A stretch of DNA of 64,000 nt from assembly GCF_003426735.1 (NCBI RefSeq), contig NZ_QVON01000003.1, positions 124,001 to 188,000 on the forward strand. The letters are read 5' to 3'. Under the pieces are notes generated by a model, which had not been told where the DNA came from, searched no databases, and saw only the letters and a list, made by a program, of their open reading frames with translations. Shown piece after piece: positions 1-64,000 of the stretch. This DNA is from Arenibacter sp. P308M17 (lineage in GTDB: Bacteria > Bacteroidota > Bacteroidia > Flavobacteriales > Flavobacteriaceae). Within the stretch, counting starts at the first letter, position 1, and each line of letters opens with the position of its first letter. The position numbers and the translations under genes were made by a program.

Positions 1-718
1 GAACCAACTTATCATCATAATACATTACAGACCCCCTGCTACCACATTTAACCACCACATAGTTGCATTTAATTCCAACACTTTCAATGGCTTGGTCAAT
101 GCTAGAAAACCCTGTCAATTTTTTAAGCTCCACTTCATTGGGAATAAAAACATCCACAAAAGGAAGCACTTGTTCCAAATTGAGCTCCCATGTTTCGGAC
201 GGGTCCCATTGTACATCCAACGAAGTCGTGATTCCCTCATTTTTTGCCATTTCAAATAGTCTATGAAGGCTATTTTTAAATCCTGGCTGAAAAAAATAAG
301 AGGAAAAGTGAAGGTGTTCGGCCCGTCTTAACTGCTTTGGGTCAATATCATCCAGACCCATATAGGACATGGCCCCTTGGTGAGTAATCATAGCCCTTTC
401 CTCATCATAACTAAGTGCTACCGTGGCCCCGGTCTTATATTTATCATCAATGATGATCATCGAAGTATCTACTCCCGCACTGTTTAATTCATCAATTATA
501 AATTGCCCAAAAACATCATTGCCAAGCTTTCCTACAAAGGCCACCTTTAAGCCCAAAGAGCTTAAATTGCTGGCGCAAATGGCAGATGAACTTCCCAAGG
601 TCAAAGTCATGTCGTTCGACAAAATTTCTTTTCCGACCTCTGGAAATCCTTGGATCTGGTTAAAAATCAAATCCACATTGAGTTCCCCTACCACTATGAC
701 ATCAAATTCCCTCGCCAT
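1..718 (-). CDS. PfkB-family carbohydrate kinase, 3' end cut by window edge
   Basis: The reading frame opens at the ATG ending at 718 and stays open to position 1, so about 239 N-terminal residues are visible. The start (MAREFDVIVVGELNVD) has the ribokinase/PfkB N-terminal strand with the GELNVD sugar-binding turn at residues 11-16. A glycine-rich stretch (LGSSSAICASNLSSLG) and VGKLGNDVFG follow, both typical of the family. The C-terminal GAGD anion hole and catalytic Asp lie outside the window, so activity cannot be judged. It sits 90 bp downstream of the SIS isomerase gene on the same strand and is probably cotranscribed. The pair would convert and phosphorylate a sugar; a sugar or sugar-acid kinase role is inferred and the substrate is unknown. 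Confidence 0.85.
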   Translation of the reverse strand, partial: MAREFDVIVVGELNVDLIFNQIQGFPEVGKEILSNDMTLTLGSSSAICASNLSSLGLKVAFVGKLGNDVFGQFIIDELNSAGVDTSMIIIDDKYKTGATVALSYDEERAMITHQGAMSYMGLDDIDPKQLRRAEHLHFSSYFFQPGFKNSLHRLFEMAKNEGITTSLDVQWDPSETWELNLEQVLPFVDVFIPNEVELKKLTGFSSIDQAIESVGIKCNYVVVKCGSRGSVMYYDDKLV

Positions 719-808
719 TGACTATATTTTCAGTGCTTTAAATATTTTCTTATATCAAATCTAAATTATCACAATTTCTTTGACTGCATAGGTAGTATGG
801 TTTTATAC

Positions 809-1999
809 CTATTTTTTATTCTTATAAATTTTAACCCCCTGAACCACTCTGTTGATAGAATTATTTACCGATGGGGAATCTGGCGAAAGACCCAGATCCA
901 GTGATTTGAACAGTCCTAAAAGTTGACTTGGAAGTACCGCGCACACCGCAAAATATTCCTCTGGGATATTATTGGATTCGGCTACCTCAATGAACAGGTC
1001 CAAAGAAATACTTTCTTTATTTTTTATAAGCTCGCCGATTCCAATTTCGTACAACTTTTCTTTTTGCTGATTTATGGATCTCACCAAATCGTACTCATAT
1101 TTATTTACAAAATCATCATTGGAAAAAAGGTACACTACCAAAGTAGATTCATTGATAACTGCTTTGGGACCATGTCTCAACCCCAGGAACGAATCGTATT
1201 TACAAACTACCTGACCATCTGTCAATTCCTGGACTTTTAAATGGGACTCCCTTGCAATTCCTTTTAGAGCGCCCGACCCAAGAAAAAACACCCTATTAAA
1301 TTCCAGCGTGGCCACGACCTTTACCATTTCCGTATATTTTTCAAGAATGGTTTTCCCATACCGCACTAAATGGTCCACATATTTTTTATTCCTTTCCAAC
1401 TTTTTAATATCGGACACCAGAATCCCGGCCAACAACATAGTGGTAAAGGATGACGTCATAGCCAACCCCTTATCATTTGCCCCTGCAGGCATTAACAGCA
1501 CAAAAGAATTGTCCAGATCGGCCAAATTGGCAAGCTTGCCGGTAGCGTTACATGTGATTATCAAATGAAAGATCGTAGTGCAATATTCAGAAGCCAAATC
1601 GACCGTAGCAACACTTTCCGGACTATCCCCGGAACGTGCAAAGGACACCATCAATACCGGTTGTTCGGAATCCATGATATAATCGGCAGGGTGCGAAATA
1701 AAATCGGTCGATGCTATCACCTCCGTTGGCCTTCCAAATTTTTTCTGAAACTTTTTATGCAGCACTTCCCCAATAAAAGCAGAGGTACCGGCACCTGTCA
1801 AGATAACCTTCAGATTATCATAAACCAACACTTTATTCAGGAAACTGGACAATTCCTGTTTTGAAGCTACAACATCTTCATAGGTCTTTTGCCACAAATA
1901 AGGCTGACCCATTATTTCGGAAGCCGTATAACTTGAACTTGTCGCATTTTTATTTTCAATCATACTTTCAATATCAAAATTAATCTTAAAAGAAATCAA
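809..1999 (-). CDS. SIS-domain sugar isomerase, AgaS-like
   Basis: This 396-residue cytoplasmic protein has two SIS (phosphosugar-binding) domains. The first carries LTGAGTSAFIG (about residues 67-77) and SFARSGDSPES (about 119-129). The second carries FLGSGALKGIARES and LGLRHGPKAVI. The order and length match the AgaS family (tagatose-6-phosphate ketose/aldose isomerase, or galactosamine-6-phosphate deaminase/isomerase). There is no GlmS-type glutaminase domain. It precedes the PfkB kinase gene on the same strand and is divergent from the NRAMP-like transporter. An amino-sugar or ketose-phosphate catabolic role follows from family and context; the exact substrate is inferred only. An internal Met at residue 13 is an alternative start. 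Confidence 0.85.
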   Translation of the reverse strand: MISFKINFDIESMIENKNATSSSYTASEIMGQPYLWQKTYEDVVASKQELSSFLNKVLVYDNLKVILTGAGTSAFIGEVLHKKFQKKFGRPTEVIASTDFISHPADYIMDSEQPVLMVSFARSGDSPESVATVDLASEYCTTIFHLIITCNATGKLANLADLDNSFVLLMPAGANDKGLAMTSSFTTMLLAGILVSDIKKLERNKKYVDHLVRYGKTILEKYTEMVKVVATLEFNRVFFLGSGALKGIARESHLKVQELTDGQVVCKYDSFLGLRHGPKAVINESTLVVYLFSNDDFVNKYEYDLVRSINQQKEKLYEIGIGELIKNKESISLDLFIEVAESNNIPEEYFAVCAVLPSQLLGLFKSLDLGLSPDSPSVNNSINRVVQGVKIYKNKK

Positions 2000-2079
2000 A
2001 TGTAATTAAACTTTTAAGTAAACGAAAGCATTTTTTGTGATATTATTTATTATTCCTTATTATTTAATTATTATTTCGA

Positions 2080-2087
2080 TATATTTG
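2080..2087 (+). promoter_or_regulatory. Candidate Bacteroidota -7 box (TATATTTG)
   Basis: TATATTTG matches the Bacteroidota -7 consensus TAnnTTTG. It lies in the divergent gap between the SIS isomerase and the NRAMP-like gene and would leave a leader of about 140 nt before the ATG at 2233. No well-spaced TTTG -33 box is visible. Confidence 0.35.
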
Positions 2088-2143
2088 TTTACCATAAATT
2101 GGGCATTCATGTACCTTTATTTTAAATTTTAAATAACGGAATC

Positions 2144-2158
2144 GGTTTATACGAAACC
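2144..2158. promoter_or_regulatory. Candidate operator, inverted repeat GGTTT-N5-AAACC
   Basis: A perfect 5-bp inverted repeat (GGTTT ATACG AAACC) lies between the divergent SIS isomerase and NRAMP-like genes, downstream of the candidate -7 box. An AT-rich near-palindrome lies just before it at about 2117-2136. A LacI- or GntR-type repressor site is possible, but no regulator gene lies beside it in the window. The assignment is inferred. Confidence 0.2.
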
Positions 2159-2232
2159 AAAAACCTGCAGGCCAATTTAAATTACGTATTCCAAGGCGTT
2201 CAAATCTTGACCATGATAAAAAATAACACTTA

Positions 2233-3471
2233 ATGAAATTAATAAAAAAGATCGACCCTAAAAGACCTGTTGAACCTGCGCCCAAATCCTTTTTTAAAAA
2301 GCTTGGTCCCGGTATTATTACGGCAGCTTTGGTTTTTGGGCCTGGCAGTTTGACCATTAATACCAAATTGGGTGCCAGCTACGGCTACAGCTTAATATGG
2401 GTTGTGGTTCTATCCATTATCCTTATGACCGCTTTTACTAAAATGTCTACCAGAATAGGCCTTTATAGTAGCGTTTCCTTAATGACACGCATTAAAACAG
2501 AAATGGGCAGGACCATTGCATTTTTAGTCGGTTTGGGCATCTTTTTAACTACGGCATCCTTTCAGGCGGGCAATACAGTTGGCGCGAGCCTTGCGTTTTC
2601 CGAAATGTTCTCATCCCCATTGGCAGTTTGGATCCTTCTTTTCACCCTATTGGCCATATCCTTATTATACTTTAAATCTTTTTACAAAATCCTTGAGAAG
2701 CTAATGATAGGATTGGTCATTCTAATGTTAAGCTCTTTTTTTCTTACTATAATAATGGTAGCGCCAAATATAGAACAGATAATCCTTGGGCTTATCCCAT
2801 CTGTGCCAAGCGGGTCCGAATATTTAATCATAACCCTAACAGCCTCCAGTTTTTCTATAGTAGGTGCATTCTACCAATCCTACCTTGTCCAGGAAAAAGG
2901 TTCCGGTTTGGCGGACCTACAAGATTGTATACGGGAGAGCAGGACGGGAATCATTATTCTAGGATTGCTTTCATCGTTGGTCATGATTTGTGCCGCTTCT
3001 GTTTTAAAAAGCAATAATATAGATGTTCGTAGTGCTTCCGATCTGGGGCTGGCATTGGAACCCCTATTCGGCTCCTTTACCTCCTATGTTTTTATGATCG
3101 GTTTCTTTGCGGCTTCCTTCTCCTCTATGATAGGCAATGCCACAATTGGCGGCGTTATTCTGGCCGATACCCTATTCGGGGAGAGCAGCCTTCAAAAAGT
3201 CAGGGTTCGATCCATGATCGTACTAATAATCCTGATAGGCGCGATCATTGCCTTCATTTTTGGCGCACTTCCCCTGGAACTTATCATATTTGCCCAGGGA
3301 ATAACCATTATGATAGTACCGATGACCGCTGTAATTCTATTAATGTTCGCAAACAGGAATAAAATATCCAATGAACTTAAAAATGGTAATTACACCAATG
3401 CCATAGGTGTTATTGGCATCACAGTGCTATTAATAATGTCCGTGTATAGTATTTATTATTTATTCTTTTAA
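2233..3471 (+). CDS. NRAMP-fold membrane transporter lacking canonical metal motifs
   Basis: This 412-residue integral membrane protein has about 11 hydrophobic segments. The N-terminal LGPGIITAALVFGPGSL is clearly NRAMP-like. The metal-binding DPGN motif of helix 1 is replaced by FGPGSL (residues 35-40), and the helix 6 MPH motif is replaced by VGAFYQSYLV (about 210-219). Canonical Mn/Fe NRAMP transport is therefore doubtful. Related bacterial proteins are annotated as NRAMP-like divalent metal transporters, and some NRAMP relatives move Mg or have lost metal coordination. Its location beside a sugar isomerase, kinase and Gfo/Idh enzyme suggests uptake of an organic substrate or a cofactor ion; this is inference. 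Confidence 0.8.
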   Translation: MKLIKKIDPKRPVEPAPKSFFKKLGPGIITAALVFGPGSLTINTKLGASYGYSLIWVVVLSIILMTAFTKMSTRIGLYSSVSLMTRIKTEMGRTIAFLVGLGIFLTTASFQAGNTVGASLAFSEMFSSPLAVWILLFTLLAISLLYFKSFYKILEKLMIGLVILMLSSFFLTIIMVAPNIEQIILGLIPSVPSGSEYLIITLTASSFSIVGAFYQSYLVQEKGSGLADLQDCIRESRTGIIILGLLSSLVMICAASVLKSNNIDVRSASDLGLALEPLFGSFTSYVFMIGFFAASFSSMIGNATIGGVILADTLFGESSLQKVRVRSMIVLIILIGAIIAFIFGALPLELIIFAQGITIMIVPMTAVILLMFANRNKISNELKNGNYTNAIGVIGITVLLIMSVYSIYYLFF

Positions 3472-3775
3472 TATTTTAATTATTGTTGTCCGATAACATT
3501 TTTATAAATCATCATAAGTCCATTAATAACAATGATTATGAGACATTGACGCCTTTTGTACCCTGCTTTTTGATCCGATATATCTGGATAAAAAGGGATG
3601 CTTTAAATCAGCTGGTTATAATCGGATCTTTAGTCTTAAGGCTTGCAACGAAGTGGTCTTTTGTCTTTAACCGGACAATTATGTATTTTAATATTAAAAT
3701 TGTACCATGGAAAGACATTCAGCATTAAAAATAAATCAAGTTTAAAATAAGCTATTAATTATAAAACATTGAATT
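3472..3775. other. Intergenic region, no gene seen
   Basis: About 300 bp separates the transporter from the Gfo/Idh gene. The only open frame (3483-3728) has no recognisable protein features and no promoter. No repeat or convincing terminator hairpin was found. Confidence 0.5.
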
Positions 3776-5089
3776 ATGATTAAAAAGGGGAGCCCGAACA
3801 GCAGAAGGGATTTTGTTAAGACCAGTGTACTGGCCAGTGGTGCCATATTCAGCGGATTACCTATTAAGGCAATGGCCAATAACAGGAGCAATACAATAAA
3901 CGAACTAAAAATAGGACTTGTAGGCTGTGGTGGTCGGGGAACCGGGGCCGCCTATGAAGCCCTAAATACTTCTACAGCCGTAAAACTGGTTGCTATGGGA
4001 GAAGTTTTTGACGATAGACTCAACAGTGCCTACCAAAACTTAAAAAACGCCTTTCCCGATCAGATAGATGTCCCTGATACCCGAAAATTTATAGGGTTCA
4101 ATGCCTACCTAAAAGTAATCGAACATTGCGATATTGTAATATTGGCAACCCCTGCCCCGTTCCGTCCGATTCATTTTGAGGCAGCCATTAATGCCGGCAA
4201 GCACGCCTTTATAGAAAAACCATTGTTTGTGGACATTCCCGGATATCTTAAAATAATGGAAACCAATGAACTTGCAAAACAAAAGCGTTTAAGCGTTGGC
4301 GTTGGACTTCAGCTACGGTTTGAGGGGGGGTATCAAGAGATGAAAGATAAAATTGCAGAGGGTGCCATTGGGGACATTACTTCATTGGACGTTTATTATA
4401 ATGTAGGTGCTCCCGTCATATTTCCAAGACAACCGGAACAGACGGAAATGAATTACCAAATGAGAAATTGGAGGTACTTCACCTGGTTATGGGGAGGTCA
4501 GTTGGCCGGACAGGCCATCCATCAAATAGATATCATGAATTGGATAATGAACGATTATCCAAACACCGTAAATGGCTTAGGTGGCCGACAGGCCTATTCG
4601 GGACCCAATCAAGGAAATACCTATGACCATCATTATGCGGAATACGAATATTCCAACAAGGTGAAACTTCACGTTCAATGCAGAAATATTGACAATAACT
4701 GGAACAAAAGTGGCTTTCACATTCAAGGAAGCATAGGATATGCCGATGACAAATCCCAAATATTCAATTCAGCAGGCGAACTAATTTGGCGTTACCGTAA
4801 TAAGGAGGAGGTTTTTGGTTCTTCCCAAAAATGTCAATCCCATTTCATCAACTCCATTTTGGAAAATAACCCCATAAATCAAGTGGAATACGGTGCCAAA
4901 TCCACACTGACCACCATAATGGGAAGAATGGCGATCCACTCCGGTCAAAGGTTGAATCTGGAACAAGTCCTGGCTTCCAAAAAAACGATTCTACCCAACG
5001 AATTTACATGGGATGCCACAATGCCCGATATGCCGGGGAAAGATGGTAATTACGAAATCCCGATCCCTGGCAAAACAGAGGTTTTATAA
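3776..5089 (+). CDS. Gfo/Idh/MocA-family oxidoreductase with RR export signal
   Basis: The 437-residue product starts with a twin-arginine-like signal (SRRDFVKTSVLASGAIFSG, residues 9-27). A Rossmann NAD(P)-binding motif GLVGCGGRG follows at 47-55, then the family EKP motif at 147-149. The C-terminal domain has GQAIHQIDIMNW, which supplies the usual catalytic His/Asp region. Secreted Gfo/Idh enzymes with Tat signals are common in Bacteroidota and Planctomycetes glycan loci, where some act as glycosidases or dehydrogenases using tightly bound nucleotide. Substrate is unknown. It lies downstream of the transporter and upstream of the PLP enzyme on the same strand. Confidence 0.85.
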   Translation: MIKKGSPNSRRDFVKTSVLASGAIFSGLPIKAMANNRSNTINELKIGLVGCGGRGTGAAYEALNTSTAVKLVAMGEVFDDRLNSAYQNLKNAFPDQIDVPDTRKFIGFNAYLKVIEHCDIVILATPAPFRPIHFEAAINAGKHAFIEKPLFVDIPGYLKIMETNELAKQKRLSVGVGLQLRFEGGYQEMKDKIAEGAIGDITSLDVYYNVGAPVIFPRQPEQTEMNYQMRNWRYFTWLWGGQLAGQAIHQIDIMNWIMNDYPNTVNGLGGRQAYSGPNQGNTYDHHYAEYEYSNKVKLHVQCRNIDNNWNKSGFHIQGSIGYADDKSQIFNSAGELIWRYRNKEEVFGSSQKCQSHFINSILENNPINQVEYGAKSTLTTIMGRMAIHSGQRLNLEQVLASKKTILPNEFTWDATMPDMPGKDGNYEIPIPGKTEVL

Positions 5090-5229
5090 ACGCCATGTAA
5101 AGTAGGAATAGTCCAGGTTTTATCCTTTGGTTTTATCTATGCGCCGGCTGGCTCCTTCGCTAAAAAATCTACCAGACATTTTCTTTATGCTCGGCCCTGT
5201 CTTTTCCCGCAATACATCAAAACAACAAT

Positions 5230-6207
5230 ATGCTCTACAATAAATTTAATCTAGGTTTTTTTCCAACCCCTTTACATAAATTAAAAAAATTATCCAATAA
5301 GCACCCCAATTATAATCTCTTTATTAAAAGGGATGACCACACCGGACTGGCCTCTGGCGGCAATAAAACCAGAAAATTGGAGTATTTGATCAAACAGGCG
5401 CTGGATGAAAATTGCGATACCATTATTACCGCCGGAGCACAACAATCCAACCATTGCAGACAAACGGCCGCCGCTTGTGCAATGGCCAATTTGGAATGTC
5501 ATTTACTGTTGGGTGGTAAAAGGCCCGAAGTTTATGAAGGCAACTTGTTGCTCTCTTCCATTCTTGGTGCCAATATTCATTTTACAGCTAAGAACAGAAA
5601 GGGGGAGGATATAGAAACCTTAAAAAACATACTGGACAAACAAGGGAAGAGGTGTTATGTAATTCCTTATGGAGGTTCTGATATCATTGGTGCCATGGGA
5701 TTCGTTAATGCCGTTAGGGAACTAAAAGAGCAATTAACGGCACAACAATTGAAAATCGATTATATATTCTTTGCTTCAAGTTCCGGAGGAATGCAGGCAG
5801 GATTGACCCTAGGGAAAGAAATCTATACATTACATTCAGAGTTGATTCCGATCAGTATAGATAAGGATGAAACAAAGGGTGTTTCGCTGGAAAAAGTTGT
5901 TTTAGATATTATAAATGATGGATTTAAAAAATTTAAAATCGATAAAAAAATTCAAATTTCGGAAATTAACTTAAATAGGGATTACGACAAGGATGGTTAC
6001 GGCGTGGTCACTGAAAATGAAAGAAATGCCATTTTTGAATTGGCAAGGAACGAAGGAATTTTATTGGACCCTGTTTACACTGGAAGGGCATTTTACGGAA
6101 TGTTGGACTTCCTAAAAAAAGAAAAACTACCCCCTAATTCCAATGTCCTGTTTTGGCATACAGGTGGGTTGCCTGCCATGTTCACCTCCGCAAATCAACT
6201 TAAATAA
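5230..6207 (+). CDS. PLP-dependent D-cysteine desulfhydrase / ACC deaminase family
   Basis: This 325-residue cytoplasmic enzyme belongs to fold type II of the PLP enzymes. The motif KRDDHTGLASGGNKTRKLE (33-51) contains the expected Schiff-base lysine, K46, in GGNK. AGAQQSNHCRQTAA supplies the substrate and carboxylate-binding loop, and FASSSGGMQAGLT is the phosphate-binding region. Members release ammonia, and from cysteine-type substrates also sulfide or sulfite (D-cysteine desulfhydrase, L-cysteate sulfo-lyase, ACC deaminase); sequence alone does not separate these. In this sugar cluster a deaminase acting on an amino-sugar acid is an alternative. The start is the ATG at 5230, 140 bp after the preceding gene. 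Confidence 0.82.
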   Translation: MLYNKFNLGFFPTPLHKLKKLSNKHPNYNLFIKRDDHTGLASGGNKTRKLEYLIKQALDENCDTIITAGAQQSNHCRQTAAACAMANLECHLLLGGKRPEVYEGNLLLSSILGANIHFTAKNRKGEDIETLKNILDKQGKRCYVIPYGGSDIIGAMGFVNAVRELKEQLTAQQLKIDYIFFASSSGGMQAGLTLGKEIYTLHSELIPISIDKDETKGVSLEKVVLDIINDGFKKFKIDKKIQISEINLNRDYDKDGYGVVTENERNAIFELARNEGILLDPVYTGRAFYGMLDFLKKEKLPPNSNVLFWHTGGLPAMFTSANQLK

Positions 6208-6412
6208 CTTCTGTTATGGTTGGTCCAACTTAAGAATTAGCATGTAAACTTTATTGGAAAAGCAGAAAATAGGTTTATTTAAATACCTGACATTTATATA
6301 TCTTATCTTAATTATTTTTACAACTCTTAACCCTATGCAAAAAAAACTTAACTTAGGGTTAATATGCTTTTCCTTCTTAAAAAATATTTTAGCCATTATA
6401 AACAGCGTCTAT

Positions 6413-8323
6413 ATGAAACCCTTTTTTAAATGTCTTTTAGCCTTCGTAACAATAGTCCATATAGGCAGTGTGCTCCACGCGCAAAACGAAAACCCGACCT
6501 TTTCCCATACCATAAAAGAGGAATTGAAACCATGGACGAACAAGCCATTTTACAATAATCCCGATAATTTTCAATTTGCCATTGTCAGCGATAGAACAGG
6601 AGGGCATCGTGAAGGGGTATTTGGCAAGGGAATCGAAAAAATAAACCTATTGTATCCGGAATTCGTAATTAGCGTGGGCGACTTAATCGAAGGATATTCC
6701 AAGGACAATAGCCTGATAAATGCACAATGGAAGGAATTTGACAGTATTCTAAAGCCGCTTTCCACCCGTTTTTTCTATGTAGCGGGGAACCACGATTATT
6801 CCAACGAGGTAATGGCACAACAATGGAAGGAACGCTATGGCAAGGACTACTATCACTTTATCTACAAAGATGTACTCTTTCTTATCCTAAATAGCAACGA
6901 TGGTGATGGGGTAATCATGGGCAAGGACCAAATTGCATTTTTAAAGGAAGCCATCGCCCAGAACAACAATGTACGCTGGACGATGGTTTTTATGCACCAT
7001 CCTATGTGGGCCTACGGGGAAGCCAGTGGGTTCAATGAAGTGGAAGAAGCCTTAAGCGATAGAAAATATACCGTTTTCGCTGGCCATACCCATCGCTATT
7101 TGTTCGACGTAAGAAACGATCAAAATCATTATGTCCTAGCTACCACCGGCGGTGGAAGTAAGTTAAGGGGCCCCAAATTTGGAGAGTTCGATCATATCGG
7201 ATGGGTGACCATGACGGACAATGGACCCAAACTAGCCAACATTGCCCTTTCAGGAATTCTTGATCATAACGTAAGCACCAGGCAAACAAATGAACTGGCC
7301 GTTTCGCTCATCAATGCAACCAATTTTAAAACCTTGGTCATGGCCAAGAAAACAGAAAGAAAAGCCATTCTATTGTTAGACAATACCTCCAACAAACCCA
7401 TTCACTTTAAGGGCCAATTGTACCATCATCACCAGGTAAAACCCGATTCTTCCCGCTTTCAGCTTAGTCTGCCCCCCATGACTTCCTCTGAAATAGTCAT
7501 AAAAACTGCCCCCATGGACGATTCCGATGCATCTACTTGGGATCCTTTGGAACTTGAATGGGAAATGAGCTACGATAACGCTTTTATGGAACCGGAATTC
7601 AGTTTGAGCGGTACCGAAATCATTGAACTAAGGCCGTCCCACACTGGTATATCCATAACGGAACAAGACATTTTTATAAAAGATCTACAAGTGGCTTTAA
7701 CGCATCCCTATAAACAAGTTTCCGCCAAATTTACTTTGGACGGTAGCCAATTAAATGAAAATGCTCCCATATTCCCCGAGCGTCTGACCCTGGACAAGAC
7801 CACCGTGCTTAATGTGAAACTTATGGATTCCGAAGGTTTTGAAAGTGCCGTACTCCAGAAAACCTATAAAAAGATAAAACCGGCGGAGGCAACAAAAAAA
7901 TCAAGGAACGGCAAAAAGGGGCTGCAATACGCCTATTACGAAGGCAATTTTGATTCAGTACCTGATTTTAGCACCTTGAAATCGGTAAAAAAAGGCTCGG
8001 TCACCCTATTGGACCCAGACAAGATCGGTGAAAGATTGGACCATTATGCCATTCAATATAAAGGTTTCATCAGCATACCGGAAACAGGAATATATACTTT
8101 TTATTTAAAGTCCGATGATGGATCTAAACTTTATTTGGACGGTGAACTCTTAATAGATAATGACGGCTCGCACGATACCTCAACAAAAACTGGTCTAAAA
8201 GCACTCAAAAAGGGCAAGCATCCCGTTCGGATCGATTATTTTGAAGACTTTTTAGGAGAGCATTTGCAATTGGACTTCTCCGGACCTACTGTAGAAAAAT
8301 CGCCAGCAATATTTTGGCATTAA
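6413..8323 (+). CDS. Secreted metallophosphoesterase with C-terminal PA14 domain
   Basis: The start at 6413 is preferred over 6254 because it gives a clean signal peptide (MKPFFKCLLAFVTIVHIGSV, cleavage after HAQ) and a 636-residue protein. Calcineurin-type metal motifs are present: VSD (58-60), VGDLIEG (88-94), GNHD (125-128), MHHPMW and AGHTHR. The first motif has D-R-T-G instead of the usual D-x-H. A linker with beta-rich segments follows, and the last ~130 residues (YEGNFDSVPDF through SDDGSKLYLDG) are a PA14 carbohydrate-binding domain. It probably dephosphorylates a sugar- or nucleotide-linked substrate outside the cytoplasm. It ends convergently with the FAD oxidoreductase gene. Confidence 0.85.
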   Translation: MKPFFKCLLAFVTIVHIGSVLHAQNENPTFSHTIKEELKPWTNKPFYNNPDNFQFAIVSDRTGGHREGVFGKGIEKINLLYPEFVISVGDLIEGYSKDNSLINAQWKEFDSILKPLSTRFFYVAGNHDYSNEVMAQQWKERYGKDYYHFIYKDVLFLILNSNDGDGVIMGKDQIAFLKEAIAQNNNVRWTMVFMHHPMWAYGEASGFNEVEEALSDRKYTVFAGHTHRYLFDVRNDQNHYVLATTGGGSKLRGPKFGEFDHIGWVTMTDNGPKLANIALSGILDHNVSTRQTNELAVSLINATNFKTLVMAKKTERKAILLLDNTSNKPIHFKGQLYHHHQVKPDSSRFQLSLPPMTSSEIVIKTAPMDDSDASTWDPLELEWEMSYDNAFMEPEFSLSGTEIIELRPSHTGISITEQDIFIKDLQVALTHPYKQVSAKFTLDGSQLNENAPIFPERLTLDKTTVLNVKLMDSEGFESAVLQKTYKKIKPAEATKKSRNGKKGLQYAYYEGNFDSVPDFSTLKSVKKGSVTLLDPDKIGERLDHYAIQYKGFISIPETGIYTFYLKSDDGSKLYLDGELLIDNDGSHDTSTKTGLKALKKGKHPVRIDYFEDFLGEHLQLDFSGPTVEKSPAIFWH

Positions 8324-8365
8324 CTTTTAGCTCAATGTTAAATAAGGTGAAGTAGATTTTGTTAT

Positions 8366-8409
8366 ATGACAAAATTCAATTTTGCAAAATTTTCCTCAAT
8401 TTTTGTCAT
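8366..8409. repeat. 44-bp miniature repeat with ATGACAAAA inverted ends
   Basis: The segment begins ATGACAAAA and ends TTTTGTCAT, a perfect 9-bp terminal inverted repeat. It contains AAAATTTTCCTCAATTTTT, which is also the end sequence of the longer repeat copies at 10491-10658 and 22466-22638. The 11-bp direct repeat GAAGTAGATTT flanks it at 8349-8359 and 8418-8428. The internal CAAAATTCAATTTTG hairpin lies between two convergent genes and could help terminate transcription. It looks like an internally deleted copy of that family. Confidence 0.6.
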
Positions 8410-8513
8410 GTACTTATGAAGTAGATTTAAAATGAAACACCCCAAATAATACGCCCATCAAGAGTTCATAACCTCTAAACGATTTTTGCGAAATAGCAAA
8501 AACACTGCCACTG

Positions 8514-10247
8514 CTATTCCATTTTTTCGTAAGGCCAATGGGTATCTATCCCTTGAGCACGAATAAGGCTTTGAAATTTCCGTACGGCAGTAGCATCTTT
8601 ATAAACTTCTTGTGGGCTTCTCCCCAATTCCATTAAAAAAGGAACAAACATCCCTATGGCCTCCCCAATACTCCATTCCACGGGATGCAATCTATAACAT
8701 CCATTGGTAAGGTGGGTGGTGCCAATATTTTTATTTACGGGAAATATATTTTCCATCCGTTGTGGAATCAACGCTCCCAAGGGAATCTGAAACGGAAGGG
8801 AAGCAAAGTCTATATAATTGTCCCCCCCACTACTGGGATGCAGATCAATGTGGTAATATCCAATCCCTACACTATCCTCAAAATTTGCAGCCCGGGCTTC
8901 GGTTTCCGGCACCCCTAGGATACCTGCTCTTTGCGTTGCCCCCACATGATGTTCGGTAACGCGAAATAACGGCTTGATCCTTCTAGATTCCCTTATATAG
9001 GGATATTTTGCCAAGCCATCATTGGTTCCCATTACGTCCGGTCTCAGTCTTATTTCCGGCCAGCCTTTTCCGCCATCGGCCCTGGGAGCTTCCGTTTGCA
9101 GCCAGTACAAGAGGGAAAGACTTAATTGCTTGGCCCTATTCACATGATATTTCAGTTCACTGTTGCCTACATCTACTATATTCCCTAAAAAATAATCGTT
9201 TTGGGGATAATTTACCAAGGTAATATCCCCCGTAAGAAACCCCTCTTCAAAATTATCCTTGGCCAGGATTCTGCGATAGTTCCAAAGGTTCAATACATTC
9301 CCCAAGCTATTGCCCCGTGGGTCGAAACCTAAATTCTTTGGCAACAGGGTACGGGGGTTGGAATAGTTGAGCTCGAGTAACTTTCCGGCCCATGGCATTT
9401 TCATTTCGGGTCTAAAGTCGCGCCAAAATCCGTACTCCTCCGGCCGGTCTATGGTCCAATCCTCCTTGGGCCTGTTATCCATAGCAAAGCAGACGGTAAA
9501 TGCCTGATTGTTGGTGGGGTCCGCCATTTCGGCCGCATGCAGCTCCCCTGTATCGGATTTGGCTTCCGCTCCGCAAACGTATTCGGTACCCGTCATGGGC
9601 AATAAATCGCCCAATTCCGTGGCATCCGCAAAGAAAGGAGCCCTTAAATTCCTAATCTCGCCCGTGGGAAGGGTTTTAACGCTTACCGATTGCACCTTGT
9701 TTACAAAGGTAGTAGCCTCCAAAGCCACCGTTTCTTTTAAAAGGACCAGTTTACCGGCACTGATATAGGGATCCAACATGGTTTCCAGCACACGTAACGA
9801 AATTTTGGGCTCATGACTAATTTCGGACACGGAGGCATTACCGGGATTGAACCTTTCGTTCCCCGAAAGTTCCGGTTTCAAGGGATAGTTATTGCGATAA
9901 TATTGCCTGATTTTTTTTCGAAATTCCCTGTATAAAGCAGTAGCTCCAAAATCGTTGATCCATTTATGCTCGTCCGGAGGTACGCCCTGTTGGGTCAATT
10001 GCCCGCCTATCCAATCAGTTTCCTCTGTCATTATAACCGTCAGGCCATTGCGAAGTGCCCCCAAGGCCGTGGCACACCCACCTGTTCCCCCGCCTATTAT
10101 TACCAGATCTGCTTTTAAGACCCTCCCTTCTAAATTTATACTGTTGACCTTTTTGGAATTCTTCTTTTTTTGGGATGCATAAATTGGATTTAAGACCACC
10201 AACCCACTACTTGCGGCCAAATTACCTAAAAAGTTTCTTCTCTTCAT
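8514..10247 (-). CDS. Secreted FAD-dependent oxidoreductase
   Basis: This 577-residue protein has an RR-type signal (MKRRNFLGNLAASSGLVVL) followed by a dinucleotide-binding motif, ADLVIIGGGTGGCATALG (glycines at about 52-57), and EETDWIGGQLTQQGVPPDE. These mark the FAD_oxidored (PF12831-type) family. The C-terminal IGTTHLTNGCYRLHPVEWSI is the usual second FAD contact. Substrates are rarely known for this family, and members are common in Bacteroidota glycan-degradation regions. The gene is convergent with the phosphoesterase gene and is separated from the next minus-strand gene by a repeat-rich 650 bp, so it is probably its own transcription unit. Confidence 0.82.
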   Translation of the reverse strand: MKRRNFLGNLAASSGLVVLNPIYASQKKKNSKKVNSINLEGRVLKADLVIIGGGTGGCATALGALRNGLTVIMTEETDWIGGQLTQQGVPPDEHKWINDFGATALYREFRKKIRQYYRNNYPLKPELSGNERFNPGNASVSEISHEPKISLRVLETMLDPYISAGKLVLLKETVALEATTFVNKVQSVSVKTLPTGEIRNLRAPFFADATELGDLLPMTGTEYVCGAEAKSDTGELHAAEMADPTNNQAFTVCFAMDNRPKEDWTIDRPEEYGFWRDFRPEMKMPWAGKLLELNYSNPRTLLPKNLGFDPRGNSLGNVLNLWNYRRILAKDNFEEGFLTGDITLVNYPQNDYFLGNIVDVGNSELKYHVNRAKQLSLSLLYWLQTEAPRADGGKGWPEIRLRPDVMGTNDGLAKYPYIRESRRIKPLFRVTEHHVGATQRAGILGVPETEARAANFEDSVGIGYYHIDLHPSSGGDNYIDFASLPFQIPLGALIPQRMENIFPVNKNIGTTHLTNGCYRLHPVEWSIGEAIGMFVPFLMELGRSPQEVYKDATAVRKFQSLIRAQGIDTHWPYEKME

Positions 10248-10285
10248 GTATAGATATTTATTGTGCTTTAGCGGTCATACCTGCC

Positions 10286-10326
10286 CGACTTCATCGTTCC
10301 CGTCCGTACCGGAAAGGGCGGACAGG
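10286..10326. repeat. REP-like GC-rich palindromic unit
   Basis: The stretch CGTTCCCGTCCGTACCGG followed by AAAGGGCGGACAGG can fold on itself. The same unit occurs in reverse orientation at about 22527-22560, inside the second copy of the 168-bp repeat. GC content is far above the flanking DNA. It is likely a mobile REP-type palindrome. No function is evident beyond possible mRNA 3'-end protection. Confidence 0.5.
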
Positions 10327-10490
10327 CTGGTGTAATTCGCATATCTTCCTTTGGGTTTACCGGCCAGAATGAATCTTTCGGGCCGGCGACCAAATTTTGG
10401 TCATGCTCATTTCATCGTTACTAAATTACAAAAATGCCCGTATTGCCAAATATTGAGGAATTACCAATATTAACAAGGAACTCTAAGTAA

Positions 10491-10658
10491 ATGACAAAAA
10501 TCGTCTTAACAGGGTTTCTCGGAAAATCCGTTTTACCCCAAACCCTAAAGGGAGCCTGATTTTCCTTGATTTCACCCCTGCCCGACTACTTCGTTCAGGC
10601 GGGCTTTAGGGTCGGGGTCAAAAATCGAGGAAAATCTTGCGAAATGGAATTTTGTCAT
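10491..10658. repeat. 168-bp dispersed repeat, copy 1, ATGACAAAA/TTTTGTCAT ends
   Basis: The element has 9-bp terminal inverted repeats and an interior of inverted blocks (ACCCCAAACCCTAAAGGG, then GGGCTTTAGGGTCGGGGT). Read in reverse complement, the region at 22466-22638 matches it block by block: GATTTTCCTTGATTTC, CCCCTGCCC, GGCGGGCTTTAGGGTCGGGGT, GAGGAAAA. There is no coding capacity. It is best described as a MITE-like element in the gap upstream of the FAD oxidoreductase gene and downstream of sulfatase 1. Confidence 0.65.
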
Positions 10659-10896
10659 GTATTAAATAAGAAAACTAAAATAGTCATTTTTCGTCTCAGG
10701 TTGAAATGTTGATGCCTATAAGACGAATTTCTATAATACCTATATGCCATTCCATTTCAACTCCATAATCCATTCATTAATTTAAGATCCAAATTCTTAT
10801 TGCCGGTAAAAAAAAGAGACAACAGTTTCCCATTGTCCCTTTTTACAACTAACCTAACTCAAACTGTTTTTGGCCAAATCCGAATAACCGAATTGA

Positions 10897-12294
10897 CTAC
10901 TGCTTCATTTCCGACCGTACCGATTTTATCCAGGAACTATGTAACTGTAACAGTTCGTCCATCTTCTTTGGATTGGATTTGGTCAAATTGTTCTTCTCGC
11001 CGATGTCCTCATCCAAATTGACAAGGTACAGTTTGTCCAAATCTATTTTCTCCCTACTTCCCGATGGTTCGTTTACATTGCCTATAAGTTTCCACGGACC
11101 CTTGCGTACTGCCCATTGGGCCGTTTTGTCATCATAGTTCCCAAACTGCCAGTGCACCACCCCGTGTTCGGTTTCTTTTTCGTTGTCCATAATGATGGGC
11201 ATAAGGCTTTTGCCGTCGATATTATCGGACACCTTGGAATTGGTCAGTTCCGCAATGGTGGCAAACCAATCCATTTCCATACTCAATTGATCGCGAACTT
11301 CATTAGCGGGAATTACCCCCGGATAACGTATAATGGCGGGTACACGAATGCCTCCTTCGAACAGACTAAATTTACTTCCCCTATAAGGTCCGGCATTACC
11401 CCCTCCCCAAAAGGCCCTTTCCTCCAGGGAATGTCCATGATCGGATTGAAAAACGACTATGGTATTGTCCGCTATCCCCATCTCGTCCAGATAGTCCAGC
11501 ACATTCCCTATTTTCTCGTCGGTGTTGGACACAAAGGCGGCATATTCCTTTCTGGGCGTGGGGAGGTCCTTGTAATGGTCCAACCACTTTGTAGTTCCCT
11601 GATATGGATAATGGGGCGCATTAAAGGCCCAGTAAATAAAAAACGGCTTGTCCTGTCTATGGTTAATGACCTGCTTTATTTCTTCCACCATCAGATCGGA
11701 AAAATGCTGACCGTTGTAATAGACCTCTTCCGAGTTTCTGTACAGGTCGTGCTTGTTGGGACCGTCCCAATAAAAGGTATGGGAATAATTATCGATACAG
11801 CCCCGCTGATGCCCGAAGAAATAATCGAATCCCTGTCCGTTGGGCAGGTTCTGTTCCCTGTGGCCAAGGTGCCATTTACCGATGAGGGCGGTATAGTAGC
11901 CATTGGGCTTTAGCATTTCGGCCATGGTAATCTGCTCGGTAGGCAATCCATGTTCCCCGCTCATTTCCGCACGTTCCGGTATGGGCACATTGCCTTCAAG
12001 ACCTGCCCTCAAATTGGTCTTGCCCGTCATTAGGGCGGCACGTGAGGGGGAACACACCGGTGCTCCTGCATAGAATTGGGTGAACCTCACCCCCTCCTTC
12101 GCCAACCTGTCCATATTGGGGGTATACAGGTCGGTAGCCCCGTAACTGTTGAGGTCTATGGATCCCTGGTCATCGGTCATAATTACAATAACGTTGGGCT
12201 GGCCTTTTACCCCGGTCTGGGAGAAAACTCCCTGGGAAAAGATTAAAAGAAGTACTGTTACGGCAAAGCCCAATGGTTTCTTGAATACTTTCAT
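10897..12294 (-). CDS. Secreted sulfatase 1 (formylglycine type, CSPSR)
   Basis: The 465-residue protein has an N-terminal signal peptide (cleavage near FSQ, residue 26). It has the metal-binding MTDDQG (39-44) and the canonical sulfatase signature PVCSPSRAALMTGK, with C81 as the residue oxidised to formylglycine. GKWHLGH and FQSDHGHS complete the active site. It is a type I (family S1) sulfatase that removes sulfate esters outside the cytoplasm. The gene follows susD by 235 bp on the same strand, the expected layout of a sulfated-polysaccharide utilisation locus. The glycan cannot be named from sequence. The anaerobic or FGE-type maturase is not in this window. Confidence 0.93.
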   Translation of the reverse strand: MKVFKKPLGFAVTVLLLIFSQGVFSQTGVKGQPNVIVIMTDDQGSIDLNSYGATDLYTPNMDRLAKEGVRFTQFYAGAPVCSPSRAALMTGKTNLRAGLEGNVPIPERAEMSGEHGLPTEQITMAEMLKPNGYYTALIGKWHLGHREQNLPNGQGFDYFFGHQRGCIDNYSHTFYWDGPNKHDLYRNSEEVYYNGQHFSDLMVEEIKQVINHRQDKPFFIYWAFNAPHYPYQGTTKWLDHYKDLPTPRKEYAAFVSNTDEKIGNVLDYLDEMGIADNTIVVFQSDHGHSLEERAFWGGGNAGPYRGSKFSLFEGGIRVPAIIRYPGVIPANEVRDQLSMEMDWFATIAELTNSKVSDNIDGKSLMPIIMDNEKETEHGVVHWQFGNYDDKTAQWAVRKGPWKLIGNVNEPSGSREKIDLDKLYLVNLDEDIGEKNNLTKSNPKKMDELLQLHSSWIKSVRSEMKQ

Positions 12295-12529
12295 CTATTT
12301 ATATTGTTTTAAATTTTACTCATCCCCATTACTATCGGGAACTACACCCTTAAAAATCATCCCCGTGTGTGAATGAGGTTCTCTTGGATGTCCTTTTTGT
12401 TACTTTGGAAATTGATTTAATTATAATAAAGAATTGCGGATAAACCTATTCTATCCAAACATTATTTCCATTCCCCCTTTTAGAACCAAAAAGAGAAATT
12501 ATTCCCATTGTCCCCAATTTAAATAAGAA

Positions 12530-14044
12530 TCAATAACCCGGATTCTGTTCCAAATTAGTGTTTAGTAAAACATCCCTATCCGGTAAAGGCCATAGGTAGT
12601 CCCTTGACGGATTAAAACTACGTTTCTCTATCACATTGCCATCTTTGTCCACACCATCCGCGTTCATAACGGTTTCTGCAGTTCGCCATCTAATAATGTC
12701 TTTATAATAGAGGCCTTCACCTGCAAATTCGACCCTTCTTTCCAAACGGACGATATCCCTAAACTCTTCCTTGCTTAAACCTGGAACAACATCCGGCATG
12801 TCTACGGAGACACGGTTCCTAACCAAGTTGATCGCATCATACGCCCTGTCCGTAGGACCGTTCAGCTCATTCTCCGCTTCTGCAATAGTCAATAAAACTT
12901 CTGCGTATCGAATCACAATTGGGTTTATTTCCGATTGGTTTGGTTGGGGGGGCGTCCTTGCCACATCATCAACATAATAGGTATATTTCTTAAAGGCATA
13001 TCCCGTTAGATCTGCAAATAGTTCATCCCCTGTTACCAACTGACCATTGAACATAGATCCAATGGTAATTAAGGTGTGGGATAATCTTGGGTCTCTATTC
13101 GCACTGGGATTTTCCGGATCATAAAGGTCCGAAGTGGAGATTGGCTCTCCATCGGTCATTAAATAAGCTTCGAACAGATCTTTGAAAACATTTCCCTGTT
13201 GGAACAATTCGTGATAATTGTTGGTCGCCTCCGGAAATTGAAATTGAACATCGAATATTACTTCGTTATTACCTTCATTTTCCAAAAGAAAAAGTCCGCG
13301 ATAATCAGGAAATAGGTCGTACACTTCCAAATCTATAACTGCCTGTGCGGAAGAAAGTGCCTCATCCCAATCTTCATTGTACAATGCGGTCCTGGCCTTA
13401 AAAGCCAAAGCTGCACCCTTGGTTATCCTGCCCCTATCCGAACTGGTATATGAAGTTGGCAAATCGGCCACGGCCACGTCCAAATCCGAATAGATTACTT
13501 CAAGTATTTCCGCCTTGGTATTTCGGGGCAATTGACCTTGGTCGTTATTATTGGGAGGATCCAAAATTAAAGGTACCCCTCCATAATACTCTACCAGATT
13601 ATGATAATAGAAAGCCCTTAAAAAACGTGCCTCGGCCTTATATCGCCTTTTTATATTTTCGTCCATTGGTACCAAATCGATATTAGCCAAAAGGGTGTTT
13701 GTACGCCCAATTCCCTCATAGCAGATAGTATAACGGGAATTGATAAGCGGCAATGTAGGATTGTTGTCTCCCCTGGCTATGGAGGAAGCCCCACTACCAT
13801 CGTCAATCTCAAATGAGTTTGGAGTTATATCCTCCAATTTCAACAACCAAGACCCTTCTCCCCTATAAGGGGCCAACAACGATTCGTAGCAACCTGTAAG
13901 TGCCGACTTGGCATTTACCTCGGAGGTCCAGAAAGTTTCTACATTGCTCTGGTCGGCAGGTTCCAAGTTTAATTGATCACTGGAACAACTGGCAGAAATT
14001 ATTAGCCCACAAATTATTGCGGATATATATGTGATTTTTTTCAT
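12530..14044 (-). CDS. SusD/RagB-family glycan-binding lipoprotein
   Basis: The 504-residue product begins with a lipoprotein signal (MKKITYISAIICGLIISASC, lipidated Cys at 20). It shows SusD features: LNLEPADQSNVETFW at the start of the mature protein, TPR-like helices around ARFLRAFYYHNLVEYYGGVPL, and the C-terminal ERRVEFAGEGLYYKDIIRWR and DYLWPLPDRDVLLNTNLEQNPGY block. SusD proteins sit on the cell surface and form the lid of the SusC transporter. The gene lies 11 bp downstream of susC, so the two are one transcript. Regulation is likely through the FecR/ECF sigma pair upstream. Confidence 0.95.
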   Translation of the reverse strand: MKKITYISAIICGLIISASCSSDQLNLEPADQSNVETFWTSEVNAKSALTGCYESLLAPYRGEGSWLLKLEDITPNSFEIDDGSGASSIARGDNNPTLPLINSRYTICYEGIGRTNTLLANIDLVPMDENIKRRYKAEARFLRAFYYHNLVEYYGGVPLILDPPNNNDQGQLPRNTKAEILEVIYSDLDVAVADLPTSYTSSDRGRITKGAALAFKARTALYNEDWDEALSSAQAVIDLEVYDLFPDYRGLFLLENEGNNEVIFDVQFQFPEATNNYHELFQQGNVFKDLFEAYLMTDGEPISTSDLYDPENPSANRDPRLSHTLITIGSMFNGQLVTGDELFADLTGYAFKKYTYYVDDVARTPPQPNQSEINPIVIRYAEVLLTIAEAENELNGPTDRAYDAINLVRNRVSVDMPDVVPGLSKEEFRDIVRLERRVEFAGEGLYYKDIIRWRTAETVMNADGVDKDGNVIEKRSFNPSRDYLWPLPDRDVLLNTNLEQNPGY

Positions 14045-14055
14045 CGTATTTTTTT

Positions 14056-17000
14056 TTAGAATGACAGGTTAAGACCCATGGTATAAATCTTCGTTGATGG
14101 ATAGTTGAAAAAATCATTCCCTAGCAACTCTGTTTCCGGATCAAAATCTTTCAACGAAGTAAACGTAAGCAAGTTCTGCGCGTTGCAAAAAATAGACAAC
14201 TTGGTCATTCCTATTTTTCTCAATATTTCCGGATTAAAATCGTACGATAATTGGATATTTTTCAACCTAAGATAAGAGGCATCGAGCAGCCAATAATCAC
14301 TATCCCTAAAAAGTGTGTTCTGGGTATCCTGATACCTTGTTATTATTGGAAAACTGGCATCCCTGTTATCCGGGGTCCAGGAATCATTGGCCCAGCCCAC
14401 CGGCAAGGAAGTTCCGAACCAAAAGGGAACCCCTGACACATGCTTATTATAGGTTTGTACATCCTCAACCCCTTGCCAAAAAGTATTTAGGGAAAAGTTT
14501 TTGTACGCCAGCTTAATGTTGAACGAATAGGTATATTTGGGTATGGTATTCCCTGTAGCCTTTCTATCGTTCAGGTCTATAACCCCGTTATTGTCCAAAT
14601 CCTTAAAACGTATATATCCCGGTTGGGTATCGGCACCCTGAAACGCATGGGCATCAATTTCCTCCTGTGATTGGAACAAGCCATCCGACTCATAGAGGTA
14701 AAACTGGTTTATAGGCCTTCCTTCCTGTGTAATATTGAACGGTCCCCTACCATCCGAAGAAAAATCGTCCAGAATAATCTCGCCATTGAGATTCACCACC
14801 TTGTTGGTGATGTAGGTAAGATTTCCGGAAACATCGTAGCTAAAATCACCTACAACATTTCTGTATCCCAAGGATAATTCAACCCCTTTGTTTTCAATAG
14901 TACCGATATTTCTGATCGGCCCCCCCAAAGCGCCTACCTGCGATGGAATTCCGACAGGTCTTAATACATCCTCGGTTGTTTTTTCGAAGTACTCCAGGCT
15001 GGATGATAATTTACCATTAAAAAAGGTGGCGTCCAGACCAAAATTGGTAATGGTAGTGGTCTCCCAGGAAATTTCATCATCATTGTCCACAAGAACGGCA
15101 GTGCCCGGGTTAATGGTACCGCCAAAAATGTAATCCTGACCTGGGGATATTAAATCCAGGTATCGGAACAATCCAATACGTTCATTGCCCAATTGCCCCC
15201 AAGAAGTCCTAAGTTTTAATTGGCCCAACCATTCTATATCTTTAAGGAAATTTTCCTCGTTCAACCGCCATCCGGCCGAAACGGATGGAAAGAATCCCCA
15301 TTTATTTCCCTCAGCAAAGCGTGAAGAACCGTCATAGCGAAAATTGGCCTCCAACAAATATTTGTTGGACCACACATAATTGGCTCGGCCAAAGTAAGAG
15401 ATCAGGCTAGATTCGGTAGTAGTACCGGATACAATTGGATTGGTACTTCCTGCATTCAACTCGAACAAATCATTACTTAGATACCCCTCATTACTTGCGT
15501 TGAAAAAGCTTCGATTGAATTTCTCAAAACTGTTTCCCAACAATATGGATAAATCGGTATTGTCATTGAAGGACCTGTTCCAGTTTAAGGTATTAAAAAT
15601 GGTCCAGTTTTGTGATTCGTCGTCTCCCTGATCTACCCCTCTTTCCTGTCCTTCGAAGGTTACAAAAGGATTCCCCCCGGCTTGAATTTGGGTAGGCTCT
15701 TTGGTCTTTGCATCATAAAGGGTTATTTGGGGAGTAAATATTTTTAGCCGTTGGGCATCACTTGTGAAACCCATATTGATCTTGTACTTTATATCCAATG
15801 GCAGACTAATTTCCGCAAAGGCGTTAAGAAACAATTTTATGTTCCTGATATCGGTGCCCCCCTCATCGGTAAGGGCCAGTGGGTTCCGGAAGCGTCGGTG
15901 TCCGGGAATATCGAAGAAATTCATTCCGTAATTCCCATCCTCCAATTTGGCAGGATGATAGGATTGGGCCTTAAAGATCATTTGCATTACTTCCGGGATC
16001 CCTTGCGGGGCCCCTCCTGGAGAAATCCGGCCAACAGGCTCGTTCCTATCCTTGTAAGATACATTGAAGGTGCCCCCAATGGTAATTCTTTCGTTCATTA
16101 CCGAATTAATGTTCAGGTTGGCCGTATACCTTTTGGAATCCGTACTCCTTAACACCCCATTTTGATCCAACAGACCCAAGGATAGGGCAAAAGAAGTTTT
16201 ATCACTACCTCCCGTAAACCTCAGGTTATGTTCTTGGATAAACGAAGGGTCGAACATTATATCATACCAATCGTTGTTGGGGTAGGTAAAGGGATCGGTT
16301 TGCATTCCGGCCCGGTATTCATCTATTAGGCTTTGGGGAAAAACCAATGCATTTTGGCTAGTTCCAAAATTTAATTGGGCCAGGGAATACAGTTCCATCC
16401 ACCTAATTGGGTCTTTCACCACCCTTGGCAATGAAATAACCTCCTGTATACCAACCGAGGTACTATAGGATATTTCCGATTTCTGTGAACCCTTCTTTGT
16501 TGTTACCAAAACTACCCCATTGGCGGCCCGAGATCCATAGATGGCTGCAGAAGCAGCATCCTTTAGAACGGTTATACTCTCAATATCGTTTGGATTTAGA
16601 TCATTAATGGAAAATTCTATTCCGTTAACAAGAATCAAAGGGTTATTGTCGTTCAAGGTTCCAACACCTCTTACCCTAATGGTTGCAGCATCGTTCCCCG
16701 GCTGTCCACCAACTTGATTTATATAGACCCCCTGAACTCCTTGAAGTGCTTGACTAGCACTTGTAATTGGCCTATTCTCCAAATCCTCACTCTGTACACT
16801 CGAAACTGCACCTGTAAGGTTCAACTTCTTCTGCGTTCCAAAACCTACAACCACAACCTCATCAAGTCCGGCCGAACTCTCTTCCAAAACAACACTTAGA
16901 TTGGTCTGACCGTTAACCGGAACCTCCTTGGTAGCAAAACCTATATAGGAAACTACCAATACGGCATTATCATTATTGAGGTCTATTGAAAAGTTGCCGT

Positions 17001-17523
17001 CAAAATCAGCCTGGGTTCCATTGGTGGTTCCCTTTTCAAGAATGTTTGCACCGGTCAATGGGGTACCATTTTCATCGGTAACCTGCCCCGATACCTGAAT
17101 TTGATCCGGAACTTTATCAACATAGGATTGATCGGGAACCTCTATGGGTACTACTGGCTTTTGATTACGCGTTAAAATAATCTGCGTATCCCGAACTTTA
17201 TACGTGGTATTGGTGCTTCCAAATAAAGTGGCAAGCACCTTGTTTATGTTCTCTTGGTTGGCCCTTAGCGACAATTTGCGCTGCAAGTCTACATCCTTGG
17301 TCTTGTAGATAAATCGAAAATCGGTTGCAGATTCAATATCATCTATTATGTCTCGGACCGTTGCGTTCTCGATATCCAAGGTAACCTTAGTTCTCTGCGC
17401 ATAACTGTCATTGGCCTTCAACCCTAAAAGGGTCATGAACAGCAATAACGTGGTCAGTTTCATTTTTAGGTCGAATTTCAACAAAGGTATACCCAACCCC
17501 CATTGGTTAATTTGTTTTTTCAT
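14056..17523 (-). CDS. SusC/RagA TonB-dependent transporter with N-terminal STN domain
   Basis: This 1155-residue outer-membrane protein contains, in order, a signal segment (21-43), a secretin/TonB STN domain (about 46-105), a carboxypeptidase-like regulatory domain (SGQVTDENGTPLTGANILEKG, about 143-213), a TonB-box-like DEVVVVGFGTQ (221-231), a plug (VRGVGTLNDNNPLILVNG) and a large beta-barrel ending in LNLSF. The STN domain is the signalling module that contacts a FecR anti-sigma factor, and a fecR gene lies directly upstream. It imports glycan oligosaccharides with SusD. The fecR-susC spacer is 173 nt and contains a strong hairpin. Confidence 0.95.
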   Translation of the reverse strand: MKKQINQWGLGIPLLKFDLKMKLTTLLLFMTLLGLKANDSYAQRTKVTLDIENATVRDIIDDIESATDFRFIYKTKDVDLQRKLSLRANQENINKVLATLFGSTNTTYKVRDTQIILTRNQKPVVPIEVPDQSYVDKVPDQIQVSGQVTDENGTPLTGANILEKGTTNGTQADFDGNFSIDLNNDNAVLVVSYIGFATKEVPVNGQTNLSVVLEESSAGLDEVVVVGFGTQKKLNLTGAVSSVQSEDLENRPITSASQALQGVQGVYINQVGGQPGNDAATIRVRGVGTLNDNNPLILVNGIEFSINDLNPNDIESITVLKDAASAAIYGSRAANGVVLVTTKKGSQKSEISYSTSVGIQEVISLPRVVKDPIRWMELYSLAQLNFGTSQNALVFPQSLIDEYRAGMQTDPFTYPNNDWYDIMFDPSFIQEHNLRFTGGSDKTSFALSLGLLDQNGVLRSTDSKRYTANLNINSVMNERITIGGTFNVSYKDRNEPVGRISPGGAPQGIPEVMQMIFKAQSYHPAKLEDGNYGMNFFDIPGHRRFRNPLALTDEGGTDIRNIKLFLNAFAEISLPLDIKYKINMGFTSDAQRLKIFTPQITLYDAKTKEPTQIQAGGNPFVTFEGQERGVDQGDDESQNWTIFNTLNWNRSFNDNTDLSILLGNSFEKFNRSFFNASNEGYLSNDLFELNAGSTNPIVSGTTTESSLISYFGRANYVWSNKYLLEANFRYDGSSRFAEGNKWGFFPSVSAGWRLNEENFLKDIEWLGQLKLRTSWGQLGNERIGLFRYLDLISPGQDYIFGGTINPGTAVLVDNDDEISWETTTITNFGLDATFFNGKLSSSLEYFEKTTEDVLRPVGIPSQVGALGGPIRNIGTIENKGVELSLGYRNVVGDFSYDVSGNLTYITNKVVNLNGEIILDDFSSDGRGPFNITQEGRPINQFYLYESDGLFQSQEEIDAHAFQGADTQPGYIRFKDLDNNGVIDLNDRKATGNTIPKYTYSFNIKLAYKNFSLNTFWQGVEDVQTYNKHVSGVPFWFGTSLPVGWANDSWTPDNRDASFPIITRYQDTQNTLFRDSDYWLLDASYLRLKNIQLSYDFNPEILRKIGMTKLSIFCNAQNLLTFTSLKDFDPETELLGNDFFNYPSTKIYTMGLNLSF

Positions 17524-17574
17524 ATTTTTGAATGTTAATTGTGGTTAGCATATAATTGCGCAATCACTCTTTAT

Positions 17575-17604
17575 AACCGGGAAATGTTAGCGCATTTTCC
17601 GGTT
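17575..17604. promoter_or_regulatory. Strong hairpin in the susC leader
   Basis: AACCGGGAAATG and CATTTTCCGGTT form a 12-bp stem with one mismatch and a 6-nt loop. It lies 52 nt upstream of the susC start, within the fecR-susC spacer. The T-run follows on the plus strand, opposite to the genes, so it is not a terminator for fecR. It could be an mRNA-stability or attenuation element in the susC leader, or a terminator for antisense transcription. Confidence 0.4.
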
Positions 17605-17696
17605 TTTTGTTTTTATCAAAACCTTGGTGATGGCATGTTCAATAATTTTGGTTTACGTCATATATTTGGTTTTTTGGTTCAACTTCTTTGCTTGGC

Positions 17697-18830
17697 CTAT
17701 CTGATCAAGACCTTATTGTTTTCAATTAGATATTCAATTTTATGGGTGTCATTGAAATAACTGAGCACCTTTTCCACCTCAACATTGTCAAAACTTGCAT
17801 TAAAAATCTCCTGGCCCAGTTCCGTATTGGTGTTTTCAATTTCAATATTATAATGGCGCTCCAATTTGGTCAAGATGCTGTTAAATGTCAGGTCCCTGAA
17901 TACCAAATGCCCTTGCATCCAAGAGGTGTATAAACTGGCATTTACCTCATTGACCGTGATACTGTCCGAATTTTGCTTGTAAGATCCCTTTTGCCCTGGG
18001 GACAGTTCTACCACATCCCCTTCTATCCGATCCTTTTTGTTCAGGTTCACACTGCCTTCAACCAACACCACATCTATATACTCATCCTCAATATAGGCCG
18101 AGACATTAAATTGGGTACCCAGCACCCTTACTTCCAAATCATCCACATTCACTATAAAAGGGTTGGATGCATTCTTAGCTACATCAAAATACGCCTCCCC
18201 GGAAAGAAATACCTTTCGTGGACCTTCACTTAAAAAATCTACGGGATATCTTAATGAACTCCCCGCATTTAGATGTACCATAGTCCCGTCCGACAGTTGG
18301 ATCTGAAATTTTTTTCCCTTGGGTATTTTTAAAGTATTAAAAACCAATGCTGTCTTTTCAGCTGCCTTGGAGTAGCTGATCTGATTCTGATTTTGGGTTC
18401 CTATAACATTCCCTTTGGAGTCCTTGACTTCTATGGTTCCATTAACATCAATGGTTTGTATGGTACCATTGTCCAATTGCAGGGTGATAATTTCATCCTT
18501 GGGAACCAGTACGTTCCGGTCCTTATTTGTAAGTAAACTTTGTTGATAGAGGTACCCCAAGGCCAATAATAATACCATCGCCGCCGCATACCTTGACCAA
18601 TTGGGGAACAGCTTTTTAACGGGCTTTTCATGACCACCTATCTGTTGGCTTACCTTGTTATAGGCTTGGTCAAGATTACTCTTTAAAGTGGCCAGGTTAA
18701 GATCGTGATAATCCCGAACATAGGACTCAAGTATGGCTTGGTTTTTGGGATCCTTCAACCAGCTTCTTAGCTCTAGAATTTCATTTTCGGTTATCGTACC
18801 AAGAACCAGTTTTGTTATATTTTTTTTCAT
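17697..18830 (-). CDS. FecR-family anti-sigma factor
   Basis: The start at 18830 (MKKNITKLVLGTITENE) is preferred over 18845, giving 377 residues. A cytoplasmic N-terminal helical domain (TENEILELRSWLKDP) precedes one transmembrane helix (about 82-99, AAAMVLLLALGYLYQ). The periplasmic FecR domain contains LKIPKGKKFQIQLSDGTMVHLNAGSSLRYP and GEAYFDVAKN. A C-terminal DUF4974-like segment (LVFRDLTFNSILTKLERHYN) follows. It would hold the adjacent ECF sigma factor inactive until the SusC STN domain signals substrate. It is transcribed with susC and divergently from the sigma gene. Confidence 0.93.
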   Translation of the reverse strand: MKKNITKLVLGTITENEILELRSWLKDPKNQAILESYVRDYHDLNLATLKSNLDQAYNKVSQQIGGHEKPVKKLFPNWSRYAAAMVLLLALGYLYQQSLLTNKDRNVLVPKDEIITLQLDNGTIQTIDVNGTIEVKDSKGNVIGTQNQNQISYSKAAEKTALVFNTLKIPKGKKFQIQLSDGTMVHLNAGSSLRYPVDFLSEGPRKVFLSGEAYFDVAKNASNPFIVNVDDLEVRVLGTQFNVSAYIEDEYIDVVLVEGSVNLNKKDRIEGDVVELSPGQKGSYKQNSDSITVNEVNASLYTSWMQGHLVFRDLTFNSILTKLERHYNIEIENTNTELGQEIFNASFDNVEVEKVLSYFNDTHKIEYLIENNKVLIR

Positions 18831-18998
18831 TATATTTTGCCACATTTACACTGGTGCAGTGATTCTTTCAAAACCACCTTTGTTACACATTACATAATCA
18901 ATACTGTAAAAAATTACAAAACCCTTAAAAGGAATTAAAAAAAAATTTGATATTCGCACTAATTGTATAAAAATCAACCCATTCAACACCCAGTTATA

Positions 18999-19556
18999 AT
19001 GAGTGAAATTGAGGCAGTAATTGCCATGAAAAAGGGAAACCGGAGTGCTTTCAGGGATCTATTCAACAGGTTTTATGACCGACTTGTAGCGTATATCTCT
19101 ACCTATACCCATGATAATGTACAATCCGAGGATATTGTACAACATGCCTTTATCCGGTTTTGGGAAGATAGGGCCAAATTGGACGAAACCAAATCCCCAA
19201 AAGCGTACCTCTATGCCATTGCCTACAACAGATATATAGATACCGTTAAAAAGGCGAAAAAACAGGAAAAACTTTTGGGTCAAATCTGGGAACGTGCTTT
19301 GGTGGACAGAATTCAGGAAGACTCGGATGTCCTGGAAGAGCGCATCCAGAAAATGAAGCAGGTAATCGATTCCCTGCCCCCGAAATGCAAGGAAATTATA
19401 ATGTTGAATAAAATTCAAGGGGTAAAATACAAGGACATTGCCGAACAAATGGGAATTTCCGTAAAAACAGTGGAATCACAAATGCGGATCGCATTTACCA
19501 AAATAAGGGAGGCCTTTAAGGAAGACCCCGCCCTTCTGTTTATACTATTAAAGTGA
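18999..19556 (+). CDS. ECF-type RNA polymerase sigma factor
   Basis: The ATG at 18999 (MSEIEAVIAMKKGNRSAFRD) fits the family better than the upstream start at 18963 and gives 185 residues. Region 2 contains RLVAYISTYTHDNVQSEDIVQHAFIRFWED and the DNA-melting segment SPKAYLYAIAYNRYID. Region 4 contains LPPKCKEIIMLNKIQG and the helix-turn-helix KYKDIAEQMGISVKTVESQM. It is a FecI/RpoE-type sigma factor and most likely activates the divergent fecR-susC-susD-sulfatase operon. Divergence from fecR is unusual, because the sigma and anti-sigma genes are normally in one operon. Confidence 0.92.
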   Translation: MSEIEAVIAMKKGNRSAFRDLFNRFYDRLVAYISTYTHDNVQSEDIVQHAFIRFWEDRAKLDETKSPKAYLYAIAYNRYIDTVKKAKKQEKLLGQIWERALVDRIQEDSDVLEERIQKMKQVIDSLPPKCKEIIMLNKIQGVKYKDIAEQMGISVKTVESQMRIAFTKIREAFKEDPALLFILLK

Positions 19557-19573
19557 TGTTCTACTTTGTATAG

Positions 19574-19594
19574 TTCTGGGAGCATATCCCAGAA
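19574..19594. terminator. Perfect 8-bp stem-loop between convergent genes
   Basis: TTCTGGGA-GCATA-TCCCAGAA is a perfect stem-loop 18 nt after the sigma factor stop codon and upstream of the convergent methyltransferase stop. There is no T-run, so it may act as an mRNA 3'-end stabiliser or a weak bidirectional terminator. Confidence 0.45.
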
Positions 19595-19752
19595 GCTACT
19601 AACTTGAATGGCCTTGTACGTTATTGTAATAATAGTCAAGAAGAAGCTTTAATGTTAGATATTAGAATTGAGATACTAGATGCTAGAAATTTTGACATGC
19701 CAACTTAACATTACATAGTTACCTTGGATGAAAATTTTTATCCAAAGGATCT

Positions 19753-20385
19753 TTATCCATTTTTCTTGCAAATAACTTTCCAAAATTTCTCAGCAGGCTT
19801 ATTTCCTTTACTATTTAAGGGTTCATTTATTTCTTCGGCTACCTTCAGTCCAAATGCTCCAAATTCTTTTTCCAAAGAATTGAAGTCATAAAAAAATAGT
19901 GCTACCCCGTGTTTGGTGAGGTAGGTATTACTACTGATTTTCCCACCTTTTCCATAACGGGCATCATTTATTGAAAGCATAATAAAGACCATAATACCAT
20001 TATCCTCAAGTTGATCATAACAGTCCTGGATCAATTTTGCACGCTCATTTTTTTTCAATAGATGAATTAGGGCATAGCAAAAAATACCGTGGTACCTTTC
20101 TTTGCCAAATGGCATATCAACAACAGATCCGTGATATAGTCTATACTCGCCTTTTATATGTTCTTTAGATATTTCAATGGCCGTTTTTGAAATTTCTATC
20201 CCCGTTACATCAAATCCATCTTCGATAAAGGTTTTTGCATTTCTGCCATAGCCAAAACCGGGAATTAGAATTTTATTAATGTTGTTTTCCCGAAATAAGG
20301 CTTTCACCGCCAAGGTGGTATCCGCAGGTTGCCATCCCCATATTGTTCTTTTACCCAAAAAATTAGATTCCCAAAATTCCTTCAT
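19753..20385 (-). CDS. Class I SAM-dependent methyltransferase
   Basis: The 210-residue cytoplasmic protein has the SAM-binding motif I in ILIPGFGYGRNAKTFIEDG, the acidic ribose contact in DVTGIEIS, and motif II-IV like segments YHGSVVDMPF and YHGIFCYALIHLL. This is a methyltransferase of the type 11/25 or tellurite-resistance-like group. No substrate-specific domain is visible. It lies 13 bp after a small gene on the same strand and is probably cotranscribed with it. Function beyond methyl transfer is not assignable. Confidence 0.85.
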   Translation of the reverse strand: MKEFWESNFLGKRTIWGWQPADTTLAVKALFRENNINKILIPGFGYGRNAKTFIEDGFDVTGIEISKTAIEISKEHIKGEYRLYHGSVVDMPFGKERYHGIFCYALIHLLKKNERAKLIQDCYDQLEDNGIMVFIMLSINDARYGKGGKISSNTYLTKHGVALFFYDFNSLEKEFGAFGLKVAEEINEPLNSKGNKPAEKFWKVICKKNG

Positions 20386-20398
20386 AACTTTCTATTAT

Positions 20399-20644
20399 TT
20401 AGTGGCATGTTTTGTCTTCCAAAATGTGGCACTCATATCCGTTTTTATTTATAAGTGAAATAATATGCTGTACGTTAATTGTGGCTCCCTCAACACGTAA
20501 AATACTATGATCACAAGGGTAGTTTACTATTGGTGCCTCTAAATCAAAATGGATCTGCAAATCCAAAAAATACGTTTTAAGCTCTTCTATCATTTGCTTT
20601 GCAAGCACTTGATTTGGGATGTTGGTAGTGAATACTTCTATCAT
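20399..20644 (-). CDS. Small hypothetical protein, HMA-like fold possible
   Basis: The 81-residue product has an alternating strand/helix pattern (IEVFTTNI, then ANQMIEELKTYF-like helix, DLQIHFDL, INVQHIISLINKNGYECHILED) that resembles the ferredoxin-like fold of heavy-metal-associated domains. It lacks the usual CxxC and instead has PCDHS and a C-terminal CH. It is followed 13 bp later by the methyltransferase gene. The GC-rich palindrome cluster 5' of it separates it from the flavoprotein gene. A sensor or folding-stable accessory role is speculation. Confidence 0.6.
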   Translation of the reverse strand: MIEVFTTNIPNQVLAKQMIEELKTYFLDLQIHFDLEAPIVNYPCDHSILRVEGATINVQHIISLINKNGYECHILEDKTCH

Positions 20645-20658
20645 AATATTAATTTTTA

Positions 20659-20727
20659 CCCCCTCGGGGCAGGCCTGCCTTTGTCGGCAGACAGGCCCGT
20701 CCGAACGGCAGGATCCCTTATGTGGGA
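20659..20727. repeat. Cluster of GC-rich REP-like palindromes, probable terminator
   Basis: This short region stacks several hairpins: CCCCTCGGGG, CCTGCCTTTGTCGGCAGACAGG and ATCCCTTATGTGGGAT. It starts immediately after the stop codon of the flavoprotein gene (minus strand) and ends just before the small 81-residue gene. The palindromes resemble units near 10286, 22361, 22527 and 23504. It probably ends flavoprotein transcription. Confidence 0.5.
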
Positions 20728-21633
20728 TTAAAAATGTTCTTTGGTCAATTCGGCGTTGACCATTGCCCCGGCAAGATTTCCACTGGCAACGGCAGCAGCC
20801 ACGGAACGCATCCTTGTGGAATTGTCGCCACAGGCATAAATGCCCGCTATGGTTGTCTGTTGAAACTCATTCACTTTGATATAGCCCTGCTCTGTCAATT
20901 CACAGCCCAAGGAAACCGGTATGTCGGAATTTTGAGAAAAGGGAAGTCCGGCATAAATGGCATCAAAGGCTAGTTTTTTCCCATTGCTAAATAGGACCTT
21001 TTGGAGGTGGCCATCCTGATGTTCTATTCCCGCAACTTCGGTTTCAATGACAGCTATCCGATGTGATTTCAGTTTTACCAATTGTTCAGAAGTGAAATCC
21101 GCCTTAGCGGTCGTCAGAATGCTTATGTCATCCGTAAGGTTGTTCACCAGTGATGCCAAATGAAAAGCACGTTCACCATTGGCCATAATAGCTGTTTTCT
21201 TATTTCGAAATTCATAGCCGTGACAATAGGGACAGTGAATCATTGAAATTCCCCAACATGCTTCAAAACCTTTAATCTTTGGGATCAGATCTTTTATCCC
21301 GGTAGCAATAATGAGTTTTTGGGCTGTAACTACATTACCTGATTGCGTGGTAATTGAGAAGCCATTTTTATTTTTTTCCGCACTCAATGCAAGATCGTTA
21401 ACAAAATCTACGGTCTTGTATTGCAACAGCTGTTCTTTGGCAATTGCCGTTATTTGATGGGGTGGGACGCCATCTTGGGTAATAAAATTATGGGATTGGG
21501 GTGTCTGCCTGTTACAGGGCAGGCCACTATCTATGATCAACACTTTTCTCAGGGAACGTCCCAGTGCCATTGCTGCAGAAAGGCCGGCATAACTTCCGCC
21601 AATGATAATTACTTCAAAATTTTTAGTTCGCAT
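20728..21633 (-). CDS. NAD(P)/FAD oxidoreductase, thioredoxin-reductase-like
   Basis: The 301-residue protein has the FAD motif IIIGGSYAGLSAAMALGRS (9-27), the redox pair in HCPYCHGYE (C134 and C137), the NAD-binding segment NKKTAIMANGERAFHLA, and the C-terminal FAD contact IYACGDNSTRMRSVAAAVASG. It is shorter at the ends than housekeeping TrxB, and its CPYC motif with following HGYE is typical of a thioredoxin-reductase-like subgroup with unknown partners. A TetR gene lies just upstream on the same strand, and the two upstream regions share a 17-bp motif, so it is probably the regulated target. Confidence 0.88.
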   Translation of the reverse strand: MRTKNFEVIIIGGSYAGLSAAMALGRSLRKVLIIDSGLPCNRQTPQSHNFITQDGVPPHQITAIAKEQLLQYKTVDFVNDLALSAEKNKNGFSITTQSGNVVTAQKLIIATGIKDLIPKIKGFEACWGISMIHCPYCHGYEFRNKKTAIMANGERAFHLASLVNNLTDDISILTTAKADFTSEQLVKLKSHRIAVIETEVAGIEHQDGHLQKVLFSNGKKLAFDAIYAGLPFSQNSDIPVSLGCELTEQGYIKVNEFQQTTIAGIYACGDNSTRMRSVAAAVASGNLAGAMVNAELTKEHF

Positions 21634-21652
21634 TGTTTTTAAATTTAATTTG

Positions 21653-21669
21653 TCTCAAAAATGTGACAT
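21653..21669 (+). promoter_or_regulatory. Candidate TetR operator upstream of the flavoprotein gene
   Basis: TCTCAAAAATGTGACAT lies 20 nt upstream of the flavoprotein start. It matches TCTCAAATGTGTGACAT (22266-22282), upstream of the TetR gene, at 15 of 17 positions in the same orientation relative to both genes. The core ATGT-G-ACAT is palindromic. Confidence 0.5.
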
Positions 21670-21685
21670 ATTGTTGTAAATTTTT

Positions 21686-22240
21686 TTAAGGTGCTATAGC
21701 TTTTATATAGGAGGTCCATGCAAGGTCCTTGATTTCCTCCATACTTTTGGTTGTGACTTCCCTTGCATTTACCGTACTCTCAATTATTCCGGAATGCAAA
21801 ACCTGTATCCATTCGGGTGACATTGCCGGATTTACTTTTCTGTCTTTCTGTAATTCGATAATAATATGCTGAAATTGGTTATAGATATAATCGTAATCCG
21901 CACAATTTTTATTGTTAGGGGTATGCTTGTGATCTTTGTCTTGGTGCAGTTTATAAAAAACTGAATATTTTGCCCCACATTCAATGCCTGCATAGAGCAT
22001 GCGTTCCAGTTGGGTATAGGCATCATTGCTACTTTGAATGGCCGCTATCATTGCTTTCTTGCAACTCGATTCTATGGCCTGCCTACAGATGGCCACCAGT
22101 TCGTTACGATCCTTAAAGTAACGGTGCAAGGTCCTTCTGGTCACATTCGCATTATCCGCCACCTTTTGCAAAGGGGCCGACAAATCTTCATTGAAGATCC
22201 TGATCGCAGATTCTATGATTCGTTTTTTTGTATCTGTCAT
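21686..22240 (-). CDS. TetR-family transcriptional regulator
   Basis: The ATG at 22240 (MTDTKKRIIESAIRIFNED) is chosen over an upstream TTG at 22252, giving 184 residues. The N-terminal helix-turn-helix reads LQKVADNANVTRRTLHRYFKDRNELVAI. The C-terminal ligand domain is helical and not recognised. It lies 52 bp upstream of the thioredoxin-reductase-like gene on the same strand. A near-identical palindromic motif precedes both genes, which suggests autoregulation and control of the flavoprotein. The inducer is unknown. Confidence 0.9.
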   Translation of the reverse strand: MTDTKKRIIESAIRIFNEDLSAPLQKVADNANVTRRTLHRYFKDRNELVAICRQAIESSCKKAMIAAIQSSNDAYTQLERMLYAGIECGAKYSVFYKLHQDKDHKHTPNNKNCADYDYIYNQFQHIIIELQKDRKVNPAMSPEWIQVLHSGIIESTVNAREVTTKSMEEIKDLAWTSYIKAIAP

Positions 22241-22265
22241 AAGATGAGGCAAAGATACAAATATT

Positions 22266-22282
22266 TCTCAAATGTGTGACAT
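22266..22282 (+). promoter_or_regulatory. Candidate TetR autoregulatory operator
   Basis: TCTCAAATGTGTGACAT lies 26 nt upstream of the TetR start. Its core AATGT-GTG-ACATT is an inverted repeat, and the full motif matches the copy at 21653-21669 at 15 of 17 bases. A TATCTTTG -7-like box on the minus strand (22250-22257) is adjacent. Confidence 0.5.
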
Positions 22283-22360
22283 TTTTTATTTTATCTTTTC
22301 TCTTCATCGATTTCAACAAACAAAACCAGTTTATATTAAATGAAATAACCTCTCTACTCC

Positions 22361-22435
22361 ACGCCCGAACGGGCTGTTCGGTACGGGCGGGCGGTCGAAG
22401 TGACTATCAATAGTCCGGTCGAGCGGAGTCGAGAC
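22361..22435. repeat. GC-rich palindromic repeats
   Basis: This block has an imperfect hairpin CGCCCGAACGGGCTGTTCGG with TACGGGCG, then the perfect palindrome GACTAT-CA-ATAGTC (22402-22415) nested in TCGAAGTGACTATCAATAGT and CCGGTCGA. Its composition resembles the REP-like units elsewhere in the window. It lies in the gap upstream of tetR. Confidence 0.45.
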
Positions 22436-22465
22436 CTGAATTCAATGACCAAACATTACAGCACC

Positions 22466-22638
22466 TGACAAAATTTAATTTCACTAGGTTTTCCTCAATT
22501 TCTCACCCCGACCCTAAAGCCCGCCTGTCCGCCCGTTCCGGTACGGACGGGAACGAAGTAATTGGGCAGGGGAGAAATCAAGGAAAATCAGGATCCCTTT
22601 AGGGTTTGGGTAAAACTGATTTTCCGTGAAATTTTGTG
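22466..22638. repeat. Dispersed repeat, copy 2 (reverse orientation), with palindrome insert
   Basis: Read on the minus strand this segment follows copy 1 at 10491-10658 block by block, with ends TGACAAAATTTAATTTCAC and GTGAAATTTTGTGA. Relative to copy 1 it carries about 27 extra bases (the GTCCGTACCGG palindrome) at the position between TTCGTTC and GGCGGGC. That suggests a REP-like palindrome inserted into, or was lost from, the element. There is no coding capacity. Confidence 0.6.
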
Positions 22639-22761
22639 AATACGATTTTTGTGCGGTTCTTAAACCAAACATACATAACATAACACTAGGAATCGTATTA
22701 CTTTTGGTTGACAAGGATAACCCATACAATTCCGATCTATTATATGTTTATAGCCAGTGCT

Positions 22762-23376
22762 TTAAGATTGTAGTATTGGGAGAAATTGGCCCTCAAGATG
22801 TTTTTTATAGCGTTCTTTATACGTATCTATGCGGTCCTGGGTCACGTTCTTTTCCAATTCATGAAAATGGATACCATCCATTCGTTCCAGGGATAAAAAG
22901 GCGTTCATTCTATGGAATCCGAACAATACCCCATCGTCCACGCTGGTTTGGTCAAAAAATTCCCCCGGTAGGGTAAAAGCGGTATCCGGGGCATTCCAAG
23001 TAGTAGTGCCCATATACTTTCTGTCATGCAGCAAACCCCCGGTACCATAGTTTATAGATGGATTATCGCTTTTTCGTCCGTCACTATAGTACATCCCCTT
23101 TCTATGGCCTGCCGTAAATACAAGGTCTACATATTTCTTAAGACCATACGGCATTCCAAACCACCAAACCGGAAAGTGGTAGATAATGACATCCGCCCAT
23201 ACATACTTACCAACTTCTTCGTTTAAATCATAGGCTTCATTGATATCGGTTGTTTTTAGTTCAAAACCGTTTTCCGGAACAAAGAATTCCTTGTCCAACT
23301 CCAACAAGGTACTATTGAATTTGCCTCCCGAATGTCCAAACTGCTGCCCTCCGTTAATCGAAAATATTTTTTTCAT
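22762..23376 (-). CDS. MdaB-like NAD(P)H quinone reductase
   Basis: The 204-residue flavodoxin-fold protein starts MKKIFSINGGQQFGHSGGKFN, where the phosphate-binding loop for FMN/FAD lies. YHFPVWWFGMPYGLKKYVDLVF is the family signature, and the TTWNAPDTAF segment follows. It belongs to the MdaB/NQO1 group, which reduces quinones by two electrons and protects against oxidative stress. The LysR gene is divergent with a 292-bp gap, a common arrangement for this enzyme, so LysR-controlled induction is likely. Confidence 0.88.
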   Translation of the reverse strand: MKKIFSINGGQQFGHSGGKFNSTLLELDKEFFVPENGFELKTTDINEAYDLNEEVGKYVWADVIIYHFPVWWFGMPYGLKKYVDLVFTAGHRKGMYYSDGRKSDNPSINYGTGGLLHDRKYMGTTTWNAPDTAFTLPGEFFDQTSVDDGVLFGFHRMNAFLSLERMDGIHFHELEKNVTQDRIDTYKERYKKHLEGQFLPILQS

Positions 23377-23503
23377 TTATTTAAAAATTTTTATTAATCT
23401 AAAAATGAGAGTAATAAATATTTTCTGCATAAATCAACCGCTACGCTTTACTCACGGACATATTATTTTTATTGTGTTCGTGAACCTTTCGGTTTCGCAT
23501 AAA

Positions 23504-23519
23504 CCTGCCTGCCGGCAGG
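23504..23519. repeat. CCTGCCGGCAGG palindrome
   Basis: The perfect 12-bp palindrome CCTGCCGGCAGG (23508-23519) preceded by CCTG is a short REP-like unit in the mdaB-lysR divergent gap. Nearby at 23564-23576 the sequence ATGCTCATTTCAT is identical to 10403-10415, where a palindromic unit also lies just upstream. Confidence 0.4.
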
Positions 23520-23641
23520 AAATTTAATTGTTTTGGTCGGCATGCAAAAAATTAATTTTGTTTATGCTCATTTCATATCCTTATTTATTGTCAGGTACAA
23601 ATTTCTATCATCTATTATTATTATCAAAATAACTTAAATTG

Positions 23642-23649
23642 TATATTTG
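23642..23649 (+). promoter_or_regulatory. Bacteroidota -7 box (TATATTTG) of the LysR gene
   Basis: TATATTTG matches TAnnTTTG and lies 20 nt upstream of the ATG at 23669. This position makes the upstream TTG start at 23639 impossible if the box is used. Confidence 0.45.
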
Positions 23650-23668
23650 TATCATAATTATAATAATT

Positions 23669-24580
23669 ATGCAATGGAATCTAGAATGGTTAAGAACCTT
23701 TAAGGCGATTTATGAAAACGGAACCTTGTCCGCTGCCGCCCATGAATTATTCATCTCACAACCCGGAGTAAGCCTTCACCTGAACACCCTTGAAGCCTAT
23801 GTAGGTTATAAATTATTTGACCGTTCGCCCAGAAAAATGGTACCGACGGAAAAAGGGAAAATGCTTTACAATTATATTCTTGAACCCCTAAAAAAATTGG
23901 GAGTAGCAGAACAGCATTTTCATAAGCGATCAACGCTTGAAAGGGCTACCATTAGTGTAGGGATGTGCTTTGAGACCTTTCAATATACTTTGGAAGAACA
24001 TATTCCCGACCTTTCCTTTAACCTCATCATCAAATTTGGAGAATATCCGCAAATGCAGCAAGATCTCGATAATGGTTTGTTGGATCTCATTGTTACGCCA
24101 CAGAAGGGCAATCAGAATAATCTAAAATATGAAGCCTTCTCAAAAGAGAGGGTCATTTTGGTGGCCGGCAAAGGAAATGATATTCAAGAATTGGAGCAAT
24201 TGTTGAGTGACAGGAATATGGACAAGGTTCGCAATTTTCTTAAACAACAACTTTGGTACAGTACGGCTGCCGACATGGAGCATTTGAAAAATTTCTGGTT
24301 GAAAAATTTTGGGGAACACCCGGATTTTAGTCCCAATTACATTGTGCCCAATATCAGTTCCATTATCCGATGTCTAAGCAAAGGTAGCGGTTTTTCGGTA
24401 GTACCCGATTTTCTCTGTAGGGATGCCATTAGCTCTGGAGAGATAAAGCCGGTATGGGAAGGGAATAATCCTCTGGAAAACACACTTTATTTTGGCACCA
24501 GAAAAAAAACGATGTACCAACCGGAACTGGAGCAATTGCAAAAAATCTTTAAGGAAAAATGGGAGGATGTTGGCGAATAA
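23669..24580 (+). CDS. LysR-family transcriptional regulator
   Basis: The start at 23669 (MQWNLEWLRTFKAIYENGTL) gives 303 residues and places the promoter box upstream. The N-terminal winged helix-turn-helix contains TLSAAAHELFISQPGVSLHLNTLEAYVGYKLFDRSPRKMVPTE, split over residues about 18-60. The C-terminal part is a periplasmic-binding-like effector domain with ISVGMCFETFQYTLEE and SIIRCLSKGSGFSVVPDFL. It is divergent from the MdaB-like gene and probably activates it in response to quinone or redox stress; this is inferred from arrangement. Confidence 0.9.
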   Translation: MQWNLEWLRTFKAIYENGTLSAAAHELFISQPGVSLHLNTLEAYVGYKLFDRSPRKMVPTEKGKMLYNYILEPLKKLGVAEQHFHKRSTLERATISVGMCFETFQYTLEEHIPDLSFNLIIKFGEYPQMQQDLDNGLLDLIVTPQKGNQNNLKYEAFSKERVILVAGKGNDIQELEQLLSDRNMDKVRNFLKQQLWYSTAADMEHLKNFWLKNFGEHPDFSPNYIVPNISSIIRCLSKGSGFSVVPDFLCRDAISSGEIKPVWEGNNPLENTLYFGTRKKTMYQPELEQLQKIFKEKWEDVGE

Positions 24581-24665
24581 GATTTTATGTCTTTAAAAAA
24601 AGGGTAATTGGTGATAAAGAATCCAATAAAGAGATATGGAAAAAATAACAAAATACCAAAACCAG

Positions 24666-24709
24666 GGCCCATCCCTTAAATAGTACAGAAATGCTCTAAA
24701 AGATGGGCC
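24666..24709. terminator. Weak bidirectional stem-loop candidate
   Basis: GGCCCATC (24666-24673) and GATGGGCC (24702-24709) are perfect inverted arms with a 28-nt loop between the convergent LysR and cysteine-rich-peptide genes. The loop is long and no T-run follows, so the call is tentative. Confidence 0.25.
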
Positions 24710-24741
24710 ATAGCATAAAAGGTCAAAGACTTAATCTATAA

Positions 24742-24984
24742 TTACTGGCACTCTGCGTAACAGGAAGCCATCATATCATTACACTCCTGAGGGGTAAACG
24801 AACCCCCGGCAATGCAGGCAGCAACCTCTGCATCGCAAAAGGCACAAGGAAAAGTAAGGGCCGTTTGTGTATCGGTATCGTTTATTAAGGCTTCCAATTC
24901 CCTATCTTGGTGGGAAGATGAGACAAATAACGTACCAAATAGGAATAGAGCAGGAAGGGCAAGTAAGAACTTTTTGTTTTTCAT
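24742..24984 (-). CDS. Small secreted six-cysteine protein
   Basis: The start at 24984 (MKNKKFLLALPALFLFGTLFVSSS) yields an 80-residue protein with a clear signal peptide. The upstream extension to 25089 looks untranslated. The mature part is acidic and ends in a compact region with cysteines at 47, 50, 57, 68, 75 and 79 (CAFC, AAC, EC, SC, EC). Six cysteines in 33 residues suggest three disulfides or a metal site. No family was recognised. A secreted peptide, an inhibitor, or a precursor peptide are all possible. It is convergent with the LysR gene and has no export or modification genes beside it. Confidence 0.65.
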   Translation of the reverse strand: MKNKKFLLALPALFLFGTLFVSSSHQDRELEALINDTDTQTALTFPCAFCDAEVAACIAGGSFTPQECNDMMASCYAECQ

Positions 24985-25329
24985 AATTATCTGATTTTCG
25001 TTTAACAAACTATTATACATTTTGTTAAGATATAAAAAAATCTTACTTTTTTTAAAGTAAATATCTTTCGCTGTCCCAATATTTATCACTCCAATACTTG
25101 AACTCCCTTAAACATTTCCAAAACACTCGTTGTAATGTTTTATACAACTATCTAAATGCCATTCAGGATAGTACGTTCATAAATATAATCCCACAAAGCC
25201 AGGACAATCCTACTTCAAGCAACCATCCAAAGCAATCATTTCTTCAACTGTTGGACTGCATTTCCAAAAGGCAATTTAATCCAAAGTGCTATCTTTAAAT
25301 TTTTATTTCAAGCCAAAGCACACAACATT
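24985..25329. other. Intergenic region with AT-rich palindrome, no gene seen
   Basis: The region separates the divergent cysteine-rich peptide and amidohydrolase genes and must hold both promoters. TTACTTT-TTTT-AAAGTAA (25043-25060) is a perfect AT-rich inverted repeat, about 60 nt upstream of the peptide gene. No consensus TAnnTTTG box was found. Confidence 0.4.
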
Positions 25330-28300
25330 ATGGAACCAACAACACCTCTTGTAAAAAACGGCATCCTTTTCGCCCTCCTTTTATGTATTTGCCAGCCTTC
25401 CTTTTCACAGGAAAAAGAAGAAGCCAAAAAAGACAAATGGGATGTCAACACCCCTGCCCTGCCCTTTAAAAAGGTCTCCATTGCCACCAATGAAGGGTCT
25501 TGGATAAGCCTGGATGTAAGTCCGGACGGGAGCCAGATCGTTTTTGATATGCTGGGCGATATCTATACCATGCCCATCAGTGGGGGCACCGCCACCCTGA
25601 TACGGGGCGGACATGCCTATGAGGTGCAGCCCCGATATAGTCCGGATGGAAAACACATCAGCTTTACCAGCGATGCCGCTGGTGGCGATAATATTTGGGT
25701 GATGAACACCGACGGTTCCGAAGCCGAACAGATTACCAAGGAAGATTTTAGATTGGTAAACAATGCGGTCTGGTCCGTGGACGGAAACTATATATTTTGC
25801 AGAAAACATTTTACCTCTTCCCGTTCCCTGGGTGCTGGCGAAATATGGATGTACCATAAATCCGGTGGCAAGGGCATTCAACTTACCAAAAGAAAAAATG
25901 ACCAACAGGATGTTGGAGAGCCCTGGGCTTCACCAGATGGCAAATATGTCTACTATAGCGAGGACGTTTATCCTGGAGGTTCTTTTCAGTACAACAAGGA
26001 CCCCAATAGCCAGATCTATGTCATAAACCGCTATAATCTTGAAGATGGGGAAACAGAAAGGGTAACGGGCGGACCGGGAGGGGCCATTCGTCCGGTCATA
26101 TCCCACAAAGGGGATGTAATGGCTTTTATTAAAAGGGTAAGAGAAAAAACAGTGCTATACCTGCACGACCTTAAAACTGGGAGGGAATGGCCTGTATACG
26201 ACCAACTAAGCAAGGACCAACAGGAAGCATGGGCCATATTTGGCCCTTATACGGGTTTCAATTTTACCCCTGATGATAGTTCCATCATTATTTGGGCCCA
26301 AGGAAAAATTAAAAAAATTGAACTGAATTCCCTAAAAGCTACGGATATTCCCTTCAGGGCCACAGCCGAACACAAGATCGTAAATGCCCTAAAATTTAAA
26401 AACGATGCCGCAGCGGATACCTTTACCGCAAAGGCCATACGCAATGCGGTAACCTCCCCCGATGGAAAAACGTTAATATTCAACGCCGCCGGTTACCTAT
26501 GGAAAAAAGCACTTCCCAATGGCACCCCTTCCCGACTGACCACGGGAACGGATCTGGAATATGAGCCCGCCTTTTCCAAAGACGGAAAATACCTGGTATA
26601 TGTAAGTTGGAACGACGAGCAAATGGGTGCCATAAATAGATTGGACCTCACTTCCAGCAAAAACCGCCCAATTAAACTGACCACCGACAAGGCCATTTAC
26701 AGGGAACCCAACTTTTCCCCTACAAACAACAACCTTATTGTTTACAGGGAAGAGGAGGGCAATCAGCATCAGGGTTATGTGCATACCAAAGAGCCCGGAA
26801 TCTATCTTATGGAGGTAAGTGAATCCAGAAGATCCGGCATCACCTCCAGTAAAAAATTGATGGTGAAAGAAGGTGCATTTCCCAGCTTTAACAAGGATGC
26901 CACTAGAATCTACTACCAAACGGGAGGGTATCTTTTGGGGAATATTACCAAGACCCTAAAATCTGTCAACCTTCAGGGCAAGGAAGAACGGGAAATTGTA
27001 ACATCCAAATACGCACAACGGATCATCCCTAGTCCGGACGATAATTGGTTGGCCTTTACCAATTTGTACAAGGTATATATTGCAGCCCTTCCCAAAACGG
27101 GCAATACCATTGAATTGGACGGCAAAGCCACCAATGTTCCAGTAGCCCAAGTGGCAAGGGATGCCGGTATTAACCTGCATTGGTCTCCCAATAGCGAATC
27201 GTTAAATTGGACCCTGGGCGATGCCTATTTTAAAACCGGCATCAATCAACGGTTCCCCTTTTTGGAAGGCGCTCCGGATAGCATTCCGGCCATGGATACC
27301 TTAGGCCTTAAAATAGGTCTTAGCCTGCCTACGGACAGTCCAAAGGGCAGCCTCGCCCTTAAAGGTGCCAGGATCATTACCATGAACAATGATGAAGTTA
27401 TAGAGAACGGCACCCTCATAATCAACAACAATACAATTACAGCCATTGGTTCCAGCGATGCGGTGAACATCCCTGCCGATGCCAAAATTTTGGATGTTAG
27501 TGGTAAGACCATTATGCCGGGATTAGTGGACGTACATGCCCATCTTAGCCATTTTAGATTTGGCTTGAGCGCCCAAAAACACTGGCCCTATTATGCCAAT
27601 TTGGCCTATGGGGTAACCACCACCCATGATCCTTCCGCCAATACCGAAGTGGTATTCTCCCAATCTGAAATGGTAAAGGCCGGCACTATGGTGGGCCCCA
27701 GAATATTCTCTACCGGAGTTATTTTATATGGAGCGGATGGCGACTTCAAGGCTACGGTGAACAATTTGGAAGATGCCAGATCGGCCATTCTAAGGACCAA
27801 GGCCTTTGGTGCCTTTTCCGTAAAAAGCTACAATCAGCCAAGAAGGGACCAAAGACAACAGATCATTAAAGCGGCCCAAGAAAAACAGATAGAAGTGGTG
27901 CCGGAAGGGGGTTCTACCTTCTTTCACAATATGTCCATGATTTTGGACGGACACACCGGAATTGAACACAACATACCGGTAGCTCCTATTTATGACGATG
28001 TCCTCCAATTATGGGCGGCCAGCGAAACGGCCTACACCCCTACCCTAATCGTTAATTACGGTGGCCTGAACGGAGAATACTTTTGGTATCAGACCACCAA
28101 TGTTTGGGAAAATGAAAAGCTTTTAAAGTACACCCCAAGAAGCATAATAGATGCGCGCTCCAGACATCGGACCATGGCACCTATCAAAGAGTATGAAAAC
28201 GGTCATATCCTAGTGGCCAATGCTACCAAAAAATTGGCCGATGCGGGCGTAAAAATAAACTTAGGTGCCCATGGGCAATTACAGGGCCTTGGTGCACATT

Positions 28301-28653
28301 GGGAGCTTTGGATGTTGGCCCAAGGGGGAATGGGCAATATGGAAGCCTTAAAAGCAGCCACCATTAATGGGGCCTCTTACCTTGGAATGGCAGAACAACT
28401 GGGCTCTTTGGAAGAAGGGAAATTGGCCGATCTGATCGTCTTGGACAAAAACCCTTTGGAAGACATTCAAAATTCCAACTCTGTAATCTATACCATGATC
28501 AACGGGCGCCTATATGATACGGAGACCATGAACGAGGCAGGAAACTACAACAACCCTAGAAGCCCTTTCTATTGGGAGATGAGCGACTATGCCCCTGCTT
28601 TTGATTGGCATGGGGAAACACATACGGGATGTTCCTGTGAGGTTGGGCATTGA
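25330..28653 (+). CDS. Secreted TolB/WD40-like propeller fused to amidohydrolase
   Basis: This 1107-residue protein has a signal peptide (cleavage near FSQ, about residue 27). It then has repeated PD40/TolB-type blades such as SPDGSQIVFDMLGDIYTM, SPDGKHISFTSDAAGGDNIW and SPDGKTLIFNAAGYLW over roughly residues 40-640. The C-terminal ~400 residues are a metal-dependent amidohydrolase: IMPGLVDVHAHLSH (about 728-741), then GTIEH-like GHTGIEHNIP and EEGKLADLIVLDKNPLED. Such fusions occur in Bacteroidota and are thought to act on peptides or amide-bearing substrates in the periplasm; substrate is unknown. It ends CSCEVGH. Confidence 0.88.
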   Translation: MEPTTPLVKNGILFALLLCICQPSFSQEKEEAKKDKWDVNTPALPFKKVSIATNEGSWISLDVSPDGSQIVFDMLGDIYTMPISGGTATLIRGGHAYEVQPRYSPDGKHISFTSDAAGGDNIWVMNTDGSEAEQITKEDFRLVNNAVWSVDGNYIFCRKHFTSSRSLGAGEIWMYHKSGGKGIQLTKRKNDQQDVGEPWASPDGKYVYYSEDVYPGGSFQYNKDPNSQIYVINRYNLEDGETERVTGGPGGAIRPVISHKGDVMAFIKRVREKTVLYLHDLKTGREWPVYDQLSKDQQEAWAIFGPYTGFNFTPDDSSIIIWAQGKIKKIELNSLKATDIPFRATAEHKIVNALKFKNDAAADTFTAKAIRNAVTSPDGKTLIFNAAGYLWKKALPNGTPSRLTTGTDLEYEPAFSKDGKYLVYVSWNDEQMGAINRLDLTSSKNRPIKLTTDKAIYREPNFSPTNNNLIVYREEEGNQHQGYVHTKEPGIYLMEVSESRRSGITSSKKLMVKEGAFPSFNKDATRIYYQTGGYLLGNITKTLKSVNLQGKEEREIVTSKYAQRIIPSPDDNWLAFTNLYKVYIAALPKTGNTIELDGKATNVPVAQVARDAGINLHWSPNSESLNWTLGDAYFKTGINQRFPFLEGAPDSIPAMDTLGLKIGLSLPTDSPKGSLALKGARIITMNNDEVIENGTLIINNNTITAIGSSDAVNIPADAKILDVSGKTIMPGLVDVHAHLSHFRFGLSAQKHWPYYANLAYGVTTTHDPSANTEVVFSQSEMVKAGTMVGPRIFSTGVILYGADGDFKATVNNLEDARSAILRTKAFGAFSVKSYNQPRRDQRQQIIKAAQEKQIEVVPEGGSTFFHNMSMILDGHTGIEHNIPVAPIYDDVLQLWAASETAYTPTLIVNYGGLNGEYFWYQTTNVWENEKLLKYTPRSIIDARSRHRTMAPIKEYENGHILVANATKKLADAGVKINLGAHGQLQGLGAHWELWMLAQGGMGNMEALKAATINGASYLGMAEQLGSLEEGKLADLIVLDKNPLEDIQNSNSVIYTMINGRLYDTETMNEAGNYNNPRSPFYWEMSDYAPAFDWHGETHTGCSCEVGH

Positions 28654-28671
28654 TCTATAGTATATGATTAC

Positions 28672-28686
28672 AAGCGCGACGCTTGC
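28672..28686. repeat. Short palindrome CAAGCG-CGA-CGCTTG
   Basis: The arms CAAGCG and CGCTTG are perfect with a 3-nt loop, 19 nt after the amidohydrolase stop codon. It could help end that transcript before the Mo-hydroxylase genes, although no T-run follows. Confidence 0.35.
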
Positions 28687-28840
28687 ACCAGCGAAGGAGC
28701 GTCAGCAAAGGGGAGAAGGATCAAATAGATCAATTTGTTCTATGGAAACAAGTGTACATGGTTTCTTATTTTACCATAATCGACGATTCATTTGTTTTGG
28801 AAAGGCAATTCCTTATCTTAGAAGCTAAACTTGTAAGAGC

Positions 28841-29305
28841 ATGCCAACCTACCACCTCCATATTAATGGTTCCCAAAAAGAGATCGAGACGGAGGCCGAT
28901 ACCCCAATGCTTTACGTTTTAAGGGATTATTTGGAACTTAATGGTCCCAAATTTGGGTGTGGACTTTCACAATGTGGTAGCTGTACCGTTTTGATCGATG
29001 GCAAGGCTTCCACGAGCTGCCTACTGCCCATATCCTCTATTGGGGAAGCAAAAATAACCACCCTGGAAGGTCTCGCATCCCATAGCGGGAAGCTGCACGC
29101 CGTGCAACAGGCATTTGTGGACGAACAGGCTGCCCAATGTGGCTATTGCCTAAATGGTATGGTGATGACTGCGGTGGGACTCTTAAATACCAACCCAAAT
29201 CCGAGTGAAAGTGAAATAAAAAATGCCCTTGAGGGCAACCTATGCCGCTGTGGGGCCCATACCCGTATTATCCAAGCCATTAAAACCGCAGCTAAAAACC
29301 TTTAA
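28841..29305 (+). CDS. Mo-hydroxylase [2Fe-2S] subunit (IorA/CoxS type)
   Basis: The 154-residue protein has the plant-type ferredoxin cluster ligands C40, C45, C48 and C60 (GCGLSQCGSCTVLIDG). The second cluster in the C-terminal helical domain has C100, C103, C135 and C137 (QCGYCLNGM, NLCRCGAH). This is the complete layout of small subunits of xanthine-oxidase-type molybdenum hydroxylases, which carry electrons from the molybdenum site. It has no export signal of its own and may be exported as a complex with the RR-containing large subunit, whose gene begins 12 bp later. Confidence 0.94.
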   Translation: MPTYHLHINGSQKEIETEADTPMLYVLRDYLELNGPKFGCGLSQCGSCTVLIDGKASTSCLLPISSIGEAKITTLEGLASHSGKLHAVQQAFVDEQAAQCGYCLNGMVMTAVGLLNTNPNPSESEIKNALEGNLCRCGAHTRIIQAIKTAAKNL

Positions 29306-29317
29306 TCACAATCTGCC

Positions 29318-31654
29318 ATGACCGCCATACCCCTGAGAACCAGAAGAAAATTTCTTAAAGATTTGGGCTATATCAGCGTGGGATTTTCACTTTTAGGAGC
29401 CTGTTCAGGTGTAGAAGATCCCATGATGGCCGAGCGTATAGCCTTTGAAGGCCCACTTCCGGGAAGTATGGGAAGGGCCAAAAACGTAAACGCCTGGTTG
29501 CAAATATTGGAGGATGGAAGTATAAGGGTCCTATCCGGAAAAGTAGAACTGGGGCAGGGCATCCGAACCGCCATCCAACAGATGGCCGCAGAAGAACTGG
29601 ATATGGATTTGGAAATGGTGCAGGTACATCTGGCAGAGACCAGCGTTACCCCCAACGAAGGTTATACCGGTGCCAGTGCTTCCATTCAAAACAGTGCCAT
29701 GTCCGTACGCTATGCCGCAGCTACCGCCAGGCAAGAATTATTGGGATTGGCGAGTACAAAACTAAATACACCTATTACCGACCTGCTCCTATACAATGGC
29801 AAAGTTAAATCTAAACAAAGCAAGGAATCCTTGACCTTTGCCGAGCTACTTGAAGGGGTACAAATAGAAAGGGAAGTAATTCTTCCGCTCCCCATTAAGG
29901 ACTTTAGGGAGCATCGCTATGTAGGAAAAGCGATCCCTAGAACGGATATATTGGACATGGTCAACGGAAAAGCCGTTTATATACAAGACCTACGTTTCCC
30001 TGGTATGGTCCATGCCAGAGTAGTAAGACCTCCGGGATATTCCTCCCAACTGATTTCCTTGGATGAAAGCGGTTTAAGGAAAGAAGTTTCAGGAGTTATG
30101 AAAACAGTAATAAAAGGCAGTTTTGTAGGAGTCGTTACCAAAAGGGAATACCAAGCCATAAAGGCAGAACAATATCTAAAGAACCACTCGGCATGGACAG
30201 CCACCTCAACTTTTCCCAAACCTGAAAACCTCTACGCACATATCAAAATGATTGCCACTGGCCCGGAAACAGTGAAAAATGAAGGTGATGTAGCGGCAGC
30301 ATTTGAAAGCGCAGAAACCCTTAAAGCAACCTATTCCAAACCCTATATTAAACACGCTTCTTTGGGTCCGGCATGCGGAATTGCTTTGTTTGATGGAGAA
30401 ATATTACACCTCTGGTCCCATAGTCAAGGGATATATCCCCTAAGGGAAGCCTTGGCGACAATGTTGACCATAGACGCCAATAAAATACATATCATTGGGG
30501 TTCCGGGTGCAGGTTGTTTTGGTCATAGTACCGCTGATGATGCTGCCACAGACGCCGCTATTTTGGCATTGGAATATCCTGGAAAGCACGTCCGTGTACA
30601 ATGGTCCAGACATGATGAACATTCCTGGGATCCCTATGGTCCGGCCATGATTACCACCTTGGAAGCCAGTCTGGATAAAAACAATAAAATAAACGCATGG
30701 AAAACCGAGGTATGGACGGACTCCCACAGTACCCGCCCCAACAAAGATGCCGGGACGGTATTGGCGGCCAGGTATTTGGACCCTCCCCACAGGATGAAGT
30801 CGAGAGGGTATCTGGGAGGAGGACATAGAAACGGCGATCCGTATTACCGTATTCCGAACATGACCTTGAATGCACATTACTATGAAGGTCCCTTCCGCAC
30901 ATCCTCTTTGCGCAGCCTAGGGTCGTTTACTAATATCTTCGCCCTGGAATCCTTTATGGACGCTCTTGCCGAAAAGGCAGGTCAGGACCCCTTGGAATTC
31001 CGACTAAACCATTTGGAGGATGATAGGGCCATAGAAGTTATCCAAAAGGTGAAAGTCCTCACCGGTTCCCAAAATATATTGGATGGTGAAGGTATTGGGC
31101 ATGCCTTTATGAGGTACAAGAATACGGACGCCTATATAGCGGTGGCCGCCAAAGTGGCGGTGGACAAGGACCAAGGCAATATCCGGCTGATTAAAATGTG
31201 GGCAGCGGTAGATGTAGGAGAAGTAATCAATTTGGACGGACTCACCAATCAAATTGAGGGCGGGATGATCCAGGCTGCCAGTTGGACCTTAAAGGAGCAA
31301 GTGACTTTCAATACCAATAAAATAACAAGTACTGACTGGGCCAACTATCCCATTTTACGTTTTCCGGAAGTCCCCGATGTGGAAGTGGCCATTATTGACC
31401 GTCCAAACGAAGAAGCCAAGGGTGCGGGGGAGGTCCCGGTGCCACCAACAGCTGCAGCAATTGCGAATGCCATCTACAGAGCATGCGGAAAACAGGTCTA
31501 CGATCTGCCCATAACCCCAGAAAAGATTTTGAAGGCATCATCTAAGATGCTGCATAGCCATACTAATTATAGTACACCAAATCATTTCGTCAAAGCAAAG
31601 AATGAGCCACCCCTTCCGGCTTCTCCTCTGTCGAAGCCACCTTCCCCTGTTTAG
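29318..31654 (+). CDS. Mo-hydroxylase molybdopterin subunit (IorB/CoxL-like)
   Basis: The 778-residue protein has an RR motif (RTRRKFLKD, 7-15) followed by a hydrophobic segment ending in GACSG, so it is probably exported and may be lipidated at C29. Molybdopterin-binding features include SGKVELGQGIRTAIQQMAAEEL, GVPGAGCFGHSTADDA and the catalytic-Glu region AKGAGEVPVPPTAAAIANAI. It hydroxylates an aldehyde or N-heterocycle; the substrate is unknown. No FAD subunit or haem partner is adjacent. The last ~17 residues (from NEPPLPASPL) are encoded by the inverted repeat at 31606, so the native C-terminus has probably been replaced. Confidence 0.92.
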   Translation: MTAIPLRTRRKFLKDLGYISVGFSLLGACSGVEDPMMAERIAFEGPLPGSMGRAKNVNAWLQILEDGSIRVLSGKVELGQGIRTAIQQMAAEELDMDLEMVQVHLAETSVTPNEGYTGASASIQNSAMSVRYAAATARQELLGLASTKLNTPITDLLLYNGKVKSKQSKESLTFAELLEGVQIEREVILPLPIKDFREHRYVGKAIPRTDILDMVNGKAVYIQDLRFPGMVHARVVRPPGYSSQLISLDESGLRKEVSGVMKTVIKGSFVGVVTKREYQAIKAEQYLKNHSAWTATSTFPKPENLYAHIKMIATGPETVKNEGDVAAAFESAETLKATYSKPYIKHASLGPACGIALFDGEILHLWSHSQGIYPLREALATMLTIDANKIHIIGVPGAGCFGHSTADDAATDAAILALEYPGKHVRVQWSRHDEHSWDPYGPAMITTLEASLDKNNKINAWKTEVWTDSHSTRPNKDAGTVLAARYLDPPHRMKSRGYLGGGHRNGDPYYRIPNMTLNAHYYEGPFRTSSLRSLGSFTNIFALESFMDALAEKAGQDPLEFRLNHLEDDRAIEVIQKVKVLTGSQNILDGEGIGHAFMRYKNTDAYIAVAAKVAVDKDQGNIRLIKMWAAVDVGEVINLDGLTNQIEGGMIQAASWTLKEQVTFNTNKITSTDWANYPILRFPEVPDVEVAIIDRPNEEAKGAGEVPVPPTAAAIANAIYRACGKQVYDLPITPEKILKASSKMLHSHTNYSTPNHFVKAKNEPPLPASPLSKPPSPV

Positions 31655-31781
31655 GGGAAGGAGCTATTTCTTTGTTTTTCCAATTACCGTCATGGAATTA
31701 ATAAGTGCCAATAATATGCTCCTTCCCTTGGATAAGGGAAGGTGGAGCCTCCGCCATCAGCGGAGAGGACGGAAGGGGTTG
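31606..31781. repeat. Large compound inverted repeat between convergent genes
   Basis: The left arm (31606-31664) and right arm (31718-31781) are inverted copies: CCCCTTCCGG...CTCCTCTG...CCACCTTCCCC...GGGGAAGGAGC against GCTCCTTCCC...GGGAAGGTGG...GAGAGGACGGAAGGGG. Each arm holds its own hairpin (CTTCCCC/GGGGAAG and CTTCCC/GGGAAG). A 53-bp AT-rich spacer lies between. It overlaps the last codons of the Mo-hydroxylase gene and ends 6 bp before the sulfatase 2 stop. It probably terminates transcription from both sides and looks like a mobile repeat. Confidence 0.65.
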
Positions 31782-31787
31782 AAAAGC

Positions 31788-33398
31788 CTAATAATTCTTG
31801 GACTGTTCAATATATTTATCATCCAATTCTTTGGAATCTTTATATTTTACCCTAAGCTGGGCGAGTTTTTCCTTTAGTTCTTTCACGACACCTGCATATT
31901 CCGGATCTTTATAAACATTGTTCAATTCCTTGGGATCTTTATGGCGATCATATAATTCCCATTCGTCCACGTCATAATAAAAATGGGCCAATTTGTACTC
32001 CTTGGTCACTATACCATAATGACGTTTTACCATATGTACACTGGGGTATTCATAATAATGGTAATAAACGGCCTCCCGCTTCCATTGGTCCGATCGGCCT
32101 TTTAACAAGGGCATAAGGCTTTCCCCCTGCATATCCTCTGGGGCCTCAATTTGTGCCGCTTCCAAAAAGGTCTGGGCAAAATCCAGGTTCTGAACCATTT
32201 CCTCCTCCGTAGTTCCCGGTTTTATTTCATTGGGCCAACGAATTAGTAGCGGAGTCTTAAAGGACTCATCGTAAATAAAGCGCTTGTCGAACCAACCGTG
32301 CTCCCCTAAATAGAACCCTTGATCCGAGGTATATACCACTATGGTATTTTCGGCCAGACCACTGGTATCCAAGTAGTCCAACACCCTTCCTACATTATTA
32401 TCCACAGAGCTAATACTGCCCAAATAATCCTGCATATAGCGTTGGTATTTCCAAATCATCTTTTCCCTATCCGTCAGCGAAGGCCATTTTTCCATAAAAT
32501 CCTGGTTAATGGAATCCAAAATAGGTCTGTACTCACTTCGCTGGTCCTCGTTGCCGCGATTGAATTCATTGTAAACATCGGCCTGGGAATTTTCAACTAC
32601 GGGCAACACCTCTCCCATAGCCTCCAAGGTTTCAGGAAAAATCTTGCTGTCATGGCTATACTGCATATGGTACAACAAATTCATTTCGGCAGTTTTGGCC
32701 GCAGTACCCCTGTTGGAATAATCATCGAATAGGGTTTCCGGCAGGGGAAAGGTTTTTTGCGTATATTCCTTAAACTTGTCCGCCCTTGGCCACCAAGGCC
32801 TGTGCGGGGCTTTGTGCAAATACATTAAAAAAAACGGCTTGTTGGGGTCCCGTTTTTTATCCAACCATTCCAAACTCATATCCGTAATGATATCCGTAAC
32901 ATAACCGGTAATGGTAGTATCTCCTTTTTGGGTGATAAAATCCGGGTTGATATAATGTCCCTGCCCGGGCAGGATCATAAAATCATCCACGCCCTTGGGA
33001 TTGTTCCCGAAATGCAATTTCCCGAACATGGCCGTTTGGTAACCCGCCTTCTGAAAAATCTGGGGAAAGGTAACCTGGGTGGTATCGAACGGATTGTGAT
33101 TGTCTATTTTCCCATTCATATGGGTGTGTTTTCCTGTAAGTATGGTAGCCCTTGAGGGAGCACAGATGGAATTGGTGACACTGGCATTTCTAAACAGCAT
33201 TCCCTCTTTGGCCAAACGATCAATATTAGGGGTCTGGATCAAATGGTCGCTATAGGCGCTTATGGCCTGATAAGCATGATCATCGGACATAATAAAAAGG
33301 AAATTGGGCTTCTGGGGCTTCTTCCCTTCCTTCTCGGCACAACCGTACAATAATAAAAGACATAGGGCAACAAGGGAAAACAATGGGAATACTTTCAT
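31788..33398 (-). CDS. Sulfatase 2, lipoprotein (CAPSR type)
   Basis: The start at 33398 (MKVFPLFSLVALCLLLLYGC) is preferred, because it gives a lipoprotein signal with Cys20. The longer start at 33437 uses an ATG inside the terminal repeat of the adjacent MITE. The 537-residue protein has metal-binding MSDDHAY, the signature NSICAPSRATILTGKH (C79 to formylglycine), GKLHFGN and TSDQGFYLGEHGW, typical of type I sulfatases. The C-terminal YKLAHFYYDVDEWELYD resembles the DUF4976 domain common in this group. It probably sits on the outer membrane and removes sulfate from glycan. It is convergent with the Mo-hydroxylase genes. Confidence 0.92.
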   Translation of the reverse strand: MKVFPLFSLVALCLLLLYGCAEKEGKKPQKPNFLFIMSDDHAYQAISAYSDHLIQTPNIDRLAKEGMLFRNASVTNSICAPSRATILTGKHTHMNGKIDNHNPFDTTQVTFPQIFQKAGYQTAMFGKLHFGNNPKGVDDFMILPGQGHYINPDFITQKGDTTITGYVTDIITDMSLEWLDKKRDPNKPFFLMYLHKAPHRPWWPRADKFKEYTQKTFPLPETLFDDYSNRGTAAKTAEMNLLYHMQYSHDSKIFPETLEAMGEVLPVVENSQADVYNEFNRGNEDQRSEYRPILDSINQDFMEKWPSLTDREKMIWKYQRYMQDYLGSISSVDNNVGRVLDYLDTSGLAENTIVVYTSDQGFYLGEHGWFDKRFIYDESFKTPLLIRWPNEIKPGTTEEEMVQNLDFAQTFLEAAQIEAPEDMQGESLMPLLKGRSDQWKREAVYYHYYEYPSVHMVKRHYGIVTKEYKLAHFYYDVDEWELYDRHKDPKELNNVYKDPEYAGVVKELKEKLAQLRVKYKDSKELDDKYIEQSKNY

Positions 33399-33429
33399 AG
33401 GGTCTGGTAGTTTAAATAAGACTACTAAT

Positions 33430-33590
33430 GAACTCATTTAAACTTCTCTGATTGAAGTGAAAATCAGCAATTTTTTGTCCAATTGAAGCTCTTTTTGTGT
33501 TGCATAGCAGGGCTACGGAACACAAAAAAGGCAAAAAGTGGGCGAAAAAGAGCGATTTTTTAACCAATTGAGAAAAGTTTAAATGAGTTC
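33430..33590. mobile_element. 161-bp MITE-like element with GAACTCATTTAAACT ends
   Basis: The ends GAACTCATTTAAACTT and AAGTTTAAATGAGTTC are inverted over at least 15 bp and are flanked by AAT on both sides (a possible 3-bp target duplication). The interior folds back again: CTCTTTTTGTGTT against AACACAAAAAAG, and CAATTGAAGCTC against GAGCGATTTTTTAACCAATTG. There is no coding capacity. A shorter relative with matching ends lies at 47702-47776. It sits directly upstream of sulfatase 2 and may carry or disturb its promoter. Confidence 0.7.
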
Positions 33591-33752
33591 AATATAAAAA
33601 ACAATAAATATAATAGGTTTATGGAGAAACTTCAAATAAATTTGGGCAGCCGGTTTCAATTGGGACAGGTTAAAGGGCTGCATATAGGAAAGGCCATTCT
33701 ACACCCATGTAAAATGGCTTTCCTTAAAGTAGTTCATAGCTCTCGGTCAGGT

Positions 33753-35207
33753 TTATCTTTCCCAGCCTCCTCCCAAGGCCCGGTACATCCCTACCTTGGC
33801 CAACATTTGGTCCTTTTTGGTCTCTACAAGTTCCTCACTGGATTCCAGGGCATCGCGCTGCGTTAAAAGTACCTCCATATAGTCTGCTCTGGCCGACTGG
33901 AAAAGTCGAATGGAAATGTCGATAGACTCCGTAAGTGCCTTCACCTGTCCCACTTTCAATGCATAGCTCCTGTTAAGGTTGTCCATATTGGACAATTGAT
34001 TTGCTACCTCTATATAGCCATTTAAAATGGCCTTTTCGTACTCGTACACGGCCTGTATTTGCCTAGCATTGGCATTTCCATAGGCCGCCTTTATTGCATT
34101 TCTATTGATCAATGGGGCTACTATATCGCCTATGGCATTATACAATAGGGATTGTGGTGTAGCCGTCAAAAACTTGGGTTTAAAGGCTTCCAAACCAATA
34201 CCTGCCTTTATTCCAAGGGAAGGGTAAAAGTTGGCCTTGGCCACCTTAATATCCAACTTGGCCGCAGCCAGTTCATATTCTGCCCGCCTTATATCTGGCC
34301 GGTTTTGCAGCAAATGGGACGGTATCCCCGGATGAACGGGAGCAACCTCCCTATCTATAAAACCATCGGAATTCCTCAAAATAGGCTGTGGGGACCTCCC
34401 GATCAAAAAATTGATTTTGTTTTCGGTCTCTACGATCTGCTGTTGAATGTCGTATTTCTGACTTTGATTCTTTAGTACCTCTGCCTCAAATCTCCGTACG
34501 GCCAATTCCGTTGCTCTGGCCGCTGTTTTCTGAAGTTTCACCATATCAAGGGCATTGGTTTGAATGGCCAGGTTTTCTTCAATAATGGCCAATTGACTAT
34601 CCAAGGCCACCAGCTCGTAATAGGAAGCGGCTACTTCGGAAACCAGATTGGTCACCATAAAATTCTTTCCTTCCATAGAGGAAAGATATTCGAAAACCGC
34701 CGCTTTTTTGGCGTTTCGAAGCTTTTTCCAAACATCCACCTCCCAAGAAGCATATGCGCCTACCATAAAATTGGGCAATGGTTCCGGGAATTCCTCCCCC
34801 TCCCGGATCTCCAGATGCTCTTCTACCGCACCATTTCTTGTATACTCGCCCACTTTTTCAACTTCCGCTCCAGCCCTAATATTCACTGAGGGCAGATATT
34901 CCCCTTTTCTGGTCCTGATCTCATTTTTGGCCATCTCCACCTGTTGCAACATAATATTCAGTTCCTGATTCTTTATCAAGGCCGTATCTATCAATGCGCT
35001 TAGTTGGGGGTCCGAAAAAAATTCCCTCCAGTGGACACTGGCACTGTTCAGGCTGTCTTTTAACTGATTTTGATACCGGTCCGGTACCTCTGAATTTTCT
35101 TCCAACAACGTTTTTGAAGGAACGCAGGAATATACCGCTACAACTGTAAGCATAGTAAGCCCGTATACCTTGCCCTTTTTTAAGGATAATATTCTCTTAT
35201 TTTTCAT
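33753..35207 (-). CDS. RND efflux outer-membrane factor (TolC/NodT type lipoprotein)
   Basis: The 484-residue product has a lipoprotein signal (lipidated Cys28 in VAVYSCVPS). It has two OEP repeats with long amphipathic helices, including ARRFEAEVLKNQSQKYDIQQ-like coiled regions, NRPDIRRAEYELAAAKLDIKVAKANFYPSL (the conserved OMF segment) and a matching C-terminal helix. It forms the outer-membrane channel for the RND pump encoded just upstream, whose stop overlaps this start by 11 bp. This overlap indicates translational coupling. The substrate class (drugs, bile-like amphiphiles or metals) cannot be read from the channel. Confidence 0.92.
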   Translation of the reverse strand: MKNKRILSLKKGKVYGLTMLTVVAVYSCVPSKTLLEENSEVPDRYQNQLKDSLNSASVHWREFFSDPQLSALIDTALIKNQELNIMLQQVEMAKNEIRTRKGEYLPSVNIRAGAEVEKVGEYTRNGAVEEHLEIREGEEFPEPLPNFMVGAYASWEVDVWKKLRNAKKAAVFEYLSSMEGKNFMVTNLVSEVAASYYELVALDSQLAIIEENLAIQTNALDMVKLQKTAARATELAVRRFEAEVLKNQSQKYDIQQQIVETENKINFLIGRSPQPILRNSDGFIDREVAPVHPGIPSHLLQNRPDIRRAEYELAAAKLDIKVAKANFYPSLGIKAGIGLEAFKPKFLTATPQSLLYNAIGDIVAPLINRNAIKAAYGNANARQIQAVYEYEKAILNGYIEVANQLSNMDNLNRSYALKVGQVKALTESIDISIRLFQSARADYMEVLLTQRDALESSEELVETKKDQMLAKVGMYRALGGGWER

Positions 35208-38200
35208 TATCTTTTCCTTTGGTTAGTTTTTTCAATAATTTTGTAATTTCCCTAAGTTTCACCCAAGTCCTACTTTCCCCCTCACTGGTACGCATCAATT
35301 CTTCGGAAAAGGGCTCGCTGGCCTCATCTTTGATAAGGTTCCTTCCTTCTGCCATACTACCAAAAATGTAATATAGCCCCGGTATTACCAATACCCCGAA
35401 TAAGGTACCAATGAGCATTCCGCCCAAAGCCGAACCTCCAATGGTCCTGTTTCCAATGGCTCCGGCTCCGGTAGCCACTACTAGGGGAATCAAACCGGCA
35501 ATAAACGCAAAGGAAGTCATCAAAATGGGTCTGAAACGGGCGCGGGAACCTTCAATGGCCGCTTCAAGAATGGTGGCGCCCTGCCTATGCTTTTGAACGG
35601 CGAACTCTACAATAAGTACGGCATTCTTACCTAACAGACCAACCAGCATAATCACCCCTATCTGGGCATATACATCGTTGGCCAGACCCATCATTTTCAG
35701 CAATGCAAAAGAACCGAAAACACCAACGGGCAACGAAAGGATAACGGCAAAAGGCAATAGAAAGCTCTCGTATTGGGCCGCCAGTACGAAATACACAAAT
35801 ATCAGTACAATGACAAATATGTACAGCGATTCGTTTCCTCTTTTGGCCTCATCGTAGGAAAGCCCCTCCCAAGCAATGTCATAACCTCTGGGCAAGGTTT
35901 GGGCCGCCACCTCTTTAATGGCATTTATTGCATCCCCAGTAGTAAATCCAGGTGCTGGAAGCCCATTGATCGTGGCAGAATTGTACAAATTGTAGCGTGT
36001 AATCTCATTGGGGCCCAAACGCTTTTCCATAGTCATAAAAGCGGAATAGGGTACCATTTCCCCTGCCTCATTTTTTACGAACAATTTCTCCAGATCCGAT
36101 GGAAGCGCCCTATACTCGGGGGCCGACTGGGTATAGACCTTAAAGAACCTTCCGAAGAGTATAAAGCCTTGCTCGTAGGTACTACCTATCAAAATATTCA
36201 GGTTTTCCATGGCCTTACCTATAGAAACCCCTTTTTGCATGGCAATCTTATTATTGATTTTAAGTTCGTATTGGGGATAGTTGGCCGAGAAAAAAGAGAA
36301 CAATCCTGTTAATTCTTCCCTTTTGGCCAAAGCATCCATAAAATCGTCGTTAATTTTTCCAAAACCGTGATAATCCGTAGAGTTGGTCTTATCTAACAAG
36401 CGCATGGAAAATCCGCCCGAAGAACCAAAACCAGGTACCGCTGGCGGCTCAAAGTATTCTATCCTTGCTCCTAAGTTTTGTGTCTCCTCTTCCAATTCCT
36501 CCATGATCTCATGTACGGAGTGATGGCGTTCGGACCAAGGTTTTAAATTGATCAGACAGGTACCGGCATTGGAACCCCTACCTTCGGTCATAATCTCATA
36601 CCCGGCCAAGGAGGAAACGGATTCCACGCCATCCATCTCTTCACAGATCTGTTGTAATTTTCTGGCCACGTCATTGGTCCTTTCCAGGGTTGCCCCTGGA
36701 GGCGTCTGTATAATGGCATATATCATCCCCTGGTCCTCATTGGGAATAAATCCTGCCGGAAGGGATTCGTTCGTAAAAAATATCCCCGCGCAAAAGGCCA
36801 ATAAAATTCCAAATGTGACGATTCTTCTGGTTACGATTTTATCCAATAGATTTACATAGGTTCCCGTAAGTCGCTCAAAACCTTTATTGAACCAGGCTAT
36901 GAACCTATCTATGGGCGATTTCCTTTTGGGCCTCCCATGATTGTTTTTTAACATTATAGCACATAAGACCGGGGTAAGGGTAAGGGCCACAACGGCCGAT
37001 ATAACTATAGATCCGGCCATGGTAATCGAAAATTGCCGATAAAATACCCCTACGGGCCCGGTCATAAAGGAAATGGGAATAAATACGGACACCATCACCA
37101 AGGTGATGGCGATAATTGCCCCTCCAATCTCACTCAAAACCTCGGTAGAGGCTTTATAGGGCGTTAAATTTTGCTCCTCCATTTTAACGTGAACCGCCTC
37201 GACCACGACGATGGCGTTATCCACAACGATACCAATGGCAAGTACCAAAGCAAATAAGGTAATAAGGTTAATGGACAGCCCGAAGAGCTGCATTACAAAA
37301 AAAGCCCCTATCAAAGAAACCGGCACCGCAATGATCGGGATCAGTGTAGATCGCCAATCGCCCAAGAAAAGAAAAACAACTATGGCCACCAAAATGAAGG
37401 CATCCCTTAGCGTGTGAAGTACCTGTTCTATGGAGGCATCCAAAAAGTTGGCAACATCATAGCTGATCTTATAGTCCAAACCAGGGGGAAGGTCCTTTTT
37501 AAGCTCCTCCAATTTGGATTTGACCTCATCAATAACATCCTTACCATTACTGCCCAACGTCTGTTTCAAAATAATCGAGGCTGATGGGCGACCATCCAAA
37601 TTTGAATAAATATCGAAGAATTCGCTGCCAAGTTCTACATCGGCCAAATCGCCCAAAGTAATGGTCTCCCCTTCTGCATTGGCGCGAACAATAATATCCT
37701 TGTACTGTCCTGGCTGATTGTAGCGCCCTTCATAGGTCAATACATATTCCAAAGACTGGGATTTTATTCCGGAACTCTGCCCGATCCTTCCTGGCCTGGC
37801 AATTATGCTCTGGTCTTGCATGGCCTCCATGATCTCTTCTGCGGATACATTGTAGGCCCGCATACGATCTGGTTTTAACCATACCCTCATGGCATACTTT
37901 CGGCTACCCAATATCTGGGCACTGGCAATACCGTTGATACGCTGTATTTCGGGTATTATTTTGGTATAGGCATAATTGTATAGAAACTTTTCATCGTTAT
38001 TCCCGTCCTCGGCAAACAAGTTTACGTACATCAACATACTGGGCTGCACTGGGGTTATGACCACCCCTTCCCTTTGCACCAATTCGGGTAGGTTGGGCAT
38101 TACCTGGTCTACCCGTGTCTTTACCATTACTACTGCCGTATTGGGGTCCGTTCCAGGTTCAAAAATAACACGCAGGGTGCCTTCACCGGCACTGGTGGCA

Positions 38201-38442
38201 TCGGACGCCAGATAGCGCATTCCCTGTACGCCATTAATAGCCGTTTCCAAAGGAATTAGGGTGGAATTCACCAATACGTCCGCACTGGCACCCGGATACG
38301 CAATAAATATGTTAACGGTAGTAGGTGCAATTTCGGGGAATTGGGAAATGGGCAATTGTTTAATGGCCAAAAGGCCGGTAAAAACGATCATGACGGATAT
38401 GACAATGGCCAATACCGGTCTTTTTATAAATTTTTTGAACAT
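35197..38442 (-). CDS. RND efflux pump, HAE1 (AcrB) family
   Basis: The 1081-residue inner-membrane protein has the full AcrB layout: N-terminal FIKRPVLAIVISVMIVFTGL, porter domains, TM4 with GIVVDNAIVVVEAV (proton-relay aspartate), a second half that repeats the first, and a C-terminal GGMLIGTLFGVLVIPGLYYIF. Family members export hydrophobic drugs, dyes and detergents by proton antiport. The C-terminal cytoplasmic tail is slightly extended (about 40 residues, charged). It is in an operon with the membrane fusion protein upstream and the outer-membrane factor downstream. Confidence 0.95.
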   Translation of the reverse strand: MFKKFIKRPVLAIVISVMIVFTGLLAIKQLPISQFPEIAPTTVNIFIAYPGASADVLVNSTLIPLETAINGVQGMRYLASDATSAGEGTLRVIFEPGTDPNTAVVMVKTRVDQVMPNLPELVQREGVVITPVQPSMLMYVNLFAEDGNNDEKFLYNYAYTKIIPEIQRINGIASAQILGSRKYAMRVWLKPDRMRAYNVSAEEIMEAMQDQSIIARPGRIGQSSGIKSQSLEYVLTYEGRYNQPGQYKDIIVRANAEGETITLGDLADVELGSEFFDIYSNLDGRPSASIILKQTLGSNGKDVIDEVKSKLEELKKDLPPGLDYKISYDVANFLDASIEQVLHTLRDAFILVAIVVFLFLGDWRSTLIPIIAVPVSLIGAFFVMQLFGLSINLITLFALVLAIGIVVDNAIVVVEAVHVKMEEQNLTPYKASTEVLSEIGGAIIAITLVMVSVFIPISFMTGPVGVFYRQFSITMAGSIVISAVVALTLTPVLCAIMLKNNHGRPKRKSPIDRFIAWFNKGFERLTGTYVNLLDKIVTRRIVTFGILLAFCAGIFFTNESLPAGFIPNEDQGMIYAIIQTPPGATLERTNDVARKLQQICEEMDGVESVSSLAGYEIMTEGRGSNAGTCLINLKPWSERHHSVHEIMEELEEETQNLGARIEYFEPPAVPGFGSSGGFSMRLLDKTNSTDYHGFGKINDDFMDALAKREELTGLFSFFSANYPQYELKINNKIAMQKGVSIGKAMENLNILIGSTYEQGFILFGRFFKVYTQSAPEYRALPSDLEKLFVKNEAGEMVPYSAFMTMEKRLGPNEITRYNLYNSATINGLPAPGFTTGDAINAIKEVAAQTLPRGYDIAWEGLSYDEAKRGNESLYIFVIVLIFVYFVLAAQYESFLLPFAVILSLPVGVFGSFALLKMMGLANDVYAQIGVIMLVGLLGKNAVLIVEFAVQKHRQGATILEAAIEGSRARFRPILMTSFAFIAGLIPLVVATGAGAIGNRTIGGSALGGMLIGTLFGVLVIPGLYYIFGSMAEGRNLIKDEASEPFSEELMRTSEGESRTWVKLREITKLLKKLTKGKDNEK

Positions 38443-38570
38443 CTTTTATGAAATTAGGTTAGGGACAAAAATTAATTTCCCAAATAATTTAAGCTGCTCT
38501 CCTTATCTTTAGATTGGAAAAATGCTCCATACATTTGGCAATTAATTTTTATGGTTCCTATAGGTTTAAG

Positions 38571-39653
38571 TTACTCGGCGTAGAGTGACAGGTTGTTGAT
38601 AACCGATTTAGGATCAATAAATTCGGTTGCTATATGATCCCCGTCCTTTACCATACGAATGCCATCCAGTATTATTTTATCCTTTTCGGAAAGTCCTTTT
38701 TCTACAATAAAAAGATTGGGCAGTTCCCCAGCAATGATAATTTCCTTTTGTTTAACTACAGTCTTATCATCAACTACAAAAACATATTTCTTGTCCAAAA
38801 CCTCAAAGGTGGCTTTTTGGGGAATAATCAAGACGTCGTTATAGGGTACCTGCATAATTATGCTGCCTGTTTCACCATGTCGTAAAATACGCTCAGGATT
38901 GTCAAAAGTGGCCCTAAACGCAATATTACCGGTCTCATGGCTAAACTCTCCTTCAATGGTTTCTACAATACCGGTCTGATTAAAACGCTTATTGTTGGCC
39001 ATTAAGAGTCCAACCTCCTTTTTACTTTCTTTATCCACGCTGGTAATATAGTCGAGATATTCAGCTTCCGGAACATTGAAATATACCCACATTTTACTGT
39101 TGTCGGACAGGGTAGTCAATAATTCACCTTCATCTAAAAGGCTACCTTCCCTAACATGAAGGTGGTCCATAATACCATCAAATGGAGCCTTGATATTGGT
39201 AAAGCCCAAATGGGTCTCCGCGAGCATCACTTCTGCCTTTGCCTTTTCAAAATTCGCCTTTGCCATGGCCAGTTCATTTGCAGAAACTACATTGCCTTCG
39301 GCCAACAATTTAGTATTCTCATATTCTATTTCCGCCACCTTAGCCTCAGCGGTGGCCTTTTGAAATTCCGCTTCATAGACATTTGGCATAATATGGAACA
39401 TTTGTTGGCCCTTTTTTACGGATTGACCTTCATCTACAGAGATTTCCTTTAAGTAGCCCTTTTCCAATGCACGGACCTCAATGTTTCTAATACTATGTAT
39501 TTGGCAGACATAGTCCTTTACGGCCGCAGTATCTTTTTTTATCGGACTGGTAACGAGATACTTGGTTTCCTCAGGTTTTTCATGTTTTTTGGAGTTACAG
39601 CTTAATTGGCTTAGAAGTATACACACGCCAATAATCATGGGGGATTTCCTCAT
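38571..39653 (-). CDS. RND efflux membrane fusion protein (AcrA/HlyD type lipoprotein)
   Basis: The 360-residue protein has a lipoprotein signal (LLSQLSC, Cys19). A biotinyl-lipoyl half (VRALEKGYLKEISVDEGQSV) leads into a coiled-coil hairpin rich in alanine and glutamate. A second lipoyl half (NIKAPFDGIMDHLHVREGSL) and a beta-barrel domain follow. It bridges the RND pump and the outer-membrane channel. It is the first gene of the three-gene operon, and the short spacer to the pump gene (128 bp) fits cotranscription. No dedicated regulator is adjacent. Confidence 0.93.
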   Translation of the reverse strand: MRKSPMIIGVCILLSQLSCNSKKHEKPEETKYLVTSPIKKDTAAVKDYVCQIHSIRNIEVRALEKGYLKEISVDEGQSVKKGQQMFHIMPNVYEAEFQKATAEAKVAEIEYENTKLLAEGNVVSANELAMAKANFEKAKAEVMLAETHLGFTNIKAPFDGIMDHLHVREGSLLDEGELLTTLSDNSKMWVYFNVPEAEYLDYITSVDKESKKEVGLLMANNKRFNQTGIVETIEGEFSHETGNIAFRATFDNPERILRHGETGSIIMQVPYNDVLIIPQKATFEVLDKKYVFVVDDKTVVKQKEIIIAGELPNLFIVEKGLSEKDKIILDGIRMVKDGDHIATEFIDPKSVINNLSLYAE

Positions 39654-39807
39654 AATCTTGATATATTTAAATGAATAATTGGTTTTTGGTAAATAAAATG
39701 AAAGGCAAGTCCACTTATAATATTTTTGGACTTACGCCATCTTGATTAAAACAGTATTAAAAAAAATAGGGGAACAGGCCTTGATAGATCAGGCCCTTCT
39801 AGGTTTT

Positions 39808-40245
39808 CTAAATTCTGAACACCTGAAACCGAATATACCTTTTATAAGGAGTGGTAAAGGGGTGATGGTTACTGTAAGTGGGATCTTTTTCAAGATCGGA
39901 AGATAAATGCCCCAACATTTGGGCATAAAAAATGGCAGTTGCAGAACCGCCATAATTCAAATGTGTTTCCGAAGAAAGTGAAATTTCATCGCTCTCCTCC
40001 TCCTCTTCCTCTGTATCCGTAACTTCTGCCAAATATGGCTTTTGAATTTCAAGAACAGAAGTATGTTCAAATATAATAGGAGCCAATTCCTGTTCTACCC
40101 CACAGGGCGAACTTTCAGAAGCGGCAACATTTAAAATTGAAAAATAACGATCAACTTTAAGATATGAATGGGCATAAATAGTATTGAATCCAGTTACTAA
40201 AAGGATGCAAAGAAGGAGTATATTTTTTTTTAATGCCCGATACAT
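39808..40245 (-). CDS. Small secreted protein upstream of the efflux operon
   Basis: The 145-residue protein has a signal peptide (cleavage after about residue 25, TIYAHS). A mid-region acidic run, TDTEEEEEESDE (about 76-87), is followed by ETHLNYGGSATAIFYAQMLGHL and a basic C-terminus. No family was recognised. It is on the same strand as the RND operon, 154 bp upstream, so it may be cotranscribed. It could be a periplasmic accessory or a metal-binding protein (acidic patch), which is inference. Confidence 0.55.
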   Translation of the reverse strand: MYRALKKNILLLCILLVTGFNTIYAHSYLKVDRYFSILNVAASESSPCGVEQELAPIIFEHTSVLEIQKPYLAEVTDTEEEEEESDEISLSSETHLNYGGSATAIFYAQMLGHLSSDLEKDPTYSNHHPFTTPYKRYIRFQVFRI

Positions 40246-40591
40246 TCGGGGATCAAAGCTAGACCTTGGATTTTACACCTACAAATAGTAGTTGTTAAAT
40301 TTAGTTAAAATTAGAAAGTAATATATTGTTTTTGTGAAAAATGAAGGTCTTCTATCCTGAAAATCAATTAATAATAATTTACAATTCCCGCTTTTGATAA
40401 TTAATCAGAATTCCACCACCTAGGTCACTGGGATATCTAAAATTCAAGAACTTTATAGGTAAACCAAAAATGTTGAGCTTTTATGGACCCCTATTTTAAA
40501 AGAACATGTACGATGTATAATTTCTTATATTAGAGGCCATCGGTACAAATTGGTCCAATACCATTTACCACAGAAACAAACATAAACGCCT
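40246..40591. other. Divergent intergenic region, no gene seen
   Basis: This AT-rich gap holds the promoters of the small secreted gene (minus) and sulfatase 3 (plus). No consensus -7 box, repeat or strong hairpin was found by eye. Confidence 0.4.
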
Positions 40592-42469
40592 ATGTCCATA
40601 TCTAAATGTAAATTACTTTTTAAAATCTTGGCCATCTTTCTTGTGGCTACCGCGGCTATATTCCCCCAGACAAAACAAATGGAAGAGCGGCCTCCCAATA
40701 TTGTTTGGATTACTTCGGAAGATAATTCCAAGCATTACCTTAAACTTTTTGATGGCAATGGCATTCCCACCCCCAATATTGGATCCTTAGCGGAAAAGGG
40801 ATTGATCTTTTACAGGGCGTTTTCAAATGCGCCTGTATGTAGCGTGGCAAGATCTGCCATAATCACAGGCTGTTACGGACCACGTATCGGGGCCCAATTC
40901 CATAGAAAAATGGTAACCGTCCCTATGCCCGATTCGCTCAAAATGTTTCCGGCATATTTAAGACAGGCCGGGTATTACACCACCAACAATAATAAAGAAG
41001 ATTATAATATAATTAAAGGAGAAGGTGTTTGGGACGAATCTTCCAAGAAGGCCAATTGGAAAAACAGGAATGAAAATCAGCCCTTTTTCCACGTTTTCAA
41101 TATTGGGGTCTCACATGAGTCGAGCCTGCACTTTACATCTGGGGACATGGAAGCGGTATTGCCCGAAACCGAGGTTAACTCTTTTAAAATTCAGCCCAAC
41201 CATCCCGATACGGACTTATTTAGATACACCAACGCCGTATACCGGGATAAAATTAGGGAGATGGATCGGCAGGTCGGGACCATTATCAACGAACTAGGGG
41301 TAGATGGAAGATTGGACGACACCTTTATTTTTTACTTTGGCGATCATGGGGGAGTATTGCCCGGAAGCAAGGGATATCTTTACGAAACCGGACTTCATGT
41401 ACCAATGGTGGTCCACGTTCCCAAAAAATATGAACATCTTGTAAACCGCCCTATTGGCAGCACTGTAACCGGTTTTATCAGCTTTATAGATTTGGCACCC
41501 ACTGTATTGAATCTTGCAGGAATAAGGGTACCAAAAGGAATGGATGGAAAGGCATTTTTAGGCCCGGATATCAGTAATGAAGCAGTGGACTCCCATGATG
41601 AGACCTATAGTTACGCGGATAGGTTCGATGAAAAGTATGATTTGGTGAGGGCGGTACGAAAAGGGAAATATAAATATATTAGGAACTATCAGCCTTTTAA
41701 TTTTGATGGCCTCATGAACAACTATCGTTACAAGCAATTGGCTTACCAAGAATGGAAGGCTTTGTACGATAAAGGAAGCCTAAGCAAAATACAATCGGCC
41801 TTTTTTGAAATCCGTTCCCCCGAAATGCTTTTTGATATTGACGCAGACCCATATGAAACTAAGAATCTGGCCAATGACCCTAAGTACAGGGCAACGTTAA
41901 CAGACCTGCGCAACAGGCTCAACACCTGGGTAAAAGGAATGCCGGACCTGTCCTTCTACCCTGAACATGTCCTTATAGAGGATGCTTTTATAGATCCTGT
42001 GGCCTTTGGGACCAAACACAAAAAGGAAATTGGGAAATATATTGAAATTGCCGATCTGGGATTATTAAATTTTAAGAAGGCTAAAAATTCCCTAACCGCG
42101 GCCCTGAACTCTTCAGATCCTTGGGAAAGATATTGGGCCATCATTGTCTGTAGTACATTTGGAGAAAAGGCCATGGCCGTGGCACCCATAATTGGACCAA
42201 TGGCCACCAAAGACCCTGAGCCAATGAACAGGGTACGTGCGGCAGAATTCTTGGCAATTTCAAAAAAATCGGATCCCTCAGCAGTGATGACCAAGGCCTT
42301 GTACGGGTCGGACAAACCAAGTGAGGCCCTGCTCATTTTAAACTCGATAGCGTTGATGACATCGGGCAAATACAATTATAGATTTAATATTGAATTGGAA
42401 AAAATATCCAAAGCAGTTGCCGAAGATTCGGAAGTGATGCGTAGATTGGAATTCTTAAAACCTTTGTAG
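40592..42469 (+). CDS. Secreted sulfatase 3 (CSVAR motif) with HEAT-like tail
   Basis: The 625-residue protein has a signal peptide (cleavage near IFPQ, about 26) and the metal-binding TSEDNS (41-46). The sulfatase signature is APVCSVARSAIITGC with candidate formylglycine C83. The third position is V rather than P or A (CSVAR instead of CxPSR or CxAxR), a variant seen in some type I sulfatases and likely still modified. FYFGDHGGVLPGSKGYLYE is the second active-site region. Residues about 490-625 are helical and resemble HEAT repeats. The gene is alone on the plus strand and convergent with a ThuA gene 23 bp away. Confidence 0.9.
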   Translation: MSISKCKLLFKILAIFLVATAAIFPQTKQMEERPPNIVWITSEDNSKHYLKLFDGNGIPTPNIGSLAEKGLIFYRAFSNAPVCSVARSAIITGCYGPRIGAQFHRKMVTVPMPDSLKMFPAYLRQAGYYTTNNNKEDYNIIKGEGVWDESSKKANWKNRNENQPFFHVFNIGVSHESSLHFTSGDMEAVLPETEVNSFKIQPNHPDTDLFRYTNAVYRDKIREMDRQVGTIINELGVDGRLDDTFIFYFGDHGGVLPGSKGYLYETGLHVPMVVHVPKKYEHLVNRPIGSTVTGFISFIDLAPTVLNLAGIRVPKGMDGKAFLGPDISNEAVDSHDETYSYADRFDEKYDLVRAVRKGKYKYIRNYQPFNFDGLMNNYRYKQLAYQEWKALYDKGSLSKIQSAFFEIRSPEMLFDIDADPYETKNLANDPKYRATLTDLRNRLNTWVKGMPDLSFYPEHVLIEDAFIDPVAFGTKHKKEIGKYIEIADLGLLNFKKAKNSLTAALNSSDPWERYWAIIVCSTFGEKAMAVAPIIGPMATKDPEPMNRVRAAEFLAISKKSDPSAVMTKALYGSDKPSEALLILNSIALMTSGKYNYRFNIELEKISKAVAEDSEVMRRLEFLKPL

Positions 42470-42492
42470 CCCATTTGGAAATGTATGCCTTA

Positions 42493-43341
42493 TCATTCTT
42501 TTTTAGCCACCCACCTTATGCCTTCTATAAGGTGTTGTCTACCAAAATCGGTATCCAAGGAGCGGATGTCATGACCCAATTCCGTATAAAAAAATCTTCC
42601 TCCGCCCCAATCCCTGGTCCAGGCTATAGGATGATCTTTTCCCATGGGTACGCCTCCTCTAGTCTTGAAGTATTCCCTTACCGGTTCGTATGTGGATTCG
42701 TCAACCCTTAGTAAAACCTGTATTCCCGGTAAACCGGTAACCGTATTGGTGTGGTTGGTCCAATCCGCTTCATACCAGAACTCCTTGCCCATCCCCTTTA
42801 CGGTAGGATGATCCGTTGCTTCGGGGTCTACGACCACTTTCGCTTTGAGAAATTCGGAATCGCTATTGAAATCACAACCTCCCAATTCCATTATCCAGGG
42901 CCAGTTATCCTGATGAACCAACAGGGCATGCAGGCCAACAATTGCGCCCCCGGCCTTGTACCATTCTTCAATACCATTACGCTGTTCCCCATTCAATACC
43001 TTATCAAGTACATTTGAATTGTTGAACAGCAAAACATCATAATTGCTTAGTTTTTCCTTGGAAAGATCTGTCCCGGTCTCACTTACATCTATCTGCATAT
43101 TGTTTTCGGCACCAAGCCGAACAATCCATCCATTCACTATCGGGATATCGGGATGGCGGAACCAGCCGGTACCGGAAAAAAGCATCACCTTCAATGCAGT
43201 CCCATTTCCCATCGCATTGTGCTCGTTCATTTTCTTTTGATGGTCAACATCAAGATGTTCTTGTGCCATTAACTGAAAGCTTGATAAAAATAGCGCCCAT
43301 AAAAAGATGGTTGCAGCAATTTGGTTTGTTTTGTTTTTCAT
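42493..43341 (-). CDS. Secreted ThuA-domain protein (1)
   Basis: The start at 43341 gives 282 residues with a signal peptide (MKNKTNQIAATIFLWALFLS, cleavage near MAQ). The longer form would hide it. The class I glutamine-amidotransferase-like core has LKVMLFSGTGWFRHPDIP, NYDVLLFNNSNVLD, AGGAIVGLHAL and GGRFFYTELGHDIRS, matching ThuA. ThuA proteins are tied to trehalose or glycan metabolism in several bacteria, although the reaction is poorly defined. It lies next to a sulfatase and upstream of a glycosidase. A second ThuA gene lies at 48993. Confidence 0.88.
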   Translation of the reverse strand: MKNKTNQIAATIFLWALFLSSFQLMAQEHLDVDHQKKMNEHNAMGNGTALKVMLFSGTGWFRHPDIPIVNGWIVRLGAENNMQIDVSETGTDLSKEKLSNYDVLLFNNSNVLDKVLNGEQRNGIEEWYKAGGAIVGLHALLVHQDNWPWIMELGGCDFNSDSEFLKAKVVVDPEATDHPTVKGMGKEFWYEADWTNHTNTVTGLPGIQVLLRVDESTYEPVREYFKTRGGVPMGKDHPIAWTRDWGGGRFFYTELGHDIRSLDTDFGRQHLIEGIRWVAKKE

Positions 43342-44002
43342 GAATTTAAAATAATTTATTAATCTAAAACTATGGATAGTAAACATATGTTTTTTTGATC
43401 TTAATAGGATAAAAACCTTCCTGACCGGAACCCAAACAGACATCGTGCTTTTTCAACATTAAAAACGCAGCGCCTTCAATGTCTTAAAGTATTGAATTTC
43501 TAGATATTAAACAACAGTACGCTTGTAATTTCCAAAAATAAGATTCCTGAATTAACCTGTCCCATAGACCATTTTTATGTTTTGCTTTTCATCCTGGTCA
43601 TGAACAAAAATACCTTTCCATAACCAAAAAGAAAGAAAGATATAAATATGGAAATTAAAATCTATGGCATACTATATCCTGCCATAATTAATGCTGTTCA
43701 AGTATTAATTTTTGATCCTTTACCGCTACCGCTTCACAGTATATATTTGGTAGATATTTCTTTCTGCAATATGGGATAATAAACAATAAAAATTCTTTGA
43801 AACCACCCCCTTGGCCATTCCTTTAGGAGGCTATCATTAGCAATGGTTTTATTGGGGATCGTATTGGCCATTTGCTTACTTTTAGCCTAATTACAATCCC
43901 TAGGTCCAACAGGACAGGATTCCTTAAAGGATAATCCCTTTTGAACTGTATTATTTTTTAGTGGGTTTTGATAAAATTATTACCGTTAAATTATTACTCT
44001 AT
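43342..44002. other. Intergenic region of about 660 bp, no gene seen
   Basis: The gap separates the divergent ThuA (minus) and GH42-like (plus) genes. TATATTTG at 43742-43749 matches a Bacteroidota -7 box on the plus strand, but it lies about 250 nt before the start and has no well-spaced -33 TTTG. No repeat or RNA gene was recognised. Confidence 0.4.
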
Positions 44003-46147
44003 ATGTGTCTTCAAAATTATTTTAGCTTACTCAAAACCTTTTGGCCAACTACGGTGGCTTCTGCATTGTTGCTAACATACTTCTCCTGTTGTGAAATAGG
44101 GTCCAAATCGGCCGTAGAAGATGAACTCCATACCCCACAAACAGAGCTAATCCGTCTTGGTACACACTATGAGTTTCCTTTTGGGGGCATGTCTACCCGT
44201 CCCGAATGGATTCCAAAGGGCGAAGCTGATTGGCGTAAGGATATTGCGAAGATTAAGGAAACCGGACTCAACAGTATCCGTATCCGTATAGGCATGGATT
44301 CAGATCTGGATGAGGTGGCATCCCTACTTGATATTATTCATGAAAATGGACTTACGGTAATCTTTGGTTTTGCCACTTTTTATGTCAATGATGATTTTGT
44401 AGAAGCGTATCCGGACTCCAAAATTATAGGTAACGATGGGTCTGTTTGCCCTATCGACAAATATGACCTAAGATGGCAAAGGGCATGCATAGACCATCCC
44501 GAATATTTGAGGCAACGAAATAAAATAATAGAAGATTGCGTTATCAGATTTCAAAACCACCCCTCCATTGTGGTATGGGATATACACAACGAACCATCCT
44601 TGGGACCCTTGGAGGACCCTTGTTTTTGCAACAATTCATTGGACAAATACAGAACAGCGTTAAGAAAAGAATTCCAAGTACTGGAACATCTCAATAATGC
44701 ATTCCGCACAAGCTTCAAAGATTTTGATAGTATTCGGCCGCCTTCGGTAAAAACGGATGAAAACGAGAAATTTTATTTTCACTGGAGGGCATATATGGCA
44801 AGTGATCTCAATAGTTTCTTATTGGAAGGTAGGGATATCGTCTCCAGGTACCTTCCCGATGCCCTGATAACCCACAATGTTACCGGTTTTATGGACCTAA
44901 GATCCAAAGGGCAGGATTGGTGGTTGCTAAATGATTATAATTTATTGACCATGAGTAGGTACTTGGGGGTAAACGAACATTCTGTGGGAGCAAGTATGAG
45001 CTACGAAATACTGAAGGCAATGAACCCGGAAAGGCCCTCATGGGTCACTGAATTTCAAGGTGGCCCTTTTCCACCTCCGGGACCATTGACTTTGTATAGT
45101 GGAAGGGAAGTGAAGATTGGGCTGAACAGTGTCTTGGCCCATGGTCATAAAGGTTTGTATTTCTACCGATGGGAACCCCTGTTGAACAAGGCAGAACCCA
45201 TGGTCAATGGAATGGTGGAACCAGATGGGTATGATACAGATCGAAGGCTAGGATTAAAAGAAGCCATTTCGGACTTACGCCCAGATATGGATTTAATAGC
45301 CCGGGCAAAATCCATAAAACCCTCTGTAGGGATCTATATGTCCAGAAACCAGGTCTTGCGATCCGGAAATGGCGATTTAGAATCTGCTTCACAGGGTGCC
45401 TATCAACTCCTGAGCGATCTTGGGTACGAAGCCGGCTTTATAGTTCACGGAACTAAAGGACTGGATGAATACAATACAGTAGTGTTTCCATATATTACGG
45501 ACTTGTCCGATCAAGAATTGCAGGATATAGAAACCTATATTGAACAAGGTGGCTCGGCCATTATTGATTTGCCCTCGGAAGATCCGGAAACTATTGATAG
45601 ATTTTCCGAAAAATTTGGATTGAAAACCAACAATTCTGAAAAACTCACCTATCTCATTCAACATGGGTGGAGTTTGCGTGGAACAGGAAAGGGATTGGGT
45701 TTTTCCAAAAATGAATTTGGAGGGTACAGCTTCAATGGACGACTATTCTTGGAGGAAAAAGACGCTGTTTTGACCTATGATGACAATGGAAAAACGGCTT
45801 TAGCCTTGCCTTCCGCCTACCAAGGACGGCTAATGTTGGCAGGTTGTAGATTATTTTCAAGCTATGGCCTGTCCATGCACCATAAAACGAGACAATTGGC
45901 CGGATCCTTTCTTTCAAGTTTTGTCGAGGCGGACATAGTACTGAAAGGTGCGGATAAAGAATTCCGTCCTTATCTTGAAACAAGGGTATTGGAAGATTCA
46001 GAATCCGGACAGGGGGTCCTATTTGTAATCAACCGCTCCCCTTTCAGGCCTTATTCATTAACGGCATCGGTAAAAGGTTTTAAAACAGTACAAATAGAAG
46101 TGGCCCCCTATGATGTTTCCAGGGTGCGGCTTACAAAATTAGAATGA
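44003..46147 (+). CDS. GH42-like beta-glycosidase, lipoprotein
   Basis: The ATG at 44003 gives a 714-residue lipoprotein precursor (MCLQNYFSLL... YFSCC), better than the GTG at 43961. The clan GH-A (beta/alpha)8 barrel shows the acid/base region VVWDIHNEPS (E211 of the long form) and the nucleophile region WVTEFQGGPF (E364 of the long form). The middle part has a trimerisation-like flavodoxin-type domain (SVGIYMSRNQVLRSG, then GGSAIIDLPSEDPET), and a C-terminal beta domain follows. This is typical of GH42 beta-galactosidases, though other substrates are possible. It is exposed at the cell surface or periplasm and may act on sulfated galactans after desulfation. Confidence 0.82.
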   Translation: MCLQNYFSLLKTFWPTTVASALLLTYFSCCEIGSKSAVEDELHTPQTELIRLGTHYEFPFGGMSTRPEWIPKGEADWRKDIAKIKETGLNSIRIRIGMDSDLDEVASLLDIIHENGLTVIFGFATFYVNDDFVEAYPDSKIIGNDGSVCPIDKYDLRWQRACIDHPEYLRQRNKIIEDCVIRFQNHPSIVVWDIHNEPSLGPLEDPCFCNNSLDKYRTALRKEFQVLEHLNNAFRTSFKDFDSIRPPSVKTDENEKFYFHWRAYMASDLNSFLLEGRDIVSRYLPDALITHNVTGFMDLRSKGQDWWLLNDYNLLTMSRYLGVNEHSVGASMSYEILKAMNPERPSWVTEFQGGPFPPPGPLTLYSGREVKIGLNSVLAHGHKGLYFYRWEPLLNKAEPMVNGMVEPDGYDTDRRLGLKEAISDLRPDMDLIARAKSIKPSVGIYMSRNQVLRSGNGDLESASQGAYQLLSDLGYEAGFIVHGTKGLDEYNTVVFPYITDLSDQELQDIETYIEQGGSAIIDLPSEDPETIDRFSEKFGLKTNNSEKLTYLIQHGWSLRGTGKGLGFSKNEFGGYSFNGRLFLEEKDAVLTYDDNGKTALALPSAYQGRLMLAGCRLFSSYGLSMHHKTRQLAGSFLSSFVEADIVLKGADKEFRPYLETRVLEDSESGQGVLFVINRSPFRPYSLTASVKGFKTVQIEVAPYDVSRVRLTKLE

Positions 46148-46188
46148 TCATATGCAATGACCCCCGAGGTATTTAAACTCCATGAAAA

Positions 46189-47538
46189 TCAGGGTCCCAT
46201 CATATTCTTAAATGCTGCCAAGGGACAAGTAAGGGTAGTCATGTACAGCGGGTTTTGTGTATGCCCGGAAGGATGAAAACATTCAAAGGGCGCTCCGTAT
46301 TCCGGTCCCTTTCTAAAATCGTTCTCCCTTAAATCTTCCACATACTCCTTGGCCAGTTGCTGGGCCAATTTAAAATTGGTTTTGGCTATGGCATAGCAGA
46401 CCCATCCCGTTGGTGTCCCCCAATAAGCGCCATTCTGGTAGGTGTTTTTCTTTGCCAGAGAAAATTCCCATGCAGTGGAATCGCTAAAATCATCTGTAGT
46501 TAGTATGTGTCTTATGTTGCCCTTATAGGACAAATGGCCATTTTCATAGGCTTGGGATAGAAACCTACTTGTTTTTTTGGTCTTCTCTTCGCTCAAGATA
46601 CCGTAATAAATTGCCAGGGCCGTTGACCATACGTCTGCCTGATTTCCTTTCCCGGTCGATGCTTTAAGCATGCCCCTATCATCCATAAACAATAGCGGTA
46701 TGGCATCTTTGATCTTGGCGGCTATCAAGCTGTATTTTTGTGCTTTAACTTCATTGTTTAGTTTCCCGAATACATCCGCAAGCTGTAAGGCCGCCTTATA
46801 TTTGAGTATGGACGGATAACAAAGATCTCCCGTTATAGTCATTACATCCCTAAATCCAAAATCTATGCCCCTAAAATGGTCCGTGGTTGTAACTATATGG
46901 TCGGTTAATCTTGCTGGTGGCACATTAAAAGCAATTTCTAGTCGGTCTATAAGGGTCATCCCATTAATTTCCTTATCCAAAATACTCACATCGGCAGTGG
47001 TCTCCACATAATAATGTGCCATATGGACAAAGAAAAACTGATCCCCATAAGGTGGGGTCCTACCGAACTCTGGAGTTCCCTGATCCTCGTAACTGTAGGT
47101 GCCAGGAAAGTATATAGGCAGACTGTCGTCCATACGAATATGATCCGCAATGGCGCCAAAGGGAACCAAAGCCCCATTTTTGGTAATCCAAGTACTATTG
47201 GCTTGGGTAGAGGCGGTCAATATTAACATATCCCTCTGCTCATGGGAAGAAACAAATCCGGTTTCCAAAGACATGGCATAATCACGTATCCAAAAAGCAG
47301 GATAACTTCCCCTTCCCCCAGGTTTTATAAGTGCCATTCCCGTATTGTTGGTACCCATCCCGTCCGCCACATGCTGTCCAGGAAAAATTCGGGAACTATC
47401 AATTATTGTTGCAGTAAGTGCTTCCAAAAAGCGATAATCCCCACTACTCAAAATAGGGTCTTGTACCATACTATTGGATTGCCCGTTACCTAACGACATT
47501 AAAGCCAAGGCGAAAATGGCTAATATTGATTTCTTCAT
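46189..47538 (-). CDS. Secreted six-hairpin glycosidase
   Basis: The 449-residue protein has a signal peptide (cleavage near GNGQ, about 20). It is built from helical repeats of an (alpha/alpha)6 toroid: PAFWIRDYAMSLETGF, DRLEIAFNVPPARL, GLMTITGDLCYPSILKYKAAL-like segments, and WGTPTGWVCYAIAKTNFKLAQQL. The RDY after the FWI strand and the C-terminal EYGAPFECFHPSG look like catalytic or substrate loops. It resembles six-hairpin glycosidases (GH63, GH78 and related), but the exact family is not assigned. It ends convergently with the GH42-like gene 41 bp away. Confidence 0.7.
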   Translation of the reverse strand: MKKSILAIFALALMSLGNGQSNSMVQDPILSSGDYRFLEALTATIIDSSRIFPGQHVADGMGTNNTGMALIKPGGRGSYPAFWIRDYAMSLETGFVSSHEQRDMLILTASTQANSTWITKNGALVPFGAIADHIRMDDSLPIYFPGTYSYEDQGTPEFGRTPPYGDQFFFVHMAHYYVETTADVSILDKEINGMTLIDRLEIAFNVPPARLTDHIVTTTDHFRGIDFGFRDVMTITGDLCYPSILKYKAALQLADVFGKLNNEVKAQKYSLIAAKIKDAIPLLFMDDRGMLKASTGKGNQADVWSTALAIYYGILSEEKTKKTSRFLSQAYENGHLSYKGNIRHILTTDDFSDSTAWEFSLAKKNTYQNGAYWGTPTGWVCYAIAKTNFKLAQQLAKEYVEDLRENDFRKGPEYGAPFECFHPSGHTQNPLYMTTLTCPLAAFKNMMGP

Positions 47539-47701
47539 AAAATGGATTAATAATTAACGGCAAAATGAACAACACCATTTTAACCGCTCAAAATAGAACC
47601 TACATCCGATCCTGTAAAGTAATTGGACCTTCCTATCTCCCTATTGCATTATAGGAGCAAATACTTCCATGTCAGCAACAGGGTTGTTGTTTTCCATTAA
47701 T

Positions 47702-47776
47702 GAATTCATCTTGACTTTTTCTATTAGCTGCAAAAGCATAACTTTTAGGTTGCAAACAAAAAATCAAGATGAGTTC
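47702..47776. mobile_element. 75-bp MITE-like element related to 33430-33590
   Basis: The ends GAATTCATCTTGA and TCAAGATGAGTTC are inverted at 12 of 13 positions, and AAT occurs on both sides. The outermost bases (TAATGA-TCAT and ATGAGTTCAATAT) are shared with the element at 33430-33590. The interior has GCAAAAG-CATAA-CTTTT with GGTTGC. It lies between the glycosidase and ppnP genes and has no coding capacity. Confidence 0.6.
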
Positions 47777-47819
47777 AATATCCCCTCATACGAAAAGGAT
47801 AATCAGATATTCCTAAAAA

Positions 47820-48101
47820 CTATTCGTATTGGCACAAATAGGAGGTTTGCCCTACCGACTTCACCTTGAAGGAACTCTGGGCGTCTACCTTAAAAGAAGA
47901 ACCTGCCTTAAAAGATTGCCATTCGGATTCCCCCGGTAACAAAGCAATTAGCTCCCCTTCCACCACTATCATGTTTTCCTTGGAAGAGGTACCAAATTCA
48001 TACTCCCCTGGTTCCATCACCCCTATGGTCGATTTTCCATTGGCCGAGATATACCCCAAGGATTTTACGGTTCCATCAAAATATTCGTTGCTCAAGATCA
48101 T
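47820..48101 (-). CDS. ppnP: Pyrimidine/purine nucleoside phosphorylase PpnP
   Basis: The 93-residue protein matches the PpnP (DUF1255, YaiE) family in length and sequence: NEYFDGTVKSLGYISANGKSTIGVMEPGEYEF and EGELIALLPGESEWQSFKAGSSF, ending in YLCQYE. It is a one-domain cupin that cleaves ribonucleosides with phosphate. A clear TATATTTG promoter box lies 26 bp upstream, and it is a single-gene unit. It is a housekeeping-type nucleotide salvage gene and not part of the glycan cluster. Confidence 0.92.
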   Translation of the reverse strand: MILSNEYFDGTVKSLGYISANGKSTIGVMEPGEYEFGTSSKENMIVVEGELIALLPGESEWQSFKAGSSFKVDAQSSFKVKSVGQTSYLCQYE

Positions 48102-48126
48102 ATATTTTCTTTTATTGGATAGGACA

Positions 48127-48134
48127 CAAATATA
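48127..48134 (-). promoter_or_regulatory. Bacteroidota -7 box (TATATTTG) of ppnP
   Basis: On the minus strand this reads TATATTTG, matching TAnnTTTG, 26 nt before the ppnP start codon. No clear TTTG -33 box is seen at standard spacing. Confidence 0.45.
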
Positions 48135-48277
48135 AAAAAAGGAAATTCGGAATTTTCATTATCATCATATTTTTAAATGTACTAACCCTCCTATTTACCC
48201 GGTCACCATTTGGTTTACAAGGGAATGGTTTTTAACAACTTTGGAGTATCTTTAGGTAATCTTTATTTGTAGTAAAA

Positions 48278-48985
48278 ATGAGAACAATTATTTTCCTATT
48301 GGTGCTAATTTCATGGGAAGCACGAACCCAAGATCCGATGGCCGAACCTAACGATTATTTAAAGGAAATCAAAGAAAAGCTAAAAATAGAATGGCCCAAT
48401 AACCGGACGATCAATCTAGTATTCCATGGGCATTCGGTTCCCGCCGGCTATTTTAAGACCCCCATCGTAAACACTTTGGATGCCTACCCTTTTCTAGTAC
48501 TAAAAGAAATAAAGGAACACTACCCCAATGCCGTAATCAACATTATAAACACCTCTATTGGGGGAGAGAATTCTGTTAGCGGCGCGGAACGATTTGAGGC
48601 CGAGGTCCTCGTACATAAGCCTGATGTACTTTTCTTGGATTATGCCCTTAATGATGCGGGAATTGGTCTTGAAAGGTCCAAGGAAGCATGGCGTTCCATG
48701 ATCGGAAAGGCCTTGGACCAAAAAATTAAAGTAATCCTCCTGACCCCTTCCCCGGACCAACGGATAGACATTATGGAAACAGATAATGTATTGGGGCAGC
48801 ACCAAAAACAGATCCGGCAATTGGCCATGGAAAATGGGGTTGGACTTGTGGATAGCTACACCTTATTTCAAGAAAAAGCGCTTTCAGGCGATAGCATTTC
48901 GAAATATATGTCCCAAGTGAACCATCCCAATAAGGAAGGCCACAAGCTCATTGCCGATGAAATACTTACCTATTTTCAGGAATGA
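48278..48985 (+). CDS. Secreted SGNH/GDSL hydrolase
   Basis: The 235-residue protein has a signal peptide (MRTIIFLLVLISWEARTQDP). The block I motif is HGHSVPAGYF (catalytic Ser53), block II GGENSVSG, block III LNDAG and block V VNHPNKEGHK (catalytic His). Such enzymes remove acetyl or other acyl groups from carbohydrates. With sulfatases and glycosidases nearby, a carbohydrate esterase role is likely. The block I GHS rather than GDS and the N before the catalytic H are variants within the superfamily. It is 7 bp upstream of the second ThuA gene and probably cotranscribed. Confidence 0.85.
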   Translation: MRTIIFLLVLISWEARTQDPMAEPNDYLKEIKEKLKIEWPNNRTINLVFHGHSVPAGYFKTPIVNTLDAYPFLVLKEIKEHYPNAVINIINTSIGGENSVSGAERFEAEVLVHKPDVLFLDYALNDAGIGLERSKEAWRSMIGKALDQKIKVILLTPSPDQRIDIMETDNVLGQHQKQIRQLAMENGVGLVDSYTLFQEKALSGDSISKYMSQVNHPNKEGHKLIADEILTYFQE

Positions 48986-48992
48986 ACGGAAC

Positions 48993-49862
48993 ATGGGAAC
49001 AAATACCTCGGGAATGAGAGTCAGGGAAATTTTAATTTGGGGTATCTTTTTTTGTATTAGCTTATCCTGTAGGGCCAACGGGACCTGTACCTTTAAAGTG
49101 CTTGCGTTCTACACCGCCAAAAATGACGCTGCCCACATCAGTTTTGTTGGAGAGGCCAATACATGGTTTTCCAAAATGGGGCGCAAATTTAATTTTTGTT
49201 ACGAAGCCACCGATAATTGGAGCCTTTTAAACCAGGAATACCTTTCAGCCTATCAGGTCGTAATATTTCTAGATACCCGCCCGGAAAATCCCTTGCAAAG
49301 GTCGGCCTTTGAAAAGTATATGAAGAATGGTGGCGGTTGGTTGGGATTCCATTTTTCAGCTTTTGCGTTGTCCCCTTCCTCCTATCCGAACAACTGGGAT
49401 TGGTACCAAAATTCGTTTTTGGCCTGTGGGGTATATTCTGGCAATACCTGGAGACCTACGGCCGCAACTCTTAAAGTGGAAAACAGGGACCATCCCATTA
49501 CCCGAAAATTTCCTAAAAAAATAAAATCGACCCCAAATGAATGGTACAAATGGGAAAAAGACCTTCGGACCAATCCGGACATTGAAATACTTTTATCGGT
49601 CCATCCTAAAAGTTTTCCTTTGGGAACAGGACCGAAACCCCATGAAATATGGCATTGCGGATACTATCCCGTAGTATGGACCAATAAAAAGTATAGAATG
49701 GTGTACTTTAACATGGGACACAACGATATTGATTACGAAAACGGAACCCACAAAGAGCTTTCCTTTACCTTTGGCAAAGAGGATCAGAACAGACTAATAG
49801 TGAATGCCCTATTGTGGGCGGGAAAAAATGAAGGCAAGAGACAACCACATCAACTAAAATGA
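48993..49862 (+). CDS. ThuA-domain protein (2)
   Basis: The ATG at 48993 (290 residues) is used because the longer frame at 48951 overlaps the esterase gene. Another ATG at 49014 begins right before the hydrophobic export segment (REILIWGIFFCISLSC). The ThuA core has FKVLAFYTAKNDAAHISFV, YQVVIFLDTRPEN, NGGGWLGFHFSAF and KYRMVYFNMGHNDIDYEN. It shows no close resemblance to the first ThuA protein beyond the family core. It follows the SGNH esterase gene, and both probably belong to one export-bound glycan-processing unit. Confidence 0.85.
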   Translation: MGTNTSGMRVREILIWGIFFCISLSCRANGTCTFKVLAFYTAKNDAAHISFVGEANTWFSKMGRKFNFCYEATDNWSLLNQEYLSAYQVVIFLDTRPENPLQRSAFEKYMKNGGGWLGFHFSAFALSPSSYPNNWDWYQNSFLACGVYSGNTWRPTAATLKVENRDHPITRKFPKKIKSTPNEWYKWEKDLRTNPDIEILLSVHPKSFPLGTGPKPHEIWHCGYYPVVWTNKKYRMVYFNMGHNDIDYENGTHKELSFTFGKEDQNRLIVNALLWAGKNEGKRQPHQLK

Positions 49863-49908
49863 TTGTTTTTTCCAACAGGTGAAAAAGTATATTTGTAAAA
49901 AAACCATT

Positions 49909-50364
49909 ATGGGATTTTATCAATTTAAAAAAACACAGGAAATCAATGCCGGTCTGGACGAGGTTTGGGAGTTTATTTCCGACCCTTCCAATCTAAAAAG
50001 AATAACCCCGGATTATATGGGCTTTGATATCACTTCAAAAGATATACCTTCCAAGATGTATGCCGGAATGATTATCAGCTATAAAGTTTCGCCCTTGTTC
50101 GGAATTAAGACAACATGGGTTACCGAAATTACGCACCTAAAGGAAAATTGCTACTTTGTTGACGAACAAAGAATTGGACCCTATAAGATCTGGCATCACC
50201 AACATATGGTCCAGGCTATCGAAAAGGGGACCTTAATGACAGATATAGTAAGCTACCAACCGCCTTTGGGCCTTTTGGGAAATGGGGCCAATTCCCTATT
50301 TATCAAAGGAAAGCTCAATGAAATATTCCATTATAGGACCAAGGCTTTGAACGAAATATTTTAA
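49909..50364 (+). CDS. SRPBCC/START-like small protein
   Basis: The start at 49909 (MGFYQFKKTQEINAGLDEVW) gives 151 residues and is preferred to a GTG at 49879. The sequence has the SRPBCC pattern INAGLDEVWEFISDPSNLKRITPDYM followed by RIGPYKIWHHQHMVQ, typical of cyclase/dehydrase-like ligand-binding folds. It has no signal peptide. A role in binding or modifying a hydrophobic ligand is inferred. It lies 46 bp after the second ThuA gene on the same strand. Confidence 0.8.
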   Translation: MGFYQFKKTQEINAGLDEVWEFISDPSNLKRITPDYMGFDITSKDIPSKMYAGMIISYKVSPLFGIKTTWVTEITHLKENCYFVDEQRIGPYKIWHHQHMVQAIEKGTLMTDIVSYQPPLGLLGNGANSLFIKGKLNEIFHYRTKALNEIF

Positions 50365-50457
50365 AGGGTGTATATCAATTCTATGGTGAATAAATCGTAG
50401 TTAAGATGGGTTCAAATTTTGATTTTCATAAGTATCACTTTTTTAAGAAGTAAATAA

Positions 50458-51081
50458 ATGAATGGAAAGTCTACAATAACAATCCAAGATGGCAAAGTAG
50501 GAATGATCGGTTACGGTATGTTATCCTCTTTGGAGAGTATTGAGGAAATTTTGGGGAGAAAATACCAGGATACTATTTATTGCATACATCTTAAAGGCCT
50601 GCAGCGCGCTTGGAATTTTGTTGCCCCCAATAACGACCCGAATTTTCCTGCAGAATATATAAAATATGAATCCCTTTGTCTTAAAAATAACGGCGCCATA
50701 CCTTACGAAAATTCTATTTTTCTGAATATTATTGAAAATAAGGATATACGATTAAACTGTATATTGTATTTTGTAACCCATGAGGAATTGGTATTGTTCG
50801 ATGAATTTGAATTTGGGTATAAAAGAATGGATGTAACCGATCGCGTGGAAGAATACCATTTTGAAAACGGTAAAGTCTATGCTTACAAGGCACTTCCGGC
50901 ATATGAATATGACGTCATTTATGACGAGGACAAGAGCATTATAGAAAAAAGTTATTTAGATTTAGTTTTGGCATTCTATGATAACATGGGAAATGAACAC
51001 AGACTGGAATTTGAACAATCCACAATCCCCCATGATCCCAGGTTGGTAGCACCTGTAATACATAATAAGGCAGGGGAGTAA
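50458..51081 (+). CDS. Gamma-glutamylcyclotransferase-like protein
   Basis: The 207-residue cytoplasmic protein has GMIGYGMLSSLESIEEILGRKY, which resembles the YGTL-type dinucleotide/glutamyl-binding loop of the GGCT fold. The downstream IPYENSIFLNIIENKD, HEELVLFDEFEFGY and KVYAYKALPAYEYD segments fit the beta-barrel of that fold. A C-terminal extension (IEKSYLDLVLAFYDN) is unusual. The reaction is unknown. It is separate from neighbours (93-bp gap) and is followed by the convergent membrane protein. Confidence 0.55.
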   Translation: MNGKSTITIQDGKVGMIGYGMLSSLESIEEILGRKYQDTIYCIHLKGLQRAWNFVAPNNDPNFPAEYIKYESLCLKNNGAIPYENSIFLNIIENKDIRLNCILYFVTHEELVLFDEFEFGYKRMDVTDRVEEYHFENGKVYAYKALPAYEYDVIYDEDKSIIEKSYLDLVLAFYDNMGNEHRLEFEQSTIPHDPRLVAPVIHNKAGE

Positions 51082-51101
51082 TCCAATACGGTTTGGCTAC
51101 A

Positions 51102-52328
51102 TCAATCTTTCCTCAAATCTCCCGTATTTCTTTTTAAAAAATCAACAAACAAAAAGTGTCCTGACATAATCAAAAGAAGCATAAATAAATACTCATTAAA
51201 AAAATTATCCTTGGAAGGAAAGCTAGGGACATACAACTTAAAGGCCAATAGATAATTTACCACGCATAGTATCATAAAGGACAAGCTATATCGCCAGTTC
51301 CTAAGGCAACCCAAATAAAGACCGGGCTTCATTAAAAGTGCCAATTCCTTTCCCAACAATTGCCCGGCCAAAGGCCATAAAAAAATGAGTGGCAAGGCAA
51401 ATAATCTGGTTTCCCTGGCCAAGGTAGCTACCATTACAATGGGTGTATTAATAGCCACTGCCAGTAGAAACGCCCGGACGTATTTTTTTTCCAATGCAGA
51501 AAATATCCAGGACTTTTTGCCCATATAAAGAAAATATAGGCTAGGACCCAAGACCAGGAAAAATGACACTACGGATTCTACGGCACTGGCATAAGTGCCA
51601 AAATTCTGAAAATAACAGCTCAGCCTATTCGTGGCCACCTCCGACGTTTCGTTCCAAATACCGCTGGCCCAAATAAATATCCCCAAATAAATAACGTACA
51701 AGGGAAGTGGCAGAAAGAGTAGGAATAATTTTTTCTTGACCAATGATGTTGTCTTATTGATGGTTTTGAAACTGAGGCCCGAAAAAATAATGACCAACCC
51801 GGGCAGTAGAAAAACAGTGCTTTCCCTAGCTATAGTGGCCATTAAAAATAAGGGGACATAGTTCCTCCACTTTTCTTGGATCAAAGCAAGAATACCGAGC
51901 ATAATCAAACAATATTGTAAAGGCTCATCATAACTAAATACAGGGGGGAAAAAAGCGAATAGAATGGAAAATGTCAGAAAATAAGCCACTTGGTTAAATA
52001 GGGCCTGACCCCTTGTTGCCCGAAGCCTTAATGAAATTTTATAGATCAATAATCCACTTATAAACAGCAACAACAGATTTACCAGTACAAAGGACTCCCC
52101 TAGCGTAATTCCAAAAATGCCTGAGGACCCCTCAATTAACAAAGATGTTAATGGGCGTCTCGCAAAGGGTGCAAATTCCTGATGGTATCTAATTTGGGAG
52201 GCCAAAAAAACATGGGACAGTTTAGTGTTGTTTTCATTCAACATACTATCCGATATAGGCAGCATATGAATGCCGTATATCAACATAACAAACAGAAAAC
52301 TAACAATATACTGTAAATAGCCTTTCAT
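51102..52328 (-). CDS. Polytopic membrane protein of unknown function
   Basis: The ATG at 52328 (MKGYLQYIVSFLFVMLIYG) gives 408 residues and is a more natural start than 52364. There are about ten hydrophobic segments, for example ILFAFFPPVFSYDEPL and AFLLAVAINTPIVMVATLARET. Conserved aspartate-glutamate pairs lie in the first external loop region. The layout resembles integral-membrane glycosyltransferases or dolichyl-type mannosyltransferase relatives, but no signature was recognised. It is a single gene, convergent with the GGCT-like gene. Confidence 0.65.
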   Translation of the reverse strand: MKGYLQYIVSFLFVMLIYGIHMLPISDSMLNENNTKLSHVFLASQIRYHQEFAPFARRPLTSLLIEGSSGIFGITLGESFVLVNLLLLFISGLLIYKISLRLRATRGQALFNQVAYFLTFSILFAFFPPVFSYDEPLQYCLIMLGILALIQEKWRNYVPLFLMATIARESTVFLLPGLVIIFSGLSFKTINKTTSLVKKKLFLLFLPLPLYVIYLGIFIWASGIWNETSEVATNRLSCYFQNFGTYASAVESVVSFFLVLGPSLYFLYMGKKSWIFSALEKKYVRAFLLAVAINTPIVMVATLARETRLFALPLIFLWPLAGQLLGKELALLMKPGLYLGCLRNWRYSLSFMILCVVNYLLAFKLYVPSFPSKDNFFNEYLFMLLLIMSGHFLFVDFLKRNTGDLRKD

Positions 52329-52552
52329 AACATCCTTACCAATGATAGGCCTAAAAGTAAACAAAACATTAGTTGGTTGTTATGTAGCAAAATATTTATT
52401 CCCTTCAGAAAAAGCAGTAGTTTCCTAGGGCGGTTAAATTTTACTTTGTATACCCTATTTTAGTAGCCCCAAGTCTTGTTCTTTTTATCATAGAACAGTG
52501 CTAAGGGTAGGAAAATTGGTGTACAAGGATTCTACCTAAAGCAGTATATCGT

Positions 52553-53737
52553 CTAAGCCAGAGACTCGAAAGCCAACCATGCCATTAATCCCCCTCCTAT
52601 TTCCAAAGCCGATTCGTCTATGTTAAAAGTGGGGGTATGTAAGCCCGATGTAATTCCCTTTTCCATATTGCCAACACCCAACAAATAAAAACAAGCCGGG
52701 TTTTGTTGTGAATAATAGGCAAAATCCTCCGCGGCCATCCAAAGATCCAAGTCAACCACATTATCAGATCCAAGATATGCTATTGCCCCTTTTTTCATTG
52801 CATTCGTCAATTCAGGGTTATTCTTTAAATGCGGATATCCTCTTGGTATATTTATTGTGCATTCCGCACCCATACCTTCTACAATGGATGTTACCATCTT
52901 GCTAAGCTTTTCTATAGCCTCTGTCCTCCATGCCTCATTATAGGTCCTAAAAGTACCCTCAATAACCACCCTGTCCGGGATAACATTATTAGCCCCATCC
53001 CCTATAATGCGTCCAAAGGACAATACACTTGGTGTCTTGGGCGATGCCATTCTACTCACCACTTGCTGGGCCGCCACAATTACATGCGATGCAATAAGAA
53101 TAGGGTCTATACATTCTTCCGGCACTGCGGCATGCCCCCCTTTTCCTATGATGGAGATATAAATCTCATCCATACTGGCCATAAACAGACCAGATCTAAA
53201 ACCCACCTTGCCTACAGCAAGTTTTGGCATTACATGTTGTCCCAAATGAGGTATTGACCCCAAATCCTTATATGAATTCTCTTTCATTACCAAAGTGGCC
53301 CCACCCGGCATAATTTCCTCCCCAGGTTGAAACAACAACTTTACCGTTCCCGAAAACTCTTTCCTGAGCTCCCATAGAATTTTGGCGGTCAACAAGAGAG
53401 AGGTCATATGAACATCATGGCCACAGGCGTGCATGACCCCTTTATTTTGGGAGGCATATTCCACCACATTTTCCTCTTGAATGGGAAGGGCATCCATATC
53501 CGCCCTTAAAAGGATGGTCTTGCCAGAGTCTTCTCCTTTTATAGTAGCTATTAAACCCGTTTTGGCAACAACTTCTATTTCCGTAATCCCAATATCCATA
53601 AGTTGTTGTCTTACATAGGCACAGGTATGGTGTTCTTTAAAGGAAAGCTCTGGGTGTTGGTGCAAATGTCTTCTAACCCTAATAAATTGAGGAGAATGTG
53701 CTTGTGCCAATTGTTTTATCTTGTTCTTGGTATTCAT
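52553..53737 (-). CDS. M20-family amidohydrolase
   Basis: The start at 53737 (MNTKNKIKQLAQAHSPQF) gives 394 residues and drops the unlikely extension. The catalytic motifs are RRHLHQHPELSFKE, MHACGHDVHMTSLL (zinc ligands), FQPGEEIMPGGATLV and AAEDFAYY. This is the M20D group of N-acyl-amino-acid or IAA-amino-acid hydrolases. It has no signal peptide and acts in the cytoplasm. It follows apbE by 95 bp on the same strand and might be the last gene of the DUF1501-cytochrome operon. Confidence 0.9.
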   Translation of the reverse strand: MNTKNKIKQLAQAHSPQFIRVRRHLHQHPELSFKEHHTCAYVRQQLMDIGITEIEVVAKTGLIATIKGEDSGKTILLRADMDALPIQEENVVEYASQNKGVMHACGHDVHMTSLLLTAKILWELRKEFSGTVKLLFQPGEEIMPGGATLVMKENSYKDLGSIPHLGQHVMPKLAVGKVGFRSGLFMASMDEIYISIIGKGGHAAVPEECIDPILIASHVIVAAQQVVSRMASPKTPSVLSFGRIIGDGANNVIPDRVVIEGTFRTYNEAWRTEAIEKLSKMVTSIVEGMGAECTINIPRGYPHLKNNPELTNAMKKGAIAYLGSDNVVDLDLWMAAEDFAYYSQQNPACFYLLGVGNMEKGITSGLHTPTFNIDESALEIGGGLMAWLAFESLA

Positions 53738-53832
53738 ATAGTTTCTGTTAAACCACAATATTACAAATTATATCCTTGTACCCTTTCAGGGACAAAAGAC
53801 GGAAGGGTTCCATTTTCAGGGGAAGGCGCTTT

Positions 53833-54831
53833 TTAATCTGCCATAATAAAGTTTAAAAAACCTGGACTGTTCCATTGCTGGTATGCCCCTGGAGTGTCCT
53901 CTACCATAAATACATCCAAGTCTGTAGTTTCCCGGACCACTTTCCCACCTTCCCCAATTCCCAAAACACTTAGGGCCGAGGCATAGGCATCTGCCATGGT
54001 CCCATTGGGAGCTATAACCGTAACTTGGATGTTATTGCTCAAGGCCATGCCATTTTTTGGGTCGATTATATGTGAATATCGCTTCCCATCTATAATGGAA
54101 TACTGATATAAATCCCCCGATGTGGCTACGGCCTGATTTTTAAGCCTTACTTTTTGAAATACCTCTTCCCCATTTTCATTGAAATAACTAAACCCTAAAA
54201 TCCAAAACTCCTTATTGGGCGGAGCCCCGCTAACAGTAACGTCCCCACCCATATCTACCAATGCCGACTTTATACCGTTTCTTTTCAATACCTCTATGGC
54301 TTCATCCGCAGCAAACCCCTTTCCTATACCCCCAACATCCAATTGCATTCCCTCTTGCCTTAACCTTACCGTATTTACATTTGGGAATTCCAAATGGCTA
54401 TGACCGGTCCTCTGCTGTGCGGATCTTATTTCGGCCATTGAAGGAACTTGCCTATTTTTCCTGGATTTTTTCCATAGTTCAATGAGCGGCCCCAGGGTAA
54501 TATCAAAAGCACCGGAGGTCCTTTTGGCATAGTCTCCTGAAATATTCATGAGGCGAAATAAATCCGCACTCACGACCACATTCCTATTTGGCTTTTTACT
54601 GAGCTGATTAATTTCGCTTTGCGGAAGATAATTACTTAATATACTGTTCAGCACATCTATCCTCTTGAATACCAATTGCGCTATGGAATCTGCCCTAGCC
54701 TTATCATTTTCATAAAAGACAAGACCTATTTGGGTGCCCATTTGTTGATGGGAGTATTCATATCTGGTTTGGGCGAAGGATGTAGCACAAAATGCATAAA
54801 ACAAAACAATAATTGGAATACGGTACATCAT
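53833..54831 (-). CDS. apbE: FAD:protein FMN transferase (ApbE family)
   Basis: The start at 54831 (MMYRIPIIVLFYAFCATSFA) gives 332 residues with a signal peptide (cleavage near AQ). The family signatures are present: SGAFDITLGPLIELW, GGIGKGFAADEAIEVLKRNGI, MGGDVTVSG, and the FAD-pyrophosphate region KNGMALSNNIQVTVIAPNG. ApbE attaches FMN covalently to Thr or Ser in redox proteins of the membrane or periplasm. It lies 35 bp after the membrane cytochrome gene of the first DUF1501 operon, so its substrate may belong to that respiratory-like module; this is inference. Confidence 0.92.
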   Translation of the reverse strand: MMYRIPIIVLFYAFCATSFAQTRYEYSHQQMGTQIGLVFYENDKARADSIAQLVFKRIDVLNSILSNYLPQSEINQLSKKPNRNVVVSADLFRLMNISGDYAKRTSGAFDITLGPLIELWKKSRKNRQVPSMAEIRSAQQRTGHSHLEFPNVNTVRLRQEGMQLDVGGIGKGFAADEAIEVLKRNGIKSALVDMGGDVTVSGAPPNKEFWILGFSYFNENGEEVFQKVRLKNQAVATSGDLYQYSIIDGKRYSHIIDPKNGMALSNNIQVTVIAPNGTMADAYASALSVLGIGEGGKVVRETTDLDVFMVEDTPGAYQQWNSPGFLNFIMAD

Positions 54832-54866
54832 ACAGATTCTGTGCAATTTTTAATCTAATGACGAAT

Positions 54867-56303
54867 TTACTGTATACTGTCCACAATAGTGTCCTTCTCT
54901 ATAAAATCTGTTTTAAGTTCCGGATCAATACCATGGTCTATATACAGATTAGGAACAGCTTCCATTAGCTGGGAAAGTCCGGAATCGGACAGTTGTGTCT
55001 CCCAAACATAAAGACTGTTCAGATTCTTTAGATCCTTCAAAACGGCCACACTTTCATCGCCAATACCGGTTTCATAGGCCTTGAGGACCCTAAGATGTAC
55101 AAGTCCCGATAATTTAGCAAATTCGGCATCCTTAATGGGGGTGCGGTCCACTTCCAACCATTCCAAATTTTTGCACATTGCCACAAATTCCATTTCCTTT
55201 TCTCCGATGGGGATTCCGCTCAAATCCAACTCCACAATATTATTGGCAATCCGTTTTAAATCCGTAATATTCTTCGGATCATATTCCGGCGGCAGGTAAA
55301 CGGATATGCCCAGCGCCTGAGAATTGCTGGCAACCCTTTTTATGGTAACATAATCCGAAGCTAAATTTTGCAAAGTGCTGTCCGCTACTTTGGGAAGTTT
55401 TGACCATGAATTCTTTGTTCCGGAATCCATCATTTTTTTGACCATCCCTGCCAAGGGTTCGTTACTGTCCAAATGGCTTAACTTTAAGGTGTCCGAGGCA
55501 CCCATGGCAATCCAGCGTTCCAGTATCTGTATTTCATTTTCTGACAAAGGTTTCTTGCCATCCGGAGGCATATGTTCCTCGTCTTCCACAGGCAAATGCA
55601 GGCGTCTTATCAGTTCACTTTTCCCCGGATCGCCCAAAACCAAGGCCGGTCCACTTTCACCTCCTTGGACAAGTTCGCTTATATCGGTCATCAACAGCTC
55701 CCCTTTTTTCTTGTTCGGATTATGGCAGCCTATGCAATTATTGTCCAATATGCGGTATACTATATGTTCATAAATCAGGGGGTCTTCGGGAATCTTTTCC
55801 AATTTCTTACTTTTTGGCAAAGCCAAAAAATCCTCCCCATGGGTAATCATCCCGCCATAATGACCAGTGAACCCTACCAAAATAATCAATACCACCTGGA
55901 TTCCTTTCACCAGATAGGTCTGTTGCAAATGATTGGTGCTCACCCAATACCAGAGAACTGCCAAAATAGCCACGCCGGCCCCCATCCATTGGTGCCATAA
56001 AAGAAGACTGCCTTTTGGTACGGCCTCGTTTCCCAAAAAGAAACCTGTTATGGCAGTAACCAAGGCAGAGATGGTAGCAACGGTAAGCAAGAGCTTGGGC
56101 ACCATTCTATTGAAAAGTCCAAGCGCGGCAGACATCAACAAAAGCACTATGGGAAAGTGCAAAATTAACGGATGCCAACGCCCCAACCAGGCCACTAGAC
56201 CGGGAAGATCAATAAAGGATTCGAATATTAAACAAAAAATAAGAAATACAGTAAGACCGAAAATAACATAATCGACCCAGGGAGAACTATTTTTTTGAGC
56301 CAT
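54867..56303 (-). CDS. Membrane cytochrome c with DUF2231-like TM region and LRR tail (operon 1)
   Basis: The 478-residue protein has about five N-terminal membrane helices, including GRWHPLILHFPIVLLLMSAA (DUF2231-like), residues about 12-150. A single c-type haem site follows (CIGCH, 190-194), and the Met region HMPPDGKKPLSENEIQILERWI matches planctomycete-type cytochromes (PSCyt1). The C-terminal part (about 345-465) has leucine-rich repeats such as LVHLRVLKAYETGIG. It is 3 bp from the DUF1501 gene, in one operon. Electron transfer at the membrane is likely; the LRR may dock a partner. A paralog lies at 60643-62037. Confidence 0.85.
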   Translation of the reverse strand: MAQKNSSPWVDYVIFGLTVFLIFCLIFESFIDLPGLVAWLGRWHPLILHFPIVLLLMSAALGLFNRMVPKLLLTVATISALVTAITGFFLGNEAVPKGSLLLWHQWMGAGVAILAVLWYWVSTNHLQQTYLVKGIQVVLIILVGFTGHYGGMITHGEDFLALPKSKKLEKIPEDPLIYEHIVYRILDNNCIGCHNPNKKKGELLMTDISELVQGGESGPALVLGDPGKSELIRRLHLPVEDEEHMPPDGKKPLSENEIQILERWIAMGASDTLKLSHLDSNEPLAGMVKKMMDSGTKNSWSKLPKVADSTLQNLASDYVTIKRVASNSQALGISVYLPPEYDPKNITDLKRIANNIVELDLSGIPIGEKEMEFVAMCKNLEWLEVDRTPIKDAEFAKLSGLVHLRVLKAYETGIGDESVAVLKDLKNLNSLYVWETQLSDSGLSQLMEAVPNLYIDHGIDPELKTDFIEKDTIVDSIQ

Positions 56304-56306
56304 ATA

Positions 56307-57767
56307 CTATGTTAAGATATCGTTTACAACATTGCCCGCCACATCCGTGAGTCTAAAGCGACGGCCCTGATATTTATAAATTAGTTGTTCGTGGTCCAAT
56401 CCCAGGTTATTCATAATGGTAGCGTGGAAATCATTGATATGAACCGGGTTTTTTACAATATTATAGCCAAACTCATCCGTTTCTCCATAGGTAATGCCCG
56501 GCTTTATGCCGCCACCGGCCATCCATATACTAAAAGCCCTCGGGTGATGGTCCCTACCGTAATTTTTTAGATCAAAGTTTCCTTGGCAATAATTGGTCCT
56601 TCCAAACTCCCCGCCCCATATAACCAAGGTATCCTCCAACATACCACGTTGTTTCAGATCCAGGATCAGGGCTGCAGAGGCCTGATCCACGTCCTTGGCC
56701 TGGCCTGCCATTTCATTGGGCAGATTGCCGTGCTGATCCCACCCCTGATGGTACAACTGAATAAAACGGACCCCATTCTCTGCAAGTCTACGGGCCTGCA
56801 GACAATTGGCGGCATAGGTGCCGGGAACCTGGGAATCTTCCCCATATAATTTTATTATGGATTCCGGCTCTTTTTTAATATCCATTACATCGGGTACGGA
56901 CATCTGCATCCTATAGGCCATTTCATACTGTGCGATCCTTGATTCTATCTCATCGTCCCCGGTCTCAACATGATGTATTTTGTTCAAGGAGGATACATGG
57001 TCCAATAAATGCCTTTTATCGGAACGGGAAATTCCATCCGGGTCGTTCAAATATAAAACGGGATCTTTTCCGGACCGCAATAGTACCCCTTGGTGCTTGG
57101 AATCCAAGAATCCGCTGGACCAAAGCTTGGAATACAGCCCTTGGCTATTGCCCTTTCCCCTGGAGGTAAGCACCACAAAGGAGGGTAAGTTCTGATTCTC
57201 ACTTCCCAGACCATAACTCATCCAGGATCCCATACTTGGGCGACCGGATTGCTGGCTCCCTGTTTGAAAAAAGGTAATTGCCGGATCGTGGTTTATGGCC
57301 TCGGTGTGCATACTTCTAACGATACAGATCTCATCGGAAATTTTGGCTATATGCGGAAAAAACTCGCTTACCCATGCTCCACTTTTACCATGTTGGGAAA
57401 ATTTGGCCGCAGAAGGCATCAAGGGAAATTTATCCTGCCCAGCGGTCATTCCCGTAAGCCGTTGCCCGTTCCGTATCGATTCCGGCAGATCTTCGCCCAT
57501 CCGCTTGGTAAGGGTAGGTTTATAATCAAAGGATTCCAACTGTGACGGGGCCCCGGATTGAAACAAATAGATTACCCGTTTCGCTTTAGGGGCAAAATGG
57601 GGAATTCCCAATGGTTGGCCCGCCAAGGGTTTGGGACCACCTTTAAAAAGGTCCGGGATCAACAAAGATCCCAAAGCCAATGAACCGATCCCCACACTTA
57701 ATTGTGAAAAAAAGTGTCTTCGATTTACCTTGAGGGGGTTTTCAGAATTTGTTTTATCTTCTTCCAT
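56307..57767 (-). CDS. DUF1501 exported protein (operon 1)
   Basis: The 486-residue protein has an RR signal (VNRRHFFSQLSVGIGSLALG) and the DUF1501 motifs VIYLFQSGAPSQLESFDYKP, RSMHTEAINHDPAITFFQTG, QLYHQGWDQHGNLPNEM and GGEFGRTNYCQGNFDLKNYGRDHHPRAF. These proteins resemble a sulfatase/phosphatase-like alkaline phosphatase fold, but their reaction is not established. In planctomycetes and marine Bacteroidota they are always encoded next to DUF1553 cytochrome proteins. The gene sits 5 bp downstream of such a gene and 3 bp upstream of the membrane cytochrome. Confidence 0.92.
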   Translation of the reverse strand: MEEDKTNSENPLKVNRRHFFSQLSVGIGSLALGSLLIPDLFKGGPKPLAGQPLGIPHFAPKAKRVIYLFQSGAPSQLESFDYKPTLTKRMGEDLPESIRNGQRLTGMTAGQDKFPLMPSAAKFSQHGKSGAWVSEFFPHIAKISDEICIVRSMHTEAINHDPAITFFQTGSQQSGRPSMGSWMSYGLGSENQNLPSFVVLTSRGKGNSQGLYSKLWSSGFLDSKHQGVLLRSGKDPVLYLNDPDGISRSDKRHLLDHVSSLNKIHHVETGDDEIESRIAQYEMAYRMQMSVPDVMDIKKEPESIIKLYGEDSQVPGTYAANCLQARRLAENGVRFIQLYHQGWDQHGNLPNEMAGQAKDVDQASAALILDLKQRGMLEDTLVIWGGEFGRTNYCQGNFDLKNYGRDHHPRAFSIWMAGGGIKPGITYGETDEFGYNIVKNPVHINDFHATIMNNLGLDHEQLIYKYQGRRFRLTDVAGNVVNDILT

Positions 57768-57772
57768 AATCG

Positions 57773-60115
57773 TTATTCTTTGGTAATTGTTTCATCAAGA
57801 TTGTAGATTACCTGTGCCGTAAGCATCAGTGCGGCCGTTTTTGCCGGATCCGTATCCAACCTTTTATATTCTCCCTGGGCCACCAATTTTTGGGCATTCT
57901 CCTTTTCTTTCAAGAACTTTTCCAGCGCATCGGAATAATATTCATCCAGGACCTTTTTTTCCTCCTCCTTGGGATTCCTTACCAAGATACGCCGAAATAC
58001 TGTGGTGACCCACATTTCCGCATCCTTGGTATCCGTAATGGTATTTTCAGCCAACACCCGGGCCGCCTCCAACATTTGAACATCGTTCTGTAGTGCCAAG
58101 GCCTGTAAAGGGGTATTGGTCTTTTGCCGCCTTACTTCACAGATATCCCTATTGGGCGCATCAAAAATGGACATGCTGGGCGGTGGCAGGGTCCTTTTCC
58201 ATAGGGTATAAAGGGAACGCCTGTACAATTTATCCCCTTCATCGGCCACATAGGTGGTAAGTACCCCCCTATTGCCCCCAGCGTTGGTCTCCTCCCATAG
58301 CCCGGGGGGTTGATAGGGCTTTACGCTGGGGCCCCCAATCTCCCTGTTCAATAGGCCGCTGGTGGCCAGAACGTAGTCCCTTATGATTTCCCCGCTCATC
58401 CTGAACCTTGGGGCCCTGGATAGCCACTTGTTGTCGGGGTCCGCCTTTTTGGACTCTTCCGTAGCTATGGAGCTTTGCTGATAGGTAGCGGATAACATAA
58501 TTTTTTTCAGCAGATATTTTATGTCCCAACCGTGTTCCATAAAATCTTTGGACAGCCAATCCAACAATTGGGGATGGCTGGGCAAGCTGCCCTGAACCCC
58601 GAAATCTTCAGAGGTTTCCACAAGTCCGTTCCCGAACACCATTGCCCAGACCCTGTTCACGAAGACCCTGGAGGTCAACGGATTGTTTTCATCGGTCACC
58701 CATTGGGCCAGTCCCAATCTGTTCTTTGGGAGCTTATCCGAGAAAGGAAGTATAATTTCTGGGGCATTAGGGGTTACCTCCTCCCCAGGGCTGGCATACT
58801 CCCCTCGGTTGAAAATGTAGGTTGTCCTTGGCATGGAATCGTTCATGACCATTACCTTAACATCTTCCCCTTCGGACTTGTTGATAAAGGACAAAACCCC
58901 ATTGGACTCCTCATCGGTAATGGTCATAAAGGGGGCGTCCGCAAAATATTTCTGATTGGCAGCCTGTACGGCATCCATACGCAGCCCCATTTCGTTCACG
59001 TTGTTGAAAAAGGAATAGATCTCATAATAATCCCTTTGGGACAGCTGGTCGTATTTGTGGTCATGGCATTTGGCGCATTCCAGGGTAAGGCCCAATATAC
59101 CCTTACCCAAAGTATTGGTACGGTCCACCACATAATAGGACTGGTATTCCTCCTGGATAACGCCGCCCTCCTGGGTTATGGGATGGTTTCTGTTGAACCC
59201 AGTGGCCAGTACCTGTTCCTTGGTGGCATTGGGCATCAGATCGCCCGCCAATTGCACGCTCAGAAACTCATCATAGGGCATATTATTATTGAAGGCATGG
59301 ATCACCCAGTCGCGCCAGGGCCACATGCTCCTATAACTATCGTCCTGATAGCCATGGGAGTCCGCGTATCTGGCCACGTCCAGCCAGACCTGCGTCATAC
59401 GCTCCCCATATGCGGGAGAGGCCAAAAACTCATCTATGGCCCGCTCCAATACATCCCCTGAAGAACCGGAAAGATAACTTTCCACCTGGCCCGCATTGGG
59501 AGGAAGGCCCGTTAGGTCCAGACTCATTCTCCTGATCAGGGTATGCTCTTCTGCCCTTGAGGAAGGCACTAGCCCGTTCTCCTCCAACTTTTCCAAAATA
59601 AAGGCATCGATCTCATTTTGTGCCCAATCGGTACGTTCGGTTTTTGGAATATCCGCTTTCTTTGGGGGAATAAAAGCCCAATGCTTTTCAAACTTGGCCC
59701 CCTGCTCGATCCATTTTTTCAGCAATTTCTTTTCGTAGGAATTAAGTGCCAATTGCGAATCTGGTGGGGGCATCAGCTGTTTCGAATCATCGGTTACCAC
59801 ATGTTGGTACATTAGGCTGTTACCGGGTTTGCCCGCCACAATGGGGTATTTCCCGGGATTCTCCGGCAGTTCGGAAAATGCGTTGGATTCCAGATCCAAT
59901 CGCAGGCCGGCCTTACGTTTATTGGCATCCGGCCCATGACAGGTATAACAATTATCCGAGAGTATTGGCTTTATATGAAAATTATAATCTACTACCTCAG
60001 GCAATTTCTGGTCGGCATAACTGTCCTTGGAGGATTTGAAAAATCCCGACTTAATTGCGAACAGTAGGACCACCAGACCCAATAAAATTAATATTATACT
60101 AAGCTTTTGTCTCAT
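57773..60115 (-). CDS. PSCyt1-DUF1549-DUF1553 exported cytochrome protein (operon 1)
   Basis: The 780-residue protein is anchored by one N-terminal helix (LSIILILLGLVVLLFA). It has a haem site NCYTCHGPDANKRKAG (56-60), then the DUF1549 domain from about 145 (NEIDAFILEKLEENGLVPSS, LTGLPP), and the DUF1553 domain in the C-terminal half (FVNRVWAMVFGNGLVETSEDFG, and RRQKTNTPLQALALQND). It is the first gene of the three-gene minus-strand operon, and the 527-bp upstream gap presumably holds its promoter. The function of the DUF1549/1553 pair is unknown, but the haem site suggests redox chemistry on a glycan or other polymer. Confidence 0.92.
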   Translation of the reverse strand: MRQKLSIILILLGLVVLLFAIKSGFFKSSKDSYADQKLPEVVDYNFHIKPILSDNCYTCHGPDANKRKAGLRLDLESNAFSELPENPGKYPIVAGKPGNSLMYQHVVTDDSKQLMPPPDSQLALNSYEKKLLKKWIEQGAKFEKHWAFIPPKKADIPKTERTDWAQNEIDAFILEKLEENGLVPSSRAEEHTLIRRMSLDLTGLPPNAGQVESYLSGSSGDVLERAIDEFLASPAYGERMTQVWLDVARYADSHGYQDDSYRSMWPWRDWVIHAFNNNMPYDEFLSVQLAGDLMPNATKEQVLATGFNRNHPITQEGGVIQEEYQSYYVVDRTNTLGKGILGLTLECAKCHDHKYDQLSQRDYYEIYSFFNNVNEMGLRMDAVQAANQKYFADAPFMTITDEESNGVLSFINKSEGEDVKVMVMNDSMPRTTYIFNRGEYASPGEEVTPNAPEIILPFSDKLPKNRLGLAQWVTDENNPLTSRVFVNRVWAMVFGNGLVETSEDFGVQGSLPSHPQLLDWLSKDFMEHGWDIKYLLKKIMLSATYQQSSIATEESKKADPDNKWLSRAPRFRMSGEIIRDYVLATSGLLNREIGGPSVKPYQPPGLWEETNAGGNRGVLTTYVADEGDKLYRRSLYTLWKRTLPPPSMSIFDAPNRDICEVRRQKTNTPLQALALQNDVQMLEAARVLAENTITDTKDAEMWVTTVFRRILVRNPKEEEKKVLDEYYSDALEKFLKEKENAQKLVAQGEYKRLDTDPAKTAALMLTAQVIYNLDETITKE

Positions 60116-60642
60116 TTGGGAACTTTATTTTCATTTGTTTAAATTGAAAATGGAAGGATTACACATCCCATTATTTCTAGCTAAGATGACATCTCTCCTT
60201 AATTTACATATACTACATTATTTATACTAAAATAACAACATATTTTCATTAAATCCGTAAAATATCCAGAATTAACTTTACTATTTTCCATAATATTCAA
60301 GAATGTTCCAATTAATATTCCTGATTTAACATTATTTTCTATTTCCTATTGTTTAGAGAAGGGTCATCCGGCCCAATAATATACCCACTTTTTAGACCCT
60401 TAGGGAATTTTAACGATATAAGGGCCAATCCATCATTAAAATTTCTTTACCGGTACAGCATATAAATTAATCTATACACTAAAACTATATTAAGGTAAAG
60501 CAATTGTTCGCAATCAAACCTCTTATTTTTATGCCTCTAGCCTATGGCTTATGGCAAAAACATTTTTAGAAGCTAAAGCGGAGTTTTAAGTCCAACCGAG
60601 ACCAATAATCCATTGGCCAATTTTAACCCCATTATACCGCAA
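60116..60642. other. Intergenic region, no gene seen
   Basis: The 527 bp between operon 1 and operon 2 is AT-rich. It must carry the promoter of operon 1 and the 3' end of operon 2. No convincing -7 box, terminator hairpin or repeat was found by eye. Confidence 0.45.
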
Positions 60643-62037
60643 TTACATTCCCAGTATTACTTCAGGACGATTTTCTATGTCCCTAAAACTTGCAACTTCA
60701 TCTACTGTAATGGTCGTACCCCAAACATATACCCGTTTCAAACCCTTCATTTTTAGAAAGTTTTCAAAACTGGACGCCGTAATTTTAGTTTGATATAAAT
60801 TGAGTCCGGTTATACTCTGGATTCCCGTTAACTCGGCAATACCTACATCAGTAATCGGATTTTTTTCAATTTCCAATTTTTGAAGGTTTACAAACTGGCC
60901 GATGGTTTTTAAATGCTCGTCCTGCACCATATTATCCCTTAACGACAACCACAATATATTCAACTTTAATGGAAGTAACTTCTCCAACTTTCCTTCAAGT
61001 TCACCGCTATCCTTGGAAGTAATCGACTCCGGAGGCAACACTACTTCGTACAATCCAGATCCGAATATCAATTCCCGGATCTTGAAACCTGCATCCTCAA
61101 TATCCCTCAAAATTTCTGCACTAACCGGTTTCACCTTAGGCAGGGGAATTCCACTTTTACCGGTAACATCTTCCAGACCCAACATATTGGAGGCAATACT
61201 GGTTATATCCTCCGGGGTTTCCAAATCGGCCAGTTTCACCTTGAAATCTGCGTTGGCCTTTTCTATCCAAAACGACAAAATCTGTTTCTCCCCATCGGTA
61301 AGGGGAGTCTTGCCTTCGGGCGGCATAAAATCCTCATGGTGGGGATCCAACATGACCCGTCTGACCATCTCGGACTTGGCGACATTTCCCGCAATAAAGG
61401 CCTCCCCGTTTTTACCTCCTTTTTTAAAGGCAACGGAATCTTGAAAGGAGAGTCCGCCCTTTTTCTTACTGGAGTTATGGCAACTAGTGCACTTGGCCTC
61501 CAAGATAGGGTTAACCAAATAAGCGTAGACCTCGGCTTCCTCCAGTTTGACAATAGGGGGCAGCACTACCTTTTCCGATCTTCCAAATGGGGCATATTTG
61601 AACAAATAGTCGCTTCCATGGGTTAAATTACCCCCATAATGGCCTGTAATACCTACCAACAGGACCACCAAGGACAAGCCGGCCATATTGGATTTTAAAC
61701 CCTTCAATTTTGGTATATTCAACTTGCCCGAATGTATTGCCGAGGCAATAAATGCCACTATGGTGGTTGCTGCTCCAAACCAAAAATGTGTATCCAGCAT
61801 GGTCTGTTCATAGTCGCCTCCCAAAGAAAGCATATATCCCAGGACACTGGCCACCAATGCACTTATTGCCCCACCGAACAAGGCCAAACCTATGACCATG
61901 GTCAAGGCGGGATTCCTATGCCAGCGCCCATAGATTTCCAAAAGAAAGGCAAAAATCAAAAAACCAATGGGCAAGTGCACGACCAGTGGGTGAAATCGAC
62001 CCAGAAACAAAATAAAATCGGGTACGTTACTTTCCAT
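60643..62037 (-). CDS. Membrane cytochrome c with DUF2231-like TM region and LRR tail (operon 2)
   Basis: The ATG at 62037 gives 464 residues; the TTG at 62043 is the only alternative. It has the same layout as its paralog at 54867: membrane helices with LGRFHPLVVHLPIGFLIFAFLL, one haem site (CTSCH, 183-187), MPPEGKTPLTDGEKQILSFWI, then LRR-like segments (LQKLEIEKNPITDVGIAEL). Sequence conservation is clear in the helix, haem and Met regions and weaker elsewhere. It is the third gene of operon 2. Confidence 0.85.
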   Translation of the reverse strand: MESNVPDFILFLGRFHPLVVHLPIGFLIFAFLLEIYGRWHRNPALTMVIGLALFGGAISALVASVLGYMLSLGGDYEQTMLDTHFWFGAATTIVAFIASAIHSGKLNIPKLKGLKSNMAGLSLVVLLVGITGHYGGNLTHGSDYLFKYAPFGRSEKVVLPPIVKLEEAEVYAYLVNPILEAKCTSCHNSSKKKGGLSFQDSVAFKKGGKNGEAFIAGNVAKSEMVRRVMLDPHHEDFMPPEGKTPLTDGEKQILSFWIEKANADFKVKLADLETPEDITSIASNMLGLEDVTGKSGIPLPKVKPVSAEILRDIEDAGFKIRELIFGSGLYEVVLPPESITSKDSGELEGKLEKLLPLKLNILWLSLRDNMVQDEHLKTIGQFVNLQKLEIEKNPITDVGIAELTGIQSITGLNLYQTKITASSFENFLKMKGLKRVYVWGTTITVDEVASFRDIENRPEVILGM

Positions 62038-62081
62038 TACCAAGCTTTTGAACTACTTTCAACATCTTTATTCTTTTTACT

Positions 62082-63593
62082 TTATACCAGGATATCCTTC
62101 ACCACATCGCCATGTACATCGGTAAGGCGAAACCTACGGCCTTGATGTTTAAAGGTCAATCTTTCATGGTCAATTCCAAAAAGGTGCAACAGAGTCGCTT
62201 GAAAATCGTGGGTATGTACCGGATCCTTGATAATGTTATACCCAAAATCATCGGTTTCCCCATAGGTAAATCCCGGTTTCATCCCTGCCCCTGCCATGAA
62301 CATGGTAAAGGCCTTAGGGTGGTGGTCACGTCCGTAGTTCGTTTCCGTGAGCTGGCCTTGGGAATAGACCGTACGTCCAAACTCTCCGCCCCATACCACC
62401 AATGTATCTTCCAGCATGCCCCTTTGTTTTAAGTCCTTTATCAATGCCGCAGTACCCTGATCCGTATTCTTGCTTTGATATTTTACCCCACCGGGACAAT
62501 TGCCATGTTGATCCCATCCTTGGTGATATAATTGAACAAATTTCACATCCTTTTCCAATAATTTACGGGCCATCAAACAATTTGCGGCATAAGTACCGGC
62601 ATTTCGACTATCGGGTCCGTACATATCAAAAATATAGTCCGGCTCGTCCGACGTATCCGTAACCTCAGGTACGGAGGTCTGCATTCTATAGGCCATTTCG
62701 TATTGGGCTATCCTCGCATTAATCTCGGGATCCCCAAAAGCGTCATAAGCCATTCCATTCAATTTTTTCAAATAATCCAACATTTGTCTGCGGTCCTTTC
62801 CATCATAGTTCTCAGGATCTCCAAGATACAGCACGGGATCCTTTCCCGAACGGAACTGTACGCCCTGATGTTCGGTCGGCAAAAAGCCATTGCCCCACAA
62901 ACGGGAGTACAAAGGCTGCCCTGAACCATTTTTGGAGACCAATGAAATAAATGTTGGTAAATTATCATTGTCCGATCCCAACCCATAGCTGATCCAAGAA
63001 CCAATAGAGGGTCTCCCCGGCTGTTGGCTCCCGGTCTGAAAAAAGGTTATGGCCGGATCATGGTTAATGGCATCGGTATGCATGCCCTTAATAAAGCACA
63101 GATCATCCACTACCTCTGACAAATAGGGCATAGCCTCACTCACCCAGGCCCTGGATTCCCCATACTGTTTAAAGTTTAAAGTGGATGCAGCAATGGGAAA
63201 AGCGGTTTGATCGGCGCTCATCCCCGTTAGGCGCTGCCCGGCCCTAATGGAGTCGGGCAAATCCTGTCCAAACATATCCTTTAGTTTGGGTTTATAATCG
63301 AACAGGTCCAATTGTGAAGGGCCACCACTTTGAAAAAGGTATACAATCCTCTTTGCCTTGGGCAAATGATGGGGCAATCCCAAATTATTCTTAGTAAGGG
63401 AATGTAAAGAATTCCCGGAATCGGCCACGGAATTAACGGCACTCCAGAGTTTTTCCGACTGCAACAAGGAACCAAGGGCCATAGCCCCCAAACCTAGAGA
63501 GGTCTTCTTAAAGAACTCCCTTCTATCCCATTGCTTTTCGATGCCCTGAAGATCCCGATTGTTGGATCTTAATATATCGTGATGATCGCACAT
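62082..63593 (-). CDS. DUF1501 exported protein (operon 2)
   Basis: The 503-residue protein is paralogous to the one at 56307. It has an RR signal (WDRREFFKKTSLGLGAMALG) and the motifs RIVYLFQSGGPSQLDLFDYKP, KGMHTDAINHDPAITFFQTG, QLYHQGWDQHGNCPGG and GGEFGRTVYSQG. It has a longer N-terminus (about 24 residues before the RR motif) than its paralog. It lies 44 bp upstream of the membrane cytochrome gene and 35 bp downstream of the DUF1553 gene. Confidence 0.92.
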   Translation of the reverse strand: MCDHHDILRSNNRDLQGIEKQWDRREFFKKTSLGLGAMALGSLLQSEKLWSAVNSVADSGNSLHSLTKNNLGLPHHLPKAKRIVYLFQSGGPSQLDLFDYKPKLKDMFGQDLPDSIRAGQRLTGMSADQTAFPIAASTLNFKQYGESRAWVSEAMPYLSEVVDDLCFIKGMHTDAINHDPAITFFQTGSQQPGRPSIGSWISYGLGSDNDNLPTFISLVSKNGSGQPLYSRLWGNGFLPTEHQGVQFRSGKDPVLYLGDPENYDGKDRRQMLDYLKKLNGMAYDAFGDPEINARIAQYEMAYRMQTSVPEVTDTSDEPDYIFDMYGPDSRNAGTYAANCLMARKLLEKDVKFVQLYHQGWDQHGNCPGGVKYQSKNTDQGTAALIKDLKQRGMLEDTLVVWGGEFGRTVYSQGQLTETNYGRDHHPKAFTMFMAGAGMKPGFTYGETDDFGYNIIKDPVHTHDFQATLLHLFGIDHERLTFKHQGRRFRLTDVHGDVVKDILV

Positions 63594-63628
63594 ATCCCTC
63601 CTATTTAATTCTGCCTTTTCTTGATTTA

Positions 63629-64000
63629 TTATCTTTTGGTGATACAGGCATCCGCATTCATAATGGTATTGGCCACCACCGCATTGGCGGCTACCAAAGC
63701 CTTGTCATCCCTGCTATCCAATGCAAACTCACCTGTATTGAGCCAACCTTTTGTTTTTTCGGGCTTGGCCGTAAATTTTTTATATTCCTTCTCCTGGAGT
63801 TCAACCAACAATTGTAGCTCGCCCTGCTTAATTTTCCTTCCGGTAAGCTGTCTGAAAACATTGGAAATACCCAATTTCAAATCTCCCGAATCGACCATAT
63901 ATTTGCCCAAAACCCTGGATGCCTCAATATAAGTAGGATCATTGAGCAACACCAAAGCCTGCAGCGGGGTATTGGTTTCCTGCCGTTGTATGGTACATAC
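63629..64000 (-). CDS. DUF1553 protein, C-terminal fragment (operon 2), cut by window edge
   Basis: The frame is open to the window end and contains the last ~124 residues, including the typical C-terminal motif RQETNTPLQALVLLND and YIEASRVLGKYM, then a lysine-glutamate-rich helical end. It is the paralog of the C-terminal part of the protein at 57773. The N-terminal cytochrome and DUF1549 domains lie beyond the window. Its stop codon lies 35 bp upstream of the DUF1501 start, so it is the promoter-proximal gene of operon 2. Confidence 0.9.
   Translation of the reverse strand, partial: VCTIQRQETNTPLQALVLLNDPTYIEASRVLGKYMVDSGDLKLGISNVFRQLTGRKIKQGELQLLVELQEKEYKKFTAKPEKTKGWLNTGEFALDSRDDKALVAANAVVANTIMNADACITKR

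Follow-up and report, generated by a model that had tools for sequence, protein, structure and literature searches.

The window, the whole stretch of 64,000 nucleotides of a marine bacterium that was analysed, contained two three-gene units, A and B, both on the minus strand; in each, a DUF1553 gene is followed by a DUF1501 gene and then by a membrane cytochrome gene (open reading frames and Pfam domains). Unit A consisted of a PSCyt1-DUF1549-DUF1553 protein (57773..60115; 780 aa), a DUF1501 protein with a twin-arginine motif (56307..57767; 486 aa) and a membrane protein with DUF2231-type helices, assigned by alignment, and one PSCyt1 haem c (54867..56303; 478 aa), with intergenic gaps of 5 and 3 bp. 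Unit B, at 527 bp from unit A, consisted of a PSCyt1-DUF1549-LamG-DUF1553 protein with a lipoprotein-like start (1076 aa; C-terminal end in the window, 63629..64000), a DUF1501 protein with a twin-arginine motif (62082..63593; 503 aa) and a DUF2231-PSCyt1 membrane protein (60643..62043; 466 aa), with gaps of 35 and 38 bp, the latter becoming 44 bp if the last gene starts at the ATG of its codon 3. The DUF1553 gene of unit B is cut by the window edge and is whole in the genome (L009:11629-14859, equivalent to window 63629-66859). A divergent AraC gene lies above unit B (L009:15069-15938), and an ApbE gene (FAD:protein FMN transferase family; 53833..54846, minus strand) lies 20 bp below unit A. 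In both units PSCyt1, DUF1549 and DUF1553 occurred within one protein above Pfam cut-offs, with the DUF1501 gene immediately downstream. The initial annotation was thus right that there are two three-gene units with short gaps, that each joins a haem protein, a hydrolase-like protein and a haem membrane anchor, and that the units are paralogous but diverged (identity between A and B of 59% for DUF1501, 48% for DUF1553 and 29% for the membrane protein).

Units A and B fell into separate clades in each of three gene trees and have separate ancestries in different, old clades. The trees disagreed on the closest relative of unit B, which had the unit at locus L011 as its sister in the DUF1553 tree (support 0.98), grouped with L011, L013 and L162 in the membrane-protein tree (0.99), and joined a large group that includes unit A in the DUF1501 tree (0.85). 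Tandem duplication of a single operon within this lineage, as the word "duplicated" in the initial annotation implied, would agree with the adjacency, common strand and common order of the units, and true recent duplicates occur elsewhere (e.g., L190, with a 97% DUF1501 pair), but it was rejected because the clades were separate in all three trees, with the DUF1553 protein of unit B sister to that of L011, and because in a relative's locus (L142) unit A occupies the same site without unit B; it is considered extremely improbable. Unit A may be an old resident of a SUMF1-YceI-[A]-ApbE-M20 locus, next to which unit B and its AraC gene would have been inserted within the genus and later lost in places.

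The pair itself is ordinary, and the module is widespread in Bacteroidota. PSD1 (DUF1553) was present in 49/395 sampled Bacteroidota genomes, in 6/118 genomes of a smaller Bacteroidota sample and in 18/18 genomes of the genus, and DUF1501 in 173/395; since 4 to 6 candidates were scored per genome, the counts in the 395 genomes are of presence, not of copy number. This genome has seven PSD1 genes, with five module loci besides A and B, one of them with a fused protein, and arrays of three or four units were found in other genomes, so that a pair of units does not stand out in Bacteroidota as had been thought. The Bacteroidota host proposed from the sequence was correct, the DUF1501 protein having a 99% match in Arenibacter troitsensis. 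Among named genomes at least 589 relatives were found, and the best 80 of these all carry Bacteroidota names.

The DUF1553 protein of unit A had CxxCH at residues 56 and 347 and a hydrophobic N-terminus. Its model (pLDDT 86, pTM 0.88) had no Foldseek match at E 0.001 or better as a whole protein, and the VIA structure search returned matches to PSCyt1 and weak helical rows only. A new fold is not claimed, because the search used only the whole-protein model. The PSCyt1 domain matched FoxE (E 2.5e-8) and hydrazine synthase alpha (E 0.0034) in sequence and resembled their cytochrome domains in structure as well, but the likeness is confined to this haem domain. The PSCyt1-PSCyt2(DUF1549)-PSD1(DUF1553) genes of Planctomycetes and Verrucomicrobia, likened by domains and description, have identical Pfam domains in one protein, whereas here, in Bacteroidota, the gene belongs to an operon of three genes, one of which encodes a DUF2231-type PSCyt1 membrane protein. 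According to excerpts of He et al. (2017), PSCyt2 genes usually adjoin a family of unknown genes and a role in carbohydrate metabolism is suggested; that neighbouring family is presumably DUF1501.

The core of DUF1501 had the alkaline-phosphatase superfamily fold by structure comparison, and its profile match also placed it with the phosphodiesterases and sulfatases of that superfamily. Unlike NPP phosphodiesterases and sulfatases, DUF1501 had His at the likely nucleophile position (137/137 module and 25/25 DUF1800-paired proteins); in unit A this residue, His160, aligned to the sulfatase catalytic Cys in both the local and the global forced alignment, with low alignment confidence there. Given the invariance of this His, DUF1501 has at that place, as aligned with the same low confidence, neither a Ser, Thr or Cys nucleophile nor the formylglycine Cys of the sulfatase CxPSR motif. 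D344, H346, E387 and a DHH motif were also conserved, with invariant D, H and E residues that resemble metal ligands, and DUF1501 is probably a metalloprotein, as judged from these residues. An N-terminal hydrophobic stretch was detected in 50/137 module DUF1501 proteins and in 1/25 DUF1800-paired ones at the same threshold, which indicates that this threshold misses Tat signals.

DUF1501 could be the working enzyme and an ordinary hydrolase (sulfatase, phosphodiesterase) acting on exported glycans, with the haem proteins serving to anchor, sense or protect. Fold, profile and invariant D, H and E residues agree with this, as does the absence of CxxCH from its DUF1800 partners (0/29), but the invariant His in place of the sulfatase Cys in the low-confidence alignments argues against it and the two conserved haem motifs of the DUF1553 partner would be needless, and this explanation is considered unlikely. 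Altering His160 should show whether the chemistry is hydrolysis or something else.

DUF1501 was accompanied by either DUF1800 or DUF1549-DUF1553 in 173/173 genomes and for 97/98 genes (split matches merged and the sub-cut-off DUF1501 fragment G076:C1:223277 left out), a near-perfect pairing rule that is new. The exceptions were a DUF1501 gene with no partner seen, where no kept frame matched (G096:C3), a DUF1800 gene running into a contig end (G113:C102) and a weak DUF1800 match (E 3.3e-11) with no DUF1501 (G145). A DUF1501 relative adjoined DUF1800 in 25/30 short loci (flanks of 1.5 kb). DUF1552 (HXXSHH), which accompanies a different haem family in PVC bacteria, gave two weak sub-cut-off matches in the 395 genomes.

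The two kinds of partner share a weak but reproducible profile similarity (E 7e-4 for the DUF1800-DUF1553 profile alignment, against 0.07 or worse for unrelated and reversed controls). The similarity was visible by profile-profile comparison only, and the DUF1553 HMM had no match at E 1 among the proteins of the 30 DUF1800 loci. The partners in units A and B showed DUF1549-DUF1553 and no DUF1800 by Pfam, with remote profile similarity only. In the alignment of 29 of the 30 DUF1800 loci (A4; L105 left out), DUF1800 lacked CxxCH (0/29) and mostly lacked an N-terminal hydrophobic stretch (present in 2/29), unlike the DUF1553 partner; RR near the start occurred in 14/29 and is read as part of the domain motif. 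As DUF1800 has no CxxCH, the chemistry shared by DUF1800 and DUF1553 modules need not be redox.

The DUF1800-DUF1501 pair, which we take to be COG5267-COG4102, resembles the present units in having a DUF1501 relative beside a partner remotely similar to DUF1553. It is described as a predicted operon in PMC5122149. A broader interpretation, offered as speculative and rather doubtful, is that DUF1501 with either partner forms one superfamily of two-protein exported machines with a homologous helical partner, with or without haem. DUF1501 would have given up hydrolysis, with the His that replaces the nucleophile, D344, H346, E387 and DHH forming a site that holds a single metal and is redox-active. 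The version with haem would have its own export signal and be wired to respiration, and the haemless DUF1800, which mostly lacks a signal, would be carried through Tat by DUF1501.

No paper treating DUF1501 and DUF1553 together, none with both DUF1553 and DUF1800, and no reaction for DUF1501, DUF1800 or PSD1 was found in the literature searched; the initial annotation had likewise called the reaction of the module unknown. These genes occur in very many bacteria (at least 7,999 scored clusters in one protein search). The pairing rule joins families that the literature searched treats apart, shows biochemists the two proteins that should be co-purified, and makes the chemistry of the module testable.

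The membrane protein of unit A was DUF2231-type by alignment, although Pfam gave this copy no DUF2231 match, and had a PSCyt1 haem c motif, CIGCH; that of unit B had a weak LRR match and four predicted helices. The DUF2231-type protein has five invariant His, a new finding, predicted near the periplasmic face by a simple hydropathy scan in which the second short loop of unit A had no K or R. Compared with PDB sequences, DUF2231 had no meaningful match (best E 0.38) and no solved cytochrome relative, so it is the His residues that suggest binding of b-haem or quinone. The membrane gene was absent within three genes downstream in 20/137 DUF1501 units, some of them at contig or locus ends, and L191 and L192 had one membrane gene behind three DUF1501 genes.

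Units A and B are interpreted, with about an even chance of being so, as two independent copies of one exported periplasmic redox module that passes substrate electrons to the membrane. Its core would be a Tat-exported DUF1501 protein of alkaline-phosphatase fold and a helical DUF1549-DUF1553 protein with two c-type haem motifs, which together would bind and convert the substrate. Electrons would pass from the substrate through the DUF1553 protein, by way of its two haems, to the haem c carried by the membrane protein, then to the five His at the periplasmic helix ends, which would form a b-haem or quinone site, and on to respiration. Such a series of haems and membrane His is compatible with either direction, and quinol electrons might instead exit through the membrane protein and haems and reduce an external substrate or peroxide. 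The genera of the named carriers, the best 80 of at least 589 relatives, which we take to be largely aerobic, speak against such a reversal without being decisive, and it is regarded as rather improbable. The greater abundance of PSCyt genes in epilimnion genomes, according to the same excerpts of He et al. (2017), points the same way and is not decisive either.

The frequency of DUF1501 in Bacteroidota, where we know of no intracellular membrane compartments, and the enzyme-like invariance of its residues both argue against a structural role in the envelope or internal membranes. Such a role is considered very unlikely. It would agree with a link of DUF1501 clusters to PVC bacteria with intracellular membranes, given in part of PMC4452313, reporting Kamneva et al. 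(2012).

In the preferred redox module the substrate would probably be a sugar or sugar-like compound, different for units A and B. Within five genes, SusC occurred in 17/137 modules vs. 4/144 background positions, SusD in 13/137 vs. 4/144 and sulfatase in 10/137 vs. 12/144, the background positions being non-independent (20 stretches, with SusC and SusD from 2/20). In modules with all five genes on both sides the frequencies were 3/46, 2/46 and 3/46, respectively. A general link to polysaccharide loci was rejected, the enrichment of polysaccharide utilisation loci or sulfatases being weak or absent, and the polysaccharide neighbourhood looked for after the initial annotation was not general. 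In view of these counts the module occurs commonly but has no neighbourhood that is shared in general, and what the initial annotation saw in the pair largely falls away. Hints of sugars were confined to some lineages.

L009 had no SusC, SusD or sulfatase match, and thus no SusC/SusD pair of a polysaccharide utilisation locus. Of the loci compared, 12 had ApbE close to a unit. The remaining window genes near unit A belonged to other Pfam families or none, and the window genes include efflux, amidohydrolase and molybdenum proteins.

The end of the window held two three-gene operons on the minus strand, each in the order DUF1553 protein, DUF1501 protein and membrane protein. Unit A spans 54867-60115, and unit B runs from 60643 past the window end. 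Gaps within the units were 3, 5, 35 and 38 bp, near the 3-44 bp of the initial annotation. With Pfam, the first protein of both units contained PSCyt1, DUF1549 and DUF1553, with an additional LamG domain in unit B, whose first gene is complete in the genome (locus L009:11629-14859; 1076 aa). The second protein was DUF1501 in both units, and the third matched PSCyt1 in both and DUF2231 in the unit B copy; the unit A copy aligned with these same helices. An ApbE gene followed 20 bp past unit A, and a divergent AraC gene lay above unit B. Elsewhere in the window, a 154-aa gene preceded a MoCoBD molybdopterin-binding protein with a twin-arginine start (778 aa; 28841-31654), and one stretch (40592-49862) included a sulfatase (weak HEAT match), GH42, a GDSL lipase and two ThuA genes, with a second sulfatase at 31788-33437. 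Genes 46189-47538 (449 aa), 50458-51081 (207 aa) and 51102-52364 (420 aa) had no Pfam match at E 0.001.

The two units had been described as duplicated, which was not borne out: they fell in separate clades in the gene trees, and unit A stood alone at the site in locus L142. The module DUF1501 set comprised 137 sequences (7 from this genome, 85 from named-genome records and 45 further records), all with a DUF1553 gene directly upstream (137/137), which is partly selection because units were located through DUF1501 or DUF1553. Trees (FastTree on MAFFT alignments) were rooted with the fused type, in which membrane part, haem domain and DUF1549-DUF1553 form one protein, for DUF1501 and DUF1553, and at the midpoint for the membrane protein. 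The 11 orthologues of unit A lay within a 96-sequence branch without unit B (support 1.0 for DUF1501, 0.999 for DUF1553), and the 14 orthologues of unit B formed their own clade (support 1.0). The trees gave unit B different sisters: the L011 unit with DUF1553 (0.98), L011, L013 and L162 with the membrane protein (0.99), and the whole large group with DUF1501 (0.85). Identity between units A and B was 59% for DUF1501, 48% for DUF1553 and 29% for the membrane protein.

Unit A without unit B lay between SUMF1-YceI and ApbE-M20 in L142, and in L141 a 138-aa remnant resembling the unit B membrane gene adjoined unit A; both units were present in L125, L126 and L128-L131. In Maribacter, Euzebyella and uncultured Flavobacteriaceae (L019, L022-L025), a relative of unit A lay close to SUMF1 and YceI, and unit B was absent. 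Most parsimoniously, unit B arose at this site not by duplication but by insertion, within the genus, next to a unit A already in place, and was lost again in some cases. In L127, a unit-A-type DUF1553 gene adjoined unit B, followed by 588- and 1095-aa genes where DUF1501 was expected; the same genome had an intact unit A about 30 kb off (L145).

A scan with the unit A DUF1501 gave at least 589 relatives in named genomes, the best 80 of which were used; the closest among the matches listed was from Arenibacter troitsensis (99%). The module is patchy yet widespread, since PSD1, the DUF1553 gene, was present in 6/118 and 49/395 sampled Bacteroidota genomes and in 18/18 genomes of the genus. This genome had seven copies at six places, one of which joins a membrane part and a haem domain to DUF1549 and DUF1553 in one polypeptide. 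The side-by-side pair is an ordinary finding, two occurrences of a module that is widespread. Three or four DUF1553-DUF1501 pairs stood in a row in L190, L191 and L192. In L191 and L192 the array ended with a single membrane gene, suggesting a core made up of the pair and an outlet, the membrane protein, that several pairs share. Two DUF1501 in L190 were 97% identical, a real recent duplication. Two DUF1553 genes were adjacent in L191, and one DUF1501 gene was preceded by two consecutive DUF1553 genes at L128:10344-15247 and L017:5231-9957.

With matches up to 3 kb apart on one contig counted as neighbours, the 98 DUF1501 genes of 118 genomes had as partner DUF1800 (76), PSD1 (21), both (0) or neither (1); conversely, a DUF1501 neighbour was present for 76/77 DUF1800 and 21/21 PSD1 genes. 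In the 395-genome set, which takes in the listed ones of the 118, all 173 DUF1501-bearing genomes had DUF1800 or PSD1. By partner, DUF1800 alone was present in 125 genomes (among them G145, which lacks DUF1501), PSD1 alone in 20 and both in 29; as the sampled genomes are akin to one another, a Fisher value on these counts is not a real probability. This genome also had a DUF1800-DUF1501 pair (L124:2-3003), with a longer DUF1501 (open frame 576 aa, extra C-terminal stretch). We take COG4102 to be DUF1501 and COG5267 to be DUF1800. The strict two-partner rule, together with an alkaline-phosphatase-fold protein with His at the expected nucleophile place, makes the module deserve a second look. 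Mutual replacement of DUF1800 and DUF1553 as DUF1501 partners was not found in the literature searched. In the available parts of the sources, the DUF1501-DUF1800 pairing was already published (PMC5122149), genomic clusters with DUF1501 were reported for PVC bacteria (PMC4452313), and COG4102 and COG5267 were among uncharacterised families linked to paralog expansions in SAR202 bacteria (PMC6946804).

Profile-profile comparison of 28 DUF1553 with 29 DUF1800 sequences gave a 65-column alignment at E 7e-4, with a probability of only 26%; the E value was unchanged with a less redundant set (7e-4). The same DUF1800 region was recovered with the fused DUF1553 subset alone (3.5e-4), with other DUF1553 (1.9e-3) and with each DUF1800 half (9e-4, 1.2e-3). 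Reversed and unrelated controls gave E 0.07 or worse, except membrane protein against DUF1553, because PSCyt1 is truly common to both; the best of 40 column-shuffled alignments was 0.085. Remote homology of DUF1553 and DUF1800 over a core of about 70 residues is probable from these profiles, which are not proof.

An N-terminal hydrophobic stretch was detected in 121/137 module DUF1553 and in only 2/29 DUF1800, in a crude count that missed most DUF1501 signals. RR near the start occurred in 137/137 module DUF1501 and in 21/25 DUF1501 neighbouring DUF1800, and also in 14/29 DUF1800. Given the few DUF1800 stretches and the RR of the DUF1501 neighbours, DUF1800 may be exported jointly with DUF1501 via Tat, which would need a cytoplasmic complex.

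Both CxxCH of the DUF1553 protein were kept wherever the alignment covered them (134 and 136 of 137), and its first domain was similar to FoxE and hydrazine synthase alpha; Foldseek with the whole-protein model gave no match at E 0.001 or better. Five His were invariant in the membrane protein (63/63 sequences, including four fused). In unit B, four helices were predicted. The two short loops on the side away from the His contain K/R, which should place the His at the periplasmic face next to haem c; this pattern was weaker in unit A. The arrangement suggests a putative b-haem or quinone site at these His.

Genes around the 137 units were grouped into clusters with no names set beforehand. An NHL-propeller gene lay within or adjoining the unit at 26 loci, a SIS-domain gene after it at 9 loci, and an SDR after a unit A relative at six loci, in five of which the next gene best matched, in NCBIfam, 2,4-didehydro-3-deoxy-L-rhamnonate hydrolase (346 bits, below the cut-off of 500). 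These neighbours and the beta-hexosaminidase-like end of a long membrane protein point to sugars as substrates, differing between lineages. A PUL or sulfatase neighbourhood was not general among the 137 units. In the available part of He et al. (2017), a carbohydrate role of PSCyt proteins was proposed, and a periplasmic or cytoplasmic location predicted. Three Pfam sulfatase genes lay near another module locus of this genome, which has an NHL gene (L011:3830-17244). At L022:5674-6972, two genes above a relative of unit A, lay a gene for a Gfo/Idh/MocA oxidoreductase; its start is Tat-like, and its matches to models of inositol and glycoside dehydrogenases were weak.
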